In this document: positions 1 through 64,000 of the stretch, in pieces
How positions within the stretch are numbered: the first letter of the stretch is position 1
How the letters are laid out: each line of letters begins with the position of its first letter
Assembly (NCBI GenBank): GCA_021792755.1
Contig: JAJYUA010000011.1
Span: forward strand, 42,242 to 106,241
Length of the DNA: 64,000 bases
Source: Pseudomonadota bacterium
GTDB lineage: Bacteria > Pseudomonadota > Gammaproteobacteria > Steroidobacterales > Steroidobacteraceae
Direction: 5' to 3'
The notes under the pieces: generated by a model
Database searches by the model: none
What the model saw: only the letters and a program-made list of their open reading frames with translations
Told to the model about the DNA's origin: nothing
Translations under genes and position numbers: made by a program

Positions 1-2103
1 GATCCAGTGCGCCACGATCAGCGGGCCGGCGAGCACCTGCTCGAGCACGGCGCCGTCCGTGTCCTGCTGCCAGCGGTACTCGTGCAGGAAGACCCGCCCC
101 TCGAGGTCGATGCCGCGCGTCCGCTCGCGCGGCGCGAGGATGAACGCGGCATTGCCGGCGAGCCCCCACTCGGGCCGCACTTCGGCCCAGTCCCGCGTGC
201 GCCGCCGCAGGCGGCGCAGCAAGGCCGCCTCATGTCCGGCGAGGTGCGCCAGACCGAGAGCGGCGGCGCGCTCGCGGCGCACCTGGGCCCCGGCGCGCGC
301 CAGGCTCGCGCGCAGTCGCTTCAGATCGGCCGCATGGCTCGGCGGGAGGTGCTGCGGATCGAACAGCTCGACGGTGTCCGTCACGGTGTCGTGCAGTCCG
401 GCGATGACCACGGTGTGCTCGGGAATATCCACGCCGAGTTCGGCGAGCGCGTGCCGTACGGTCGAATCGTTCAACAGGTCGGCGAGAATCCGTGCGTTGA
501 CATCGCCGCCGTGGCCACCGCAGGCGCCGCAGGCGAGCGCTGCGGCCTGCGGATTGTTGGTGGTGCGCGCACCGTGCCCGATGAGCACGAGCAGGCGGGC
601 CAAGGGCCGCTCGAGCGCCATGGCGCCGAGGATCCGCGCCGCCAGCCGCGCCTGTTCGGCGAGCGCTTCGGGGCCGCTACCGCTGAGATGCGGCCGCAGC
701 GAGGCATGCACGGCGCGCGCGAGCCCTGTGCGCGTGAGGTTCTCCGGCGCCCACCCGAATGCCCGGGCGAGCAGCTTCGGCAGATAGGCGAGACCGAGGA
801 TTTCCACCGTGCTGAACGCGCCGGTGGGCATGCGCGCGAAGGGCTGCAGACTCGCGCGCTGCCGCAGTGTCCGCTGGCGCTGCTCGGCCAGGCGCTCGTC
901 CTCGGCGGCGTTGCCGCTCGTCTCGAACGCGGTGAGTGTCGGAGCGAGCAGCGCCGGCAGCTGGGGTCGCTCGAGGGAGGTGCCGAGCGGCGTGTAGCGC
1001 AGCGGTAGTCCGAAGAAGCCGGCGAAGCCGTACGTACGCACGCCACGATCGACCTGCTCGAGGGCGCGGCGCATGCGCTCGGAGCGCACATCGATGCAGA
1101 AGACCAGCTGCGCGTGCGGCGGTGCGGGTGGTCCAGTCGAGTCCGCGCCGCCAGGGGCGCTCAGCGCGGCGAACAGACGCTCCTGGTAGGCGAGCTCATG
1201 CGCGCGCTGCCAGAGCAGGTCGATGGCGAGCGATCCGCGCAGCTCGCTGTCGGCCGGCACGTTCCACTGCGCAAGCCAGTCTCGCCACACCGAATGCTCA
1301 TCGTGCCGCCCGTCGTGCATCAGCGCCTCCCAGGCCAGCCGGATCACCAGCAATTGCGCCAAGTGCCCGTCATCGGCGCCGGCGAGCGTTGCTTCCCAGC
1401 GCAGAAAAGCGCACCAGGCGGCCCAGCCCCCGATGCGCTGGACAATCACCTCGAGCAGATCGCACAGCTGCGTCTCGCGCATCGCCAGTCGATCGAGCGC
1501 CCAGTCGAGTGCCGCGTCGGCCGTCCCGGGCAGCGCCGTGGCACGGGGATGCAGCGGCTTGAAGCGCCGATCCTCGAGCAGCGCCGCGCGCCAGTCCGCG
1601 AACAGTCCGGGCAGGCGCTGCGGCCGCCAGTCGGCCTGCTGCCGATCGAAGTAGGCTGCGCAGAACTCGCTGATCTGCTGCGTGATGCGCACTCGCCAGG
1701 GTACGCCACCGCTGCGGCGAGGGTCGCAGTCGAGCTGGTCGCTGAGCAGCGGCAGCCCGCGCGCGGCGCCGGCGGGTTGCTCGAGGGCTCGCACCGCGGC
1801 CTGCGCGCTCGGCACGGTGGACTGTTCGCGCAGGGCCTGCTCGAGGTGGGCCGGCTGGATCTGTCCTTGCCGCCAGGCACGCAGATACTCATCGCGCGCC
1901 AGTGTCAGGGGCGCGCCGCACAGCCGCCGCAGCCGCTCGGCCGCCACACCGAAGCGCAGTGCCCGATATCCCCAGTAGGGGCTGACCGCAACCTGCCGAT
2001 CGATCGGCCAGGCGGGCGCCACGGTGCGGCAGGCCGCCTCGAGCGCCGCGCGGCGCAGATCCGGGGTGCTTCGGCACGCGGCCGCTGTGTTTGCGTCGCT
2101 CAA
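1..2103 (-). CDS. dabA: DabA inorganic carbon transporter subunit (DUF2309), 3' end cut by window edge
   Basis: The minus strand is open from 2103 to the left edge (701 codons). DabA is the zinc-binding, carbonic-anhydrase-like subunit of the DAB CO2/bicarbonate-accumulation complex at the inner membrane. The sequence shows the FCIDVRSE segment with Cys336 and Asp338, and the segment GHGARTTNN...ACGACGG with His510 and Cys525. The spacings (C-x-D, about 174 residues to the His, then 15 to the Cys) match the four zinc/active-site residues described for Halothiobacillus DabA. The start is TTG at 2103; its TTGA overlaps the TGA stop of dabB, so the two are translationally coupled. About 100 C-terminal residues should lie outside the window. 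Identification is secure; substrate preference cannot be told from sequence. Confidence 0.93.
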   Translation of the reverse strand, partial: MSDANTAAACRSTPDLRRAALEAACRTVAPAWPIDRQVAVSPYWGYRALRFGVAAERLRRLCGAPLTLARDEYLRAWRQGQIQPAHLEQALREQSTVPSAQAAVRALEQPAGAARGLPLLSDQLDCDPRRSGGVPWRVRITQQISEFCAAYFDRQQADWRPQRLPGLFADWRAALLEDRRFKPLHPRATALPGTADAALDWALDRLAMRETQLCDLLEVIVQRIGGWAAWCAFLRWEATLAGADDGHLAQLLVIRLAWEALMHDGRHDEHSVWRDWLAQWNVPADSELRGSLAIDLLWQRAHELAYQERLFAALSAPGGADSTGPPAPPHAQLVFCIDVRSERMRRALEQVDRGVRTYGFAGFFGLPLRYTPLGTSLERPQLPALLAPTLTAFETSGNAAEDERLAEQRQRTLRQRASLQPFARMPTGAFSTVEILGLAYLPKLLARAFGWAPENLTRTGLARAVHASLRPHLSGSGPEALAEQARLAARILGAMALERPLARLLVLIGHGARTTNNPQAAALACGACGGHGGDVNARILADLLNDSTVRHALAELGVDIPEHTVVIAGLHDTVTDTVELFDPQHLPPSHAADLKRLRASLARAGAQVRRERAAALGLAHLAGHEAALLRRLRRRTRDWAEVRPEWGLAGNAAFILAPRERTRGIDLEGRVFLHEYRWQQDTDGAVLEQVLAGPLIVAHWI

Positions 2104-3653
2104 GCCGCCCCGCCCTCGCGTTGGGCCAGCCACTGGCCGAGGCGCCCGTGCGCGCTGCGCACGCCGCGCCAGGGCCATTGCGAGGTGACCAGCCGCGTGA
2201 CCGGCTCGTCGAGAAAGTACCCGGCCGCCGCCCAGGCGTACAGGCGCGAGCGATGGGCCGCGGGGCCGGCGCGCCAGGCGTGCGCCTGCGCCCAGTACAG
2301 CCCGAGCAGACAGAGCGCGCCGTACAGCGCGAGTGCCGGTGCGGGCCGCGCCGAGGCGACGGCAAGGCCGCGGCTCATCGCCACGTGCCAGAGCAGATAC
2401 AACTGCACGGCAAGCGCGGCCGCCAGCAGGCTGCGAGCCCGAGTGAGCCGATCCGGCGCAGCTTCCCACAGGAGCGTCGCGACGCCGAATGTGCACAGCA
2501 GCAGTGCGATCCAGGGGAGCGCGGGGGCGTGCAGCACAGCGTGCCACAGCTGCGCCGAGGATGTGACGAGGCCGGCTGTGACTGCAAGCCCCAACAGGGG
2601 TGCGACTCGCGGGCGCGCCCCCGGCTGCGGTTGCATGCGCTCCGCGCCGCTCTCGCGCACCGCCTCCCCGGAGGAGAGGAACGCGTGCGCCTTGTAGAGC
2701 GCATGCCCGAGCAGGTGCAGCAGCGCCAGAGCGTACAGCCCCAGACCGCATTCGGTTGCCATGAGGCCCATCTGCGAGCAGGTGGACCAGGCAAGCCGCC
2801 CCTTGCGCGTCGGGCAGGTCATCAGGGTCAGTCCGGCGAGCACCGCGGTCGCGCCGCCGACGATCACCAGCAGTGCCTGGGCGGGGAGCGATGCGCTGAT
2901 CAGCGGTGCGAGGCGGATCAGCACGTAGCCGCCGAGGTTGACGACGCCGGCGTGCATCAGCGCCGAGACGCTGGTCGGCGCCTCCATCACCTGCACCAGC
3001 CAGCCATGCAGCGGCAGCTGAGCGGATTTCAGCAGCACGGCTGCGGCGATCAGCAGCGCCGCGCACTGCAGGTCGGCGCCGGCGGCGCCGTGCGCGCCGG
3101 TCAGTTGCGCCAGGCGCGTCAGTTCGAGCGTATGCCAGCGCCGATAGAGCAGCAGCGCCGCGCCGAGCAGGCAGATCTCGGCGAGGCGGCTGGCGAGGAA
3201 TTTCTTGCGGGCGGCGACGCGCGCTCCCGGTCGCTCGCGATAGTGCCTCAGCAGCGGATGCAGCGCGGCGCTGCTGGCGGCCCAGCCCAGCGCCAGTACC
3301 GCGAAGTTGCGTGCCGCAACCACTGCGCTGACGCCGGCGAGCGTCAGCAGCAGCGCACAGACGAAACGCTGCTCGGTGGCCTCGCCGCTGAGGTTGCCGC
3401 GTGAGTAACGGGCGATCACCCAGCCGAGAAACGCGATCAAGGTCATGACTGCGGCCGCCGGGGCGTTGTGCGGGCCGATGACACGACCTGGCACCAAGTG
3501 GCTCGCATCGCCGGCAAGCGCCGCGCCGAGCGCCCCGACCGAGGCGCACGCGAGCGCCGACCAGACCGAACGGCGGCGCACCGCCGCGCCGGCCGCCCCG
3601 AGCAGGTACAGCAACGGGACGAGCCAGGCGGTCCAGTGCGGGTGATGCGGCAT
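2100..3653 (-). CDS. dabB: DabB, NuoL/MrpA-like membrane subunit of the DAB inorganic carbon pump
   Basis: A 517-residue, very hydrophobic protein of the NADH-quinone oxidoreductase subunit L / antiporter-like family. It has many transmembrane helices and the family's typical core (WLVQVMEAPTSVSALMHAG around residue 220, with the conserved Lys/His-containing helices around it). In DAB systems this subunit is proposed to couple cation flux to DabA-dependent hydration and trapping of CO2. It sits directly upstream of dabA and overlaps it by four bases, which distinguishes it from a respiratory nuoL or an mrp gene. The start ATG at 3653 lies 74 bp from the divergent LysR gene, so the two probably share a promoter region. 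Confidence 0.9.
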   Translation of the reverse strand: MPHHPHWTAWLVPLLYLLGAAGAAVRRRSVWSALACASVGALGAALAGDASHLVPGRVIGPHNAPAAAVMTLIAFLGWVIARYSRGNLSGEATEQRFVCALLLTLAGVSAVVAARNFAVLALGWAASSAALHPLLRHYRERPGARVAARKKFLASRLAEICLLGAALLLYRRWHTLELTRLAQLTGAHGAAGADLQCAALLIAAAVLLKSAQLPLHGWLVQVMEAPTSVSALMHAGVVNLGGYVLIRLAPLISASLPAQALLVIVGGATAVLAGLTLMTCPTRKGRLAWSTCSQMGLMATECGLGLYALALLHLLGHALYKAHAFLSSGEAVRESGAERMQPQPGARPRVAPLLGLAVTAGLVTSSAQLWHAVLHAPALPWIALLLCTFGVATLLWEAAPDRLTRARSLLAAALAVQLYLLWHVAMSRGLAVASARPAPALALYGALCLLGLYWAQAHAWRAGPAAHRSRLYAWAAAGYFLDEPVTRLVTSQWPWRGVRSAHGRLGQWLAQREGGAA

Positions 3654-3727
3654 GCGTACTCCGTGGGTGCTGGCGATGCGGCGCAGTATCGGCGCGGGAC
3701 TGCGAGCTGTAAAATAGAAAGAACAGA

Positions 3728-4657
3728 ATGAATCGTTCCATGAAACAGAACATGCGCAACCTTAACTTCCGTCACCTGCTGTATTTCTGGAGCGTCGCTC
3801 AGCGCGGGCATCTCACCCAGGCCGCCGAGCAGCTGCGCGTGTCGCAATCGGCATTGTCGGCCCAGATCCGCCAGCTCGAGACGTATCTCGGTCAGCCGCT
3901 GTTCGAGCGTTCCGGCCGTTCGCTGCACCTGACGGAGTTCGGTGCCGTGGTGCTCGATTACGCCGACAGCATCTTCGGGCTCGGCCAGGAGCTGATGGCG
4001 ACGGTGCGCGGTGGACTCGGGCAGCGCCAGCAGCACCTCCGCGTCGGGGTAGTGGCCACGCTATCGCGCAACTTCACGGAAAATCTGCTGCGCCCCGTGT
4101 TTGGTCGTCCGGAGATCCGCCTGACGCTGCAGTCGGGCAGTCTCGCGGAGTTGCTCGAGCAGCTGCGCGTGCACAACCTCGATCTGCTGCTCTCGAACCG
4201 TCCGGTCGTGGCCGAGGCCGAGCGGCCGTGGCGCTGCATGCCGCTCTCGCGCCAGTCGGTGTGTCTGATCGGACCACCGCGCCTCGGGCGGCGGCGCTTG
4301 CGTCTGCCCGATGACCTGGTCGGCCTGCCGCTGGTGCTGCCCGGACCGAGCAGTGACGTGCGCACCCATTTCGACTTGTGGTGCGAGCGTAAGCGCATCT
4401 CGGTCGAGGTCGCCGCTGAGGTCGACGACATGGCGATGCTGCGTCTGCTGGCGCGCGATTCCGGCGCAGTCGCGGTACTGCCCGAGGTGGTCGTCCAGGA
4501 CGAGTTGCGCGAGGGCCGACTGCAGCGCTACTGCGCGATTCCCGGGGTGTTCGAGCACTTCTATGCCATCACCGCGTTCCGCCACAGCCCCTCGCCGCTG
4601 GTGCAGCGGCTGCTCACGCGAGGCCATTATCGAGCTTCGGCCGGCGCGCCGGTGTAG
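3728..4657 (+). CDS. LysR-family transcriptional regulator, divergent from dabBA
   Basis: A 309-residue LysR regulator. The N-terminal winged helix-turn-helix reads FRHLLYFWSVAQRGHLTQAA then VSQSALSAQIRQLE (about residues 14-50), followed by a substrate-binding-like effector domain. The profile looks closest to NhaR-like LysR proteins. LysR genes next to DUF2309/NuoL-like pairs are a recurrent arrangement, and the divergent layout suggests control of dabBA in response to CO2 or a metabolite, but the inducer is unknown. Translation may begin at 3728 or at the in-frame ATG at 3740; the longer form is reported. The 74-bp divergent gap is comparatively A-rich (TAAAATAGAAAG near 3710). Confidence 0.88.
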   Translation: MNRSMKQNMRNLNFRHLLYFWSVAQRGHLTQAAEQLRVSQSALSAQIRQLETYLGQPLFERSGRSLHLTEFGAVVLDYADSIFGLGQELMATVRGGLGQRQQHLRVGVVATLSRNFTENLLRPVFGRPEIRLTLQSGSLAELLEQLRVHNLDLLLSNRPVVAEAERPWRCMPLSRQSVCLIGPPRLGRRRLRLPDDLVGLPLVLPGPSSDVRTHFDLWCERKRISVEVAAEVDDMAMLRLLARDSGAVAVLPEVVVQDELREGRLQRYCAIPGVFEHFYAITAFRHSPSPLVQRLLTRGHYRASAGAPV

Positions 4658-5853
4658 CCCGGATTGAGGGTCGGCCCTGCAAGCGGCCGCCCAACCGTTG
4701 GATCGGTGCGCTGTGCATGCGCGGATCAGCGGCAGAACCTCGTCGATCGGGGCGTCCTTCACCACGGCGTTCCCGCAGGCTCAATCCAGGCGCGCGAGCC
4801 ATTGCGAGATCGTCGCGCGCTGGCGGGCCACGAGGGCGACGCGCACCTTTTTTCCCTGAGCGGTGAGCGCACCCCGGCGGATCGGCGGGATCTCCCCGCG
4901 GTGATCTGGCCGCGGATATCCTCGCGGAAGGCCCGCAGGTAGCCGCGCGATGCGATGCGGCGCCGGGGCGTGAGCCCGCAATGACTGGCTATGTCGTCAG
5001 GGCGTCCGTCACCTGGTCCGGTTGCGCGAGTTCGTCGACGTGGGCGCCAGGAGGCGCTTCACGCGACTCCGACGGACGCCGACCTGGACGAGGCGACCCT
5101 CAAGTCCCAAACCGGCGCGACCGTCACCGTCGAGGGCACACTGAAGAGGTTTGCGCCGTCATCGCCGCGTACCAGAGGGGATCGTGGTGGGTCGCGCCAA
5201 ACAGGTGAGGGCGCGCGCGAAGGTGCAGAAGATTGTCGGGGAAGGAGCGCGCCAGCGCCACCGGTTCGATCATTGAAATGAGGAAAGCAGGCTTGTTCGA
5301 CAACCCGGAGATCCCGGGCGAGAGTGGCTCTGCGCTCGAGGAGCGGGGCTTGCCCTGGCGGGTGACATCCGCCTCGGGCGTCGTGCTCGTTTTGCTCAAG
5401 AAGCGAGAACTGCGAGGAAAGAAGCAGGATGGGAAGCGGGTGTATGGAAAGTAGGACAAAACGGCACGTCATACCGCATGACGTAGCGGGGCGCGCGAGA
5501 CGTCGAAGGGCGCCGTCGTATCGGGCCGGCGCAGCTGCCGTAGCTATTGCAGCGGGCGCAGCGAGGTTGGCGTAGGTGGAGGATCCTGGTTCCGGCGGGC
5601 GCCGACTGCCTGGAATGTTTCAGGCACTCAGAAACCACGCGGGCGCAAAGCGGGTCGCGCAGTGGATGAAGTCAGCCCTGCCATCGCAGCGGGCGCCGCG
5701 CGAGATACGCAACTCGTGGGGGAAACCCGGTGCCAAGGATCGCTGGCTCGACGACCGATACTTTCGCCTGGCCCAAGACGGTAATGCTTCGTGCGCTTTC
5801 GGTGAGGGTGCGTGACCCTGTGTGATTTGCCCTGACCCGCTGGGCAGCGGCGG
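4658..5853. other. About 1.2 kb without a recognisable gene
   Basis: Reading frames here are short, of unusual composition and resemble no family I know. One feature stands out: a perfect inverted repeat ACGTCAT-ACCGC-ATGACGT at 5466-5484. The stretch runs straight into an IS66 transposase fragment and is probably decayed mobile or intergenic DNA. A short minus-strand segment near 4790-4870 has a vaguely helix-turn-helix-like C-terminus (RQRATISQWLARLD), but this is too weak to call. Confidence 0.5.
5466..5484. repeat. Perfect 7-bp-arm inverted repeat
   Basis: ACGTCAT, 5-nt spacer, ATGACGT. It lies in gene-free DNA. It could be a protein-binding dyad or part of a mobile-element end. There is no T-run, so it is not a clear terminator. 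Confidence 0.45.
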
Positions 5854-6165
5854 ATGGGGGTGCCGCTGCCGGCGGCGACCCAGTGGGATTGGGTGAAGGC
5901 AGGCGCCGAGAAGTACGTCTCGGTGCACGAAAAGCGCATCCGCCAGGCCGCCCGGGACGCGCTCGTGCACAACGACGACACGACGATGAAGATCCTGCAT
6001 CTCAAGCGCGAGCAGCGTGCGGCGGCCCTGGGGAACGACGCCGAGGAGAGCCGCACGGGGGTGTTTACCTCCGGGATCGTCACGGTCGGTGCCGGCCGCA
6101 AGATCGTGCTGTTCTGCACCGCGGTGATACACGCCGAAGAGAGCCTCGATCAAGTCCTCAAGCGC
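5854..6165 (+). pseudogene. IS66-family transposase, internal fragment
   Basis: About 105 codons match the central DDE region of IS66-type transposases: GVPLPAATQWDWVKAGAEKY, then RQAARDALVHNDDTTMKIL (the conserved HNDDT carrying a catalytic Asp), then RTGVFTSGIV and a trailing HAEESLDQVLKRI. Both the N-terminal half and the C-terminal half are missing. The 3' side stops exactly at the terminal inverted repeat of an IS4-family remnant at 6166, showing that the IS4 element inserted into this gene. Non-functional. Confidence 0.88.
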
Positions 6166-6543
6166 ATCGCCGCTAAGTTAACTTTGGAGGAATTTCTTGG
6201 CACCGGCTATCTTATTGTATGAGGTCACGCGAGCACGGCCTGCACAGAAGCGCCGTCGCTTCCGTTTCTCCTTGCGTTTCTCCAGCAGATGATCTCTGAT
6301 CCGCACGCGCAACCAGGGCGGTTCGACCCGTATCTCGGGGCGACCGATGCGGGGATGCTCCGCGTGCACCCGCTCCCATTCCCACTCGGTGCCGAACGCG
6401 AAACAGGTGGCTTTGATGTAGTGATCGACCAGGGTGGGAAGGAGCTTGTCGACCGACAACAGTTCCGGCGCGATGTCGGTGGTTGCAGCAATTTGTCCCT
6501 GCGAGACTTGCAACGTGTCGTACAGAATGGCCGTGGCGTAAAT
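6166..6543 (-). pseudogene. IS4-family transposase C-terminal remnant with its right terminal repeat
   Basis: The minus strand encodes the last ~120 residues of a transposase closely similar to the intact copy at 26883-28268 (IYATAILYDTLQVSQGQ here; VYATAILYNTLRTSQAQ there; both finish with WLRVRIRD.LLEKRKE.RKRRRFCAGRAR). The repeat ATCGCCGCTAAGTTAA at 6166-6181 equals the left terminal repeat of the intact element. The rest of the element, including the catalytic core, is lost. It is joined to an IS1634-family fragment on its other side. It is a divergent older copy, not a fresh duplicate. Confidence 0.88.
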
Positions 6544-7368
6544 TGGGTCCTGTGGTACTGGAACTCGCAGAAGGAGACCCTCGACCGTCTCGCGCGCGAG
6601 CACCGGATCGAGGCGGCCGACAAGGCTCTGCAGGCCCTCGCCGCGCGCGTGGGCGCCCCGCGCTCGCGCCTAAAGAGCCTCGAGCAGGTCAGCGCCGCAG
6701 CGCAGAAGATCCTTCAGGAGAAGCAGGTCGAGCGCTTCATTCGCGCCGAAGTGACGCTCCTCGAGGAAGAGCGCTTCACTCAGGCTACCCGTGGCCGTCC
6801 AGGTCCTCGCACCGCCTACATCCGCCACCCGCATCAGCGTCCCGTGCTGCACTGGCAGTCCGACGCCCAGGCGCGCCTCGATGAGGCGCGCACCGATGGG
6901 GTCTTCCCCTTGGTCACCAACGACGAGAAGCTCACCTTGAAGGAGGCGCTCGAGGCCTACAAGCATCAGCCTTCGCTTGAGAAGCGCCACGAGCAGCTGA
7001 AATCCGTCCTCGACGTCAGACCCGTGATGCTGAAGAATCACCTGCGCATCGAGGCGTTCCTGTTCCTGTACTTCCTGGCGCTGATGACCGAGGCGCTCAT
7101 CGAGCGCGACATCCGCGCGCGCATGCGCACCCTCGGTATCAAAAAACTGCCGCTGTACCCCGAAGAGCGCCCCTGCGCCGCTCCGACCACCGAGCGGTTG
7201 TTCGAGTTGTTCGCCGACCTACGGCGACATCGGCTCGTCGATGAGGCCGGACGCGTGCACCAGCGCTTCTACGACAAGCTCACCGAGCCGCAGCGAACCG
7301 TCTTGCGGCTCTTCAAGCTCTCAGCGCATGAATACCTCTCGGCCGCCGAGGAACCCGCCTCCGCCTGA
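6544..7368 (+). pseudogene. IS1634-family transposase, C-terminal part
   Basis: About 270 codons resemble the C-terminal half of IS1634 (IS4-superfamily) transposases: VFPLVTNDEKLTLKEALEAY, then KHQPSLEKRHEQLKSV, then HLRIEAFLFLYFLALMTEAL and LIERDIRARM. The N-terminal part with the first catalytic Asp is missing, cut at the junction with the IS4 remnant near 6544. The open frame extends artificially into the IS4 fragment (from 6289) but that part is antisense. The three-way IS junction indicates serial insertion and deletion. Confidence 0.82.
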
Positions 7369-7431
7369 ACGGGGCCGCGGAAATTGCCGGGAAATCACGT
7401 TCGAGATGCGCGGAATATAGGGTGGAAAGCC

Positions 7432-7453
7432 CTGAATAATATGAATTATTCAG
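7432..7453. repeat. Perfect hairpin CTGAATAAT-ATGA-ATTATTCAG
   Basis: Nine-base perfect arms with a 4-base loop, AT-rich within a GC-rich genome and 64 bp beyond the IS1634-family fragment. It could be an operator or part of an element end. There is no U-tract, so a simple intrinsic terminator is unlikely. Confidence 0.55.
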
Positions 7454-7595
7454 AACTTTCAAATACTTAAACGTGACAAGATGGAAGGAGTGAGCTGACC
7501 TGCATTCTGAGCGACGCCCGAAATGGGGCCGTGGCGCTGTCGACGCCAGCAGATGAGTTCGCCACTCTCATCATCGCCCCGGGGCGGCAAGTGCG

Positions 7596-7608
7596 CTCTT
7601 TAACAATC
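7596..7608 (+). promoter_or_regulatory. boxA-like antitermination sequence without an rRNA gene
   Basis: GCTCTTTAACAAT is identical over 13 bases to the core of the boxA element in E. coli rRNA leaders, the NusB/NusE (S10) binding site. It is followed by ACAATCTGTAGTAGGATCAC, which also has an rrn-leader/spacer flavour. No 16S, 23S or tRNA gene lies within the window near it. It may be a remnant of an rrn leader carried by mobile DNA or a true antitermination site in the leader of the AraC gene at 8049. Confidence 0.5.
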
Positions 7609-8048
7609 TGTAGTAGGATCACGCGTCAGATAAGACGCGGATTACCCGATGGGTTCGAAGCATGCAGGTCAGAGGCAGCGATCGCACATCGAAATACCCT
7701 GCCGTTGACAGTATCGATTGAGGAGCCTTACGATTCCGCGCACATCAGTTATGAAGCTACCGCACGCTTCATCAAAGAAGCGCGCGCAGGCCTGATCACG
7801 ACAAAGCGGGGGGTGAGTTTGTTGACGATCGTCACGCGGATGTGACGGGCCGCAGCACGGCCGCTGTCGCGGGGGCTGCGGTAACGCCGAATGCGGCGGA
7901 CATCGGGGCATCGAGATCTTTGCGATGCTTCGCTGTAGTGCATCTGCAGCAGGATCCTGCCCGACACCGAAATGAACCCGGACTTGCAGCTCACCGCAGC
8001 TGCGGCCGTCGGCGCGTTGCGCCGGGTGAAGTGGCAAGAGGCAAAACC

Positions 8049-9035
8049 ATGTGCACAGACAGCAACAGGCGAACGCCGGTGACTGTCGCCACCGGATCAG
8101 GCGCGATTGCCCACATTTGGCGACGCACGTTCGACGACTCTGAGGAGCAGGCCGGGTGCGTCGAATCCCTGTTTCCGCAGCGTTACTTTCAGGTCGGCGC
8201 CGGGCGATTCTGCGGTGAAATGACGAGCATCAATCTGGACGGTGTGCGGCTTTTCCGGGAGCGCGTCAATCGGCGCCTCATCCAGGAAGGCATGATGAAC
8301 GTAGCGAACATTTCCTGGATTCAGGGCCGCACGGGTCTGTTTCGCTGCAACGGCTTGGGCCTCGAGCCCGAAGGGGTCATGTCTTACGGAGCGCGCGCGG
8401 AGTTCGAGGTCGTCCTAGATGCGTGCGAGCTTATCGGCGTCGCCATCGCGCCCGAAGCGCTCACGAGCCACGGCGAGGAGGCAGCCGCGCCGTCGGCCAG
8501 GGTATCAGGCGGCCTTCGCTTTGTGTCAAGGGTCCTGGCCGCCCCCCTATGTCGAGCCGTGTCGCGGGCCCTCTTCACCGCGGATGTCAGCGGCAGTGCG
8601 CAGATGCCGTGCTGGCAGGCGCTGCGCCAGGAAATCCTCAGCTTGGCTTTGCCGATTGTCAATCTGCCAGAAGCTGCGGACCTCGGTCGTTCTCGCCAAA
8701 CCCATGCGCGAGTCGTCCGCTCGGCGAAGCGCGCCATCAATTCGGATCTAACGCACGCGGCGGGAATTTCGGACCTCTGCCGCGTGATAGGCGTATCCCG
8801 CCGCAACTTGTTTTACGCATTCGATGCGGTGCTGGGCCTGTCGCCGCACCAGTACCTGAAAACGGTTCGCCTGCACGCGGCACGACACGCACTAAAGCAT
8901 CTCGGACCTGACAAAGGGCGCATCAGCGATCTCGCCTGGGATTGCGGCTTCTCGAAACCCAGTCAGTTTGCCGCCGACTACAAGCGCCGTTTCGGTGAGT
9001 TGCCGTCGGAAACGACGCCGTGTTCCCCATCCTGA
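8049..9035 (+). CDS. AraC-family transcriptional regulator
   Basis: The 328-residue form starts at ATG 8049, preceded by an AAGAGG Shine-Dalgarno; an in-frame extension to 7842 is unlikely. The C-terminal ~100 residues carry the two AraC helix-turn-helix motifs (ISDLCRVIGVSRRNLFYAFD, then LGLSPHQYLKTVRLHAARHA, then a second helix ending CGFSKPSQFAADYKRRFGEL). The N-terminal region resembles the effector domain of EutR/ethanolamine-type and related AraC proteins rather than a cupin. It is encoded immediately upstream of a PLP decarboxylase and a TonB receptor on the same strand, so it is the obvious candidate regulator of that module. Inducer unknown. Confidence 0.85.
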   Translation: MCTDSNRRTPVTVATGSGAIAHIWRRTFDDSEEQAGCVESLFPQRYFQVGAGRFCGEMTSINLDGVRLFRERVNRRLIQEGMMNVANISWIQGRTGLFRCNGLGLEPEGVMSYGARAEFEVVLDACELIGVAIAPEALTSHGEEAAAPSARVSGGLRFVSRVLAAPLCRAVSRALFTADVSGSAQMPCWQALRQEILSLALPIVNLPEAADLGRSRQTHARVVRSAKRAINSDLTHAAGISDLCRVIGVSRRNLFYAFDAVLGLSPHQYLKTVRLHAARHALKHLGPDKGRISDLAWDCGFSKPSQFAADYKRRFGELPSETTPCSPS

Positions 9036-9108
9036 CGCCCGACAGACCCCTCCTCGGCTGATACCGGCGCCACTGCGCATAGGGCGCCGGCGTCCGTGGC
9101 GGCGCCGT

Positions 9109-9125
9109 TTTGCACTTTTCGGGTA
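9109..9125 (+). promoter_or_regulatory. Conserved upstream element of decarboxylase paralogues, copy 1
   Basis: TTTGCACTTTTCGGGTA lies 156 bp before the decarboxylase start. A near-identical TTTGCACTTTTTCGGTA lies 149 bp before the paralogous decarboxylase pseudogene (21646-21662). Most of the remaining upstream sequence has diverged, so this short element looks selectively retained and may be a promoter or activator site. Confidence 0.4.
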
Positions 9126-9264
9126 CCTGCGGCGCAGGTCACTTCGTAAACTTTTCAGCTAGCCGGCAAGGCGTGGTCCAGGCGCAGGTGCACACCTGTA
9201 TGGCCGCGCCCGCTTGCGCGCGCGGCACAGGAAATAGCGCCCTTCAAATTCCGGAGAAGCGGAC

Positions 9265-10509
9265 ATGTTGGATGGTTTTCTCGTCAAATCGCTGCCTCAG
9301 AATGGTGCCCCCACCGAAGAAATCCAGGAGCGTCTGACCAAGATCTCCCTCGACGAGCCGTACGCGCATTTTGCGAGGGCCTTCCGCGGACCCCAGGACG
9401 TGCAGAGGCTCGCACAGTGGGCGTTCGACCGATTTTTCGCTGACAACGGTTTTTTTTCGCTGTACGCGCCCTACATGCAACAAATCGAGCAGGAAGTCAT
9501 CGCCATGGGCGTGAGTTTGCTGCATCCGGAACGCGACTCCACGGGCAACTTTACCTCTGGTGGCACGGAGAGCAATTTCTCAGCGATACACGCCGCCAAG
9601 GAATGGGCGCGTGAGCGACGGCCTGGCGTAAAAAAGCCGAATGTCGTTGCGCCCCGCACCATACATCCCAGCTTCCACAAGGGTGCCCGCTATCTCGATG
9701 TGGAGGTAGTCACGACTGACTTCGATAGCAACGGCCGCGGCATCGCGGCCAACATAGCCAACGCGATCGACGACAGCACGATCATGATTGCCGCTTCGGC
9801 ACCTTCCTGGGCATACGCCAATATCGATCCGATACCCGAGATTGCAAAGGTGGCGCGCGATGCGGGGCTGTGGATGCACGTCGATGCGTGCATCGGTGGC
9901 TACCTATCGCCCTTCCTCGAGAAACTCGGCAGAAACCTTACTCCCTGGGATTTCCGCGTGCCCGGCGTGATGTCGATATCGGCCGATTTGCACAAGTTCG
10001 CTTATTGTCCGAAGCCGGCATCAAGCATTTACTGGCGGCACGCCGAGCTGCAGAAATATCACTATGTCGAGGTGAATGACCCGTTTCTCGGCCCCTACAA
10101 GTTGGCCGGGTTCTCGGGTTCAAGGTCCGCTGGGCCGATTTTCGCGGCTTGGGCGGTGATGAACCACCTCGGAGAGGACGGTTACCTGCGCCTGACGCGC
10201 CGTCTCATGGACATCCAAGCGCACATCACGCGCGAATTGCGCGCGATCGGTGGCCTGAGGGTGTGGGATGTGGATGTCATGCCTTTGCATTTCAGCTCCG
10301 ACAAGCCGCCCACCGAAGCGATTTACCAGGGATTGCAGGAGAAGGGCTGGATAATGCTCGGCCGGCTGAATCCCTCGGCCATCACCCTGCCGATTGATCC
10401 TAGCCTGACAGACGAGGACCTCGAGAGGCTGCTCAGCGACCTGCGGGATATCGTCGATCGCCTCGGTCACGCGGCTGCACCCAAGGCAGGCGATATCCGC
10501 TATGGATAG
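9265..10509 (+). CDS. PLP-dependent decarboxylase/lyase, sphingosine-1-phosphate-lyase-like
   Basis: A 414-residue fold-type I PLP enzyme of the group II decarboxylase family. Motifs in order: phosphate-binding TGNFTSGGTESN (~95), the ring-stacking His in TIHPSFHKGARY (~133), LWMHVDACIGGY with the PLP-nitrogen Asp (~205), and SISADLHKFAYCPKPAS with the Schiff-base Lys (~245). The layout is closer to sphingosine-1-phosphate lyase and archaeal tyrosine/aspartate decarboxylases than to GadB. The substrate cannot be assigned; amino-acid decarboxylation to an amine, or cleavage of a phosphorylated amino alcohol, are both possible. It has an intact frame and a GGAG Shine-Dalgarno, and lies between an AraC gene and a TonB receptor gene. 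Paralogues: pseudogene at 21795 and a more distant intact gene at 22706. Confidence 0.88.
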   Translation: MLDGFLVKSLPQNGAPTEEIQERLTKISLDEPYAHFARAFRGPQDVQRLAQWAFDRFFADNGFFSLYAPYMQQIEQEVIAMGVSLLHPERDSTGNFTSGGTESNFSAIHAAKEWARERRPGVKKPNVVAPRTIHPSFHKGARYLDVEVVTTDFDSNGRGIAANIANAIDDSTIMIAASAPSWAYANIDPIPEIAKVARDAGLWMHVDACIGGYLSPFLEKLGRNLTPWDFRVPGVMSISADLHKFAYCPKPASSIYWRHAELQKYHYVEVNDPFLGPYKLAGFSGSRSAGPIFAAWAVMNHLGEDGYLRLTRRLMDIQAHITRELRAIGGLRVWDVDVMPLHFSSDKPPTEAIYQGLQEKGWIMLGRLNPSAITLPIDPSLTDEDLERLLSDLRDIVDRLGHAAAPKAGDIRYG

Positions 10510-10899
10510 CCCCCGTGCCGTGGACGCTCGGCTTCAGAGCAAGCAGGGGGCCCCGTCGGGCGCTCGACCCGCACTGCGGGTCGAGCGAACCGGGATGAGC
10601 CTTGCAATCCCGAAACAGGGCAAGTCGTGCAGGCTCGGAAGAGCCGCTGGGGTCGTGCCAAATCCGGGCACGCGCCGGCCTTGTCGTGCGGCCTGCTCCC
10701 GCGCGAAATCGATCCGGCCAATGATCGCCGGGAGCGCAACAAGGCTTCCGCCGGCATCGCTGGGAACGACGAGGCGCCCCATCAAGACCCGCGCGCGCAA
10801 GGGCGGGGACGCCGGCTCCCCGGGCGATTTCCGGGCACTGGACCATGGGCGCACGAACGAGCGGCTGACGCGCCGAAAGGGCGCAAGCACGAACGAAAT
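10510..10899. other. 390-bp intergenic region between decarboxylase and TonB receptor
   Basis: It contains the strong hairpin at 10561-10587 and otherwise GC-rich sequence without a recognisable gene. Long frames on both strands here are extensions or antisense shadows of the receptor gene. Confidence 0.5.
10561..10587 (+). terminator. Strong GC-rich hairpin downstream of the decarboxylase
   Basis: CGCTCGACCCGC, 3-nt loop, GCGGGTCGAGCG: perfect 12-bp arms, 51 bp after the decarboxylase stop. It lacks a T-tract, so it may act as a weak or Rho-assisted terminator, an mRNA-stabilising hairpin, or a dyad for a regulator. Confidence 0.45.
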
Positions 10900-13155
10900 A
10901 TGAGGCAAACAATCATGTCGCCAGGCTATGAAGCGAGTTTGAGACACGAGTCCGGTTTTCCGGCGGTACTCGTGTTGACCGTCATTGCGGCCGGTCTTGG
11001 GTGCTGCCCTGTGCGGGCACACGCCGCGAAAACGGGCGGCCCGGCGCCGCTCGGTGTGCAACAATCCGATCGGCTCCATACCGTCGTCGTGACCGCGGAG
11101 CACTGGCACGAGAAATTGCAGGCAGTGCCGATCGCCGTAACGGCATTGACCGCAAGCGCCCTCAGACACTCCGGCATCGAGAGCACGCTCGGGCTGCAGC
11201 AGGCAATTCCGGATTTCGTGATGACAACAAACGCGACGATGGGACAGATCTATCTGCGCGGCGTCGGCACGGACATCATAAATGAGGGCACCGACCCAAG
11301 CATCGCGGTCTATCAGGACGGGGTGTATCAGGCACGGGCAGCGGACTCTATTGCCGAACTGTACGACGTCAAACGTGTCGAGGTAGTTCTCGGACCGCAG
11401 GGCACGTTGTACGGACTCAATGCGGCGGCGGGCGCCATCAGAATCATCACCAATGATCCCACCGACCGTTTTCAGGCCGACGCGAGCGCGCAATTCGGCA
11501 ATTACAACCACGTTCGCACGACGGCCATGGCGAACCTTCCGGTGTCCCGACGCGTCGCCCTCCGTGTTGCAGGCTTTTACGATTATCACGAGGGATTTTC
11601 GAAGTACCAGTACATTGTCGGCAAGAGGGACGACGGCGTGGATGCCTGGGGTGCCAGAGCGAAGCTGAGCATCAGGCCGACACGAAACGTGAGGTTCATT
11701 CTCACGGGCGAGCATACGGACGACCGGAGCACGCGGAACATGGCGCCGGTGGTGGATCCAAGCCTGTTCTCCCCCGCCATTGACGTGTTCGGTGCAAAAC
11801 CGTACATCAATCCACGGGATGCCCAGAACAACCTTGCGGACGCCGCCGACGTGACACAGTCGAAAATCTACGGGACTCTCGTGTGGGAAGGAAACGACGT
11901 CGAATTGAAGTCTCTGACCTCGTATGAACCGACTGTAAACAACATAATCCGGCTTGATGTGGACGCCACAAACGTCAATTTTCTGTGGGATTCGCTGTAC
12001 GAACGCTCGGACGCCTTTACGCAGAAGTTGCAGCTGAGGTCGACCGCGCATCGGGCGCTGCACTGGGTCGTAGGCCTGTTTTATTTGCATGAAGCCGCAT
12101 CGCAGATATTTCCGATCCGGGTAAACATACCGGTCATTCCCGGACCGAAGCCCGACGCACTCATGAGCTACGACACGGCGATCTTTACGCACGCCTATGC
12201 GGCCTACGGACAGACGTCCTATCGCATCGGCAAGATTCGCCTGACCGCCGGCGTGCGCTATAACTATGAGCGAAAAAAGTCGGGGTTCCATGAGGCGATC
12301 ATCGATCCGTACAAGTTGCTGTCGCCCTACGGCAGCGCAATCGTGAACAACCCGCAAAGCAGGGGCTGGGGCGCATGGACGCCGCGGTTCGTTATCGGCT
12401 ATTCCGTCAGGCGCGACATCATGCTGTACGTAAGCGCATCGCGCGGTTTCAAGAGTGGCGGGATGAATCTGGAAGGCTCCGGAGAGGTCTTCCAGCCGGA
12501 GACGCTGTGGGATTACGAGGGCGGAATCAAGGCGACATGGTTCGATGACCGGCTGCGCACCAACCTGGACGCGTTCTACTATGATTACCGGAATCTTCAG
12601 GTCAGCGTTTTCAATGGCGCGGCGTCGGTGGTCACCAATGTGCCAAAATCGCGCATCAGGGGATTTGAGGCGAATCTGACCGGATTGCCAATGCCGGATC
12701 TGCTGCTTGATCTGCACTTGGCTCTGCTCGATGCCCGCATCGGCAGATTCAGTACGCCTAACCCGAATACGGGTTTGGTGCAGAATGTGAGCAATAACAC
12801 GCTGCCGCGCGCTCCGAAGACCGCGCTGACCGCCGGAGTTCAATACACCGTGCCGTGGGTTCATACGGGGCGGCTCACGATGCGCGCCGACATGAAATAT
12901 CAGTCCAGGATCTATTTCACCTATTGGGACAGTCCGGGAGTTGATCAAGGAGGCTATTCGCTGTTCAATTCACGCTTGAGCTACCGGATCGGCAACGGCT
13001 CGTGGTCCGTGGCGTTGTACGGCAACAATCTCAGCAACAAGCTGTATCGGGCGAGCGTCGTGCAGTCGCAGTCGCAGATCGGCACGCTGCTGTTTTGGGG
13101 CCCGCCGCGGACATTCGGCGTGGAATTCCGATGGCGCCATGTCCGCGGTGAGTGA
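10900..13155 (+). CDS. TonB-dependent outer-membrane receptor
   Basis: About 751 residues from the ATG at 10900 (second ATG at 10915). There is an N-terminal signal peptide (hydrophobic VLVLTVIAAGLGCCPVRAHA, ending about residue 45), then a TonB box-like HTVVVTAEHWHEKLQAVPIA. The plug domain has IYLRGVGTDI, SIAVYQDGVYQ and VEVVLGPQGTLYG, followed by a long beta-barrel ending in aromatic-rich strands (last residues FGVEFRWRHVRGE). The family imports scarce ligands across the outer membrane using TonB energy. The plug resembles the catabolite receptors of the FyuA/CirA-like group, so the ligand is probably organic. It lies directly after the decarboxylase, suggesting uptake of that enzyme's substrate. 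Confidence 0.92.
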   Translation: MRQTIMSPGYEASLRHESGFPAVLVLTVIAAGLGCCPVRAHAAKTGGPAPLGVQQSDRLHTVVVTAEHWHEKLQAVPIAVTALTASALRHSGIESTLGLQQAIPDFVMTTNATMGQIYLRGVGTDIINEGTDPSIAVYQDGVYQARAADSIAELYDVKRVEVVLGPQGTLYGLNAAAGAIRIITNDPTDRFQADASAQFGNYNHVRTTAMANLPVSRRVALRVAGFYDYHEGFSKYQYIVGKRDDGVDAWGARAKLSIRPTRNVRFILTGEHTDDRSTRNMAPVVDPSLFSPAIDVFGAKPYINPRDAQNNLADAADVTQSKIYGTLVWEGNDVELKSLTSYEPTVNNIIRLDVDATNVNFLWDSLYERSDAFTQKLQLRSTAHRALHWVVGLFYLHEAASQIFPIRVNIPVIPGPKPDALMSYDTAIFTHAYAAYGQTSYRIGKIRLTAGVRYNYERKKSGFHEAIIDPYKLLSPYGSAIVNNPQSRGWGAWTPRFVIGYSVRRDIMLYVSASRGFKSGGMNLEGSGEVFQPETLWDYEGGIKATWFDDRLRTNLDAFYYDYRNLQVSVFNGAASVVTNVPKSRIRGFEANLTGLPMPDLLLDLHLALLDARIGRFSTPNPNTGLVQNVSNNTLPRAPKTALTAGVQYTVPWVHTGRLTMRADMKYQSRIYFTYWDSPGVDQGGYSLFNSRLSYRIGNGSWSVALYGNNLSNKLYRASVVQSQSQIGTLLFWGPPRTFGVEFRWRHVRGE

Positions 13156-13373
13156 GAATCGACCCCTGGGACGGACGGTCAACGGGATCGGGCGGCTGCT
13201 CCAGGGACGAAAACGAAGATCGAAGTCGTGCGGGCTCGTGGTGGTAGATCATCTGGTGCAGCCGCGCCTGCAGCGCGATTCGCGCCTGCGCCGTCGCGCT
13301 GGCCCATGCTCGAGCCCGAGTGTGCCGCAGCTTTTTCTGTCTGGTTCCGGCTGTGCCGGCTTGGGAGACGGGT

Positions 13374-14816
13374 ATGAAGCTCTGTGAATATGCGAGCTAT
13401 GACGCGCTGGGCCTGGCCGAGCTAGTCAGGAGCGGCGCAGTGAGCGCCGAGGAATTGCGCGATGCGGCGCTGCTCGCCGTCGAGCAGGTCAATAGTGAGC
13501 TCAACGCGGTGATCGGCCTCGCGCCGGAGGAGGCGGAGCGGGCTCTGCGCGGGCGCGACCGCGCAGTGCCATTTTCCGGGGTGCCTTTCCTGCTCAAGGA
13601 CATCGGCGCCCATATGGCCAATGTGCGGAGCGAGCTCGGCTCGCGCTTCGCCAAGGGGTTGACTCCGCCGACTGACACCGAGCTCGCGGCGCGCTTCAAG
13701 AAAGCAGGACTAGTGACCGTGGGGAGGACCAACGTGCCAGAGTTCGGCAACAATGTCTCGACCGAGTCGCTGCTTTACGGGCCCGCGCACAATCCGTGGA
13801 ATCTTTTACGAAGCACCGGCGGCTCGAGCGGCGGCGCCGCGGCCGCCGTGGCGGCCGGCATCGTGCCCATGGCCCATGGCAACGACGGGGGCGGGTCGAT
13901 CCGCGTGCCGGCGGCCTGCTGCGGCGTGTTCGGCATGAAGCCCAGCCGCGGACGCAATCCGGCCGGACCGCAGTACGAGGATCTGATTTTCGGCCTCGGA
14001 GTGGAGCATGTGCTGACACGGACCGTGCGCGACAGCGCCGCGATGCTGGATGCCACTCATGGCGCCGATGCAGGGGCGCGCTACCTGCTGCCGGGTCCCG
14101 AAACCACCTATCTGGCGGCCTGCGAGCGGGACCCGAAGCCGCTGCGCATCGCGTTTTCCGTGAAGCCGCTTGAAGGCGCGCCCGAGATCGATGCGCTTTG
14201 CCGGGAGGCCGTGCTCGAGACGGCCAGACTCTGTGAGAGCCTGGGCCACCACGTGTTCGAGGGTGCGCCGCTTATCGACCATGACGAGGTCTGCGCCGTC
14301 TTTCGTGACGTTGCCGCGCCGTTTATGACCGCATCGTTGAAAACGCTAGCCGAGGCCCTGGACAAGGAGGTCACGGCGGATGAGCTTGAGTCCACGACCT
14401 GGGCAATCTTTATTCATGGCGCTCGGATGAGCGCCGCTGAATTTGCCGGCGCCATCGGAAATGTCAACGCCGTGAGTCGCAAGCTCGGGCAGTTCTTCAC
14501 AAGCTGCGATCTGTGGCTCTCGCCCGTTCTGAGCAGGCCGACGGTGAAGCTCGGGGTGCTAGATGCTAATGAAAAGGGTCTCGATGCGTTCCAATGGGTG
14601 AGGAAGATGATGGATTACGCGCCGTTCTGCGCGATGTTCAACGGTTCGGGGCAGCCGGCGATGTCGGTGCCTCTGCACCAGACACCCGACGGACTGCCTG
14701 TCGGGGTGCAGTTTGCAGCGCGATTCGGGGATGAAAGCACGTTATTTTCGCTGGCGGGTCAACTGGAGCGTGCGCGTCCCTGGGCTGAGCGCCACCCGGA
14801 GGTCTTCGTGCGGTAG
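13374..14816 (+). CDS. Amidase (amidase-signature family)
   Basis: 480 residues starting at ATG 13374 (GGGAGACGG just upstream; the in-frame extension from 13320 is disfavoured). The Ser-cisSer-Lys machinery is present: FLLKDIG carries the catalytic Lys (~78), the signature [15 protein letters not shown] (~148) gives the cis-Ser, and [16 protein letters not shown] (~175) carries the nucleophilic Ser. The family hydrolyses amides to acid plus ammonia or amine. The following acyl-CoA synthetase could activate the released acid. No signal peptide, so cytoplasmic. The substrate is unknown, and a GatA role is unlikely because no gatB or gatC neighbours it. Confidence 0.9.
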
Positions 14817-15192
14817 GTCGCCGGCGAGGACGCGCATCTGCTCAAATGCCGTGTGGGAGGAATCTACGCGGAGTAGAACTTGAATACGCGATGGCCGGAA
14901 AGCGAGCCGACCGTGGTTCAGTGGAGAGCACGGAGATCTAATTGGCACTGCGTCTTCGCCGATGCCGCGCGCTGAGTGAAATCTGCCGCTGGCAGCCCGT
15001 TCACGCCGCCTACCGGACCGCAAACGGGAAGTGGGGTTCAGCACCACCGGCTCGGCGGCCGGCAAGAGGGAATGGGTTCACCGAATATTTACAAATAGGC
15101 TGACGGGAGTGGCATCATGAAAAGCGCGGCAAGCGCAAGTGTCGCAAGTGCGGACTCGTTGCGCGGATGAGGGCTTGTTCGACGGCGGGCGC
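14817..15192. other. Intergenic, left part of a decayed tandem duplication
   Basis: No gene seen. Around 15105-15125, GTGGCATCATGAAAAGCGCGG aligns with GGTGGCATCATGACCGGTGTGCGG upstream of the intact acyl-CoA synthetase (about 15628), showing that the duplication includes upstream sequence. Confidence 0.45.
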
Positions 15193-15447
15193 ATGAATTG
15201 CACGACACAATTCGTAAAGGTGCGCGACAGCCTGCTGCGGTTCAGGCAGGATCTGGCGGCGGCGCAGCGCGAGTTCGGGTGGCGGGCATTGGAGGAGTTC
15301 AATTGGGGGCGGGACTGCTTCGACGCCAGGGGCGCCATCGGCGCGGATGACGATCGGATGCCGTTGCGCGTGGTGGACGACGCCGGCGGCGACGAGGCGC
15401 TTGCTTTTGCTGACCTCCGCTACTGCGGAGAGCCGGATCTCGGCTGA
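15193..15447 (+). pseudogene. Truncated 5' duplicate of the acyl-CoA synthetase gene
   Basis: 84 codons align with the N-terminus of the intact gene at 15701: here VRDSLLRFRQDLAAAQREF, there TRDRLLRLREDLAAARQEF; then EEFNWGRDCFD and EFNWARDYFD; then LRVVDDAGGDEALAF and LRVVDDGGHGETLSF. Similarity is lost after this and a stop follows at 15447. No nucleotide-binding motif is present, so it cannot be an enzyme. It is the relic of a partial tandem duplication. Confidence 0.82.
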
Positions 15448-15700
15448 GGCGTGATGTCTCGCGCAACCAGGGCGCGCCGGCGCTTAGGCTCGGCTCAGTC
15501 CCACAGCGATACGCCGGTCGGCCGCCGGCAATGCGGCGCAGCCAAGGTCGAGCTGTGGTGGCCGCGCGTAGCAAAGAACCCTCCATCCGTCAATTGGTCC
15601 GACGAACAGCCGTAATGGGCCGAGCCGGTGGCATCATGACCGGTGTGCGGGATGTCACTTGGCATCAACAAGGAACGCGGTTCTGCGATAGGGGGGCGTC

Positions 15701-17401
15701 ATGAGCGCCACGAAGCGATTCATCGAGACACGAGACCGGCTGTTGCGGTTGCGGGAGGATCTGGCCGCGGCGCGGCAGGAATTCGAGTGGCCGCAATTCG
15801 ATGAGTTCAATTGGGCGAGAGATTACTTCGATGTGATTGCCCGCGACAACGACCGGCCGGCGCTGAGGGTCGTGGATGACGGGGGCCATGGCGAGACGCT
15901 TTCCTTTGAGCATCTCGCCCGCCGCTCCTCGCAGGTGGCCAACTGGCTGTCCGGGCTCGGTGTGGGGCACGGCGACCCTATCCTCGTCATGCTCGGGAAC
16001 GTGACGGCGTTGTGGGAGACGATGCTTGCGGCAATCAAGATCGGCGCGGTGATCGTTCCGGCGACCACGCTGCTCGAGCACGGGGACCTGGCCGATCGCA
16101 TCGCGCGGGGTGGTGTCAAGGCGGTCGTGACGCACTCACGATTGACGGGCCGGCTGGACGGCATGGATGGAGCGCCGATTCGGATAGCGGTCGGGGAAAA
16201 GGTGCCGGGATGGCTCGACTATGCGACCTCCGGGCAGGCCGAGCGGCGGTTCGTCCCCTCGGTCAACACCAAGGCAGACGATCTGCTGTTTCTTTACTTC
16301 ACCTCCGGAACCACCGCCCGTCCGAAGCTGGTCGCCCACACCCAGGCGAGCTATCCCGTCGGACATCTTTCGACCATGTACTGGCTGGGTTTGAAGCCCG
16401 GCGACGTCCATCTCAACTTGAGCTCACCGGGCTGGGCCAAGCATGCCTGGTCGTGTTTTTTCGCTCCCTGGAGCGCGCAGGCCTGTGTGTTGGCCTACCA
16501 GTACGAGCGGTTCGATCCCCAGAGGTTGTTGGATCAGCTCGTCCGCAGCCGCGTGACGACTTTCTGCGCGCCTCCTACGGTCTGGCGCATGCTGATCCAG
16601 CAGGACCTGCGGCGCTGGCCCGTGGCCTTGCGCGAGGCGGTCAGCGCCGGTGAGCCGCTCAACCCGGAGGTCATCGAGCAGGTTCAACGGGCCTGGGGCC
16701 TGACGATCCGCGACGGCTATGGTCAGACCGAGACTACCGCTCAGATCGGCAACTCCCCCTGTCAGCCCGTCAAGGCCGGCTCCATGGGCCGGCCTCTGCC
16801 GGGCTATGAGATCGTGCTGCGCGACCCGGAGGGGCGAATCGGGGAGGAGGGCGAGATTTGCATCGACCTCTCTCGGCGCCCCGCGAGTCTCATGTGCGGA
16901 TACCTGGACGATCCGGAGCGCACCGTCGAGGTGATGCGCGACGGGTACTACCATACGGGCGATGTGGCCTCGCGGGATGCCGACGGCTATCTGTCCTACG
17001 TCGGCCGGATGGACGATGTGTTCAAGTCGTCCGATTACCGGATCAGTCCCTTCGAGCTCGAGAGCGTCCTGGTCGAGCATGCGGCGGTTGTGGAAGCCGC
17101 CGTCGTACCGAGCCCCGACGCGCTGCGCCTGGCCGTACCCAAGGCATTCGTGACACTTGGGGTCGGACACCTTGCCGATGCGGATACGGCGCGCTCTATA
17201 TTCGAGCACGTCCGCGCGCGTGTCTCTGCCTACAAGCGAATCCGGCGGCTGGAGTTCAAGGCGCTTCCCAAGACCATATCCGGCAAAATCCGCCGCGTGG
17301 AGCTGCGTAACGCCGAGCTGGCGCGCGCCTGCGGTGGGCGCAATGCCAACGAGTTCTGGGAAGAGGATTTCTCGGAGTTCTCGGCCGGAACGAGGCGTTA
17401 G
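15701..17401 (+). CDS. AMP-forming acyl-CoA synthetase (ANL superfamily)
   Basis: 566 residues. Motifs: P-loop YFTSGTTARPKLVAHTQASY (~205), DGYGQTETT (~345), TGDVASRDADGY hinge region (~425) and the catalytic Lys in LPKTISGKIRR near the C-terminus (~527). The long N-terminal part (FNWARDYFD) is typical of the acetyl/medium-chain acyl-CoA synthetase (AcsA/ACSM) branch rather than FadD. Reaction: acid + ATP + CoA gives acyl-CoA + AMP + PPi. It lies after an amidase and before a signalling operon. The stop at 17401 is 46 bp from the FIST gene, so co-transcription is possible. Acyl specificity is unknown. Confidence 0.9.
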   Translation: MSATKRFIETRDRLLRLREDLAAARQEFEWPQFDEFNWARDYFDVIARDNDRPALRVVDDGGHGETLSFEHLARRSSQVANWLSGLGVGHGDPILVMLGNVTALWETMLAAIKIGAVIVPATTLLEHGDLADRIARGGVKAVVTHSRLTGRLDGMDGAPIRIAVGEKVPGWLDYATSGQAERRFVPSVNTKADDLLFLYFTSGTTARPKLVAHTQASYPVGHLSTMYWLGLKPGDVHLNLSSPGWAKHAWSCFFAPWSAQACVLAYQYERFDPQRLLDQLVRSRVTTFCAPPTVWRMLIQQDLRRWPVALREAVSAGEPLNPEVIEQVQRAWGLTIRDGYGQTETTAQIGNSPCQPVKAGSMGRPLPGYEIVLRDPEGRIGEEGEICIDLSRRPASLMCGYLDDPERTVEVMRDGYYHTGDVASRDADGYLSYVGRMDDVFKSSDYRISPFELESVLVEHAAVVEAAVVPSPDALRLAVPKAFVTLGVGHLADADTARSIFEHVRARVSAYKRIRRLEFKALPKTISGKIRRVELRNAELARACGGRNANEFWEEDFSEFSAGTRR

Positions 17402-17447
17402 TCCGGCAGACGCCCGGGTGACGATCGGCTCGGCATCGGTGGTCAAA

Positions 17448-18614
17448 ATGAGCGTGCGGCGGCAAGACCCGGAATCCATCGTGCTGATCAGCACGGAGGC
17501 CGCCGGCGAGCAGGCTGCGGCAGCGGCCATTGCCACGCAGCTGCCAGGCGGGCAGGACGGCTTCACGACCCTGTTCTGCGGCGGCCGGTACGATCTGGGT
17601 AGGCTCGGCCACGGTTTGAGCGCCGCAGGTCATGACCGCGTGGTCGCGGCAGCCTCCAGCCGCGCGATCGGGCCCGCCGGATTCCTCGCCAACGGCATCA
17701 CGGGATTCCATCTGCCGGCCGGTCGTTTCAAGGTGGCGGATGCGCTCATCGAAAATGTCGCCGAATTCGGCCTGCCTGACGCACGGCACGTGGTCCGCTC
17801 GCTGCTGCGCCGCCTGAGACGCGCCACGAACGCCGAGTGGCCTCATCTGTTCGCCATGGTTCTAGTGGATGCCGAGCCGAGGTGCGAGGAGCGGCTCGTC
17901 GCCGCGCTCGGCACCGAGCTGGGGGGCGTGCCCCTGGTCGGCGGCTCGGCGGGAGATGTCTACTTCAATCCTTTGGGGCAGATCACGACCGCAACCCGTG
18001 TGCTGCATCAGCGCCGCGCTGTCCGCGGAGGGGCCGTGTTCTGCATCGTCGCCGGGCGCGATCCGGTGCTGGCGCTCAGCCATCACAATTTCGTGCCGGG
18101 CCGGCGGCGGCTCGTGGTGACCGACGCCGATCCGGACAGGCGGCTCGTGCGCGAGATCGACGGACGAAGCGCCCTGAAGGTGTACGCCGCGGCATGCGGC
18201 CTGAAATCCGTGCCGAAGGACGCGGGCGTTTTTGCCCCCTTCCCCCTGATGATCAAGGTCGGCGGCCAATACTTCCCTCGCGGGATGCAACGCATCTATG
18301 AGGACGGATCCATGGAATTCGCCTGCGCGATGGAGCCGGGGCTCGTGGTCGCCGTTGCGAAGCCGGTGGACATGCTTGAGCGGTTGACCGGGGCCTTTGA
18401 TACCCTGAGCAAAGCGCTCGGCACCCCGGAGCTCGTCATAGGCTTCGATTGCGCGGCGCGCACGGGGAGCATGGAACGGCACGGTCTGTCAACGGCCGTC
18501 TCTGGCCTGTTCGAAAAGCACCGGGTCGTCGGCTTCTCCACACTGGGAGAGCAATTCAATACCATTCACGTGAACAACTCCTTCACTTGCCTGGGCGTGG
18601 CGCAGAGAAAATAG
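17448..18614 (+). CDS. FIST-domain sensor protein (NosP-like)
   Basis: 388 residues with a FIST N-terminal domain (about 30-220; PLVGGSAGDVYFNPLGQ near 165) and a FIST_C domain (about 230-370; IGFDCAARTGSM and FSTLGEQFNTIHVNN). In Pseudomonas and other bacteria, FIST proteins encoded next to a hybrid kinase (NosP-NahK) bind haem and sense nitric oxide, inhibiting the kinase. The same gene order occurs here: the kinase starts 13 bp downstream. I could not identify the haem ligand with certainty, so NO sensing is an inference from context. GTG 17418 is an alternative in-frame start. Confidence 0.85.
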   Translation: MSVRRQDPESIVLISTEAAGEQAAAAAIATQLPGGQDGFTTLFCGGRYDLGRLGHGLSAAGHDRVVAAASSRAIGPAGFLANGITGFHLPAGRFKVADALIENVAEFGLPDARHVVRSLLRRLRRATNAEWPHLFAMVLVDAEPRCEERLVAALGTELGGVPLVGGSAGDVYFNPLGQITTATRVLHQRRAVRGGAVFCIVAGRDPVLALSHHNFVPGRRRLVVTDADPDRRLVREIDGRSALKVYAAACGLKSVPKDAGVFAPFPLMIKVGGQYFPRGMQRIYEDGSMEFACAMEPGLVVAVAKPVDMLERLTGAFDTLSKALGTPELVIGFDCAARTGSMERHGLSTAVSGLFEKHRVVGFSTLGEQFNTIHVNNSFTCLGVAQRK

Positions 18615-18627
18615 CGGCGGGCGAATC

Positions 18628-20034
18628 ATGTCCATCTTGGCCACACGCCGACATTCCAAACGTTCGGATCTCGAAAGGCGGCTCGCGCGGCTCAAGGAAC
18701 AAAATCGGGCACTCCGCAAGACCGTTCAAGCCCTGATGGCGCGCGTCGAGCGGGAGGTGGACGCGCAAGGTACGTCGTTTTCCTGGTTCCAGGCCGCGGC
18801 AAAGCTCGAGGAGGCCATCCGCCAGCGCACCGAGCAGTACGAGATCCTCAACGCGCGGCTCTCGCGGGAGCTCGAGTCGCGTCGCGACATCGAGCTCGCC
18901 TTGAAGCAGGCGAAGCAGCGGGCCGAGCTTGCCGATCAGAGCAAGACCCGCTTTCTTGCGGCGGCGAGCCATGATCTACGTCAGCCGCTCAATTCAGCGG
19001 TCCTGTTTCTCGAGTCCATCGACGATGACGCCCTGTCGAGCGGCGACCGCGCCATGGTACATCGCTCGCGACTGGCGCTCGCCTCGCTGAACAACCTGTT
19101 GGCAACTCTGCTGGACGTGGCGCGGCTCGACTCGGGAGGGATCGAGCCGCAACTGACCGATTTTCCGGTCTCGGCGCTGCTCGACCGGCTGGGCCCGGAA
19201 TTCCAGGCGGTGGCGCGCGCGGCCGGGATCGAGCTGCGCATCATCGCCAGTCACGCACGGGTGCATACGGACCTGCGCTTGCTGGAAACCGTATTGCGCA
19301 ACTTGATCAGCAACGCCATCCGCTACACTCCTCGCGGCCGGGTGCTGGTGGGATGCCGGCGCCGTCCGGACGGCCTCATGATCTGTGTGTACGACACGGG
19401 AGTCGGGATCGAGCGCGAGCACCTCAATGCGATCTTCGACCCGTACTACCAAGTCCCGCACAGCGCCCGGCCCGATGGCGTCGGGATCGGGCTCGGTCTG
19501 TCGATCGTCAGCAGGATCTGCCAGATGCTCTGCCTGCGGCGGGTGCTGCGCTCACGGCCGGGCAAGGGGTCGCTCTTTGCCGTAATCGTTCCCTACGGGG
19601 CGGCTTCGGCGGACTCGCCGGAGGATCTTGCTTGGCCGGGCGTGCGGCGGGCCAAGCTTGGCTCGCGTCCGCCGACCGTGGTCGTCATCGACGACAGCGC
19701 CGAGGCCCTGCTCGGCATGTCGGCGGTGCTCGAGAAGTGGGGCTGCCGGCCGGTCACGGCGGCCACCGCAAGCGACGCCGTGGTGCAGCTCATATCGGCC
19801 GATCTTGAGCCTGACCTGGTGATCAGCGACTATCATCTTGCCGGCCGTCTCAAGGGCGATGCGGCGATCGCGCAAATTCGCCGGGAATTCGACCGCTCGC
19901 CGGCGTCACTGATCATGACCAGCGATCCGGATCCAGCGCTGCGCGAACGGCTTCAGAGGCGGGGATTCCGGGTGCTCGACAAACCGCTCAACGTCGCAAA
20001 GCTGCGGGCCTTCATTGAGCGCCTGACCGGCTGA
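18628..20034 (+). CDS. Hybrid sensor histidine kinase with C-terminal receiver (NahK/ErcS'-like)
   Basis: 468 residues. An N-terminal coiled coil (about 8-105; repeated E/R/L heptads) replaces a membrane sensor, so it is cytosolic. The HisKA domain has AASHDLRQPLNS with the phospho-accepting His (~116). The HATPase domain has the N-box LRNLISNAIRYTPRG, the G1 box DTGVGIE and the G2 box GVGIGLGLSIVSR. A receiver domain follows (about 350-465), with VVIDDSAE and the phospho-Asp in DLVISDYHLAG. It is probably controlled by the FIST protein encoded immediately before it. The convergent NarL-type regulator at 20083 is the likely phosphorelay output. Confidence 0.92.
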   Translation: MSILATRRHSKRSDLERRLARLKEQNRALRKTVQALMARVEREVDAQGTSFSWFQAAAKLEEAIRQRTEQYEILNARLSRELESRRDIELALKQAKQRAELADQSKTRFLAAASHDLRQPLNSAVLFLESIDDDALSSGDRAMVHRSRLALASLNNLLATLLDVARLDSGGIEPQLTDFPVSALLDRLGPEFQAVARAAGIELRIIASHARVHTDLRLLETVLRNLISNAIRYTPRGRVLVGCRRRPDGLMICVYDTGVGIEREHLNAIFDPYYQVPHSARPDGVGIGLGLSIVSRICQMLCLRRVLRSRPGKGSLFAVIVPYGAASADSPEDLAWPGVRRAKLGSRPPTVVVIDDSAEALLGMSAVLEKWGCRPVTAATASDAVVQLISADLEPDLVISDYHLAGRLKGDAAIAQIRREFDRSPASLIMTSDPDPALRERLQRRGFRVLDKPLNVAKLRAFIERLTG

Positions 20035-20082
20035 GATGCCCGTCAGGGCGACCGGCGGGTTTCGCGCCCGGGCGCAAACGCC

Positions 20083-20748
20083 CTAGTCGCTTAGGAGCCT
20101 GCGGGCCGCATTGGCCGCCTGCGTTCGGTTCGATACCCCGAGCTTTCTGAAGATCGCCGACACATGCGCCTTGACCGTGATCTCACTGATCTCGAGGTCG
20201 CGCGCGATCTGTTTGTTGGACAACCCCTGGGTCAGCAATCTGAGCACCCGTAACTGCCGCGAGGTGAGCGGCTCGCCGATCGGATCGGCGGGGGCCGAGC
20301 CGAGTGACATCGAATGGCGTAGCGCCGTCGCCGCGGGCAGGTAGGTTCCGCCGGCCATGACGAGGCGAATGGCCTGCACGAGGACATCGCCGGGCGCTGA
20401 TTTGGGAACATAGCCCGCGGCGCCGGCCAGACGCGCTTCGCTCATCGTCGCGGGGTCGTCATTGCCCGAGACGACGATGATGGGAGTCAAAGGCGCGGCG
20501 TCGTGAACGTATCGCAGGCAGGACAGGCCGGTCGCCCCCGGAAGGTTCAGGTCGAGCACGATCAAATCAAAATCCGAATCGGACGCGACTTGGTTCATCA
20601 CCTCGTCCTGGCAGGCAGCCTCGGCTACCTGGGCTCCGCTGCAGGCCCGCGGCAGGATCGTCTGCAGGGCCGCCCGGTACAGCGGATGGTCGTCCGCAAT
20701 CAAAACCCGTTTTGCCTGGTCGGTGAGCATCGCGCTGCCGTCTGTCAT
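20083..20748 (-). CDS. NarL/LuxR-family response regulator
   Basis: About 221 residues from ATG 20748 (a longer start at 20766 and a shorter one at 20730 are in frame). The receiver domain has VLIADDHPLYR, phospho-Asp in DLIVLDLNLPG and the Lys in GYVPKSAP. The C-terminal LuxR HTH reads LTSRQLRVLRLLTQGLSNKQ then EISEITVKAHVSAIFRKLGV. It is convergent with the hybrid kinase. FIST, hybrid kinase and NarL-type regulators of this kind occur together in the Pseudomonas alcohol-oxidation network (ErcS', ErdR/AgmR). Its upstream region contains the AGTATCC dyad described separately, so it may bind there. Confidence 0.9.
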   Translation of the reverse strand: MTDGSAMLTDQAKRVLIADDHPLYRAALQTILPRACSGAQVAEAACQDEVMNQVASDSDFDLIVLDLNLPGATGLSCLRYVHDAAPLTPIIVVSGNDDPATMSEARLAGAAGYVPKSAPGDVLVQAIRLVMAGGTYLPAATALRHSMSLGSAPADPIGEPLTSRQLRVLRLLTQGLSNKQIARDLEISEITVKAHVSAIFRKLGVSNRTQAANAARRLLSD

Positions 20749-20763
20749 GGACGCACGGGACAA

Positions 20764-20782
20764 CAAAGGCTATGAACCTTTG
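20764..20782. promoter_or_regulatory. Small inverted repeat at the response-regulator start
   Basis: CAAAGG, 7-nt spacer, CCTTTG. It lies between the response-regulator start and the AGTATCC dyad, in the divergent promoter region shared with the TonB receptor relic. Confidence 0.35.
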
Positions 20783-20787
20783 ACATC

Positions 20788-20851
20788 ATACCAAAGTATC
20801 CCCTGCCACCGCCCAATGGGTGATGGCTACGGCCGCCAGCCCGGGGATACT
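20788..20851. promoter_or_regulatory. AGTATCC long-dyad regulatory element, copy 1
   Basis: ATACCAAAGTATCCCC begins this element, and GGGGATACT ends it, giving perfect 9-bp arms (20795-20803 and 20843-20851) about 39 bp apart. The left ~38 bp is repeated at 41881-41919 before an aldehyde dehydrogenase gene with about 80% identity, and that copy also has a right half (GGATAC). Conservation in two unrelated intergenic regions argues for a binding site. It is placed between the response regulator and the TonB receptor relic. Confidence 0.6.
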
Positions 20852-20961
20852 GCGGTGTACAGGCACACGAACGCTTGGCAGATCCGATCGATGGCATCGC
20901 GCGAACCAAGCGCGGCCTGTGATCGCGGACACCCATCTGCGCCGACCGAATTGGGGGATGA

Positions 20962-21626
20962 ATGATAAGCATGGCACGGCCTCGTTTGCGCCCGACCTGG
21001 GCGATCCTCGGCATGGCCCTGGGAACGTCTCTCCGTACCGGGCGCTTACAGGCACAACCGGCGCGGCCGCAGGCGCGACAGCCGGCTGCGGCGGCCGTCG
21101 ATGCGGACCCGCCGGCCGTGCAAGCGACTGCATCGGTCAGCGTCCCGAGTGGCGCTTTGCAGGAGGTCGTGGTCACGGCCGAGCGGGTCGCTCAAAACAT
21201 TCAGCGGGTGCCGGCCTCCATGAATGTGCTGACCTCGAGTAGCCTGAGCCACCTGCAAATCACTACGCCCCAGGATCTCATGACGTATATCCCCCAGCTT
21301 CAGGCGAACGGCATCGCCGGAGAAGCGACGCCCATGTATTCGATTCGCGGCGTCTCGATGATGGATTACAGCGTCGGCCAGCAGGGGCCGGTGGAGGAGT
21401 ACCTGGATCAGGTTCCGCTCGAGACCCGCGCGCTCAGCGGCGGCGTCAACCTCTTCGACATGCAGCGCATCGACGTTCTGCTCGGCCCGCAGGGCACCCT
21501 TTACGGACACAACGCGACCGCCGGCGCGATCAACTTCGTCACCCAGCCGCCGAAATTCCACGATTCAGGGTACATCACCCTCGGCGCCGGCAATTACCGC
21601 TTCCGCGAGGGAAATGCAGCCCGGTT
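20962..21626 (+). pseudogene. TonB-dependent receptor, truncated after the plug domain
   Basis: About 222 codons encode an Ala-rich leader, a TonB-box region (ALQEVVVTAERVAQNIQRVP) and an intact plug domain (MYSIRGVSMMDYSV, VEEYLDQVPLETRA, IDVLLGPQGTLYGHNATAGA, then LGAGNYRFREGNAA). Similarity stops near 21626, and the frame continues into the promoter region of the neighbouring decarboxylase pseudogene. The whole beta-barrel is missing, so it cannot be a receptor. The junction looks like an illegitimate deletion that fused a receptor 5' end to the upstream region of a decarboxylase gene. Confidence 0.85.
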
Positions 21627-21645
21627 ATGCAATGATTGGGTCTAC

Positions 21646-21662
21646 TTTGCACTTTTTCGGTA
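21646..21662 (+). promoter_or_regulatory. Conserved upstream element of decarboxylase paralogues, copy 2
   Basis: TTTGCACTTTTTCGGTA, matching the element at 9109, 149 bp before the decarboxylase pseudogene and only 20 bp after the break in the receptor relic. Confidence 0.4.
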
Positions 21663-21794
21663 TCCGGGTCTTCCACCCTTCCGTAGACTTGCGTTGAATC
21701 GCGTCACGTTCCACGTGGGGAGGGGAGCGGCGCAATCCGTGCGCCTGTTGCGCACGGGCTGCCTTCCCACCGCTCGCCTGCCCACGAAGGACAC

Positions 21795-22668
21795 ATGCTC
21801 GACGGGTTCATTGCCAAATCGCTGGCCCGAACGGGCGGTCCCCTTTGTTACATCCTTGGTCAGACCAAGGAACACCTCGGCAAGATTTCACTTCGCGAAC
21901 CGTACGCCCATCTCGCACGCCCGTTCCGGGGGCCGCAGGGCGTGCAGGATCTGGGCAAGTGGGCATTCACGCAATTTCTGTCCGACAACGGCTTTTTCTC
22001 TCTGCATGCGTCCTACAGGCAGCAAATCAAATGGGAACGCCTCGTCATGGGCGTGAGCCCGATCCACCCTGAAAAGAACTTCAGGGAAAACTTCATCTCG
22101 GGTGGAACGGAAAGCAACTTTTTGGCTGTACGCGCCGCAAAGAAATGGGCGCGCGAGCACAAGCCGAATGTCGGAAAACCCAATATCGTTGCGCCGCTCA
22201 CCATACATCCGAGCTTCGACAAAGGCCTCCGCTGTTTGGACCTAGAAATCATCACCACCGACCAGAACGAAAATAGGCAAGGAATCGTCGCGAACTTCGC
22301 GAACGCGACCAACGACGACACCATCATGATCGGGGCGTCGGCGCCCTCCACGCCGTACGCGAACATCGACCCCATACCTCAGATCGCCGCCGTGGCCAGG
22401 GAAGCCAGCCTATGGATGCGCGTCTACGCGTACGTGGGAGGGTATATTTCACCATTTCTCGAGAAGCTCGGCACTACGCCAACTCCATGTGACATCCCTG
22501 TCCCCGGAGTCATGTCAATATCCGCCGATCTGCACAAGGTCGGGTACTCCGAAGCCGGAGTCAACCACTTTCTGGCGACATGCCGATCCGCAGAACTACC
22601 ACTACGAACAAGTTTGTCACGAGCGTCTTCGGCCTTTTCTTCGAACAACTTCTACATTGACTCAATAA
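21795..22668 (+). pseudogene. PLP decarboxylase paralogue, frameshifted and active-site mutated
   Basis: It is closely related to the intact gene at 9265 (MLDGFIAKSLARTG vs MLDGFLVKSLPQNG; FISGGTESNF vs FTSGGTESNF). After SISADLHKVGY the frame is broken by loss of 2 bases near 22548. The other frame then continues the expected sequence (PKPESTTFWRHADPQNYHYE) to a stop at 22668, still ~130 residues short. The PLP-binding Asp/His segment is altered too: LWMRVYAYVGGY instead of LWMHVDACIGGY, so the essential Asp is Tyr. These are independent inactivating changes, so this is a decaying duplicate rather than a sequencing slip. Confidence 0.87.
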
Positions 22669-22705
22669 GCCGCACGCACGCCACGGCAACCTATTGGAGT
22701 TCAAA

Positions 22706-23995
22706 ATGAGCACCCTCTCTCTGGTATCCACGCATTTCAAGTCTGACTACTTTCTTCCGGAGAAAGGGCTGTCCCGAGACGCCGTGCGGCTACATATAGA
22801 CCGAATGATCGAGCTAGATCCGCCGGAACGTTCCGGGCTGATGTCTATATATTGCAACAGGGGTTTGGATGAAGGCCACGAGGTCATGCTTGAGGCTTTC
22901 TCGAAGGTCTACAAAAAAAATAGCCTCGTCACTGCGCTCATGCCCGGAATGAAGCAAATCGAGGAGGAACTGCTTTCCATGTCCGCCAATCTCCTCTCGG
23001 GCGGCGAAAGCGGAATCGTCGCCAACATTACCGCGGGAGGCAGCGAAAGTATCTTCTGCGCGATCAATACTGCGCGTGAATGGGCCAAAGCAACCAAGCC
23101 CCAAGTCACCGCGCCGGAATTCGTGACCCCATATTCTGCGCACGCAGCTCTTAATAAAGCTGGTCATTATCTAGGCGTTAAGATCAAGCGCGTGCCGGTC
23201 GGGGCCGATTACCGATCCGATATGGAGGCCATCAAATCAGCGATTGGACCTAATACCATCGGCTTATACGCCTCTGCCCCGAACTGGCCGTACGGCACTT
23301 ACGACCACATTTCCGAGTTTGGGAAATTGGCCTTGCGTCACGACCTCTGGCTGCACGTGGACGCGTGTGTCGGCGGCTTTGTCGCGCCGTTTGTAAAGAA
23401 GCTTGGATACCACGTTCCGCCGTGGGATTTCTCCGTACCGGGCGTCACATCGATTTCGGCCGACTTGCACAAATTCGACAACGCCAAGAAGCCCGCATCG
23501 GTCGTCGCCTACCGTAATCTCGAACTGCAGCAAGAATACCATTATGTGAAGGTGACTGAGTGGCCAACGATAGAGTACTCGTCGCAGAGCGTTCTAGGAT
23601 CGCGCTCGGCGGGACCTGTCGCTGCCGCGTGGGCCATGATGCATTTCTTGGGAGAAGAGGGATATTTGCGTCTTGCGAAACAGGTGATGGAAGAAAAAAG
23701 GCGCCTTGCAAAAGGAATAAGCGCCATTGGCGGCTTGAAGGTCATCGACACAGAGCTGATCCTACTTTCCTACGTATCGGAAGACGATAAGGTTTCCGTC
23801 ATGGAGATTGTCGCAGGCATGGAACAGCTCGGATGGGTGCATTTTGGAACCCTCCAGCCGCCGATGATCCAACTTGTCATGGAATCGAAGGCGGAGCCGT
23901 ATATAGAGGCTTACCTGAAAGATCTCTCCGACATTGTCGGGCGGATCCGGCGAGGCGAGAGTTTCGGTGAGGGTGATCTCCACTACAGCCGATGA
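22706..23995 (+). CDS. PLP-dependent decarboxylase/lyase, second intact paralogue
   Basis: 429 residues from ATG 22706 with GGAG six bases upstream. Motifs: ITAGGSESIFCAI (~110), LWLHVDACVGGF with the PLP-nitrogen Asp (~218) and SISADLHKFDNAKKPAS with the Schiff-base Lys (~255). The N-terminal extension FLPEKGLSRDAVRLHIDRMI resembles sphingosine-1-phosphate-lyase-like enzymes. It is more distant from the 9265 gene than the pseudogene is, so the specificity may differ. GC content and codon use look slightly lower than neighbouring genes, compatible with separate acquisition. It is followed after 268 bp by a TonB receptor gene, repeating the decarboxylase-receptor pairing of 9265-13155. Confidence 0.88.
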   Translation: MSTLSLVSTHFKSDYFLPEKGLSRDAVRLHIDRMIELDPPERSGLMSIYCNRGLDEGHEVMLEAFSKVYKKNSLVTALMPGMKQIEEELLSMSANLLSGGESGIVANITAGGSESIFCAINTAREWAKATKPQVTAPEFVTPYSAHAALNKAGHYLGVKIKRVPVGADYRSDMEAIKSAIGPNTIGLYASAPNWPYGTYDHISEFGKLALRHDLWLHVDACVGGFVAPFVKKLGYHVPPWDFSVPGVTSISADLHKFDNAKKPASVVAYRNLELQQEYHYVKVTEWPTIEYSSQSVLGSRSAGPVAAAWAMMHFLGEEGYLRLAKQVMEEKRRLAKGISAIGGLKVIDTELILLSYVSEDDKVSVMEIVAGMEQLGWVHFGTLQPPMIQLVMESKAEPYIEAYLKDLSDIVGRIRRGESFGEGDLHYSR

Positions 23996-24263
23996 GTTAC
24001 ATATATAGCACGGTAATTGCTGCGCCGCCGCAACCAGTTTTTCAATGACTGCCCCCATAATCGGCGCTGGCAAGTTCCGGCACCGCTCCGCGCAGTTCAC
24101 ATTAAGAAAGCCGTGATAACACCTGCATCTTCGCTTCAGAGCCGTGGACTGAGACAGGCGGTCCAATGACGGCTGTTCAGGACGGCACAACGCTACGCTT
24201 TCTGCGGCGTCAGCGGTATGACGGACCTTCCTCTTTCAACCCGAGAAATCGAGGATCCTACCG

Positions 24264-26765
24264 ATGGCATTCACCATAAAGTCACGCACTGGCGCTCTGA
24301 GGTATCTGGCACCGGCACCAGTCGTTGTCGTCGCGCTCATGGAAGGTGCGCTGGCGGCGCAGCCGGCCGCTCAGGGGCCTGTTATGCTGCAGACGATCAC
24401 CGTCACAGCAACCCGGGAACGAACCACGGTTCAGACGACTCCAATCAGCATCACAGCAGTCACTGCGGCCCAGATCGCCTCCAGGGGCCTCGTAAGCCTA
24501 AATGGCCTGGTGCGCTCCGTACCTGGGCTCGCGATCCGCGACACCGGTGGCCCCGGGGAGGAAGAGTACGAAATCCGCGGCCTGAACTCCCAGGGCGGTA
24601 ACTCCTCCATGGTGGGTGTCTACTTCGGCGAGATACCGTTATCCACAGCAATGGGTTCTCAGCTCGGCAAGAACATCATGAGTCTTGGCCTGTACGACGT
24701 CCGTAGGGTGGAGGTGCTGCGCGGACCACAGGGAACGCTTTACGGCTCGAGTTCCATGGGTGGGACCATCCGGGTGCTTCCCGAACTGCCGCGACTGAAC
24801 AGCTTTTTGGCCAGTACCGAAGAAGTACTTTCCGGCACGGCGTCCGGCGGGAGTATCAATCATCAGGAAAACGGTATGGTGAACATTCCGTTGGGTCATA
24901 CAGCCGCCGTGCGACTGGTGGGCAGTTTCAGTGACGACAGTGGCTGGATCCAGCGCCGAGTCGTACAGGATGGTGCAGTCGGCGTAGACTCCGGTCCGTT
25001 TCCGGACGTGAGTCGTCCTGACAATTTCTATGCCGCACCGCTGCAGGAGACTCTAAAGGGCGTGAACACTACCCGAATCGACTCGACTCGTGTCGAGCTG
25101 CTCTGGAAACCGATGCAAAATCTCACGATTGAACCCACCGCGATGTATCAGTTGGTAAAGCAGGGAGCCCCACCCGCTGTTGATGTGAACGGCAGTCCGA
25201 CTCACCCGACGACGCCCCGGATTTTGGCCCACTGGGAAATCTACGACGCGCCGGAACCACAGACGGACAGCTTGAGCTTCGGCAGCTTAAAGGTTGTCTA
25301 TCAGTTTCCTGCGATGTCGGCGACGGTTGCAAGCGGATTCTGGCACCGCAATTTTACTGATTTGCAGGATGCCACAGAACAAGTCGCCTCCGCGATCGGA
25401 ATTCCGGTCTACGACGCCGCCGCCGGCGGCATAGGTCCGGTTATGAACATTGCTGGCACCGGAACCTACGAACAGGACTACACCAGGCAGGTCTCGCAGG
25501 AGTTTCGCCTCAACTCGACAGCTCCCGGGTCCCTGCAATGGGTTGCCGGTTATTTCTATCAGGACTTGTATTCTGCGAACAATATCTCCTCGCTTGCCCC
25601 ACAGGCGACCTCGATATTGGGCGGTCCCAATTTGTTCGTCGCCGCGATGCCCGAGGTCCTTGTTCAGAACGCGTTCTACGGACATATATCATGGCGGATC
25701 TACCGTCACCTGGTGGTAGCCGCCGGTTTTCGTCACTACCACTACAGCCTTAGCGGTCGATCGGGCCAGATCGGAGCCTTCACTGTTTCCGCTGCGCAAG
25801 GGAATGATGTCCCATACAACCACGCGGCCTCGTTTGCGGCGAGCGGAACTGCTCCGAGTTTTACCCTGACGTATGATATTGACCCCGAGCATATGGTGTA
25901 TCTGAGGGTAGACAAGGGGTTTCGGCTCGGGGGGCCAGACCCGGCGCCGATTCCGGTAGTCGCCGCGAGCAATACGAACCCGCTCCTGGGAGCCCAGGTC
26001 GCCAACGAATGCGCGCTCCAGGCGAAATTGCTGGCTGCGACGACTTGCAGCGCAAACATATTTCTCCAGGTACCAACGACTTTCGGCTCTGACTGGCTGT
26101 GGAGCTATGAACTCGGCGAGAAGTCCTCATTTTTTCACCGCCGGTTAATTGCCAATCTTGACGCATACTTGGAGGACTGGAACCATCCTCAGATGGCCAC
26201 TGACATCGCCGGAAACTTCTTGATGGCCAATGGCGGCGACGCTCGCATCAAAGGCATTGAGGGTCAGCTGGAGACCCTTCTCCCTGCGGGACTCGAACTG
26301 GCATTGAATGCCAGTTATATTGATGCAAAATTCGTTCAAAGCAGCGCAATCACGGGATTTTCCGCCGGCACGCAGATCCCCGATACCCCGAAGGTGTCCG
26401 GATCTGTGGTGCTGAATTGGACTCATTACTTTGGAAATGACCTCACATTATTCAGCTCGATCGAGGACGATTACACTGGTGCGAGGTCCGATTTGCCCTA
26501 CGGCGTGACTGCCACGCTGCAAAACATGAATCAGGTTCTGGTTCATCTTACGTCGTACAACATTGCAAACGTCCGGCTAGGTATTCGCGGGAAGCGCCGT
26601 GGCGGCGATCGGTGGACCGTTGCGGTTTTCGCGAATAACTTCATGAACAATATCGTGCTGCTAGACCCGCAGCCGCAGATTACTCTGCAGACGGGGGCGT
26701 TTACGCGCTATGTCGTCAGTCAACCTCTTACTGCTGGCATTGATGTCGGCTATCAATTCCACTGA
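24264..26765 (+). CDS. TonB-dependent outer-membrane receptor
   Basis: 833 residues. There is a signal peptide (LAPAPVVVVALMEGALAAQ, about 15-34), TonB box/plug start TITVTATRERTTVQTTPISI, plug motifs IRDTGGPGEEEYEIRGLNSQ and VEVLRGPQGTLYGSSSMGGT, and a full-length barrel ending in TAGIDVGYQFH, whose terminal Phe-x-His resembles an outer-membrane assembly signal. The N-terminus is about 88% identical at DNA level, over some 60 bp, to the receptor beginning at 63819. The gene ends 38 bp before an IS4-family element. Ligand unknown; its place after a decarboxylase suggests uptake of an amine or amino-acid-like molecule. Confidence 0.92.
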   Translation: MAFTIKSRTGALRYLAPAPVVVVALMEGALAAQPAAQGPVMLQTITVTATRERTTVQTTPISITAVTAAQIASRGLVSLNGLVRSVPGLAIRDTGGPGEEEYEIRGLNSQGGNSSMVGVYFGEIPLSTAMGSQLGKNIMSLGLYDVRRVEVLRGPQGTLYGSSSMGGTIRVLPELPRLNSFLASTEEVLSGTASGGSINHQENGMVNIPLGHTAAVRLVGSFSDDSGWIQRRVVQDGAVGVDSGPFPDVSRPDNFYAAPLQETLKGVNTTRIDSTRVELLWKPMQNLTIEPTAMYQLVKQGAPPAVDVNGSPTHPTTPRILAHWEIYDAPEPQTDSLSFGSLKVVYQFPAMSATVASGFWHRNFTDLQDATEQVASAIGIPVYDAAAGGIGPVMNIAGTGTYEQDYTRQVSQEFRLNSTAPGSLQWVAGYFYQDLYSANNISSLAPQATSILGGPNLFVAAMPEVLVQNAFYGHISWRIYRHLVVAAGFRHYHYSLSGRSGQIGAFTVSAAQGNDVPYNHAASFAASGTAPSFTLTYDIDPEHMVYLRVDKGFRLGGPDPAPIPVVAASNTNPLLGAQVANECALQAKLLAATTCSANIFLQVPTTFGSDWLWSYELGEKSSFFHRRLIANLDAYLEDWNHPQMATDIAGNFLMANGGDARIKGIEGQLETLLPAGLELALNASYIDAKFVQSSAITGFSAGTQIPDTPKVSGSVVLNWTHYFGNDLTLFSSIEDDYTGARSDLPYGVTATLQNMNQVLVHLTSYNIANVRLGIRGKRRGGDRWTVAVFANNFMNNIVLLDPQPQITLQTGAFTRYVVSQPLTAGIDVGYQFH

Positions 26766-26803
26766 ATCGCGGCGCGGTGTCTGCGCATTTCGGCGTCAGA
26801 CTC

Positions 26804-28280
26804 ATCGCCGCTAAGTTAATTTCATGTACAACATGATCAAAGAGGTGTAACATATTGTTTTCAAGACAACAGGAACTCCTCTTTGAGTCGACGCAAGCTG
26901 GAGCTGGCGGTCGAGGAGGTACGGTCGGCGAAATATTTGTCGATCGTATGGGAGTACCTGACCGAGTCGCTGTGTCGGGAGGTGTTTGCGGCCACACGAG
27001 AGCGCGAGCGACAACGGAAGTGGACGCTCTATGCGCTGGTGTGGTTTTGGATTGCGCTGCTGCAGAGCCGCTATGGCAGCCAGACGCGTGCGCTGCTGGA
27101 GGCACGGGCGGGCTCGGCGCTGTTCCGGCCGGTCGATGCCAGCCCGGAAGCCTTCTTTCAGAAGGTTCAGAACGTCCGCCCGGCGTTCTTCCAGAACGTT
27201 TTCCGTGCCTATACCGCTCGGCTGAAAGCCGAGGCGCCCGCGACGTTCGAGCGGGAGCTGCCGCTTGATTCGAAGCTCTTTCCCGAGGTGTATGCCGTGG
27301 ATGGCTCGCGGCTGGAGAAGGTGGCGCGCATGCTGAAAGTCGCGCGCAAGACCACGAAGGCCATCATTCCCGGCAGCCTGGAGGCGGTCTACGACCTGCT
27401 GCGCGGGCTGCTGCACGAGTTGCACTTCGATCCGGACGGCTGCGTCGGGGAGATCACGATGTTCGAGCAGGTGCTGCCGTCGATCCCGCGCGGTGCACTG
27501 ATTCTCAACGACCGCTACTACGCGAAGCCGAAGATCTGGCAGCAAGTCGCCGCGCAGGGGGTGTGGATGATCAGCCGCCACAACCGCACGGTGAAGAAGC
27601 GTCGTCTGGCGGTGAACGCGCAGTTTCGCAGCTCCGCCCCGTCCTACGACGACTGGTTGGTCGAGATGGGCGGCAGCCAGGCGGGCACCTCCCGCGTACA
27701 GCTTCGCTGGGTACGGATCTGGGGCCCAGGATTCGATCGGACTCTCATTACCAACGTGCTCGAGCCTGAGCGCTTGACGCCCGAGCAGTTGATGGCCGCG
27801 TATCGGCGCCGCTGGAGCGTGGAGCGCATGTATCTGGCGATGAAAGAGGTTCTCGAGCTCAATCACCTGTACAACTGCTCGCCCGCTGCCGTCGGCCAGC
27901 AAGTCTACGCCACGGCCATTCTGTACAACACCTTGCGGACCTCGCAGGCGCAAATCGCCGCCACCGCCGGGGTGGCGCCGGAGATCTTGTCGGTCGACAA
28001 ACTCTTCCCCACCTTGATCGACCACTACATCAAGGCGACCTGCGTCGCCCTGGGCTCCGAGGTCGAGTGGGAGCGAGTGCACGCAGAGCATCCCCGCATC
28101 ACTCGCCCGGAGGCGCTGCTCGATCCACCCTGGCTGCGCGTTCGAATCAGAGATAATCTATTGGAGAAACGCAAGGAGGAACGTAAACGACGGCGCTTCT
28201 GTGCAGGTCGTGCTCGCGCGACATCATACAAGTTGATACCGGGCGCCAAGAAATTACTCCACAGTTAACTTGGCGGCAAT
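26804..28280 (+). mobile_element. Complete IS4-family insertion sequence, 1477 bp
   Basis: It is bounded by 16-bp imperfect terminal inverted repeats ATCGCCGCTAAGTTAA (26804-26819) and TTAACTTGGCGGCAAT (28265-28280; two mismatches to the inverse). It contains one intact transposase gene. No obvious target duplication flanks it (left ...GTCAGACTC, right GCTGATTAG...), so the flanks may have been rearranged after insertion. A decayed relative of this element sits at 6166-6543. Confidence 0.88.
26883..28268 (+). CDS. IS4-family DDE transposase
   Basis: 461 residues, TTG start at 26883. RNase H-fold catalytic features: VYAVDGSRLEKVARML with the first Asp (~138), GALILNDRYYAKPKIW with the second Asp (~210) and YRRRWSVERMYLAMKE, the Y-(2)R-(3)E-(6)K signature of IS4 transposases with the catalytic Glu. 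A basic C-terminal tail (KRKEERKRRRFCAGRAR) follows. The stop codon lies inside the right terminal repeat. The frame is intact, so the element may still be mobile. Confidence 0.92.
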   Translation: MSRRKLELAVEEVRSAKYLSIVWEYLTESLCREVFAATRERERQRKWTLYALVWFWIALLQSRYGSQTRALLEARAGSALFRPVDASPEAFFQKVQNVRPAFFQNVFRAYTARLKAEAPATFERELPLDSKLFPEVYAVDGSRLEKVARMLKVARKTTKAIIPGSLEAVYDLLRGLLHELHFDPDGCVGEITMFEQVLPSIPRGALILNDRYYAKPKIWQQVAAQGVWMISRHNRTVKKRRLAVNAQFRSSAPSYDDWLVEMGGSQAGTSRVQLRWVRIWGPGFDRTLITNVLEPERLTPEQLMAAYRRRWSVERMYLAMKEVLELNHLYNCSPAAVGQQVYATAILYNTLRTSQAQIAATAGVAPEILSVDKLFPTLIDHYIKATCVALGSEVEWERVHAEHPRITRPEALLDPPWLRVRIRDNLLEKRKEERKRRRFCAGRARATSYKLIPGAKKLLHS

Positions 28281-28299
28281 GCTGATTAGAGGCCAACCT

Positions 28300-29076
28300 A
28301 TGATGTTCTTTTCCCTGCATGATAAGGTAGCCGTCGTTACTGGCGGAGGCTCTGGAATCGGCTTGGCAACGGCACGCCGCTTTGCTGCAGCCGGCGCGAA
28401 GGTTGTCATCGGCAATCGAAGCGATGATTCATCTGTCGCAGAAGGCTTCGGTGCCACCTACGTACGAACTGACGTTGTTCGAGAAGAAGACATCGCACAT
28501 TTGATGAAGTGGACCGTAGACCACCATGGGAAAATTGACGTGCTCGTCAACAATGCTGGATTTGGGCAGGTTGGTCCGACGGTATCGGAGTGGACGAAAG
28601 AGGACCTCAATGCGCATTTGCAGCCAAACGTTCTTGGCGTGGCCTACGGGATGAAACATGCGGTACCGCACATGCACCGCGGAGGGTCCATCATTAATGT
28701 GTCTTCCCTTGGCGGCCTGATGGGACTGCCCGGCTATGGCGCGTATGTGGCTTCAAAATTTGCCGTAATTGGCTTGACCAAAACGGCCGCCATCGAACTC
28801 GGACCGCAGGGGATACGCGTGAACTGCATCTGTCCGGGAACCATTGACACACCCATGAATCAGCGCGGTGGCGCGGACGCGGAACTGGAGGCCGTAAAGA
28901 TCGCCGCCCCGCTGGGTCGGATCGGCAAACCGGATGAGGTTGCGGCGCTGATGCATTTCCTCGCTGCAGACGATTGTGGGTACGTGAGCGGAGAGGCGAT
29001 CACTATTGATGGTGGTTGGCTCGCCGGACCTTCGATTGCCCTTTTCGAACGTCTGGTCTCCAGTTCCGGTCAATAG
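28300..29076 (+). CDS. Short-chain dehydrogenase/reductase
   Basis: 258 residues from ATG 28300. NAD(P)-binding TGGGSGIGLATAR (~17), NNAG (~90), catalytic Ser in NVSSLGGLMG (~142) and YxxxK in YGAYVASKFAVIGLTK (~155-159), then the CPGTIDTPM loop. Acidic and polar residues after strand 2 (GNRSDDSS) do not settle NAD against NADP. The IS4-family element ends 20 bp upstream, so the original promoter and possibly 5' operon partners have been displaced. Expression would depend on the IS end or on readthrough from the transposase. Substrate unknown. Confidence 0.9.
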   Translation: MMFFSLHDKVAVVTGGGSGIGLATARRFAAAGAKVVIGNRSDDSSVAEGFGATYVRTDVVREEDIAHLMKWTVDHHGKIDVLVNNAGFGQVGPTVSEWTKEDLNAHLQPNVLGVAYGMKHAVPHMHRGGSIINVSSLGGLMGLPGYGAYVASKFAVIGLTKTAAIELGPQGIRVNCICPGTIDTPMNQRGGADAELEAVKIAAPLGRIGKPDEVAALMHFLAADDCGYVSGEAITIDGGWLAGPSIALFERLVSSSGQ

Positions 29077-29369
29077 CATCACGGCAGGACATCCGCACGG
29101 TTCCCCGCAGATCTTGCGCGAACGTCAAAATGTATTTTCCTTGGATCGCACAAATTGGCACAATCTCCGAAAAATCGCCCGGGACCTACCGCACTATTCT
29201 CATTGATGTGCCACCGTACTTGAACCGCAGATCCTCACGAGGTTCTGTGTTACCCAACCCCCATCATGCCGTGAGTGACCGGAACGCTGATCGACTTGGC
29301 CCTCGTATGGCAGGGGCCGGACGCCTAGCGGCCGGCGCTGTCCGTTGAGCGAGCTCGGAGGTCCGCGAC

Positions 29370-30758
29370 GTGTCACCGACTAAGAAGAACCCCTGGGTGC
29401 TGATCAGCGTTCTGTGCCTCGCGGCGGGCGTCTCGAACGTTGACATATTCGGCATCAGCTACGTCACCCCGTTTATCGAGAAAAGCTTGAGCTTCGACAA
29501 TACCCAGATCGGACTGCTGCTGTCAGGCTTCTGGCTGACGTTCGCGATTTCGAATTACGTCACCGGAGCGGTGGCCGACCGCCACAGGAACCACAAGGCA
29601 ATCCTGCTCGTCATGCTGTTGCTGTTTGCCTGCTTCTCGGTTTTGCCGGCGTTGACGTCGATGTTTTCGACCTTGCTCGCCACGCGCCTGTTGATGGGCG
29701 TTTTTGATGCGGGAGTCTACCAGTTACCGCAATCCATCGTGGTCCTGGAAACACCCGCCGAGCGCCACGGCCTCAACATGGGCATCGTGCAGAACCTGGG
29801 CGGCGCCTTTCTGGGCGTGGTGGTTGCGCCGCTCTTGCTGGTGAGGCTCGCACAAGCCTTCGGCTGGCGCTCGGCCTTCCTCGTGGTGGCGCTCCCGGGA
29901 CTGGTGTGCGCGGCGCTCGTGGCTCGAGTCGTGCCCGGGCGGCGGGCTCGGCCGGACAGCCCGCTGCCGGTGGCTCTGGACCCGGACCGCGGTGAGGCTT
30001 TGGGCCTTGCCCAGGTTCTCCGGATCCGCAACGTCTGGTTGAGCATGGTAATTTCCTGTTTCATCGTCGGCTACATGACCATCGGCTTCGGGTTCCTGCC
30101 GCTGTATCTCATGAAAATCGATCATTTTGCGGCCGCGCGCATGAGTATCGTCATCAGCATCATGGGGCTCGCTGGTGCGGTGCTGGGCGTGGCCCTTCCG
30201 GCTGCATCGGACCGCATTGGCCGCAAACCAGTCATGATCGTCTCGAGCGTACTGGGGATGGGCGCGCCCCTGGCCGCGCTGTATTACACCGGTCCGCTCG
30301 CCGTGCTCGGCGCGTTCATGTTTATCGGCGCTGCCCTCATCGGGGCAGCGCCGCTCACCTATGCGACGATCCCCTGCGAGAGTGCGCCAGCCGAAACCAC
30401 ATCGACCGTGATTGGCGTCATTCTAGCCGTCAGCGCCATCGTGGGAGGCGTTGCAGGGCCTTCGGTCGCGGGCTGGAGCGCCGATCGCTGGGGACTCGCC
30501 GCGCCGCTCTATCTGGCAGTCGTGTGCTGCGCGGCCTCCACCGTGCTGTGCACTGCCTTGAAGGAAAGCACTCCTCGGAAGAACAGCCGAGAGAAGATCG
30601 CGGGCGCACCGGCGGGAACTGAAGGCCGGTGTGACGCCTCGAGCCGCGCAGCTTCATCGGGTGTCCCATCCCGAGGTCCTCGATCAGCTGCGGCCACTGC
30701 AGCTGCAGCATCCACGGCGGGTCAGCCCGCTCGGGCAGGTGCGCCGGGGAGCCCTTGA
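29370..30758 (+). CDS. MFS transporter with an IS-derived antisense C-terminal tail
   Basis: 462 residues, GTG start at 29370. Twelve membrane helices are predicted by hydrophobicity. MFS signature loops are visible: GAVADRHRNHKAIL after helix 2 and PAASDRIGRKPVMIV after helix 8, typical of organic-anion/aromatic-acid type transporters. The family-like part ends about residue 412 (STVLCTALKESTPRKN). From about residue 428, the frame reads through the antisense strand of an IS21 istA remnant, giving a Pro/Ala/Ser-rich tail (SRAASSGVPSRGPRSAA). The native stop was probably lost to the insertion. The transport core looks complete, so function may be retained. Confidence 0.88.
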   Translation: MSPTKKNPWVLISVLCLAAGVSNVDIFGISYVTPFIEKSLSFDNTQIGLLLSGFWLTFAISNYVTGAVADRHRNHKAILLVMLLLFACFSVLPALTSMFSTLLATRLLMGVFDAGVYQLPQSIVVLETPAERHGLNMGIVQNLGGAFLGVVVAPLLLVRLAQAFGWRSAFLVVALPGLVCAALVARVVPGRRARPDSPLPVALDPDRGEALGLAQVLRIRNVWLSMVISCFIVGYMTIGFGFLPLYLMKIDHFAAARMSIVISIMGLAGAVLGVALPAASDRIGRKPVMIVSSVLGMGAPLAALYYTGPLAVLGAFMFIGAALIGAAPLTYATIPCESAPAETTSTVIGVILAVSAIVGGVAGPSVAGWSADRWGLAAPLYLAVVCCAASTVLCTALKESTPRKNSREKIAGAPAGTEGRCDASSRAASSGVPSRGPRSAAATAAAASTAGQPARAGAPGSP

Positions 30759-30892
30759 GCCCATCGCGGATCTCCCGCACGGTGGTACGCGAGCAGCCCA
30801 GTGCCCGGGCAATCTCCCGGGACCCCTCGGCCCTCAGCCAGAGGTCTTTGGATCTCTTCGTATCGAGCCACGGTCGGTCTCCCGTGCTTCAT
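30650..30892 (-). pseudogene. IS21-family istA N-terminal remnant, frameshifted
   Basis: The minus strand from ATG 30892 reads MKHGRPTVARYEEIQRPLAE, then after a one-base slip SREIARALGCSRTTVREIRD (a clear helix-turn-helix) and WPQLIEDLGMGHPMK, as in IstA transposases. Similarity ends near 30650. About 80 of the ~500 residues remain. Its antisense strand supplies the last ~35 residues of the MFS transporter. Confidence 0.75.
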
Positions 30893-31074
30893 CCTCTCGA
30901 CCCCCCGCGTTGCCGTAAACGGCAAGGATACCGGGTCAGTGCGGGAGGCTCGTTTTGCCCAGAACCGCCGCCAGAGAGTAAGCAATGGGATGGACGCCCC
31001 CACCCCTTAACGGCATCTGATGTGCCAAAGTGGGAGCGCAGAGCAACCACCGGAACGGAGCGGGAGCGTCCACC

Positions 31075-31392
31075 ATGAAGATTACGACAGTCGGCATTGA
31101 TTTGGCGAAGAACGTCTTTCAGGTTCACGGCGTGGATGAGCGCGGTAAGGCGGTACTGAAGAAGCAGCTCAAGCGCCACCAGGTGCTGGTGTTGTTCAGC
31201 AACATGCCGCCGTGTCTGATCGGCATGGAAGCGTGCGGCGGAGCGCACTTCTGGGCCCGGCGGCTGCAGGCCCAGGGCCACACCGTGCGCCTCATGGCGC
31301 CACAGTTCGTCAAGCCGTACGTGAAGAGCAACAAGAACGATGCAGCCGATGCGGAGGCGATTTGTGAGGCGGTGGGCTGACCGAACATGCGA
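31075..31392 (+). pseudogene. IS110-family transposase, N-terminal fragment
   Basis: 101 codons from ATG 31075 match the N-terminal DEDD domain of IS110 transposases: TVGIDLAKNVFQVHGVDERG with the first catalytic Asp, GMEACGGAHFWARRL with the Glu, and SNKNDAADAEAICEA with the third/fourth acidic residues. An in-frame TGA replaces the expected Arg codon (EAVG-stop-PNMR), and family similarity stops about 12 bases later. The C-terminal Tnp_20 domain is absent. Confidence 0.88.
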
Positions 31393-31542
31393 ATTCTGAG
31401 CTTGAGCCTGTTTGAGAAAACTTCGCTCGATCAACTGCTTACGCTCTCCGTAGAGGCTCCAAACCAACGCGGAAGCGCCAACCAGTTGATTTTGTCCGAA
31501 TAGTGTTGGGCGGTAGTGGAGGTCAATTTGGAGTCGTTGGGA

Positions 31543-31548
31543 TATAAT
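31543..31548 (+). promoter_or_regulatory. Possible -10 element upstream of the qhp operon
   Basis: A consensus TATAAT hexamer 72 bp before qhpG in a GC-rich context. No convincing -35 hexamer is seen at the usual 17-bp distance, so the promoter may be activator-dependent. No qhpR-type AraC gene is next to the operon. Confidence 0.35.
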
Positions 31549-31619
31549 TACCGGCATATCGGGGAGCCCAGGATGTACGGCGGAGATGTGACGTATCGGT
31601 TCTGAGAGGCGGGAGAGTT

Positions 31620-32990
31620 GTGGCGGGCGCTCGCGGTGCGGAAATCACCATATTGGGCAGCGGTCCGGCCGCTGTGGCGACGGCCTGTGGATTGCGCCGG
31701 CTCGGACACGAGGTATCGTTGATCGGAGTTCCCGGCAATACGGCCTTCGAAGGGGTGTCGGAACGTACCCTGGCGCTTTTGCACCAATGGGGGCTTGCCG
31801 CTGCGGCGGACAGCCTCGGCGGCGCGGGTGAACGGCTGGGATCCTGGGCTGGTCGCGATCTGGCCGGCAACAGGGAATACGTGGTGGATCGGGCGCACTT
31901 CGATGCTGCGCTGGTGACTGACGCCGCTTCCAGCGGGGTGACAATTGTCAGCGATCGGGTGATCGGCTATGCACGCGGGGCGGGTCACTGGCGGGTACGG
32001 ACCCGGCACGCAAGCATCGATTGTCGCGTCGTGATCGATGCGCGCGGACGGCGTGTGCGCCGGGCGTTGCGCAAGGGACCCGACCTCATTGCGGTATGTC
32101 AACGATTCCGCACGCGACACGCTGCGAAAGTGCTGACCCGAATAGAGGCCCTTCCCCAAGGCTGGTGCTGGCTGGCCACGAACGGTCGCGGCATGAGCTG
32201 GCTGCAAGCAGTGTGCTCGCGTAACGAGCGCTCGCTGCGCTTTGGACTTGAGCGGCATTTGGGTAGTATTCTCGCTGCGGCGCCGCAAACCGCCGCGGCA
32301 TTGGCCGGGGCCACGTCCGAGGGAGTTGCGCTGGCACGTGCCGCAACGGCCTCTCTTTCCGTGCGGCAGGACGTTGGGGGTGTGTTTTGCACCGGCGATG
32401 CGTTGGTGGCGTTCGATCCGCTTTCGGGTCAGGGGATATATGAAGCACTGCGATCGGCGGCGGTGACGGTGGCGGCGGCGCACAGCTACTGCTCGGCAGG
32501 TGAATGGGGTCCGGTTGCCCGCTTCGTGCGCGAACGGGCGTGCGATTTGTGGGGCCGGAGGAGCGAGTCGGCCGCCCTCTTTTACGAGCAGCAGGCCGGG
32601 CAGATGCCGTCGGCTTTTTGGGTCCGGTCGGCCGCGGCGTACGCGGACTGCCAACTCGCCGATCGGTTCGCTGTCGCGGGTGAGCCCCGAATCGAGCGCC
32701 GGCCTGTGCTCGATGGCTCGCTGATCGAGCTGCGGCGGGTGGTGGTCACTGCGCAATCCCCGCGGGGCGTGTGGCAGGTCGATGGGATCGATCTGGCCGA
32801 GTTGGTCGATTTCCTGCGCGCGGCGCACACCACGGACGTCGAGCGGATCGCGCTGCGATTTTCTTGTTCGCCCAAGGCGGTTGCGCATGCGATGCAGTGG
32901 CTGAGGGCACACGGGCTTTTGGGGGCCGGCTGCAAGTACGGCGCCGGGAGCGACGGCGGTGTAAAGTCAAGCGGATCGAGTCGCGAATGA
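31620..32990 (+). CDS. qhpG: QhpG, flavin-dependent monooxygenase for CTQ cofactor biogenesis
   Basis: 456 residues, GTG start with GGGAG upstream. The N-terminal FAD-binding motif is ITILGSGPAAVATACGLRRL, and the second FAD motif is GVFCTGDALVAFDPLSGQGI (~258), as in tryptophan-halogenase/PHBH-like monooxygenases. In the Paracoccus system, QhpG dihydroxylates the precursor tryptophan of the QhpC subunit on the way to cysteine tryptophylquinone, using O2. It is the first gene of an operon in which all other qhp genes follow within 30 bp or overlap. The C-terminal ~100 residues (VDGIDLAELVDFLRAAH ... VAHAMQWLRAHGLL) look like a small helical, possibly winged-helix, domain that may bind the peptide substrate (inference). 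Confidence 0.85.
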   Translation: MAGARGAEITILGSGPAAVATACGLRRLGHEVSLIGVPGNTAFEGVSERTLALLHQWGLAAAADSLGGAGERLGSWAGRDLAGNREYVVDRAHFDAALVTDAASSGVTIVSDRVIGYARGAGHWRVRTRHASIDCRVVIDARGRRVRRALRKGPDLIAVCQRFRTRHAAKVLTRIEALPQGWCWLATNGRGMSWLQAVCSRNERSLRFGLERHLGSILAAAPQTAAALAGATSEGVALARAATASLSVRQDVGGVFCTGDALVAFDPLSGQGIYEALRSAAVTVAAAHSYCSAGEWGPVARFVRERACDLWGRRSESAALFYEQQAGQMPSAFWVRSAAAYADCQLADRFAVAGEPRIERRPVLDGSLIELRRVVVTAQSPRGVWQVDGIDLAELVDFLRAAHTTDVERIALRFSCSPKAVAHAMQWLRAHGLLGAGCKYGAGSDGGVKSSGSSRE

Positions 32991-33006
32991 CGAAGTCACG
33001 GGGGTA

Positions 33007-34620
33007 ATGCTCATGCACTGGAGAGTCTCGTCGCTCATTTCATGCGGGGTGGCGGCGGTAGCCGCGCTGCTCGGTACAGTGGATGCGGCGCACGCGGCGA
33101 TGATGCCCCCCGCGCCGGCGCGAGCAGGATTGACCGCTGTGCAGGCGCATTGTTCCGCGTGCCACCGAGAGACGGCGCCGGGGCATTTCGATCGCATCAG
33201 CGAGGAGCGCAAGACCCCCGAAGGCTGGGCGATGACGATTTTCCGGATGCAGAACGTGCATGGCGTGAGGCTGACCCAGAAACAATTGCGCACCATCATC
33301 CGGTATCTGAGCGACGTGCAGGGCCTTGCGCCGTCGGAGATACGCGCCGGCCGTTTCGCACTGGAGCGTCGTCCCAACCATCCGATCCTCAAATTGCCCT
33401 ACAACCTGCCGGTCATGTGCGGGCGATGCCACAGCCTGGCGCGCGTGGCGCTGACGCGGCAGCCCGCGTCCGAATGGCGCAAGCTGATCAATTTCCACGT
33501 TGGCCAATTTCCGTTTCTCGAGTACCAGGATGGCAGCCGCGACATCCGCTGGTGGAAGATCGCCAGCACGCAGCTGCCGGCCGAACTGGCCAAGCTCTTT
33601 CCGCTGCATAGCGCGGCGTGGCGGCAGTGGAGGAATCGCCCGCGCGCGGATCTGGCGGGGGAGTGGATCGTGCACGGCGACACGCCGGGCCGGGGGGATT
33701 ATTACGGAACGGCGCTCATCAAGCGCAAAAGCTGGGACCGGTACGGGGCGCGTTACGTGCTGCATTACGCGAACGGCGCTGCGTTTGACGGCTCCTCGGA
33801 CGCGATCGTGTACACGGGGTTTCAGTGGCGCGGCACGGGCACGCTCGGCGGCAAGTCCGTACACGAGGTGTACTTCGCCTCTGCCAACGGCGCACGCATC
33901 GGCGGCCGGTGGTTTCTGGACGGTCACGCCGAGATTGGCGGGGACTGGGACGCCGCCCGCATCGCGGGAGCGGCAAAGGTCATGGCCGTGATCCCCGGTG
34001 CCCTGAAAGCGGGAACCAGGCAGCGGGTGATCGTGGTCGGCAGAGGACTGCGCGGCGGCGTTGACCTTGGGCCGGGGACGACAGCCAGGATTGTGGCGCG
34101 CCGCCCCTATGGACTCATCCTCAGTGTACGCGTGAACGCCCATGCGGCACCCGGGTACCGTACGGTACGCGTCGGCGGCGTGTGGAAAAGCGATCTGCTG
34201 GCCGTTTACCGGCGCGTGGAGCGCCTGGAGGTCCAGCCGGCCTTTGCGATCGCCCGCCTGGGCGGTGGCACGCTCGCCCCGGTGGATGCGCAATTCCAGG
34301 CGATCGGCTACACGAATGTGGTCGGCGCGCACGGGAAGGTCAGCGCCGTGCGCCTCGGTGCAATGCCGGTGACCTGGAGCGTGGAGCCGTTCAACGCCGA
34401 AGCCGCCAAGCGCGAGGATGTCCGCTTCGCGGGCACGCTGAATCAGGACGGACTGTTCCTGCCGGCCGAAGGCGGACCGGATCCGAAGCGCCGGTTTTCC
34501 GCCGACAATACCGGCGATCTTTATGTCGTGGCGACTCGCAAGACGGGCAAAACCGCCGTCGTGGGTAAAGCGCACCTGATCGTGACCGTGCAGCGCTGGA
34601 TCCATCCCCCGATCTATTGA
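33007..34620 (+). CDS. qhpA: Quinohemoprotein amine dehydrogenase alpha subunit, dihaem cytochrome c
   Basis: 537 residues with a Sec signal peptide (SLISCGVAAVAALLGTVDAA, cleavage near residue 31). Two haem c motifs are present: CSACH (~48-52) and CGRCH (~138-142). The beta-barrel domains of the QHNDH alpha subunit follow (WRGTGTLGGKSVHEVYFAS, ~280), with Ig-like repeats at the C-terminus. In the periplasm this subunit takes electrons from the CTQ cofactor of the gamma subunit and passes them to a cytochrome or azurin. It lies 16 bp after qhpG and 13 bp before qhpD. ATG 33013 is an alternative start. Confidence 0.94.
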   Translation: MLMHWRVSSLISCGVAAVAALLGTVDAAHAAMMPPAPARAGLTAVQAHCSACHRETAPGHFDRISEERKTPEGWAMTIFRMQNVHGVRLTQKQLRTIIRYLSDVQGLAPSEIRAGRFALERRPNHPILKLPYNLPVMCGRCHSLARVALTRQPASEWRKLINFHVGQFPFLEYQDGSRDIRWWKIASTQLPAELAKLFPLHSAAWRQWRNRPRADLAGEWIVHGDTPGRGDYYGTALIKRKSWDRYGARYVLHYANGAAFDGSSDAIVYTGFQWRGTGTLGGKSVHEVYFASANGARIGGRWFLDGHAEIGGDWDAARIAGAAKVMAVIPGALKAGTRQRVIVVGRGLRGGVDLGPGTTARIVARRPYGLILSVRVNAHAAPGYRTVRVGGVWKSDLLAVYRRVERLEVQPAFAIARLGGGTLAPVDAQFQAIGYTNVVGAHGKVSAVRLGAMPVTWSVEPFNAEAAKREDVRFAGTLNQDGLFLPAEGGPDPKRRFSADNTGDLYVVATRKTGKTAVVGKAHLIVTVQRWIHPPIY

Positions 34621-34633
34621 CGGAGCAGGCTTC

Positions 34634-36058
34634 ATGATCTTCGATTCCGCCAATGCTCACCTCGTTCCGCTCGCCGGCCGGGCGATGCTATTGCACGTCC
34701 CGACGACGGCGCTGTTCGAGCTCGATGAGTTGGGGATGGAGGTGCTGAGGCTCGTGCAGGCCGACCGGAGCCTGGACGCCGAGCGAATCCGCGCGCGACT
34801 CTCGAGCCGTTTTGCAGGCGAGGCGGTCGGCGCGCTCATCGAGCAGCTGATCCGGCTGCAGGTCCTGCGGCCCGAGGGAGAAAGCCGGCCGATCAACCCC
34901 TCTTACGTCCACGTCGAAGCCTATCCGCTGAGCACCATCGTTCTCAATGTCAACACCGGCTGCAATCTCGCCTGCCGCTACTGCTACAAGGAAGATTTGG
35001 ACGTACCCGTCGCGGGACGGCGCATGGGGTTCGACGTGGCGGCGCGCAGTGTCGATATGCTGTTCTCGCAGGGGCAGGAGCGACGGAGGCTGGGGATCGT
35101 GTTCTTCGGCGGCGAGCCCCTCTCCAACATGCCGCTGATCCGCCAGGTGGTGGACTACGCCGAGGCGCGGGCGAACGGGCTCGGCAAGACGGTGGATTTC
35201 TCTCTCACGACCAACGCCACGCTGCTCACGGAGGAGCTCATCGGCTACTTCGATGCGCACCGCTTCGGGCTTTCGGTCAGCATCGACGGGCCCCGGGTCG
35301 TGCACGACCGCAACCGCCTCACGGTGGGCGGGCGCGGCACTTATGAGGTGGTGGCTCGCAAAGCGCGCTTGCTGCTGGGGCGGTACCGCTCCAAACCGGT
35401 GGGCGCGCGCGTGACGTTGACCGCCGGCACGACCGAGGTTGAGGCCATCCACGAGCATCTGCGCGACCGGCTCGGCTTTCACGAGGTCGGTTATGCCCCC
35501 GTGACCGCCGCCGAGGGGGCCGGCCATGCACTCTCGGAAGAGGAGCTGACCGAGGTGTATGCGGGGTTCGAGCGCCTCGGCGGTCAATATCTGACCGCGG
35601 CGCTCGCGGGAGCGAACACCGGGTTTTCCAACCTGCACCAGCTGATGACGGACCTGCACGAAGGACGGCGTAAGACGCTGCCGTGCGGGGCCGGGGTGGG
35701 CCTGCTCGCCGTCGATCACCAGGGCGGCCTGAACTTGTGTCATCGGTTCACCGGCTCTGAATTGCCGACCTTCGGCAGCGTCGAGCAGGGCATCGCGGCC
35801 GAGCGGCTCGGGGCTTTTCTCGAGCGCGCCGCGGATCGCAGCGGCACGCATTGTGCGACGTGTCACATTCGCAATCTGTGCGCCGGCGGCTGCTATCACG
35901 AGTCCTGGATCCGCTACGGCGATCCCCATCATCGCACGTATCACTACTGTAACCTGTTGAGGCGTTGGGTCGATTTCGGCATCCGCGTCTATGCCGACAT
36001 CAATGCCCGTAATCCGAAGTTCTTCAGCGCTCACATCGAGTCGAGGAGAGCCGCATGA
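34634..36058 (+). CDS. qhpD: QhpD, radical SAM/SPASM maturase of the QHNDH gamma subunit
   Basis: 474 residues. The radical SAM cluster motif is CNLACRYCY (CX3CX2C, ~112-119), with FFGGEPLSN as the glycine-rich SAM motif. A C-terminal SPASM domain holds auxiliary [4Fe-4S] cluster cysteines ([20 protein letters not shown], then [19 protein letters not shown]). QhpD forms the intrapeptidyl Cys-Asp/Glu thioether bonds in QhpC in the cytoplasm. The N-terminal ~90 residues are a peptide-binding-like domain ([14 protein letters not shown]). Its stop overlaps the qhpC start (ATGA), consistent with enzyme and substrate being made together. Confidence 0.95.
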
Positions 36059-36396
36059 GTGGACTGAAATCCGTCAATCACAAGGCCGATCTGCTGCTCG
36101 AGGCGGCCGAATCGGGGCACGTGGAGGAAGTCACCGCCATGGAGACCGTCGCCGGATGCGTCACCACCTTCGATCCGGGCTGGGAGGTGGACCCCTTCGG
36201 TGGCGTAGCCTCGCTGTGCCAGCCGATGGAGGCGGATCTGTACGGATGTTCCGACCCGTGCTGGTGGCCTGCGCAGGTGCCGGACACCATGAACACCTAC
36301 CCGAACTGGCAGGAAGGCAAGCCTTCGGCGCAGCACGACTGGCGCGAGCTCGATCCCGTGTACCCCGATACCAATGCCGTGTTTCCCAAGAAATGA
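36055..36396 (+). CDS. qhpC: QhpC, CTQ-bearing gamma subunit of quinohemoprotein amine dehydrogenase
   Basis: 113 residues. Every cross-linked position known from the Paracoccus protein can be read off. If mature residue 1 is Met29, Cys35-Glu44, Cys55-Asp61 and Cys69-Asp77 are the thioether pairs (mature 7-16, 27-33, 41-49), and Cys65/Trp71 (mature 37/43) form cysteine tryptophylquinone, in the stretch CSDPCWW. The 28-residue leader ([20 protein letters not shown]...) is removed by QhpE after modification. There is no Sec signal; export is attributed to QhpF. This is the catalytic subunit that oxidises primary amines to aldehydes plus ammonia. Confidence 0.96.
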
Positions 36397-36423
36397 GGCG
36401 TAAGCCGGCTGCAGAGGGTTGAT

Positions 36424-37533
36424 ATGAACCTGAAATTCGTTCTGCCGGTGCTGCTCGCCGGCCTGCTGGCGGGCTGCGGCTCCGTGCTCTCGCCGGGACA
36501 TGCGAGGCGCGATTTCCTCGTGACCGGCGCAGCTCCGGATCATCTTTTTGTCATCAATCCTCGCACGCAGAAAGTCGTGTCGGACTTTACGATACCCGGC
36601 GCGCATGATTACGTGAGCGTCATCGTCCCTTCGCCGAGCGGAAAGGTGGCGTACGTTCTCGTCAACCGGACGCGCAGCATCGCCGGGATCAACCTGCGTA
36701 CCGGAAAGGAAGTCTTTCGCGCGAACCTCGAACAGCCCGGCGAGCGCGTGACGTGCATGTATGCGTTCGATGTCACGCCGAACGGAAAGGAGCTCATCGT
36801 CTACGTGTACCGCACGCGCTTGGAAATCGATCAGTACAGGGTTCAAGCGCCGCGGTTCCTCATATTCAGCACCACCGCCGGTCTGCATGCCAAGCCGCTG
36901 CGGGAGTTTCCGGCGCCCCGCAGGGTCCAGATGATCCTCGCGAAGCACGATGGCCGCAGCTTCTTTGCGATCGGCTTCAATCTGTACGAATACGATCTGA
37001 GGACCGGACGACTCATCGAGAGGCGCGGCATCCTCAACTGGCACCGCCCGCATCACTTGCGGCCGGACATGCTGGCGTTCTGGCCGGTCACCGAGCCGAC
37101 GGGCATCTTCTCCAGCCCCATCTATTCGACCCTGGTCGGTCCGGGAACCCCTCCGGGAGGGGTTCCGGAAACGTCCTTGCTGACCCTGAATCTGCATGAC
37201 GGTCACCTCGCCTATCACGACATCGGCAGGACGAACGCTTTGATCTTCTCCACCGTCATCGGTCCCGACCGGAGGTGGGCGTACGGTGCCTACACGCAGC
37301 TCACCAAAATCAAGATGGACGGCACGCACTGGCGGGTCGCCGACCGGGTGACGCTGCCGCATACGTATTATTCGGTTAACATCTCTCCGAACGGCAAGGA
37401 AGTCTATGTGGGCGGGACGATGTGCGACGTCATCATCTATGATGCGAGGACCATGCGCGAGAAGGGCGACGTCCAACTACCCGGATGCGCTGATCAGGCG
37501 ACGGCGACGCTGCGCGTCATTGAGCGGCGGTAA
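36424..37533 (+). CDS. qhpB: QHNDH beta subunit, seven-bladed propeller, possible lipoprotein
   Basis: 369 residues. YVTN-type beta-propeller repeats are evident (FVINPRTQKVVSDFTIPG, VLVNRTRSIAGINLRTGKE, NISPNGKEVYVGGTMCDVII). The beta subunit packs against alpha and gamma and lines the substrate channel. The N-terminus MNLKFVLPVLLAGLLAGCG ends in a good lipobox (LAGC, Cys18). If used, the enzyme would be tethered to a membrane through this subunit; otherwise it is a Sec signal with cleavage a little later. It lies 27 bp after qhpC. Confidence 0.92.
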   Translation: MNLKFVLPVLLAGLLAGCGSVLSPGHARRDFLVTGAAPDHLFVINPRTQKVVSDFTIPGAHDYVSVIVPSPSGKVAYVLVNRTRSIAGINLRTGKEVFRANLEQPGERVTCMYAFDVTPNGKELIVYVYRTRLEIDQYRVQAPRFLIFSTTAGLHAKPLREFPAPRRVQMILAKHDGRSFFAIGFNLYEYDLRTGRLIERRGILNWHRPHHLRPDMLAFWPVTEPTGIFSSPIYSTLVGPGTPPGGVPETSLLTLNLHDGHLAYHDIGRTNALIFSTVIGPDRRWAYGAYTQLTKIKMDGTHWRVADRVTLPHTYYSVNISPNGKEVYVGGTMCDVIIYDARTMREKGDVQLPGCADQATATLRVIERR

Positions 37534-37557
37534 GCGCAGGTTAGCCCGCGCGGGAAG

Positions 37558-39237
37558 GTGTACGTGAGCTTCGCGTGGTTGTGGCCGTACGTCCGGCGTC
37601 ACCGGAGTGCGATCCTGGCGGTGATGGCCCTGGCGGCTCTCACGTCGGCGCTCTCGGCCGTGCAGCCGTATTTATCGAAGCTGATCATCGACGATGGTCT
37701 GCTCGGAAGGCACTTTCACCTCCTCGCCGAGCTTTGCGCCGCAATCGTCGCGCTGGCGGGCTGTGGGTTCGCCTTGGGAGCTTTGAACCGGCTGCTGTAT
37801 GTCCGTGTCTCGGGGAATATTCTGTTTGCCATCCGCGAGGACGTCTACGCCCACATCCTGAGGCTTCCGCCCGCCTTCTTCCGCGTCCGTCCGGTCGGGG
37901 ATATCGTTACCCGCCTCGACGGCGATGTCGCCGAGATCCAGCGCTTCAGCACCGACTCGGTGCTGGCGGTCGTCAACGGTGTGCTGCTGCTGATCTTCTC
38001 CGCCGCCATCATGGCGGCGATGAGCCCCGATCTGACGCTGATCGCGGCGTGCATACTGCCATTGCATCTGCTCTTGCGGCATCGGGCGCGGCGGCAGGTC
38101 TCCGAGAGCACCCGAGAGGTTCGGGAATGGCGAGGCGTCATCACGCATTTCCTGGTCGAGACGCTCGGGGCGGCGAAGGCGGTGCAGAGTGCGGGCGCCG
38201 AGCGCTGGGAGCGGGATCGCCTGGGCGGCTTGAACCAGGGGTTGCTGCGCCGGGTCGTCCGTCAGCAACTCGTCGGGTACACGATCGGTGCGCTGTCGAG
38301 CCTGCTGTCCCATTTGACCACCGCCGTCGTGTTCATCATCGGCGGGTGGGAGGTGATCCACGGCTCGCTCACGGTGGGCACCCTGGTGGCCTTTACGGCC
38401 TACCTGGCGCGCGGCACGGGCTCCGCCACCTCGCTGATGGGGCTCTACACCGCGTATCAGCGCGCCGGCGTGAGTCTGAAGCGTGTGCAGGAATTGAGGG
38501 ACGTCGAGCCCATGCGTGCCGGCGGTGGCGGCGCGCGTGTCCTGGCGGCGCGCTCCGGTCCCATCCGATTCCAGGCTGTGAGCTTCCGGTACCCGGACAG
38601 CGAGCGGGCACTGTTCGAGGGTCTTACGCTGGACATCGCCGCCGGATCCAAGGTGGTGCTGTTCGGCGACTCGGGGGCGGGCAAATCCACACTGATCGAT
38701 TTGCTGCGCGGATTCGTCCAGCCCGACTGTGGGCGGATTCTCCTCGATGGAGCGGATCTGTCGGATTACGATCTGCAGTCGGTCCGGTGCCGTATTCCGG
38801 TGCTGGAAACCGATCCAGTGCTGTTTCGCGGCAGCATCCTGGACAATCTCCGCTACGGGCATTTCGATGCGCCGGCGGAGCGGGTGTTTGAAGCGGCCAG
38901 GCAGACCGGGGTAGAGCCGTTCGTGTTGGCGCTGCCGGAAGGGTACGCCACCGAACTTGGCTCCCGCGGGGCGGGCCTGTCCACGGGTCAGCGGCAGAGG
39001 GTTGCCGTCGCCCGGGCGCTGCTCGGCTCGCCCTTTGCGCTGGTGCTCGATGAGGCAACCAGCAACCTCGATGCAGCCGCAGCCCGTGCCATGCACGCGC
39101 TGATCGACCGGTATTTCCCGCAACAGACTCGCATCGTGATCACCCACTCCCCGGATGCGGTGCCGAGAGCGGACCGCATTTTGGCGTTGCGCGACGGTCG
39201 GGTCATCGACGGGGAGCTTGCACGCGCGTATGCCTGA
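37558..39237 (+). CDS. qhpF: QhpF, ABC transporter (fused permease-ATPase) exporting the gamma subunit
   Basis: 559 residues, half-transporter layout. The N-terminal type I ABC exporter domain (~1-310) has six membrane segments, beginning FAWLWPYVRRHRSAILAVMA. The ATPase domain has Walker A GDSGAGKSTLI (~368), signature LSTGQRQRVAVARALL (~476), Walker B ALVLDEATS (~500) and H-loop IVITHS. In QHNDH biogenesis, QhpF carries the modified QhpC across the inner membrane. GTG starts at 37558 and 37564 are both possible (GGGAAGG upstream). The stop overlaps the qhpE start. Confidence 0.9.
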   Translation: MYVSFAWLWPYVRRHRSAILAVMALAALTSALSAVQPYLSKLIIDDGLLGRHFHLLAELCAAIVALAGCGFALGALNRLLYVRVSGNILFAIREDVYAHILRLPPAFFRVRPVGDIVTRLDGDVAEIQRFSTDSVLAVVNGVLLLIFSAAIMAAMSPDLTLIAACILPLHLLLRHRARRQVSESTREVREWRGVITHFLVETLGAAKAVQSAGAERWERDRLGGLNQGLLRRVVRQQLVGYTIGALSSLLSHLTTAVVFIIGGWEVIHGSLTVGTLVAFTAYLARGTGSATSLMGLYTAYQRAGVSLKRVQELRDVEPMRAGGGGARVLAARSGPIRFQAVSFRYPDSERALFEGLTLDIAAGSKVVLFGDSGAGKSTLIDLLRGFVQPDCGRILLDGADLSDYDLQSVRCRIPVLETDPVLFRGSILDNLRYGHFDAPAERVFEAARQTGVEPFVLALPEGYATELGSRGAGLSTGQRQRVAVARALLGSPFALVLDEATSNLDAAAARAMHALIDRYFPQQTRIVITHSPDAVPRADRILALRDGRVIDGELARAYA

Positions 39238-39922
39238 GCGTGCGTGGACAGTCGCAGTCGTGGATAGCGGGATCGGACCGCTGCCGGCGCATGCCGTGAT
39301 ACGGATCAAGCGGTTCGTGGACGAGGGTGATCAGATCCTCGAGCGTCCACCGGTCGAAGATCCCATAGGCCACGGCACGGTGGTCGCCGGCATCATCGCC
39401 TCCTCGCGGCGGCCGGTGCGGCTGCTGATCGCACAGGTGCTGAATGAGCGGGGACGCTCCACGGCGGCGGCGCTCGCCGCGGCGGTCGATTGGGCGGTGC
39501 AGCACCGGGCGCAGCTGTTGCATTTGAGCCTGGGGCTGGCCTGCGACCGCGCGGTTCTGAGGGCCGCAATCGGCAGGGCGGTTGCGGCGGAAGTGCTCGT
39601 GGTCGCGTCGGCGCCCGCTCGCGGAGCGGCTACGTACCCCGCATCTTATCGCGGGGTGATCCGGGCGACAGGGGATGCGCGGTGCGACGGGGACCAGATT
39701 GCATACCTCGGCACCGCCGCGGCGGATTTCGGAGCCTGTCCCGTGCACCACTCACAGTCGGGGAAGGTTGCTCGCGGTGCCAGCGTCGGCGCGGCGCACT
39801 TTTCACGGTACATTGTCAATCACGTTGCGGCCGGACTTGCGGTCCAGAAGACTCATGAGGCGCTGCGGCAGGTTGCGACCTTCCATGGACCGGAAAGACA
39901 TCAACCGGCGGCACGGACTTGA
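39230..39922 (+). CDS. qhpE: QhpE, subtilisin-like protease removing the QhpC leader
   Basis: 230 residues from ATG 39230, overlapping the qhpF stop. Subtilase triad segments: TVAVVDSGIGP (Asp, ~11), GHGTVVAGIIAS (His, ~47) and GKVARGASVGAAHFSRYI (Ser, ~192; family consensus GTSxAAP is degenerate, as expected for this dedicated branch). There is no signal peptide. QhpE is known to cut the leader of cross-linked QhpC. It lies within the operon, and its TGA overlaps the TTG start of the next gene. Confidence 0.87.
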   Translation: MPERAWTVAVVDSGIGPLPAHAVIRIKRFVDEGDQILERPPVEDPIGHGTVVAGIIASSRRPVRLLIAQVLNERGRSTAAALAAAVDWAVQHRAQLLHLSLGLACDRAVLRAAIGRAVAAEVLVVASAPARGAATYPASYRGVIRATGDARCDGDQIAYLGTAAADFGACPVHHSQSGKVARGASVGAAHFSRYIVNHVAAGLAVQKTHEALRQVATFHGPERHQPAART

Positions 39923-40905
39923 CTGACGGGCCGGTGACCGTGGATCGTGTACCTGAGGGGAGCGCGTGGCGCTTCGGCTTACGGGCCGCAAACGACGCGG
40001 TGACGGTGCAATGGACGCTGTCATTTACCGAGCCGGAGTCGCTGGTGCGCTGCGTCCGCGGGCTGTGCGATGCGGCGACGGATTGGCCCGGCCTGTTTGG
40101 GCTCGACTGCCCGGAGTGGGCCTCGCTGCTCGATCGCCAGCGGGTCGCGCGCATCCATTTTGGCAACGAATTCTGCCAACGACTGTTACCGTCGGTCAGG
40201 ACGTTGCAGACGGTCCTCGGCGCAACGGCCGCTTCCGGTCTCGGATTCGGGCTCGCGCTTCCCATGCTGACCGACGACAGTCTCGAAGAAGCGGACGCGC
40301 TGCTGGCCATGCTGCCCGAGGGCACCGAGGTCACGGTGAACGATTGGGGCTCGATGCGGCGCCTCACGCGGCGATTCCCCGGTTTGAGGCCGACCGCGGG
40401 CAGACTCCTGTGCAGGATGCTGAAGGAGCCGCGCGCGCCTTCGGCGGCCTTTTTGGAATTGGGGGGACATGGATTCATGACGCCGGGGCTCGAGAGCCTG
40501 CTCGAGCGCTTCGGAGTGAGCCGCCTCGAAATCGACGTGCCGCCGTTTGCCCGCGGCACGGATCTGCACGCGCAGCGAGGGCGGATTTCCGTGCACGCGC
40601 CCTTCGGTTTCGCGACCACCGGGCGCATTTGCCGCATCGGCAACCTGCACCGGCCGATGGCGCGCAAGTTCGAAACCGGGCACATCTGCGCGCGCGAATG
40701 CCTGACATACTGGTGCGAGCTGACGGCCAGGGGCGATCCGCACGGCGGTAGGATGAGACTCTTCCAACGTGGCAACACGATCTTCTATCGCCACACTGTG
40801 ACGATGACGCAGGCGCTTGCCGAGGCGGTCGCGGCGGGCTCGGTCGATCGTGTGGTGATATCGGGGGACTGGAATGCGGCTGGTCGCACCGATTTCGGCA
40901 CCTGA
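39919..40905 (+). CDS. U32-family protein resembling UbiV (putative O2-independent hydroxylase subunit)
   Basis: 328 residues, TTG start overlapping the qhpE stop. The TIM-barrel U32-type core includes EVTVNDWGSMRRL (~137-149), as in UbiV-like proteins. A cysteine group C238-x18-C257-x3-C261 resembles the C-x12-C-x3-C part of the [4Fe-4S] site in E. coli UbiV; Cys45, Cys50 or Cys64 could supply the fourth ligand. UbiU/UbiV hydroxylate ubiquinone precursors without O2, and other U32 proteins hydroxylate RNA. As it is translationally coupled to qhp genes, a role in QHNDH maturation (for example hydroxylation of the QhpC tryptophan) is inferred, not shown. Protease activity is unlikely. Confidence 0.72.
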   Translation: MTDGPVTVDRVPEGSAWRFGLRAANDAVTVQWTLSFTEPESLVRCVRGLCDAATDWPGLFGLDCPEWASLLDRQRVARIHFGNEFCQRLLPSVRTLQTVLGATAASGLGFGLALPMLTDDSLEEADALLAMLPEGTEVTVNDWGSMRRLTRRFPGLRPTAGRLLCRMLKEPRAPSAAFLELGGHGFMTPGLESLLERFGVSRLEIDVPPFARGTDLHAQRGRISVHAPFGFATTGRICRIGNLHRPMARKFETGHICARECLTYWCELTARGDPHGGRMRLFQRGNTIFYRHTVTMTQALAEAVAAGSVDRVVISGDWNAAGRTDFGT

Positions 40906-41881
40906 GGACATACCGGTCCTGGCCGGGGCCGGTGCCGATGAGTTTTATTGCGGGCTGGTGCCGCGGGAGTGGCAGGCGCGTTTCGGGCGATCCACGTTGA
41001 ATCGCAGGATGAGTGGCAACCTGCGCAGCTTCGAGGAGTTGGCGCGCGCGGCCGCCCTGGCGCACGAGCTCGGCAAGCGCGTGTCGGTCGCCTTCAACGC
41101 GCAGAGCTATTCGGCGGACCGATGGGAGGATCTGCTCGCGATGCTCGAACGGGTTGCCGGGAGCGGCGCCGACGGGTTGATCGTCGGCGACCTCGCGCTG
41201 CTGGCAGCGCTGGGCGAGCGCGGCTTGCCACTGCGCCTGCACCTGAGCTCGGTGGCCTCGTGTCACAACGCCGAGACGGCACAACTGGCGGCCGAGCTTG
41301 GTGCGACGCGGGTTATCCTGCCGCGTCACGTGACGCTGAGCGAGGTCCGCGCGATGTGCCACGCCCTGCCGGCGCTCGAAATCGAAGCCTTCATCCTCAA
41401 CGACGGCTGCGTGTTCGAAGAGGGCTCGTGCCACACGCTGCACCTGCCCGGGCCGCTCGGCGGACCGATCTGTCTCGAGCGTTTTCGTCACGAATATCAC
41501 CGCGGTGACGGCAAAACGCTTTGCGAGTCCGAGCTTGAACGACTTCAATCCAACGACGAAGCCTGGAAAAAATGGCTTTGGTACGTGTTTTCATGCGGTT
41601 TCACGGTCACGGCGGAGGGGTTGCCGTACGGTCCGTGCGGGCTATGCGCGATCCCACCGCTTGCGGCCGCCGGCGTCGCCGCCGTCAAGATCGCCGGACG
41701 CGAAGGCCCGCTCGAGCGTCGGCTGAAGAGTGTCGAGATGGCGCGGGCCGTACTCGGACGCCATGGCGGCGATGACGAGCGGAATGTGACCGCCTACGCC
41801 CGAGGGCTGCGCGGCAATCGCGAACTCTGCCAGAGCGGCCTGATGTGCTATTACCGCGAGGTCAGCCCCTCATCCGCGTAA
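40874..41881 (+). CDS. U32-family protein resembling UbiU (putative partner of the preceding gene)
   Basis: 335 residues, overlapping the preceding gene by 32 bp. It starts with the typical U32 strand-loop LVAPISAPEDIPVLAGAGAD EFYCG. Cysteines C179-x6-C186, C200 and C255/C258 match the layout of the four [4Fe-4S] ligands of UbiU (C-x6-C, a third after a short loop, a fourth about 40-55 residues later in PYGPCGLC). Other conserved U32 features are VGDLALLAALGERGLPLRLH (~105-123) and TRVILPRHVTLSEV (~145). The pair mirrors the UbiU-UbiV heterodimer. This is the last gene of the qhp operon; the AGTATCC element begins at its stop codon. Confidence 0.75.
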   Translation: MRLVAPISAPEDIPVLAGAGADEFYCGLVPREWQARFGRSTLNRRMSGNLRSFEELARAAALAHELGKRVSVAFNAQSYSADRWEDLLAMLERVAGSGADGLIVGDLALLAALGERGLPLRLHLSSVASCHNAETAQLAAELGATRVILPRHVTLSEVRAMCHALPALEIEAFILNDGCVFEEGSCHTLHLPGPLGGPICLERFRHEYHRGDGKTLCESELERLQSNDEAWKKWLWYVFSCGFTVTAEGLPYGPCGLCAIPPLAAAGVAAVKIAGREGPLERRLKSVEMARAVLGRHGGDDERNVTAYARGLRGNRELCQSGLMCYYREVSPSSA

Positions 41882-41946
41882 TACCAAAGTATCCCTTCCA
41901 TCCGCCCAAAGGCTCATGGCAACTTGCTCGAGGATACCGATACTCA
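41881..41946. promoter_or_regulatory. AGTATCC long-dyad regulatory element, copy 2
   Basis: ATACCAAAGTATCCC, followed by a CCGCCCAA core and TCATGGC, is about 80% identical to 20788-20826. A right half GGATAC lies at 41932-41937, with an ATACT at 41940. It overlaps the stop of the U32 gene and lies about 80-140 bp upstream of the aldehyde dehydrogenase start, a suitable place for an activator or operator site. Confidence 0.6.
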
Positions 41947-42023
41947 CCATGGCTGGTTTCTGAATACCCGGCGGGTCCGGCGAGTTGATTTCCGGGTGCG
42001 GGATGACGGGGGAGGGGTGCTTC

Positions 42024-43574
42024 ATGCAGGTGACCACGCGAAAGAGTCCGAGCGCGGTGTCCTCGGGGTTGGGCAATGATCTGTCCGGGATTTCGCCGTC
42101 CAATGCCGCATTTCTCGGCAAGCCCCGCCGACTGCTCATAGACGGCGTCTGGATCGATGCGATCAGCGGCCGGACCTTCGAGGTGCGCGATCCCTCGAGT
42201 GACCGCGTCATCGCGAGCGCCGCTCTCGGCGAGGCTGCCGACATCGACCGGGCGGTGGCCGCCGCGCGGCGCGCCTTCGAGGACTCCGACTGGTCGCGCA
42301 TGAAGCCTGGGGATCGCGAGCGTGTCCTGCATCGGATCGCCGATCTCGTTGAGCGCCATGCCGACGAGCTGGCCGAGCTCGAGGCCATCGATAACGGCAA
42401 GTCGATCGTGATGGCCCGTCACGTGGATCTGAAGCATGCCATCGAAGTCTGGCGGTATATGGCCGGCTGGCCCACCAAGCTCGAGGGGCAAACACTGCCG
42501 GTCTCCGGAACGCTCGTCCCCGGCCAGGAGTATGCCGCATTCTCGCTGCGCGAGCCCGTGGGGGTGATCGGCGCCATCATCGCCTGGAACTTCCCGTTCT
42601 TGCTCGCAACGTGGAAGGTCGCGCCGGCACTCGCCGCCGGTTGCACCGTGGTCTTGAAGCCGGCAGAGGAGACGCCGCTCACCGCTTTGCGACTCGGTGA
42701 GATCGTCCTCGAGGCGGGGCTGCCCAAGGGGGTGCTGAACGTCGTCACCGGCATGGGCGCCACCGCCGGTGCGGCGTTGGCGGAACATCCGGGCGTCGAC
42801 AAAATCACCTTCACCGGATCCACCGAGGTGGGAAGGCTCGTCGTACGCGCCGCCTCGGGCAACCTGAAAAAAGTCACGGTCGAGCTGGGAGGAAAGTCGC
42901 CCGCGATCGTGCTCGATGACGCGGATCTCGACAACGCCATCCCGGGAGTGACCTCTGGGATATTCTTCAATCAGGGTCAGGTGTGCTGCGCCGGCTCGCG
43001 CCTGTATGTCGCCAAGCGCCACTTCGATCGTGTCGTCGAGGGCGTGGCGAGGCGGGCGAAGGCCATGAAGCTTGGGCCCGGCTTGGACTCGAGCGCCGAG
43101 ATTGGACCATTGGTCTCTTCCGTGCAGCGGGAGCGTGTCATGAGCTACATCGACCAAGGGCTTGCGGCGGGCGCCTCCGCGGTCGCAGGGGGACGGCGGG
43201 TTGAATCGCCGGGGTATTACGTCGAACCGACGATATTCACGGCCGTCTCAGACGACATGACGATCACGCGGGAGGAAATCTTCGGGCCCGTCCTGGTGGT
43301 GCAGCCATTCGAAAACCTGGGAGAAATCGCGCGGCTGGCCAATGAGTCGATTTATGGTCTGGCGGCCAGCATCTGGACGCGCGACGTGAAAAAGCTCTTC
43401 ACCCTGGCGCCGAAGATCCGCGCCGGTACGGTGTGGGTCAACTGTCACAATGTGCTGGATGCCGCCATGCCATTCGGAGGGTACAAACAATCCGGGTGGG
43501 GCCGGGAGCTGGGGCGCGAGGCGGTCTACGCATGCCTGGAGAGCAAGTCCTTGTGCATCAATTATGCGATGTAG
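42024..43574 (+). CDS. NAD(P)-dependent aldehyde dehydrogenase, phenylacetaldehyde-dehydrogenase-like
   Basis: 516 residues from ATG 42024, with GGAGGGG as Shine-Dalgarno. ALDH motifs: IIAWNFPFLLATWKVAPALA (~185; catalytic Asn), LKPAEETPL (Lys for NADP/NAD ribose), FTGSTEVG, the general base Glu in VTVELGGKSP (~288) and the nucleophile Cys in FNQGQVCCAGSR (~322). It most resembles the phenylacetaldehyde/betaine-type class. It follows the amine dehydrogenase operon, whose product is an aldehyde, so it probably oxidises that aldehyde to the acid. The N-terminal extension of ~25 residues is low in complexity. Confidence 0.9.
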   Translation: MQVTTRKSPSAVSSGLGNDLSGISPSNAAFLGKPRRLLIDGVWIDAISGRTFEVRDPSSDRVIASAALGEAADIDRAVAAARRAFEDSDWSRMKPGDRERVLHRIADLVERHADELAELEAIDNGKSIVMARHVDLKHAIEVWRYMAGWPTKLEGQTLPVSGTLVPGQEYAAFSLREPVGVIGAIIAWNFPFLLATWKVAPALAAGCTVVLKPAEETPLTALRLGEIVLEAGLPKGVLNVVTGMGATAGAALAEHPGVDKITFTGSTEVGRLVVRAASGNLKKVTVELGGKSPAIVLDDADLDNAIPGVTSGIFFNQGQVCCAGSRLYVAKRHFDRVVEGVARRAKAMKLGPGLDSSAEIGPLVSSVQRERVMSYIDQGLAAGASAVAGGRRVESPGYYVEPTIFTAVSDDMTITREEIFGPVLVVQPFENLGEIARLANESIYGLAASIWTRDVKKLFTLAPKIRAGTVWVNCHNVLDAAMPFGGYKQSGWGRELGREAVYACLESKSLCINYAM

Positions 43575-43659
43575 CGGCGTAGGATAGGTGCAGCTCGGCC
43601 CGGGGCGGGCTGGAAAACAGTCGAAAGCCGCGGCGCGTCGCGGGCGGGTGGGGGTTCGT

Positions 43660-45348
43660 GTGCGTGAGCCAAGCTACGTCTGTGGGCGGACCGATTCGCC
43701 GCTGCTCTACCGGACGGTGGGGGAGGTACTGCGACTGGCCGCCGAGCAGTGGCCGGAGCGCGAGGCGCTGGTGGTCTGTCATCAAAAAGTGCGGCTGACC
43801 TACGCTGGGCTCTACGACAGCGCCAAGGAGCTGGCCGGGGCACTGCTCGCGTTGGGATTGCAGCCGGGTGACCGGGTGGGCATCTGGTCGCCGAACAACT
43901 GCGAATGGGTGCTCACCCAGTTCGCGACGGCGCTGGCGGGTCTCATTCTTGTCAACATCAATCCGGCCTACCGGACGGCCGAGTTGGACTATGCGCTTCG
44001 CGCGGTCGGTTGCAGGGCGCTCGTGCTGGCGCCCGCATTCAAATCGAGCGATTACGTCGGCATGGCGAGATCCCTGCTTGCGCAAGGGGATTGGGCGGGC
44101 GAGGGCAGGGTGCGCTGCAGAGAATATCCTGCGCTGCAGTTTCTTATTCAGTTGGGCGCCGGTCCGCGACGGGGGTTCATGTCCTTCGGTGCGCTGTGCG
44201 AGGCGGGACGGGCCGCCAACCCGAATCCGCTCGAAGCCGTTGCGGCAGGCCTCGATCCGGACCAGCCGATCAATATCCAATTCACGAGCGGCACGACGGG
44301 GCTGCCCAAGGGCGCCACGCTGACGCATTTCAACATCGTCAACAACGGGTTTTTCGTCGGCGAGGGCATGCGGTTCAGCCCGCAGGACCGACTTTGCATA
44401 CCGGTGCCCTTGTATCACTGCTTCGGCATGGTTCTGGGCGTGCTCGCCGCGGTGACGCACGGGGCGACGATGGTGTTTCCGTCGGAAACCTTTGATGCCG
44501 AGGCTACCCTGCAGGCGGTCGCCACGGAGCGCTGTACGGCCTTGCACGGCGTGCCGACGATGTTCATCGCGGAGCTTGGCCATCCCCGCTTCACGGAATT
44601 CGATCTGTCGCTGTTGCGCACGGGGATCATGGCAGGGGCACCGTGCCCGATCGCCGTCATGCGCAGGGTCATCGATGAGATGCACATGCGCGAGGTCACG
44701 ATCTGCTACGGCATGACCGAAACCAGCCCGGTGAGCTTCCAGTCGGACGTGCACGACCCGATCGACAAACGGGTCTCGACCGTCGGAAGGGTGCACCCGC
44801 ACGTGCAGGTGAAAATCATAGATGGCGAGAACGCAGTCGTGCCGAGAGGCACGCCCGGTCAGCTCTGTACGCGGGGCTACAGCGTCATGCGCGGTTACTG
44901 GGAGGACGCCGAGCGTACCGCGGAAGCGGTGGACGAGGCGGGCTGGATGCACACCGGTGACCTGGCGGTTCTCGACGGCGGCGGTTATTGCAACATCGTG
45001 GGAAGGGTCAAGGACATGATCATCCGTGGCGGCGAGAACATCTATCCCCGGGAAATCGAAGAGTTTCTATACCGGCATCCGAAAGTGCTCGATGTGGCCG
45101 TCGTGGGGATCGCCGATCAGAAGTACGGCGAAGAGGTCTGCGCGGTCATCCGCCTGCACGAGGGCGCGAGCGCCGATCCGCAGGAGATCATCGAGTTCTG
45201 CCGCGGGCAGATCGCCCACTACAAAGTGCCCCGTTACGTGTATTTCGTCAGGGAGTTTCCCATGACGGTGACCGGAAAGGTGCAAAAGTACCTGATCCGG
45301 CAGCAGCTCGAGCAGGAGCTCGGGGTGCAGCGCGAGCGCACCGCGTAA
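43660..45348 (+). CDS. AMP-forming acyl-CoA ligase (FadD3/MenE-like ANL family)
   Basis: About 562 residues from GTG 43660, with GGGGG before it; in-frame GTGs at 43588 and 43648 would add up to 24 residues. P-loop [20 protein letters not shown] (~205), [12 protein letters not shown] (~345), [13 protein letters not shown] hinge (~430) and C-terminal catalytic Lys in [15 protein letters not shown] (~540). Fatty-acid or aryl-acid activating enzyme. Its position after the aldehyde dehydrogenase suggests activation of an acid, perhaps an alternative fate of the amine-derived acid, since the Hpa route needs no CoA ester. Confidence 0.9.
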
Positions 45349-45865
45349 CGGGGCGGCCGATGCACTGGGAGCGGCGAGCACGGACGGCAGCCATTCTGGG
45401 CAACTCGATGCGGGCTGTGACGCGCCGCTCCGGAAAGCCGCCGGCGCCGCCTCCCCGCAATGGGGAAGTCCCCTGTTCCTATTAAGAAGCGCTGGATCGG
45501 GGCATCGTGCCCCGCCCAGCGCCGTTGAGCCAAAAAGCGTGGTTTTTGGCTCAACGTCCGCCACCTGCGGCGGCGGGGCACACTGCCTGTGCCTGGGCGG
45601 GCGCTCGTGATGCTTCATGGCTCGGGATCGACCGCCGGTCGGTGGGAAACGACTCTGCAAGCTTCGCAACCGGCCAGAGCGTGGTTGGGCTTTCCTCGGC
45701 GGCATCCTTCTCCCGCAGACCCGCCTCGGCGCGGGCGCGCCGGCCTCTTGGGCCTTTCCGGCCGCCTTCCCGAGAGCCTCGGCCGATGGCCAAGGCGACC
45801 GAGCCCTGCAGGGCGGTTTGCCTGGATGCGCCGGCGCAAGATGTGACTTTGAGGGGTGCGCAGCC
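45349..45865. other. 517-bp gap between convergent catabolic operons
   Basis: No gene recognised; several frames are open only because of high GC. It contains two strong hairpins (45491-45554) that probably terminate transcription from both sides. Confidence 0.55.
45491..45554. terminator. Two adjacent hairpins, likely bidirectional terminator
   Basis: First hairpin: GCGCTGG...GGGGCA-TCG-TGCCCC...CCAGCGC (45491-45522), nested arms. Second: TTGAGCCAAAAA, 6-nt loop, TTTTTGGCTCAA (45525-45554), perfect apart from the loop, with A-run and T-run on either arm so it reads the same on both strands. It lies between the ends of convergent operons. Confidence 0.65.
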
Positions 45866-46693
45866 TCAGCGCAGCTGCATGACCGCCACGGTGCAGCCGA
45901 CGGCGAATATGGGGATGGGCACGTAGCACCACAGCTCCCCGGTGCATCCTTCGGTCGCGCCCGCGACCGCGATGAAGGTGCGGATCTCGAATCCCCCCTG
46001 GCCGCCTTCGCGCCACACATCCTCGTCCCGATAGGCGAGGAGCGAGTCCCGGCGGTTGTGCAGGAGCTTGTCGAGAAATTCCCGGTCCCAGGCCTCATTG
46101 ATGCGCCCGGAGTCCGGCGTCGCCGGCCAATGCGAGATTCCCCCGGTGCCGATCACGGCGATGCGCTCGGGCCGCGCATCACAGGCGCGCCGCAGCGAGC
46201 GCCCGAACTCATAGGCGCGTTTGAGCGGAATCAGCGGCGGACCCTGGCAATTGATGTTGACGGGGATGACCGGCAGGTCGTAGCGCGGAGTGAGGAAGTG
46301 CAGTGGCACCATGATGCCGTGGTCGAATTTCCACTCCTCGGCGTACGCAAGGTCGATGTCGTTCATGACCTCCTGGATCAGCACGCGCGAGAGTGACTTG
46401 TTCCCCGGGATGCGGTGCCGCTCGATGCCGAGCCATTTCTCGTCCTCGATCGGCCCCTCGTAATGCTCGGCCATGCCGACGCAGATGGCCGGCATGTTGT
46501 TCATGAAGAAATTGGCGAAGTGCTCCGCGGCAATCACCACCAGCACGTCGGGCCGGCAGGCTTCGATCGCGTCCCGCATGCGTCCCATCGCCGCATAGAA
46601 AGTGTCGCGGGCCTGCGGGTCGGCACGCCCGGCGCGCCCGGTGATACCGGGCGCGTGAGAGCAGACGCCCGCGAAAACCAATGCCATGATCAA
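45866..46693 (-). CDS. LigB-type class III extradiol ring-cleavage dioxygenase catalytic subunit
   Basis: 275 residues. LALVFAGVCSHAPGITG-like N-terminus gives the first Fe(II) ligand His (VCSHAPG, ~12). VLVVIAAEHFANFFMNNMPA (~50-70) carries the second His, and ISHWPATPDSGRINEAWDRE (~190-210) contains the conserved His/Asp region of LigB proteins. It cleaves a catechol next to a hydroxyl. In this cluster the substrate is most likely homoprotocatechuate (3,4-dihydroxyphenylacetate), taking the place of HpaD. Protocatechuate or gallate are the alternatives, because the closest architecture is the LigAB/DesB group. It is paired with ligA 28 bp upstream. Confidence 0.85.
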   Translation of the reverse strand: MIMALVFAGVCSHAPGITGRAGRADPQARDTFYAAMGRMRDAIEACRPDVLVVIAAEHFANFFMNNMPAICVGMAEHYEGPIEDEKWLGIERHRIPGNKSLSRVLIQEVMNDIDLAYAEEWKFDHGIMVPLHFLTPRYDLPVIPVNINCQGPPLIPLKRAYEFGRSLRRACDARPERIAVIGTGGISHWPATPDSGRINEAWDREFLDKLLHNRRDSLLAYRDEDVWREGGQGGFEIRTFIAVAGATEGCTGELWCYVPIPIFAVGCTVAVMQLR

Positions 46694-46721
46694 ACCCCTG
46701 TGGAAACAGCTCGGCGGATGC

Positions 46722-47027
46722 TCAGCGTGAATCCGCTCGCGTATACAAGCCGGTTTTCACCGGGCCGTAGCTGCGCTCGCCCTCGCGCATGGCCTCGAGG
46801 TACGCATTCCACTCGTACCCGCGCAGAGCCGCGTAGTGCATGAGGATCTGGCCGTTGACGCCCATCACGTAGAGCAGGCCGATGTCGGGCTTGCGCAGCG
46901 CATCGCGCTCCTCCCGCGTCAGCTCGTATTCTGCGAGCAGCCCCTCGAAGTCCTGCTCGAATCGGCGGCGGGTCGCGGGATCTCGATTGAGCTGGTAGAG
47001 CAGCTTTTGCGTGTAGTACAGGCTCAT
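46722..47027 (-). CDS. LigA-type small subunit of an extradiol dioxygenase
   Basis: 101 residues, start ATG 47027 overlapping the hpaR stop by four bases. A helical LigA fold: LLYQLNRDPATRRRFEQDFE, LTREERDALRKPDIGLLYVM and GQILMHYAALRGYEWNAYLE are typical of protocatechuate 4,5-dioxygenase alpha subunits, which cap the active site of LigB. HpaD-type enzymes do not have this subunit, so the pathway here uses a LigAB-type enzyme. The longer frame to 47399 runs antisense or out of frame through hpaR and is not used. Confidence 0.85.
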   Translation of the reverse strand: MSLYYTQKLLYQLNRDPATRRRFEQDFEGLLAEYELTREERDALRKPDIGLLYVMGVNGQILMHYAALRGYEWNAYLEAMREGERSYGPVKTGLYTRADSR

Positions 47028-47548
47028 GGTGAGGGCTTTCGCCTGCGGACACGGGCCGGATCGGATTCGAGCTCCCCGGCGAGCTCCCCGAGCGAGGTCT
47101 CCAGGTCGTGCAGCCGCTGCAGAAGCTGCACGAGTTTCTCCGTGCCGAAGCGCTTGGCGATACGCGCGTACACCTGCTCGGAGTAGGGCGCATGCTCGGC
47201 GATGAGCCGCAGACCCTCCGTCTGAAGGCTCACCACCGAACGGCGCAGATCGGTGTCCACCGGGCGGCGGCCGATGAGCCGGCGCTGCTCGAGGTCGGGC
47301 AGAATGCGCGAGAGACTGGGAGCGAGGAGGAAGGTTGCTTCGGCGAGCTCGGTGACCTCCATCGGGCCCTGGTGGGCCAGCGCCCGCAGGATCCGCCACT
47401 GCTGCTCGGTCACCCCGCGACTGCGCAGTCCGGGGCGAAAGAGCCGCATGACCGCCTCGCGGGTCCGCAGCAACGCCATGGGGAGCGATTCGGAGAACGG
47501 GCGCATGGGGAGCGAGCGCTGCGCGAGCGTCGGACGTCTAGAGCTCAT
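47024..47548 (-). CDS. hpaR: HpaR, MarR-family regulator of homoprotocatechuate degradation
   Basis: 174 residues. MarR winged helix: GLRSRGVTEQQWRILRALAH, EVTELAEATFLLAPSLSRIL and LEQRRLIGRRPVDTDLRRSV with the beta-hairpin wing. Placement inside the hpa cluster and the RTREAVMRLFRPGLRSRGVT N-terminal segment (residues 28-47) fit HpaR, which represses the hpa genes and is released by arylacetates. It overlaps the FAH gene by 11 bp and ligA by 4 bp. The AT-rich dyads at 53438 and 51265 are candidate operators. Confidence 0.88.
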   Translation of the reverse strand: MSSRRPTLAQRSLPMRPFSESLPMALLRTREAVMRLFRPGLRSRGVTEQQWRILRALAHQGPMEVTELAEATFLLAPSLSRILPDLEQRRLIGRRPVDTDLRRSVVSLQTEGLRLIAEHAPYSEQVYARIAKRFGTEKLVQLLQRLHDLETSLGELAGELESDPARVRRRKPSP

Positions 47549-48395
47549 CGATCACCTCGCTGGTGAGCACTCCCACGCGCGGGATCTCGATTTGCACCCG
47601 GTCCCCCGGCACGAGGTAGCGCGGCGGATCGAGCCGCGCTCCGGCGCCGCTCGGCGTGCCGGTCAGGATGAGATCTCCCGGCTCCAGCGTGCAGAAGCGC
47701 GAGAGGTAGCTGATGAGGTACGGGATCGGAAAAATCATCCGGTCACTGGTATCGTCCTGCCGGACCTCGCCATTGACCCGCGTGATGACGCGCAGCGGGT
47801 CCGCGCCCACCTCGTCGGCCGTCGCGATATGCGGTCCGAGCGAGCCGGAACGATCGAAGTTCTTGCCTTGCGTCACATTGAACTTGGCGTGCCGCAGCCA
47901 GTCGCGCACCGTTCCCTCGTTGGCGCAGGTGTAGCCGAATACGTGCTCGAGCGCATGCTCCTGCGGGATACGCCGCCCGCCCCGGCCGATCACGAGCGCG
48001 ATCTCCCCCTCGTAGTCAAGCTGCGCGGATTCGCGCGGACGCACGATGGGCTCGCCGGGCGCGGAGAAGGAGCTGTGCGAGCGCATGAAGAGGCTCGGGT
48101 ACTTGGGTTTGTCCGATCCGTCCCTGTACTCTTCGTTGCGCTCCGGATAGTTGACGCCGATGCAGAAGTAGCGCGTGCAGCGGCCCGCGGGATTGAGCAG
48201 GCGTACCTCTTGCGTGGCATAGTCGTACCGGGCGGACGCGACGCTTTCGCGGGCCCGCTCGATGAGATCGGCGCGCAGGAGAGAGAGCACATCCTGCGCC
48301 CGGTTTCCAACTCGTGCGCCGAGGTCGATTACGCCGCCGGGGCCCAGCGCCCCGCAGGAAACCCGGCCGCCGATCTGAAAGTTGATCAGCCTCAA
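47538..48395 (-). CDS. Fumarylacetoacetate hydrolase family enzyme (HpaG-type isomerase/decarboxylase or hydratase)
   Basis: 285 residues, single FAH domain. Metal-site region: YFCIGVNYPERNEEY (~95), DYEGEIALVIGRGGRRI (Glu-x-Glu type, ~125), FGYTCANEGTVRDWL and LEPGDLILTGTPSGAGARL (~240). In homoprotocatechuate pathways such enzymes perform the HpaG decarboxylation/isomerisation after HpaE and HpaF. E. coli HpaG is a two-domain fusion of ~430 residues, so this is a half-size form. No separate HpaH hydratase gene is visible, so it may do one of the two steps with the other enzyme elsewhere, or it may cover both. Confidence 0.82.
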   Translation of the reverse strand: MRLINFQIGGRVSCGALGPGGVIDLGARVGNRAQDVLSLLRADLIERARESVASARYDYATQEVRLLNPAGRCTRYFCIGVNYPERNEEYRDGSDKPKYPSLFMRSHSSFSAPGEPIVRPRESAQLDYEGEIALVIGRGGRRIPQEHALEHVFGYTCANEGTVRDWLRHAKFNVTQGKNFDRSGSLGPHIATADEVGADPLRVITRVNGEVRQDDTSDRMIFPIPYLISYLSRFCTLEPGDLILTGTPSGAGARLDPPRYLVPGDRVQIEIPRVGVLTSEVIDEL

Positions 48396-49320
48396 GCCGA
48401 CGCCTCCCGCAGCAGGCCCGCGCGCTCGAGCACCCCATCCAGGCGCCGCTCGAGCTCCGGGGTCGCGCTCATCATGGGCAGGCGGTGCTCATTGCGCGCG
48501 AGCAGCTCGAGCCGCCGCATCATATACTTCAACGGGATGGGGTTGGTGTCGAAAAACACCGCCTGGTTGATCTCGAACAGCCGGTGGTGCAGCGCCTGGG
48601 CGTCAGCAAGATCGCCTCGCCACACGGCCTCGCAGAGGCTGGTGAGGATGCGGGGGCGGAGATTCCCCACGGCATTCATGAGGCCGCAGGCGCCCACCGC
48701 CATCATCGGGAAGCTGAGTTCCTCCAGCCCGACGAAGATCTTGAATTCCGCGCCGAGCACGGCGTGGCATTCCGACACCAGCGCCAGATCGTTCACTGCG
48801 TGCTTCATGCCGACGAACGAGGGCGAACGCTCGCGCAGCGTCTTAAGTGTTTCGATGGTCACGCCGACCGCGGCGCGCCCGGGAATGTGATAGACCATCC
48901 ACGGCAGGTCGGTGAGCGAGGCAAGCTCCAGGTAATAGGCGATGAGGCCCCGCTGGGGCGGCCGGATGTAGTAGGGCGTGACGATGAGCAGCGCCTCGGC
49001 GCCGGCTTTGGCGGCGTGCTCGGTGAGCTCGCGCGTCTCGCGCAGCGACTGCGAACCGGTGGCCGCGACCACCGGGATTCGTCCCGCAGCGACTTGCACC
49101 GCGACGTCGACGAGGCGGTTGCGCTCCTCGACCGAGAGGGTCGACGGCTCGGCGGTGGTGCCGTTCACCAGCACGCCATGCGAGCCGTTCTTGATGTGGA
49201 AATCGACCAGGCGCGCATAGGCGTCGTAGTCGACCTCGCCGTCGCGGAACGGCGTGACCAGCGGCGGGATGGAGCCTTTGAGTCTATCGAGTCGGGCCAC
49301 CGTGAGTCTCCTGTCTCGCA

Positions 49321-49321
<1 letters not shown>
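48392..49321 (-). CDS. DapA-family (dihydrodipicolinate synthase-like) aldolase/lyase
   Basis: 309 residues, TIM barrel. LKGSIPPLVTPFRDGEVDYD (~15), GTTAEPSTLSVEERNRLVDV (~54), the Tyr in IVTPYYIRPPQRGLIAYY (~135) and the Schiff-base Lys in FVGMKHAVNDL (~170) are the standard class I aldolase features of the family. In the hpa operon it takes the place of the HpaI aldolase that cleaves 4-hydroxy-2-oxoheptanedioate. Lysine biosynthesis is an unlikely role given the operon. It overlaps both neighbours by 1-4 bp. Confidence 0.85.
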
Positions 49322-50834
<1,513 letters not shown>

Positions 50835-50838
<4 letters not shown>

Positions 50839-51242
50839 GCGGCGCCGCCTTTGCTTGCACGCCTTTCAACGTACTCGTGCAGGTTGTTTTGCCGGCATCG
50901 CAGCACCGGATCGATGTCCTGCATGTCGAGCGAAATGCCGAGCGGCAGCGCCTCGTAAAGCGGTGCCAGATGCTGCCGCACCGCCGCAAAGATCGTCTCG
51001 CAGGCGCGTTTGCGCGTATCGAGATCCCGTCCCGGGCCGATCCTGAGACCGACATGTACGAAGGTGTTGTCGGGGTGTCCGTCGGCGATCACGTAATGCT
51101 CGGCGGCATAGGCCCGGGTGCGGATGCCGCCGGCCGGGAACACTCCGGTATCCAGCGCCGCGCTATGCACGGTCGCAAGAAATGCCGGCAGATCCAGCCG
51201 GCCCCGCAGGTTCGCGGAATACTCGATCACGATGTGCGGCAT
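50835..51242 (-). CDS. hpaF: HpaF, 5-carboxymethyl-2-hydroxymuconate delta-isomerase
   Basis: 135 residues from ATG 51242. MPHIVIEYSANL carries the N-terminal Pro2 that acts as catalytic base in the tautomerase superfamily CHMI enzymes. The rest (DTGVFPAGGIRTRAYAAEHY, FVHVGLRIGPGRD, LGISLDMQDIDPVLRCRQNN) matches HpaF. It isomerises the product of HpaE. The frame extends upstream but lacks a better start. The AT-rich palindrome at 51265-51282 lies just upstream. Confidence 0.93.
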
Positions 51243-51264
51243 CGCCGCTCCTTCGTCGGGAAAG

Positions 51265-51282
51265 TAATTAACATCATAATTA
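51265..51282. promoter_or_regulatory. AT-rich palindrome upstream of hpaF
   Basis: TAATTA-ACATCA-TAATTA in the 107-bp gap between hpaC and hpaF, in otherwise GC-rich sequence. It shares the ATTAAC string with the palindrome before hpaB (53438). A candidate HpaR operator or second promoter for hpaF-E-and-downstream genes. Confidence 0.5.
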
Positions 51283-51349
51283 TCTCCGGAGCGCCGTTTG
51301 TCAAGCCGGGACCGCCGCAGCGCTGCGCTGCCCCGTCCTCGCACACCAC

Positions 51350-51901
51350 TCAAGGTCCATAGAACACCTGCGCGGGCTCATCCTGCGCAGTGAGGTCCGG
51401 CGCCGGTTCACCCGGGGTAAAGTCCACCCCGTGGTAGCGGCCCCGGAAGAAAAGCAGCGGCCGATGCGGCGCAATCCCGATGTGTGCCTTCCTCACCCGG
51501 CCGATGACCAGCCAGTGATCGCCCGCTTCCACCATCCGCTCCCGCTCACAGTCGAGCGAGGCGAGGGTGCCCTCGAGCCGCGGCGCGGCGCGCCAGGGCA
51601 CGAAGCGGAACGGCGGCGGCGGCTCCCGCCAGCCGCCGGCGAAGTAGGTCGAGAGCGCCTGCTGATCGTGGCGCAGGAAATTGATGGTGAAGTCCGGCAT
51701 CGCATCAAGCCGCTGCGCGAACCTCGAGCGGCTGCCGGGACAGAACAGCACCATCATGGGCTCAAGCGACAGCGAGCTGACCGCGTTCACCGTCATCGCC
51801 AGCACCTCGTCCTCCGCCCGGCCGATGATGACTGCGATGCCCGTGGCGAGCAGACCCATGGTGTCGCGGAATTGCCGCGGATCGGGCGAAGAGGTGTCCA
51901 T
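51350..51901 (-). CDS. hpaC: HpaC-type NAD(P)H:flavin reductase
   Basis: 183 residues from ATG 51901. Flavin reductase-like FMN-binding split barrel: FRDTMGLLATGIAVIIGRAE (~11), AMTVNAVSSLSLEPMMVLFC (~36-54), FTINFLRHDQQALSTYFAGG and the His in HRPLLFFRGRYHGVDF (~146). It supplies FADH2 to HpaB. It is 5 bp downstream of hpaB and so co-translated. The C-terminal tail (TPGEPAPDLTAQDEPAQVF) is longer than in E. coli HpaC (~170 residues). Confidence 0.9.
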   Translation of the reverse strand: MDTSSPDPRQFRDTMGLLATGIAVIIGRAEDEVLAMTVNAVSSLSLEPMMVLFCPGSRSRFAQRLDAMPDFTINFLRHDQQALSTYFAGGWREPPPPFRFVPWRAAPRLEGTLASLDCERERMVEAGDHWLVIGRVRKAHIGIAPHRPLLFFRGRYHGVDFTPGEPAPDLTAQDEPAQVFYGP

Positions 51902-51906
51902 GGCCG

Positions 51907-53400
51907 TCAACTGCCTGCGGTCGCGAACGCCTCGTCGCGGTTCTGCTTCACGAAGCTCATGACCTTGTCGGCGTATTCCTTGATCTGCGCCCCGTGGCCG
52001 GTCACCAACGCGCCGGCCATGCGCACCGGGTCGCCGAAGAAGAACCGCTCGTAGAGCACCTGTCGGGAGGCGAAGGCCGAGAGCGCTGCGTCCCAGGCGA
52101 GCCGAAACATCGGGATGCGATCGAAGGCTTCGGCCCGTGCCGCCTGGTAGTACTTGCGAATGTCGTCGGCCAGCGGACCTTTGAGGTCGGCCTCCGTCGG
52201 CATGGCGACGAGTCCACTGGCACCGATCTGCTGGATGATTTCCACCATGCGCGGATACAGCCGCGGAAACAAGTTGCGGGCCGCATCGAGCGGGTTCCAT
52301 GCCGGGCGCATGACGCCCCACTCGTCCAGTGCCGCGTCCGCCTCGGCGGTGCGCAGGAATGCCTTCATGGTCTCCGAAGCCACCCACAGCTCGGCAAGCT
52401 TCTCGTGAATGTGCTGGAACACCTCGGCGCCGATGGTGTTGACCATGAGCGAGGCCAACCCCAGGATGAACTCACTTTTCGCAATGTTTTTCACGACGAC
52501 CTGGTGCGTCATGTGAACCACGGCGCCGGTGCGCGCGTAAGCCTCGTTGCAGCGCTTGACGTCCCGATGCAGCAGCACCCGCTCCCACGGGACGAGCACA
52601 TCGTCGAACACCACCAATGCGTCCATTTCCTCGAAGCGCGAGCCAAGCGGGTGATCGAAGTGCGAGCGGCCGTAATCGACGCTCTCGCGGCAGATGAAGC
52701 GCAGGCCGGGCGTGTCGTTCGGGATGCAGAACCCGAAGGCGTACGGGGCATCCTCGTCGGCGCTTTTGAGGAGCGTCGAGGGAAACACCATGATCTCGTC
52801 GGACAGCGGCAGGGTCGCGAGCATGCGGCAGCCACGAATAACGAGTCCCGCGTCCGTCTCTTCCTTGATGCGGGCGGAGAGGTAGGGATCTGACTGCTTC
52901 GCCTGGATTGCCGCACGGTTGATCTGCGGCGGGATCAGCGTGTGCGTGAGGCACAGATCGTTCTCGCGCAGGTATTCATAGCAGCGCACTGCGTTCTCGC
53001 CGAAGCGCGGATCGGCCTGCGCAAGGAAGGGCGCGCCCGCGGCATAGCCGGTCATGGCGCGGTTCAGGTAATCCGGCACCCTTCCCATCATCCCGAAGGT
53101 GTAGTCCTCCCAGACCTTCATCGCCTTGCTGATGCTCGCGAGCTCCGCGTGGGTCTTCGGCATCATGAAGGAGCGCGCCACCTTGTTGCCGCTGGTGGGC
53201 GAGTCGTACAGGGTGATGTCCTGCCGTTCCCACTGCAGATCGTAAAGCCGCGCCAGCGTGTGCACGCCGCCCTGCAGCGCGGGGTGCGTGGTGACGTCCT
53301 TCACCAGCTCGCCCCGATACCAGAGGGTGGGTGGCCGCTCGCGCAGCCGCTGCAGAACCTGACGCCCGTTTCTGGCCCCCTGGCCCCGTGTCTCGATCAT
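51907..53400 (-). CDS. hpaB: HpaB, 4-hydroxyphenylacetate 3-monooxygenase oxygenase component
   Basis: 497 residues from ATG 53400 (MIETRGQGARN; an in-frame extension to 53484 crosses the promoter palindrome and is rejected). FADH2-dependent monooxygenase of the acyl-CoA dehydrogenase-like HpaB family: LRERPPTLWYRGELVKDVTT at the N-terminus, LTHTLIPPQINR (~150), YGRSHFDHPLGSRFEEMDAL (~245) and FDDVLVPWERVLLHRDVKRC (~267) match the family. It ortho-hydroxylates 4-hydroxyphenylacetate or a similar phenol. First gene of the nine-gene operon; divergent from the IclR gene. Confidence 0.94.
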   Translation of the reverse strand: MIETRGQGARNGRQVLQRLRERPPTLWYRGELVKDVTTHPALQGGVHTLARLYDLQWERQDITLYDSPTSGNKVARSFMMPKTHAELASISKAMKVWEDYTFGMMGRVPDYLNRAMTGYAAGAPFLAQADPRFGENAVRCYEYLRENDLCLTHTLIPPQINRAAIQAKQSDPYLSARIKEETDAGLVIRGCRMLATLPLSDEIMVFPSTLLKSADEDAPYAFGFCIPNDTPGLRFICRESVDYGRSHFDHPLGSRFEEMDALVVFDDVLVPWERVLLHRDVKRCNEAYARTGAVVHMTHQVVVKNIAKSEFILGLASLMVNTIGAEVFQHIHEKLAELWVASETMKAFLRTAEADAALDEWGVMRPAWNPLDAARNLFPRLYPRMVEIIQQIGASGLVAMPTEADLKGPLADDIRKYYQAARAEAFDRIPMFRLAWDAALSAFASRQVLYERFFFGDPVRMAGALVTGHGAQIKEYADKVMSFVKQNRDEAFATAGS

Positions 53401-53437
53401 GTGAGCTTCTCCGCAGCGACGTGGAAGTTTCGAACTG

Positions 53438-53451
53438 ATTAACGAGTTAAT
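53438..53451. promoter_or_regulatory. Palindromic operator candidate between hpaB and the IclR gene
   Basis: ATTAAC-GA-GTTAAT, a perfect 6-bp-arm dyad 38 bp upstream of hpaB in an AT-rich pocket (ATTAACGAGTTAATTTTATC). Its position suits a repressor site; HpaR or the divergent IclR protein are the candidates. Confidence 0.6.
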
Positions 53452-53500
53452 TTTATCGTAATCACTTGCATTGATCTTCGTCAAGCCTTAGCTTCGCGTC

Positions 53501-54313
53501 ATGACGCGCAAGCGCAAGCCCCGGCAGGGCATTCAGTCGATCGAGGTGGGCGGCACGCTTCTCTCGGCGCTGACCAGGGCGCGGCGGCCGCAGATGCTGC
53601 GCGACCTCGCACAGGCAGCGGGCATGCCCGCCGCCAAGGCTCACCGGTATCTGGTAAGCTTCGCCAGGGTGGGGCTCGTCGAGCAGCACGCGGAAACCGG
53701 CCTCTACGACCTGGGTGCGTTTGCGTTGCAGCTGGGCTTGAGCGCCTTGGCGCGCCTCGACCAGGTGACGATCGCTGCCGCGGCGCTGCCGGAGTTGTCG
53801 CGGCAGATCGGCCAGACCGTGGCGCTGGCGGTGTGGGCCAGCCAGGGTCCGACCATCGTGCGCTGGCTCGGCGCCGACACGCCGGTGGCCGCCAGCCTGC
53901 GGGTCGGCTCGGTCATGCCGCTCACCCGATCGGCCACCGGAAGGGCGTATCTCGCCTTCCTGCCGAGGCAGATGACTCGGGCGGCGGTGAGGAAGGAGCT
54001 TGCAGACAACCAGCGCAAGGGCCTCGCGCCGACCACGCAGGAGGCCGTCGCGGATTTCGTCCGGCAGACACGCACACAGGGCTTCGCGCACACCATGGAC
54101 TTCATTCCCGGCATCGGCGGTATGGCCGCCCCGGTGTTCGATCACACCGGCGCCATGACGCTGGCGATCGTGGCGCTCGGCTACAGCAAGCCGTTCGAGA
54201 CCGACTTTACCCGCATCTGCGCGGCGGTCATGCGCAGCGCAACGCGCCTGTCCGAGCGGTTCGGAGCGAAGTCGAGGTCTGGCCGAGGCTGTGCACCCGA
54301 GGAGCCGTGCTGA
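53501..54313 (+). CDS. IclR-family transcriptional regulator
   Basis: 270 residues. N-terminal winged HTH (GGTLLSALTRARRPQMLRDL, AAGMPAAKAHRYLVSFARVG) and the IclR effector domain (PLTRSATGRAYLAFLP, ~140, and GGMAAPVFDHTGAMTLAIVA, ~205). It is divergent from hpaB with a 100-bp gap containing the ATTAAC dyad. IclR regulators commonly activate aromatic-acid catabolic operons, so it probably acts together with HpaR. The N-terminus MTRKRKPRQGIQSIEVGGTL is typical. Confidence 0.9.
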   Translation: MTRKRKPRQGIQSIEVGGTLLSALTRARRPQMLRDLAQAAGMPAAKAHRYLVSFARVGLVEQHAETGLYDLGAFALQLGLSALARLDQVTIAAAALPELSRQIGQTVALAVWASQGPTIVRWLGADTPVAASLRVGSVMPLTRSATGRAYLAFLPRQMTRAAVRKELADNQRKGLAPTTQEAVADFVRQTRTQGFAHTMDFIPGIGGMAAPVFDHTGAMTLAIVALGYSKPFETDFTRICAAVMRSATRLSERFGAKSRSGRGCAPEEPC

Positions 54314-54526
54314 CTTGCGCCATGTGATCCGTGCAAGCGCGCGCGCCGGCGCGCGGCTCTCGCGGGAGGTGGCACGAAGGGACAATTCCACGGCAAAGGG
54401 AAGCAAGCCGGTCATTGCCACCGGGACTAGTATCCGCGCCAGCGCCGCATTCCGGGCGTGCGGCGCGGGGATCGCGCGTCGCAGCAGGGGCGATGAGCCC
54501 CGGCAAACTCATCGGGAGCATACCGC

Positions 54527-55939
54527 ATGTCATCCTTCGCACTGACCATCGGCGGCAAGGCCGTTACCACCACACGGCAGTTCGATGTCCTCAATCCATT
54601 CGACGAGTCGCTCGCCGGCCGCTGTCCGGAGGCGACGATCGATCACGTGGACCAGGCTGTGCGCTGTGCGCGCGAGGCGCTGCCGGGTTGGTCCTCCACG
54701 CCCGATGCGCAACGCGCAGCGAAGCTGATGGACATCGCCGCGCTCATCGAGCGCGAACAGGCGCAGCTCGCGAGGCTCGTCACGCTCGAGCAAGGCAAGC
54801 CGCAGAGCGGACCTGGCGCCAATTTCGAGGTGGCGGGGGCTGCCGGCTGGACGCGGGCGACTGCGTCGCTGGAGCTGCCCGAAGAGACGATCCAGAACGA
54901 CAACGTCGCCCGCATCGTGATCCGGCGCAAGCCGGTCGGCGTCGTGGGGTCCGTTACCCCTTGGAACTGGCCGCTGCTGATTGCCACCTGGCATGTCATG
55001 CCCGCCATACGCGTCGGCTGCACGGTCGTGATCAAGCCGTCGCCGTTCACGCCCCTCTCGACATTGCGGCTCATCGAGCTGATGAACGAAATACTGCCCC
55101 CTGGCGTGATAAACGTGGTGACCGGTGGCCCGGAAGTCGGTGCCCGGCTCACGGGCCACCCGGGCGTTGACAAGCTCGTGTTCACTGGATCGATCGCCAC
55201 GGGGAAGAAGGTCATGGAGAGCGCGTCGCACTCTTTGAAGCGCGTCACGCTCGAGCTCGGTGGAAACGATGCGGGCATCATCCTGCCCGCAACGGACGTC
55301 GAGCCGCTGCTCGAGAAGCTGTTCTGGGGTTGTTTCATCAATGCCGGCCAGACCTGCGCGGCGCTGAAGCGCCTGTACGTGCACGAATCGCAGTACTCCG
55401 AGGTCGTGGAGCGGTTCGCGGCGTACGTCGACAAGATACCGGTGGGCAACGGTCTGGATCCGCAGACGCTCATCGGCCCGGTCTCGAACCGGATGCAGCT
55501 GGATAAGGTCATGGACCTGGTCGCGGAAGCCCGCTCGCGCGGGGCGCGCATCGTGAGGGGTGGAAAGAAGCCCGAGGGCCGCGGATTCCTCTACCCCCTC
55601 ACGGTGATCGCGGACGCAACAGACGAGATGCGGGTCGTGAAAGAGGAGCAGTTCGGCCCCGTCATTCCGATCATCCGCTATGGCACGATCGAGGAAGCGA
55701 TCCGGCGGGCCAACTCACTGGAAGTCGGCCTCGGAGGATCGGTCTGGGGAGACGATCCCGAGGCGGCGGCTCGCTACGCCGGACAGCTCGAATGCGGCAC
55801 CGCGTGGGTCAACCAGCACGGCGCGATCAATCCGATGACGCCGTTCGGCGGCGTCAAATGCTCGGGTATCGGCGTGGAGTTCGGCGTGGACGGACTCAAG
55901 GAGTACACCACGGTCCAAGCGCTCAACGTCGCGCGCTGA
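54527..55939 (+). CDS. NAD(P)-dependent aldehyde dehydrogenase
   Basis: 470 residues, GGGAG before the ATG. Motifs: SVTPWNWPLLIATWHVMPAI (~145; Asn), IKPSPFTPLSTLRLIELM, general base Glu in LELGGNDAGI (~245) and nucleophile Cys in FINAGQTCAALKRLYV (~278). The GNDAG and AALKR strings resemble the ALDH group of betaine/aminobutyraldehyde- and aryl-aldehyde-like enzymes. It starts a forward block with a MoaF-domain gene and two SDRs, giving an oxidoreductase cluster. Substrate unknown. Confidence 0.9.
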   Translation: MSSFALTIGGKAVTTTRQFDVLNPFDESLAGRCPEATIDHVDQAVRCAREALPGWSSTPDAQRAAKLMDIAALIEREQAQLARLVTLEQGKPQSGPGANFEVAGAAGWTRATASLELPEETIQNDNVARIVIRRKPVGVVGSVTPWNWPLLIATWHVMPAIRVGCTVVIKPSPFTPLSTLRLIELMNEILPPGVINVVTGGPEVGARLTGHPGVDKLVFTGSIATGKKVMESASHSLKRVTLELGGNDAGIILPATDVEPLLEKLFWGCFINAGQTCAALKRLYVHESQYSEVVERFAAYVDKIPVGNGLDPQTLIGPVSNRMQLDKVMDLVAEARSRGARIVRGGKKPEGRGFLYPLTVIADATDEMRVVKEEQFGPVIPIIRYGTIEEAIRRANSLEVGLGGSVWGDDPEAAARYAGQLECGTAWVNQHGAINPMTPFGGVKCSGIGVEFGVDGLKEYTTVQALNVAR

Positions 55940-56105
55940 AGGCGGCTTGGCGACACCGCATATCAGGGCAGCGCGGCATGACAGGCCCGCGGCGGCGGAA
56001 TGCGGACACTCCGGGGCCGTCGCGGCCGGAATGGGAGCGGCGAGCTGCTGCGCGCGAGAGCGGCCGCGGGCGGCCGTTGAAGCGACCTTGCACTGAGGTC
56101 ACGCC

Positions 56106-56972
56106 TTGAAAAAACCGAGCGACGGCTCCGAAGCTGCGGCCGATGCGAGGTGGATCGCGGTCGGCGAGCTCGGCGAAGCCTTCGGGTCCGGGGCCGACAC
56201 CCACACTCTTGCGCCGTCGCCCGGGCTGGCCGGAAAGCGCATGCGGCTGAGTTTCGAGGACGGCAGCGTGGTGGACTACCACTTTCGCTGCGCATCGCAG
56301 CTGATGCGTGGGCGCGGCAAGGTGGAGCCCTATCGCGCCGCGCAGATCCGTCCCGGCATCCTGTTCGTCGATTTCATCGCCGGCGATCGGCGCGCTTCGG
56401 CGATCAGCCTCGTGCTCGACCTCGGTCGTGGCCTCTGCACGGCGATCGAGGCTGAGCTGCCCACCGAAGCCGACGCCAAGGCGTCCCTCATCGAACGTGT
56501 CGAGCGGGGCGGTGAGCTCACGGCTGTCACGGCAAGGTTCCTGAGCGGGGCGATCGATGCCCCCTTCGGCCACACCATCGACCGGCACACGGATACGCAT
56601 GATCTGATCGGCAGGCGGATCGAATACACCTACAGCCGATCGGAGCGCTACGAGCACATCTATCTCAACGAGAGATTCTTCACGTGGCACTGCCTCGCGG
56701 GCTCCGAGCAGGGCCTGGCGGACACGGATCGATGCCGCTACCTGAGAGTCGCGGACCGGCTCTATCTGTTCGTGTGGCGCGAGAAGATCGTGCCGACGCT
56801 CGGCGCCGTTCTCGTGGACCTCGAGCAGATGAAGACGACCGGCAAGATATTCGGGTATCGCGGCTTTGACTTCGGGGCGGTCATGAACTTCCCAGTCGGT
56901 GCCCGCGCGAGGCTGGTGAGCGACGAGCGCGGCATGATCGCCGCGACGGCGTATGGAGGGGACGTTTCGTGA
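56106..56972 (+). CDS. MoaF-domain protein (two calycin-like repeats)
   Basis: 288 residues, TTG start at 56106. The N-terminal MoaF_N-like half has LAGKRMRLSFEDGSVVDYHF, and the C-terminal MoaF half has DTHDLIGRRIEYTYSRSERY, YLNERFFTWHCLAGSEQGLA and EKIVPTLGAVLVDLEQMKTT. MoaF was named from the molybdenum-cofactor operon of Paenarthrobacter but occurs widely in amine and aromatic catabolic clusters; its biochemical role is unknown. No other moa gene is present here, so a direct link to molybdopterin is doubtful. Its stop overlaps the next SDR by four bases (GTGA), indicating an operon. Confidence 0.82.
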   Translation: MKKPSDGSEAAADARWIAVGELGEAFGSGADTHTLAPSPGLAGKRMRLSFEDGSVVDYHFRCASQLMRGRGKVEPYRAAQIRPGILFVDFIAGDRRASAISLVLDLGRGLCTAIEAELPTEADAKASLIERVERGGELTAVTARFLSGAIDAPFGHTIDRHTDTHDLIGRRIEYTYSRSERYEHIYLNERFFTWHCLAGSEQGLADTDRCRYLRVADRLYLFVWREKIVPTLGAVLVDLEQMKTTGKIFGYRGFDFGAVMNFPVGARARLVSDERGMIAATAYGGDVS

Positions 56973-57754
56973 GCCTATCGGCTCGATCGGTCCTCATCAC
57001 CGGCGGCGGCACGGGCATCGGCGCCGCTTGCGCGCGCCGCCTCGCCGCGGAGGGCATGCGGGTCGCCGTCCTAGGGCGGCGCAAGGAGCCGCTGGAGCGA
57101 GTCGCCGGGCAGATCGGCGGGGTTGCAATCGCCGCGGACGCTTCCCGGACCGAGGATATGCGTGCGGCTGTTGCGCTCATTGCCGAGCGTTTCGGGGGCC
57201 TCGATGCGCTTATCGCCAACGCGGGCGGTCACGGCGTCGGCGCGGCGCTCGAAACGGACGACGCGGCTTGGCGCGAGGCACGCCTCGCCAACCTCGATTC
57301 GGCCTTCGTCGCGGCTCGCGAAGCGCTGCCGTTGCTGCTCGAGCAGCGCGGCTCGATCGTGCTCGTGTCCTCGATTGCTGCGCTGGGCGCACCGCCGGAG
57401 GTCTGCGGCTACACGACCTTCAAACACGCAGTCATCGGCCTCACGCGCGCGCTCGCCCGAGACTACGGACCCAGGGGCGTGCGCGTGAACGCCGTGTGTC
57501 CGGGCTGGGTGCGAACGCCGATGTCGGACGAGGAAATGCGGCCCCTCATGCGCGAGCGCGGCATTACCCTCGATCAGGCCTACGAGCACGTGACGGCGGA
57601 CGCGCCGCTGCGCCGTCCTGCATCCGCCGAGGAGATCGCGTCCGTTTGCCGCTTTCTGATCTCGCCCGAAGCCTCGATCGTCACCGGCGCCGTCATCGTG
57701 GCCGACGGGGGCTCGACGAGCGTCGACGTGGGCACCCTAGCCTTCAGCCGGTGA
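56969..57754 (+). CDS. Short-chain dehydrogenase/reductase
   Basis: 261 residues, GTG start within the MoaF stop. TGGGTGIGAACAR (~11), NAGG (~85), Ser in VLVSSIAALG (~137) and YTTFKHAVIGLTRA (Tyr/Lys catalytic pair, ~152-156), then CPGWVRTPM. Arg-rich VLGRRKE after strand 2 suggests NADP preference. It is directly followed by a second SDR after 7 bp. Confidence 0.91.
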   Translation: MSLSARSVLITGGGTGIGAACARRLAAEGMRVAVLGRRKEPLERVAGQIGGVAIAADASRTEDMRAAVALIAERFGGLDALIANAGGHGVGAALETDDAAWREARLANLDSAFVAAREALPLLLEQRGSIVLVSSIAALGAPPEVCGYTTFKHAVIGLTRALARDYGPRGVRVNAVCPGWVRTPMSDEEMRPLMRERGITLDQAYEHVTADAPLRRPASAEEIASVCRFLISPEASIVTGAVIVADGGSTSVDVGTLAFSR

Positions 57755-57761
57755 CCGCGAC

Positions 57762-58595
57762 GTGAACGAAACGACGCTTTCTGCGGCACGCCTGCCGCTC
57801 GATCTCTGCGGGCGCAAATGCATCGTGACGGGCGCGGCCCGCGGGATCGGCCGTGCGATTGCCGTCGCGTTTGCAGCTCACGGCGCGAGTGTCGTGATCG
57901 TCGATCGCGCGACCGCCGAGAGCGAGGCGACCCGTGACGAGATCGTGCGCGGCGGTGGACGCGCTGAGGCGATTGCAGCCGATCTTGCCGATCGCGGACA
58001 GATCGAGCGGGCAATGGCGGCCGCAATCAACGACCTCCGCGGCCTGGATGTCCTCGTTCACAACGCGGCGCATTATCCGCTGCGATCGCTGGCGGACATT
58101 GACGCGGCGCTGCTTCAGCGCACGCTCGCCGTGAATCTCGAGGCGGCCTTCTGGCTGACTCAGGCCGCGCTGGCGGCGCTGCGCCATTCGGGCCGGGGCC
58201 GCATCCTGATCACCTCGTCCGTGACCGGACCTCGGGTCGCCTATCCGGGTCTTGCTCACTACGCCGCCTCGAAGGCCGGGCTCAACGGATTCATCCGCTC
58301 GGCCGCGCTCGAGCTGGCCGCAGAGCGCATCACGGTCAATGGCGTCGAGCCCGGGATGATCGCCACGCCGGCCGCCGCAAATCTGGGCGGCGATGCGCAT
58401 CAGCAATGGCTTGCGCGGCGAGTGCCGCTCGGACGGTTGGGCCGTCCCGAGGACATCGCGTTCGCCATGCTATTCCTCGCTTCGGATGCCGCGGCGTATA
58501 TCACAGGCCAGACTCTGGTGGTGGACGGCGGCGCGCTGCTGCCCGAATGCGGCTGGCTCGGCCCCCCCCAGGAAGCGCCCTCTGCCCCAGGGTGA
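57762..58595 (+). CDS. Short-chain dehydrogenase/reductase
   Basis: 277 residues, GTG start. TGAARGIGRAIAVAFA (~20), HNAAHYP (replacing NNAG), Ser in ITSSVTGPRV (~145), YAASKAGLNGFIRS (Tyr/Lys, ~159-163). VDRATAES after strand 2 with an Asp favours NAD. Last gene of the ALDH-MoaF-SDR-SDR block. Two SDRs of apparently different coenzyme preference in tandem may work on stereoisomers or successive steps. Confidence 0.9.
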   Translation: MNETTLSAARLPLDLCGRKCIVTGAARGIGRAIAVAFAAHGASVVIVDRATAESEATRDEIVRGGGRAEAIAADLADRGQIERAMAAAINDLRGLDVLVHNAAHYPLRSLADIDAALLQRTLAVNLEAAFWLTQAALAALRHSGRGRILITSSVTGPRVAYPGLAHYAASKAGLNGFIRSAALELAAERITVNGVEPGMIATPAAANLGGDAHQQWLARRVPLGRLGRPEDIAFAMLFLASDAAAYITGQTLVVDGGALLPECGWLGPPQEAPSAPG

Positions 58596-58648
58596 CCGAG
58601 CGCGGTGGCCGATGCACCGCCTCTGTGCGCCGGGTGGGGCGCGTGCCA

Positions 58649-59344
58649 TCAATCCGCTTCGAGGCCGTGCGATTCCGGTGTGCGGGGTCGGACAATCGCG
58701 TAACCCGGCGCCTCGGTGTTTCGATAGGGCAGGACCGCCGGCAGATAGGTGGCGAGATAGGCCGAGGCGGCCCGATCCGCCTCACGACACATCTCCTTCG
58801 TCAGCGAGCCCTGCTCGAGCATCGACAGGCAGAACATCAGGTCGGCGATCTCGATGGCGCGGTAGAACAGGCGCGAGCGATTCGCGATCCTCGGCAGCTC
58901 GAACACGCTCGCGATGTGCTCTTCGTAGAGCCGCGCGATCGCGGTGTCGCTGTGGCGGTCGTACAGCTTGAGCGCCGGAGGCGTCTTCGGCCCTATCTGC
59001 AGCTGACGCGCGGCGACATTTTCCATGTAGAACGCGGCGCCCCGCTTCGTCAAGGTCGTGACGACGTCTTGCCAGGCTGCAAAACGTCCGCGCAGGGGTT
59101 GCGACAGCACCTGAATGAGCTCCTTCTGCACCAGGACGAGCAGCGCGGCGTACAGGGCCTGCATGTCCGCATAGAAGTGATAGGCCGAGCTCTTGGGAAC
59201 ACCTGCCCTTGCGGCGACATCCCCGAGGCTCAGCTGATCAAGATCGCGCTCGGCGAGAAGAGCGCGCGCCGCCTCGAGCAGTAGCCCGCGCCGCTGGATG
59301 CCGCGCGCATGCCACGAGTGCTTGCGAGTTCCGATCAGTGCCAC
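58649..59344 (-). CDS. TetR-family transcriptional regulator
   Basis: About 231 residues from GTG 59344; the frame is open to 59485, so the exact start is uncertain. TetR HTH: RGLLLEAARALLAERDLDQL then LGDVAARAGVPKSSAYHFYA (about residues 18-57). The C-terminal ligand domain is helical and shows no family fingerprint. It is convergent with the SDR block and divergent from the AraC gene at 59615. The dyad at 59537-59558 is a plausible autoregulatory operator. Confidence 0.85.
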   Translation of the reverse strand: MALIGTRKHSWHARGIQRRGLLLEAARALLAERDLDQLSLGDVAARAGVPKSSAYHFYADMQALYAALLVLVQKELIQVLSQPLRGRFAAWQDVVTTLTKRGAAFYMENVAARQLQIGPKTPPALKLYDRHSDTAIARLYEEHIASVFELPRIANRSRLFYRAIEIADLMFCLSMLEQGSLTKEMCREADRAASAYLATYLPAVLPYRNTEAPGYAIVRPRTPESHGLEAD

Positions 59345-59536
59345 CTGCAGCCCTCCGATCTGCGGCCGAACGATGGCCGCCGCTGCGCCGCATTGCAAGC
59401 GGGTGATTTTATTGAAGCCATTGAGCCCTTCCCGATGCGATGCCGGATCGATGCGCCAGGCGCGTCGGCAGCCGGCAAGGCGCAACCGATCGACCGAGTC
59501 CCGCGCATTGCGATTGACACGAGCTCACGCGGGATT

Positions 59537-59558
59537 ATACTCGACCAAAATCGAGTAT
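59537..59558. promoter_or_regulatory. Perfect palindrome ATACTCGA-CCAAAA-TCGAGTAT, likely TetR operator
   Basis: Eight-base perfect arms with a 6-bp AT-rich spacer, between divergent TetR and AraC genes and 57 bp before the AraC start. Size and layout are typical of a TetR-family operator. Confidence 0.7.
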
Positions 59559-59614
59559 TGAATCGATAAGTGAAAGGCTGTCCGACGACGGCCTCGGGGG
59601 CGCGGAGGCGGGTT

Positions 59615-60562
59615 ATGCGCAACATCCTGGCTGCCGGTGTCAATAACGAACGTATCTTCGTCAGCTTCGAGGCGTGTAATGAAGCGCTCCGGCGCATCTG
59701 TGGCGCGTACCAGGTCGCCGCGGAGCGCTGGCCGGATTTCCGCGGAAGGATCGAGACGCGCCGGGCGGGCTCGCTCGAGTTCGCCACTGTGGCGTTCTCC
59801 GGCGGCCGGGTCATGCGTGACAGGGATGACCGGTACTATCGGGGCGATCAATTCTTCCTGGTTTTGCAGGCGTCCGGGAGCGCCCGCATGCGACAGCGCG
59901 GCTCGGAGGCTGCGCTGAAGCCCGGGGACTGCACGCTCATCGATTCCCGCTTCCCTTCTGTGTTCGAGATCGGGCCCGGATTCCAGCAGTACTCGTTTCA
60001 TCTGCCGGCACCGCTCGTGACGGAGCGTTTCGGGGATCGCGCCTTGCCGCTCGCCAGGACGATCCGCTGCGATTGCGGCGCGGGCGCGCTGCTTTCCCAG
60101 CTGCTCGGCGCTGTCGCGGGCAACGCCGCCACGATCGGCGACGTCGATTTGACTGGCGTGACCCTCGAGCTGCTCGCGGCCGCGCTTGGCCTGAACGCCG
60201 GGCGCGGACCGCAGCTTCCGGAGAGCCGGCGCGCGATGAGCCTGTGCGACATCACTCACTTCATCGATGCGCACATGGACAGCCCCGATCTGTCACCGAC
60301 GTCGATCGCGGCCCATTTCAATACCTCCGTGCGCCGGCTGTATCGGCTGGTGAGATCGGGCGGCTGGACCCCGGCATCGCTCATCTGGTCGCGGCGTCTC
60401 GCGCGGGCGCGCGAGTTGCTCGTGCAGAATGCGCACCACACACCGATCATCGAGGTTGCGCTCGCGTGCGGATTCAAGGATGGCGCGCATTTCTCGCGCG
60501 CCTACCGCAAGGCGTTTGGCCACCCTCCGAAGGCGGAGCGCCAGCTGCAAACCGCCGCTTAG
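59615..60562 (+). CDS. AraC-family transcriptional regulator (AraC/FeaR-like)
   Basis: 315 residues from ATG 59615 with GGAGG six bases upstream; a GTG at 59570 is rejected. The N-terminal region has the AraC-binding-like cupin domain of the FeaR/XylS type (FSGGRVMRDRDDRYYRGDQF, GSARMRQRGSEAALKPGDCT). The C-terminal double HTH is ITHFIDAHMDSPDLSPTSIA, TSVRRLYRLVRSGGWTPASL, ARARELLVQ, IIEVALACGFKDGAHFSRAY. FeaR-like proteins activate aromatic-amine oxidation genes, so it could govern nearby catabolic genes such as the amine route (inference). Confidence 0.9.
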   Translation: MRNILAAGVNNERIFVSFEACNEALRRICGAYQVAAERWPDFRGRIETRRAGSLEFATVAFSGGRVMRDRDDRYYRGDQFFLVLQASGSARMRQRGSEAALKPGDCTLIDSRFPSVFEIGPGFQQYSFHLPAPLVTERFGDRALPLARTIRCDCGAGALLSQLLGAVAGNAATIGDVDLTGVTLELLAAALGLNAGRGPQLPESRRAMSLCDITHFIDAHMDSPDLSPTSIAAHFNTSVRRLYRLVRSGGWTPASLIWSRRLARARELLVQNAHHTPIIEVALACGFKDGAHFSRAYRKAFGHPPKAERQLQTAA

Positions 60563-60640
60563 ATCGCCGCGCGCGAGGCCGTGTGGGCAAGCCGCTGTGA
60601 CCGTCGCATCGGGCGTGCGGTCCGCTGCGCTGCGGGCGGG

Positions 60641-61657
60641 TCATGTGATATGGAACACGCGTGCGGCATTTCCCCCGTAGACCTTCGCCTTCACGGCATC
60701 GCTCAGTGGAGCCGTATCCATGAATTGCACGGCCGGGGCCATCGGCTGATAGGGGTAGTCTATGGCCCACATCACGTTATCTTCGCCAAGCACGTCGATG
60801 GAGTATTTCAGAGCCAGGTGGTTTTCCTGTCCACTCGTCGTGATGACGAAGTTGCGCTTCAGATACTCCGACGGTTTGAGCTGCAGGCGCGGCGCCGCGC
60901 CCACCACCACGGCCTCATCGTGCATGAAGTCCAGCCGCGTGACCCAGAAAGGCAGTCCCTCGCCCATGTGCCCGAGCACGATCTTCAATCCGGGAAACCG
61001 GTCGAACAGGCCGCAAAAGATCAAACGCAGCGCGTGAGTGCTGGTCTCGACCCCATAGCCCCACAATGCCGCCTCCATCCAGTACTTGTCGAGGGGGCGG
61101 TCCAGGCCGGCCATCGGGGCGCGCGGATGCAGGTAGATGGCCGCATCGAGGGCCTCGGCGGCCTCGAAAAACGGAAAGTACTTCTCGTCGTCGTAGTACT
61201 GATCGTTGGTATGTGAGTTGACGATCAGTCCATTCAAGCGCAGCGAGCCGATGGCACGCTCGATCTCCTTCGCCGCCCGCTTCGGCGAGTGAGGCGCAAA
61301 GCACGCCAGCGCCGCATAGCGCCGCGGATGCCGTGCGACGATCTCGGCCAGTCGATCGTTGACGATGCTGGCGTACTCGGTAGCCGTATCGGCGTCGAAC
61401 ATCTGAACGCCCGGGACGGTGATGGAAAGGACGTGCATGTCTATGCCGAGCTCATCCATCTGCTTGAGCCGCATGTCATCCACGTCGAGCAGCTTCGGAA
61501 CGAACTGCGCATTGTATCCCGTGACGCCGTCGCCGTAGAGCGCCCGGATGAGAATCAGGTCCTTTGACGTGCCGCCCGCCTTCGCGATCTTGTTGAGCTC
61601 ACGTGCGATCTCCGGGATGTTGAAGGCTTCCTCGCAGGCAATTCTGTTCATTTTCAT
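60641..61657 (-). CDS. Amidohydrolase-2 family decarboxylase/hydrolase (LigW/gamma-resorcylate-decarboxylase-like)
   Basis: 338 residues, TIM-barrel amidohydrolase. The N-terminal metal site is NRIACEEAFNIPEI with Glu-Glu in place of HxH, typical of ACMSD/LigW/GRDC decarboxylases. It continues with NSHTNDQYYDDEKYFPFFEA (~160-180), AAIYLHPRAPM (His, ~190) and IVLGHMGEGLPFW (His, ~245) to MWAIDYPYQP (Asp, ~305). Likely non-oxidative decarboxylase of a hydroxybenzoate or hydrolase of a ring-cleavage product; specificity cannot be set. It lies convergent with the AraC gene and 145 bp downstream of the aminotransferase gene. Confidence 0.87.
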   Translation of the reverse strand: MKMNRIACEEAFNIPEIARELNKIAKAGGTSKDLILIRALYGDGVTGYNAQFVPKLLDVDDMRLKQMDELGIDMHVLSITVPGVQMFDADTATEYASIVNDRLAEIVARHPRRYAALACFAPHSPKRAAKEIERAIGSLRLNGLIVNSHTNDQYYDDEKYFPFFEAAEALDAAIYLHPRAPMAGLDRPLDKYWMEAALWGYGVETSTHALRLIFCGLFDRFPGLKIVLGHMGEGLPFWVTRLDFMHDEAVVVGAAPRLQLKPSEYLKRNFVITTSGQENHLALKYSIDVLGEDNVMWAIDYPYQPMAPAVQFMDTAPLSDAVKAKVYGGNAARVFHIT

Positions 61658-61802
61658 GACGGCCCCAGTTTGTTACAGTCGCCCGATCCGTTCAAATCCC
61701 CCGCCTGCCCGGGCCGGCCCCTCAACACGATGCCTGCGCGGTTTGCCACGCGCCCGCTTCGGCGCCGCGATCGGCTGCGGGCGCGCAACGGGCTGTTGCG
61801 CT

Positions 61803-63176
61803 TCAAGCCGCCGCGAGAATGGCAAGCACCCGGTCGAGGGCGCCGAAGAGGTGGCGGCGCGCAATGGTGAGGGAGGGCATCAGGCGCAGCACGTTGCCGT
61901 TGCGGCCGCAAGGCACCATGATGATGCCGCTTTTCAGGCTGTCCATCACGACTCGGCCGACCCTCTCCGGCGCAAGCGGCGCTTTCGAGGCCCGATCCTC
62001 GACGAGCTCGATGCCGATCATCAGTCCCCGGCCGCGCGCTTCGCCGATGAGCGGGCAGTCCGCGGTGCGCACTCTGTCCAGGATCTCGAGTCCGAGCCGG
62101 TGGGCGCGCTCGATGAGGGCGAGCTTCGGGTCGGTGAGCAGCCCGATGTTGGCCAGGCACACCGCCGCCGAAAGCGCGTTCGCCGCGAAGGTCCCGGGCT
62201 GGGAGCCCGGGGGGATGTGCTTGGCGAGATCGGCGCGCATGGCGACGCCGGCCATCGGCAGATCACCCCCCATGCCCTTGCCGAAGGTGAGCAGGTCCGG
62301 CTCGACCTCGGCATGCTCGATCGACCACATCTTGCCGGTGCGGCCCGCCCCCGCCTGCACCTCATCGGCGATCAGCAGCGCGCCGGCCCGGTCGCACGCC
62401 TTGCGCAGCAACCGCAGAAACTGCGGCCCCGGCGCGACGTAACCGCCTTCACCCTGAACGGGCTCGACGATCACGGCCGCAACGTCGTCCGCGCCGGTGT
62501 AGCGGGAGTTGAGCAGATGGTCGACGTACTCTCCGGCGACCTGCTCGGCGCTTTTCGCCGAGGTGTCGAACGGGAAGCGGTAGGCGTAAGGGTAGGGCGC
62601 ATGAATGACCCCGCCCATGAACGGACCGTAGCCGGAGCGATATTGGTTGCCCGTGGTCAGAGCATTCGAGGCGTTCCAGATGCCGTGGTAGGCGCCGTGA
62701 AACGCCAGAATCTGCTGCCGGCCCGTCACGCGCTTGGCGAATTTCACGGCCGCCTCGACCGCATCGCTGCCGCTCTGGGTGAAATACGTGACGCAGTTCT
62801 CGCGCAGCCCCTGCGGCATGATCTCGGCGATCTTCGCGGCAAGCTCGATGCGCTTGGAGTTGGTGGTGTCCGAGGCATGCATCAGGTGATGCGACTGCGC
62901 CTGAATCGCCTGCACCACCGCGGGGTGGCAGCGGCCAACGCTGTTCACTCCGACGCCCGCGGACAGATCGATGTACAGATTGCCGTCGGGGTCCTTGACG
63001 GTGACACCGAAGCCCTGCTCGAAGACCATCGGGAACTCCCCGCCGCCGCGGGCAAGGGATTCGCGGCGCGCCGAGCGCTCTAGGGCCTGGCGCGCCAGCG
63101 GACCGGGCACCGCTTCGGTTCTCATCTGCGGCGCGTCCGGCCAGGACAGCTTTTCGAGCTCTGCTTCAGTGATCAT
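61803..63176 (-). CDS. Class III PLP-dependent aminotransferase
   Basis: 457 residues. FEQGFGVTVKDPDGNLYIDL (~50), YFTQSGSDAVEAAVKFAKRV (~125; PLP phosphate), AFHGAYHG, IVEPVQGEGGYVAPGPQFLR (~240), IADEVQAGAGRTGKM with the PLP-nitrogen Asp (~273) and Schiff-base Lys in LLTFGKGMGGDLPMAGV (~305). Family members include 4-aminobutyrate, beta-alanine and omega-amine transaminases. Given the amine theme, it probably transaminates an omega-amino acid or amine. It lies upstream of the amidohydrolase gene on the same strand. Confidence 0.92.
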   Translation of the reverse strand: MITEAELEKLSWPDAPQMRTEAVPGPLARQALERSARRESLARGGGEFPMVFEQGFGVTVKDPDGNLYIDLSAGVGVNSVGRCHPAVVQAIQAQSHHLMHASDTTNSKRIELAAKIAEIMPQGLRENCVTYFTQSGSDAVEAAVKFAKRVTGRQQILAFHGAYHGIWNASNALTTGNQYRSGYGPFMGGVIHAPYPYAYRFPFDTSAKSAEQVAGEYVDHLLNSRYTGADDVAAVIVEPVQGEGGYVAPGPQFLRLLRKACDRAGALLIADEVQAGAGRTGKMWSIEHAEVEPDLLTFGKGMGGDLPMAGVAMRADLAKHIPPGSQPGTFAANALSAAVCLANIGLLTDPKLALIERAHRLGLEILDRVRTADCPLIGEARGRGLMIGIELVEDRASKAPLAPERVGRVVMDSLKSGIIMVPCGRNGNVLRLMPSLTIARRHLFGALDRVLAILAAA

Positions 63177-63818
63177 GGCATGCGGCTTCGTCAGGTTGGA
63201 TGGATATCGCTCATGCTACCCGAGCCCCTGCGGCCCGGTCTTGCCCGGCTGCGCCAAGTGCTTGCCCGCGAATGCCAGTGCGAGCGCGGACTGCAGGCGC
63301 CGGACAGGAATCTTTGGCGGCGAAAATGCGTGACTTTCCGGCAACAGTCATTTTGACAATGCGCAAGGAGACCAACCCTCGCCGTCACAACCCGGCGCGT
63401 CCTTGCTCGCGATTGCCCGCGGGATGGGCCGATTGGCAGCGCCAGACAAGAAACCTCGTCAGTCCCGGAGTAGCGTCAGCGGCATGCGACATGCGTCAAT
63501 GCTCCTGTCCACGATCGCCGAGTCAACGCCGACGGCCGGCGCCGCACATCGACCATGGACCAAGACCCGCCAGGGAGTCTGTATTTTCGGCGGCCTGCCC
63601 CGGTGCGCGGGGACCGGCCGATCGCCATCCATGCTCGGTGCCGCATACGCCCAAGTTCCTCGCCGCACGGCGCGCCGTCATCCCTTCAATCCCTGAAACC
63701 GAGGTTCTCGCCGATGGCACTCACCCTGAAGTCCCACTATGGCGCGCTCCGGCTCGTTGCCGCGGCGCGGCGCGAGAGTGACAGGTCCTTATCAGCACAT
63801 TTTCGGGGAGCGGTGTAC
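63177..63818. other. 642-bp intergenic region before the fourth TonB receptor
   Basis: No gene recognised. From about 63690 to 63727, it is homologous to the start region of the receptor gene at 24264 (GATGGCACTCACCCTGAAGTCCC vs GATGGCATTCACCATAAAGTCAC). An in-frame ATG at 63714 therefore encodes a relic of that N-terminus, MALTLKSHYGALR, ahead of the better start at 63819. Confidence 0.55.
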
Positions 63819-64000
63819 ATGATGCGCAGAACTCAACTGGCCCTGGCGGTGGCGGCAGCCCTTGGGATTGCCGGCACGAGCGCCACGTATGCGGCTCAAC
63901 CGGGCGCCGCGCCGCCGAGTGAGCTCGGGGAGATCGTCGTCACGGCGACCCGGGAGCGGACCACGGTTCAGACGACCCCGATCAGCATCACGGCGGTCAC
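63819..64000 (+). CDS. TonB-dependent outer-membrane receptor, N-terminal part (cut by window edge)
   Basis: 61 visible codons. Signal peptide MMRRTQLALAVAAALGIAG-TSATYAA with positively charged start and cleavage near residue 27, then GEIVVTATRERTTVQTTPIS, identical in 15 consecutive residues to the receptor at 24264. Shine-Dalgarno GGGGAG is 8 bp upstream of ATG 63819. The rest lies outside the window. ATG 63714 gives a 35-residue longer product but without a signal peptide at its start. Confidence 0.9.
   Translation, partial: MMRRTQLALAVAAALGIAGTSATYAAQPGAAPPSELGEIVVTATRERTTVQTTPISITAV

What the first reader, a model, noticed from the sequence alone, without database searches (positions are those of the whole stretch)
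39919..41881. UbiU/UbiV-like U32 pair embedded in a quinohemoprotein amine dehydrogenase operon
Two U32-family genes follow qhpE with TTGA and 32-bp overlaps, so they are translationally coupled to QHNDH maturation genes. Both keep cysteine patterns like those of the [4Fe-4S] hydroxylases UbiV (C238-x18-C257-x3-C261) and UbiU (C179-x6-C186, C200, C255/C258). U32 proteins of this type hydroxylate without O2. QhpG, the first gene of the operon, hydroxylates the QhpC tryptophan with O2. Hypothesis: the pair is an O2-independent alternative or helper for tryptophylquinone formation, letting the enzyme mature under low oxygen. I do not know whether this gene association has been reported.
Basis: partly seen in the sequence, partly recalled or inferred. 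Interest (0 to 1): 0.85.

Follow-up and report, generated by a model that had tools for sequence, protein, structure and literature searches.

The report
Oxygen-free maker of a protein quinone
Two genes beside a bacterial amine-degrading enzyme occur, in genome after genome, either next to or instead of the oxygen-using gene that builds the enzyme's quinone cofactor, so they likely build that quinone without oxygen.

Summary
X (39919-40905) and Y (40874-41881) follow qhpG-A-D-C-B-F-E with TTGA and 32-base overlaps. Y is a U32 protein; X is a very divergent UbiV-like protein that Pfam does not detect. X keeps four UbiV-type cluster cysteines (127-128 of 128 relatives), Y seven cysteines (198-199 of 199).

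X sits beside Y in 79 of 80 database loci; 56 of 80 hold qhp core genes. Among 49 qhp genomes, 45 of them drawn by taxonomy and picked by QhpC or QhpD, 21 have QhpG only, 21 X-Y only, 6 both and 1 neither (cut-off contig). X-Y-only genomes include denitrifiers and Geobacter-type anaerobes (lifestyles recalled). QhpC in X-Y loci keeps the Cys and Trp that become cysteine tryptophylquinone (CTQ) in 50 of 50.

Best reading: X-Y is a U32-type hydroxylase pair that oxygenates the QhpC tryptophan without O2, as UbiU-UbiV does for ubiquinone. The chemistry is untested. It would explain how a denitrifier makes active quinohemoprotein amine dehydrogenases anaerobically. No paper found in the searched library joins tryptophylquinone and U32; the key 2019 Aromatoleum paper was not readable here.

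The parts
31620..32990 (+). qhpG, O2-dependent FAD peptidyl-tryptophan dihydroxylase; the step that X-Y is proposed to replace or back up
   Evidence: NF049967 305.6 bits, cut-off 240
33007..34620 (+). qhpA, diheme alpha subunit
   Evidence: TIGR03908 551.6 bits, cut-off 274.35
34634..36058 (+). qhpD, radical SAM enzyme that makes the thioether bonds in QhpC
   Evidence: TIGR03906 683.1 bits, cut-off 453
36055..36396 (+). qhpC, gamma subunit; CTQ residues Cys65 (codon 36247-36249) and Trp71 (36265-36267)
   Evidence: NF037958 162 bits, cut-off 50; residues 50 of 50
36424..37533 (+). qhpB, beta subunit
   Evidence: TIGR03907 318 bits, cut-off 223.2
37558..39237 (+). qhpF, ABC exporter
   Evidence: PF00664 and PF00005; position in operon
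39230..39922 (+). qhpE, subtilisin-like leader protease
   Evidence: NF049966 209.4 bits, cut-off 165, on the longer open frame from 39155; ATG at 39230 overlaps the qhpF stop
39919..40905 (+). gene X, UbiV-like protein (working name qhpV); cysteines C86 (40174-40176), C238 (40630-40632), C257 (40687-40689), C261 (40699-40701)
   Evidence: profile comparison with UbiV
40874..41881 (+). gene Y, UbiU-like U32 protein (working name qhpU); invariant cysteines C179 (41408-41410), C186 (41429-41431), C200 (41471-41473), C255 (41636-41638), C258 (41645-41647), C319 (41828-41830), C325 (41846-41848)
   Evidence: PF01136 E 4.5e-36
41985..43574 (+). aldehyde dehydrogenase, probably oxidises the aldehyde made by the amine dehydrogenase; 103 bases behind Y (start codon not certain)
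   Evidence: PF00171 E 3.1e-175; function inferred

Best explanation
The gene pair X-Y is predicted to be a UbiU/UbiV-like iron-sulfur hydroxylase that likely puts the oxygen atoms of cysteine tryptophylquinone (CTQ) on the QhpC tryptophan without O2, next to or in place of the O2-dependent flavoprotein QhpG. Proposed course: QhpD first makes the thioether bridges in QhpC (known for other species). X and Y form a heterodimer, with one [4Fe-4S] cluster in X (C86, C238, C257, C261) and at least one in Y. In the cytoplasm it hydroxylates Trp71 of the precursor (Trp43 of the mature chain) at the two ring positions that QhpG uses, probably with prephenate as oxygen donor, as in other U32 hydroxylases. 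QhpE and QhpF then trim and export the product. Shown: operon, conservation, cysteines, complementarity with QhpG. Inferred: clusters, heterodimer, substrate, oxygen donor.
For: 1) Synteny: X beside Y in 79 of 80 loci; 41 of 80 loci hold all six of QhpA-F, 15 some of them, 24 none. In Desulfuromonadales X-Y lies inside the operon, between qhpB and qhpF. 2) Complementarity: 49 qhp genomes: QhpG only 21, X-Y only 21, both 6, neither 1; Fisher p 2.2e-7. Without the four genomes reached through X-Y (5, 21, 18, 1 in the order both, QhpG, X-Y, neither) 3.8e-7. Without a further 13 that the draws returned but that were already known from X-Y loci (3, 21, 7, 1) 2.6e-4. 3) From the other side, 36 of 50 genomes with X-Y lack a QhpG over its cut-off (50 of the 77 genomes behind the 80 loci were tested). 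4) QhpC of the window and 49 X-Y loci keeps the CTQ Cys and Trp and the crosslink residues in 50 of 50, genomes without QhpG included. A Desulfuromonadales QhpC (L187) passes the gamma-subunit model, 122.6 bits with cut-off 50. 5) Cysteines: X 127-128 of 128; Y 199 of 199, or 198 of 199 with one cut short. 6) Homology: Y to a UbiU/TrhP/RlhA profile E 1.1e-30; X to UbiV E 1.8e-4. 7) UbiU-UbiV binds two [4Fe-4S] clusters and hydroxylates without O2 (PMC6747719, passages). QhpG takes both oxygen atoms from O2 (PMC7876137, passages), so organisms that make the enzyme without O2 need another route. 8) In L187, an X-Y-only Desulfuromonadales operon, an aldehyde:ferredoxin oxidoreductase follows, which fits anaerobic amine use.
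Against: No biochemistry. The genome counts are not corrected for relatedness. On a QhpD tree 9 independent pairs on well supported branches differ in X-Y; QhpG goes the other way in 4.6 of them on average, the same way in none, and does not differ in 4.4; sign-test median p 0.06. Six of 49 genomes carry both, the window among them, so the pair is not strictly a replacement. Ten of 28 X-Y genomes tested for QhpC have none: three are Firmicutes with a distant pair, one is a planctomycete, six are other metagenome-assembled genomes, one of them with qhpE and qhpF beside the pair. Some X-Y-only carriers (Herminiimonas, Janthinobacterium, a Glaciimonas, an Acetobacteraceae genome) are not organisms I know as anaerobes. 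Y keeps three of the four UbiU ligand positions (C179, C186, C200); the residue nearest the fourth, C241, is Cys in only 164 of 199. X is too divergent for Pfam; its profile does not find UbiV among six reference sequences with confidence (E 0.028); the better profile match (E 1.8e-4) covers only the first cysteine, and one reversed control (for Y) reached E 0.0022. The QhpD of L187 scores 354.9 bits, under the QhpD cut-off of 453.
Confidence: 0.8

Rival explanations
1. X-Y helps QhpG or QhpD (for example by delivering electrons or iron-sulfur clusters) and does not hydroxylate anything itself.
For: Same operon and translational coupling; present together with QhpG in 6 of 49 genomes; QhpD is an Fe-S enzyme.
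Against: X-Y occurs without QhpG in 21 of 49 qhp genomes, so it cannot only serve QhpG. The 21 QhpG-only genomes do without X-Y, and 20 of their 21 loci show QhpD (the other is cut by the contig end), so QhpD does not need it.
Confidence: 0.08
2. The X-Y-only genomes use another, undetected flavoprotein for the tryptophan, and X-Y does a different job (for example hydroxylates a quinone that accepts the electrons).
For: 50 of 50 genomes have distant flavoprotein matches to the QhpG model; one at about 105 bits is GoxB-like, and hits of 158-181 bits occur in both kinds of genome.
Against: No QhpG-like frame was found within the locus in 34 of 41 loci with all six core genes. The complementarity is with QhpG itself. 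The window's genome has a separate UbiU-UbiV pair over the NCBIfam cut-offs. A flavoprotein that needs O2 would not serve Geobacter-type anaerobes (recalled lifestyle).
Confidence: 0.07
3. X-Y is a peptidase pair, as the U32 label says, and processes QhpC.
For: Family name; Y matches PF01136.
Against: QhpE, the known leader protease, is present in 48 of the 56 X-Y loci that hold qhp core genes (some of the rest are cut). The invariant residues are cluster-type cysteines. Characterised U32 proteins of this type are Fe-S hydroxylases (PMC6747719, PMC11574389, passages).
Confidence: 0.03
4. X-Y is a second ubiquinone hydroxylase pair that only happens to sit in the operon.
For: Closest characterised pair is UbiU-UbiV.
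Against: The genome keeps a canonical UbiU-UbiV on another contig. The link to qhp is seen in distant lineages and in several gene orders. Y scores 87.9 bits against the UbiU cut-off of 440.
Confidence: 0.02

Closest known systems
UbiU-UbiV, O2-independent ubiquinone hydroxylases (U32 family; E. coli, PMC6747719)
   Same: Two adjacent U32-type genes; X keeps the UbiV cysteine order (C-xn-C-x-C-x3-C, third spacing 18 instead of 12); Y keeps the first three UbiU cysteines (C-x6-C-x13-C); a pair that stands beside an O2-dependent flavoprotein route
   Different: Order is UbiV-like then UbiU-like; low identity (Y to UbiU 25-28%); Y has four further invariant cysteines (C255, C258, C319, C325); linked to qhp, not ubi genes; predicted substrate is a protein
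QhpG, flavoprotein peptidyl-tryptophan dihydroxylase (PMC7876137)
   Same: Predicted same reaction on the same residue of QhpC; same operon; each occurs without the other in qhp genomes
   Different: FAD enzyme that takes oxygen from O2; no homology to X or Y seen
TrhP and RlhA, U32 RNA hydroxylases
   Same: Y is homologous (profile E 1.1e-30 with a mixed UbiU/TrhP/RlhA profile)
   Different: Single proteins acting on RNA, not a pair in an operon with a protein substrate
LodB/GoxB and MauG, makers of other tryptophylquinones (recalled)
   Same: Install oxygen on a protein tryptophan to make a quinone
   Different: Flavin or heme enzymes that need O2 or peroxide

Membership tests
U32 family (PF01136) | Y scores over the Pfam gathering cut-off | tested here: met
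   124.7 bits, cut-off 22.4
U32 family (PF01136) | X scores over the Pfam gathering cut-off | tested here: not met
   No match for X or for any of 32 X-family members; related only by profile comparison
UbiU | NCBIfam equivalog NF047963 over cut-off | tested here: not met
   87.9 bits, cut-off 440; the genome's own UbiU scores 527
UbiU | Four cluster cysteines, CX6CX16CX38C | tested here: not met
   Y has CX6CX13C in 199 of 199, but no invariant fourth ligand at the UbiU spacing: C241 in 164 of 199; C255 and C258 in 199 of 199
UbiV | NCBIfam equivalog NF047965 over cut-off | tested here: not met
   X has no NCBIfam match; the genome's own UbiV scores 348, cut-off 275
UbiV | Four cluster cysteines, CXnCX12CX3C | tested here: inconclusive
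   Four cysteines in the same order, C-x151-C-x18-C-x3-C, kept in 127-128 of 128; in register with UbiV in a weak profile alignment (E 0.0019); third spacing differs
UbiU-UbiV-type hydroxylase | Each protein binds a [4Fe-4S] cluster; heterodimer | not testable with these tools
   Needs purified protein
UbiU-UbiV-type hydroxylase | O2-independent hydroxylation, prephenate-dependent | not testable with these tools
   Needs an assay
qhp (quinohemoprotein amine dehydrogenase) operon | qhpA-G present with CTQ residues in QhpC | tested here: met
qhp operon, QhpG-replacing part | Present where QhpG is absent | tested here: met
   21 of 22 qhp genomes without QhpG have X-Y; in the other the qhp genes lie on a 5.4-kb contig

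The most novel reading that the evidence does not exclude
X-Y is the first O2-independent route to a tryptophylquinone and the first U32 hydroxylase that acts on a protein: a prephenate-fed, two-protein iron-sulfur enzyme, with more than one cluster in Y, that dihydroxylates a peptidyl tryptophan. Bacteria swap it with the flavoprotein QhpG according to oxygen, just as they swap UbiU-UbiV with the flavoprotein ubiquinone hydroxylases.
Probability: 0.6. Interest if true: 0.92.

Novelty: new variant of a known kind. Interest (0 to 1): 0.85.

Why it matters
All tryptophylquinone makers known to me take their oxygen from O2 or peroxide (QhpG from PMC7876137; others recalled). Yet a denitrifier, Aromatoleum aromaticum EbN1, is reported to degrade aromatic amines anaerobically with two such enzymes (title seen in the reference lists of PMC11231019 and PMC10413684; I recall its abstract stating that CTQ matures without O2, but could not read it). 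X-Y gives that gap a concrete candidate, with a prediction that one deletion can test. It would extend U32 hydroxylases from quinones and RNA to proteins, and give a genomic marker for anaerobic amine breakdown.

Tried and rejected
Rejected readings: peptidase (the leader protease QhpE is usually there, and the invariant residues are cysteines); second ubiquinone pair (own UbiU-UbiV elsewhere); QhpG helper (occurs without QhpG); see rivals.

Not in print, as far as searched: no paper in the open library holds 'tryptophylquinone' with 'U32' or 'quinohemoprotein' with 'peptidase U32'.
Full report
What is in the window. A complete qhp operon runs on the + strand: qhpG, qhpA, qhpD, qhpC, qhpB, qhpF, qhpE, then X and Y, then an aldehyde dehydrogenase. 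The X start overlaps the qhpE stop (TTGA), and Y starts 32 bases before the X end. The start of X is TTG; its closest relative (P0003, 87% identity) begins at the same residue. X and Y are named qhpV and qhpU here only as working names.

Family of the two proteins. Y matches Pfam U32 (E 4.5e-36) and, far below the equivalog cut-offs, UbiU (87.9 of 440 bits) and TrhP (55.5 of 534). X matches nothing in Pfam or NCBIfam, and 0 of 32 members of its family match U32 in Pfam. Profile comparison relates X to Y (E 1.6e-7) and to UbiV (E 1.8e-4). Nine controls for X with unrelated or reversed profiles gave E 0.03 to 0.66, a tenth, the QhpG profile, 0.0078; one reversed control for Y reached 0.0022. So the tie of X to Y is firm and the tie to UbiV modest. 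That larger UbiV alignment covers only the first X cysteine. A smaller one put the four X cysteines on the four UbiV cysteines (E 0.0019, probability 14%). A profile of X searched against six reference U32 sequences gave nothing significant (best E 0.0097, UbiV 0.028). The predicted X model is a barrel (pLDDT 79.6), Y likewise (83.4). The genome has its own UbiU and UbiV on another contig, both over their NCBIfam cut-offs, so X-Y is not the canonical ubiquinone pair.

Cysteines. In 128 X-family sequences, C86, C238, C257 and C261 are Cys in 127, 128, 128 and 127; the exceptions are a gap in a short piece and one Ser. In 199 Y-family sequences, C179, C186, C200, C255 and C258 are Cys in 199, C319 and C325 in 198 (one cut short), C241 in 164. 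Locus sequences of 220 residues or less (X) or 280 or less (Y) were dropped before these counts. UbiV uses CXnCX12CX3C and UbiU CX6CX16CX38C to bind [4Fe-4S] (PMC6747719, passages read). X fits the UbiV order with a longer third spacing. Y fits the first three UbiU ligands and has four more invariant cysteines; whether these give a fourth ligand, a second cluster or both is open.

Linkage to qhp. A scan of genome contigs with the Y alignment gave 106 stretches, 98 relatives, and kept the best 80 loci. X lies directly upstream of Y in 79; in the other, Y begins at the contig end. All six of QhpA-F are in the locus in 41, some in 15, none in 24. The 80 loci lie in 77 genomes. Of 28 genomes behind incomplete loci, 18 have QhpC. 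Ten have none: L010, L040, L044, L046, L050, L056 (qhpE and qhpF beside X-Y), L071 (planctomycete) and L074, L075, L083 (Firmicutes, 33-34% identity). L053 was not tested for QhpC; the genome of L015 and L032 has qhp elsewhere (L137). Gene order varies: X-Y after qhpE (window, Aromatoleum), inside the operon between qhpB and qhpF (Desulfuromonadales), on the opposite strand from it (L037, L179), or upstream of qhpA with an aldehyde dehydrogenase between (L031, L048). The pair follows qhp through rearrangements.

With or instead of QhpG. Of 50 genomes with X-Y searched for QhpG, 14 pass its cut-off of 240 bits; in the other 36 the best listed hit is at most 106.6 bits. One such hit, in Aromatoleum anaerobium, is a GoxB-like protein near a LodA-type piece. 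The reverse test started from qhp. Genomes were drawn by taxonomy and searched for QhpD or QhpC: 7 of 398 (phylum, QhpD over cut-off), 3 of 300 (order of Aromatoleum), 29 of 199 (its family), 5 of 118 (Desulfuromonadales), 7 of 337 (Alphaproteobacteria), 1 of 312 (the window's class), with overlaps between the draws. That gave 50 handles. Two (G324, G759) give the same coordinates and are taken as one genome, so 49. Four (G000, G426, G440, G401) were reached through X-Y as centres; 13 more came in the draws but were already known from X-Y loci. QhpG is in 28 of 50, Y in 26 of 50, X in 27 of 50; the additional genome, G962, has both X and Y in its operon. Result for 49: QhpG only 21, X-Y only 21, both 6, neither 1. 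The one without either (G1380) has its qhpA-D-C on a 5.4-kb contig. Fisher p is 2.2e-7; without the four centres (both 5, QhpG 21, X-Y 18, neither 1) 3.8e-7; without the 13 as well (3, 21, 7, 1) 2.6e-4. In 23 of the 27 X-Y genomes the pair lies within 7 kb of qhpC (coordinates). Within the one family, leaving out its centre, 9 have QhpG only, 14 X-Y only and 5 both.

Relatedness. On a tree of 78 QhpD sequences the presence of X-Y needs at least 12 changes and that of QhpG 11, so they were gained or lost many times. In 9 independent pairs on well supported branches that differ in X-Y, QhpG differs the other way in 4.6 on average, the same way in none, and does not differ in 4.4; the sign test gives median p 0.06. 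The direction agrees, but this stricter test is not significant. The rows were partly chosen through X-Y.

The substrate is still there. In 50 aligned QhpC sequences, from the window and 49 X-Y loci, the CTQ residues Cys65 and Trp71 and the other crosslink residues (C35, E44, C55, D61, C69, D77; pairing recalled) are identical in 50 of 50. With the 28-residue leader the first two are Cys37 and Trp43 (PMC7876137, passages). So lineages without QhpG still carry the residue that QhpG would hydroxylate. In PMC7876137 both oxygen atoms came from O2 and not from water, and a qhpG mutant made quinone-less QhpC (passages).

Lifestyle. Named X-Y-only carriers include Aromatoleum, Azoarcus, Magnetospirillum, Terasakiella, Sedimenticola selenatireducens and Geobacter-type Desulfuromonadales, but also Herminiimonas, Janthinobacterium and Glaciimonas; habits are recalled and were not tested. 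In L187 the operon is followed by an aldehyde:ferredoxin oxidoreductase. One genome, G862, has two qhp loci, each with X-Y, one also with QhpG nearby. Its chromosome of 4,296,230 bases has the length I recall for Aromatoleum aromaticum EbN1, the organism whose two amine dehydrogenases work in anaerobic growth according to a paper title seen.

Mechanism and confidence. The best-supported reading is that X-Y installs the CTQ oxygens without O2. Steps shown: operon, conservation, complementarity. Steps from established knowledge: QhpD crosslinks, QhpG chemistry, UbiU-UbiV clusters and O2 independence, prephenate as oxygen source in anaerobic ubiquinone synthesis (PMC11574389, passages). Steps inferred: that X-Y is a heterodimer, binds clusters, and acts on Trp of QhpC. 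The window's genome has both systems, which would let it make the enzyme with or without O2.

Novelty. The chemistry class (U32 hydroxylases) is known; a protein substrate and a role in a protein-derived quinone would be new. Literature searches found no paper that joins the two; the library holds only open-licence papers, and the closest paper could not be read.

Noticed in passing
L187:13177-14898, also beside the qhp operons of L072 and L178: In Desulfuromonadales the qhp operon is followed by an aldehyde:ferredoxin oxidoreductase (Pfam-confirmed in L187; L072 and L178 by similar protein starts, by eye), a possible whole pathway for anaerobic amine oxidation.
   Followed up: partly
L074:8832-10842, L075:9060-10996, L083:2440-4220: Firmicutes carry a distant X-Y pair, and no QhpC was found in their genomes; its substrate is unknown. 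In L075 a probable DAHP synthase gene (by eye) lies next to it.
   Followed up: no
G999:C1:1049325, G1059:C36:384, G440:C52:7788: Three Desulfuromonadales with qhp have a second, weaker X-like gene elsewhere in the genome.
   Followed up: no
L139 and L141 (Aromatoleum toluolicum, A. tolulyticum), L184: QhpG stands alone there, with no other qhp gene within the 10-19 kb read, while the qhp operon elsewhere in the genome carries X-Y: an orphan QhpG that could act in trans under air.
   Followed up: partly
L152:8695-15394: A GoxB-like flavoprotein and a LodA-type C-terminal piece with transposase-like frames (by eye) between them, in Aromatoleum anaerobium.
   Followed up: partly
window 31030-31380 and 26883-28268: An IS110-type transposase piece and a DDE transposase lie upstream of the qhp operon, which may have arrived as a mobile block.
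   Followed up: no
window 45866-46693 (-): A LigB-type ring-opening dioxygenase subunit lies downstream, behind an AMP-binding (acyl-CoA ligase type) gene (43588-45348).
   Followed up: no
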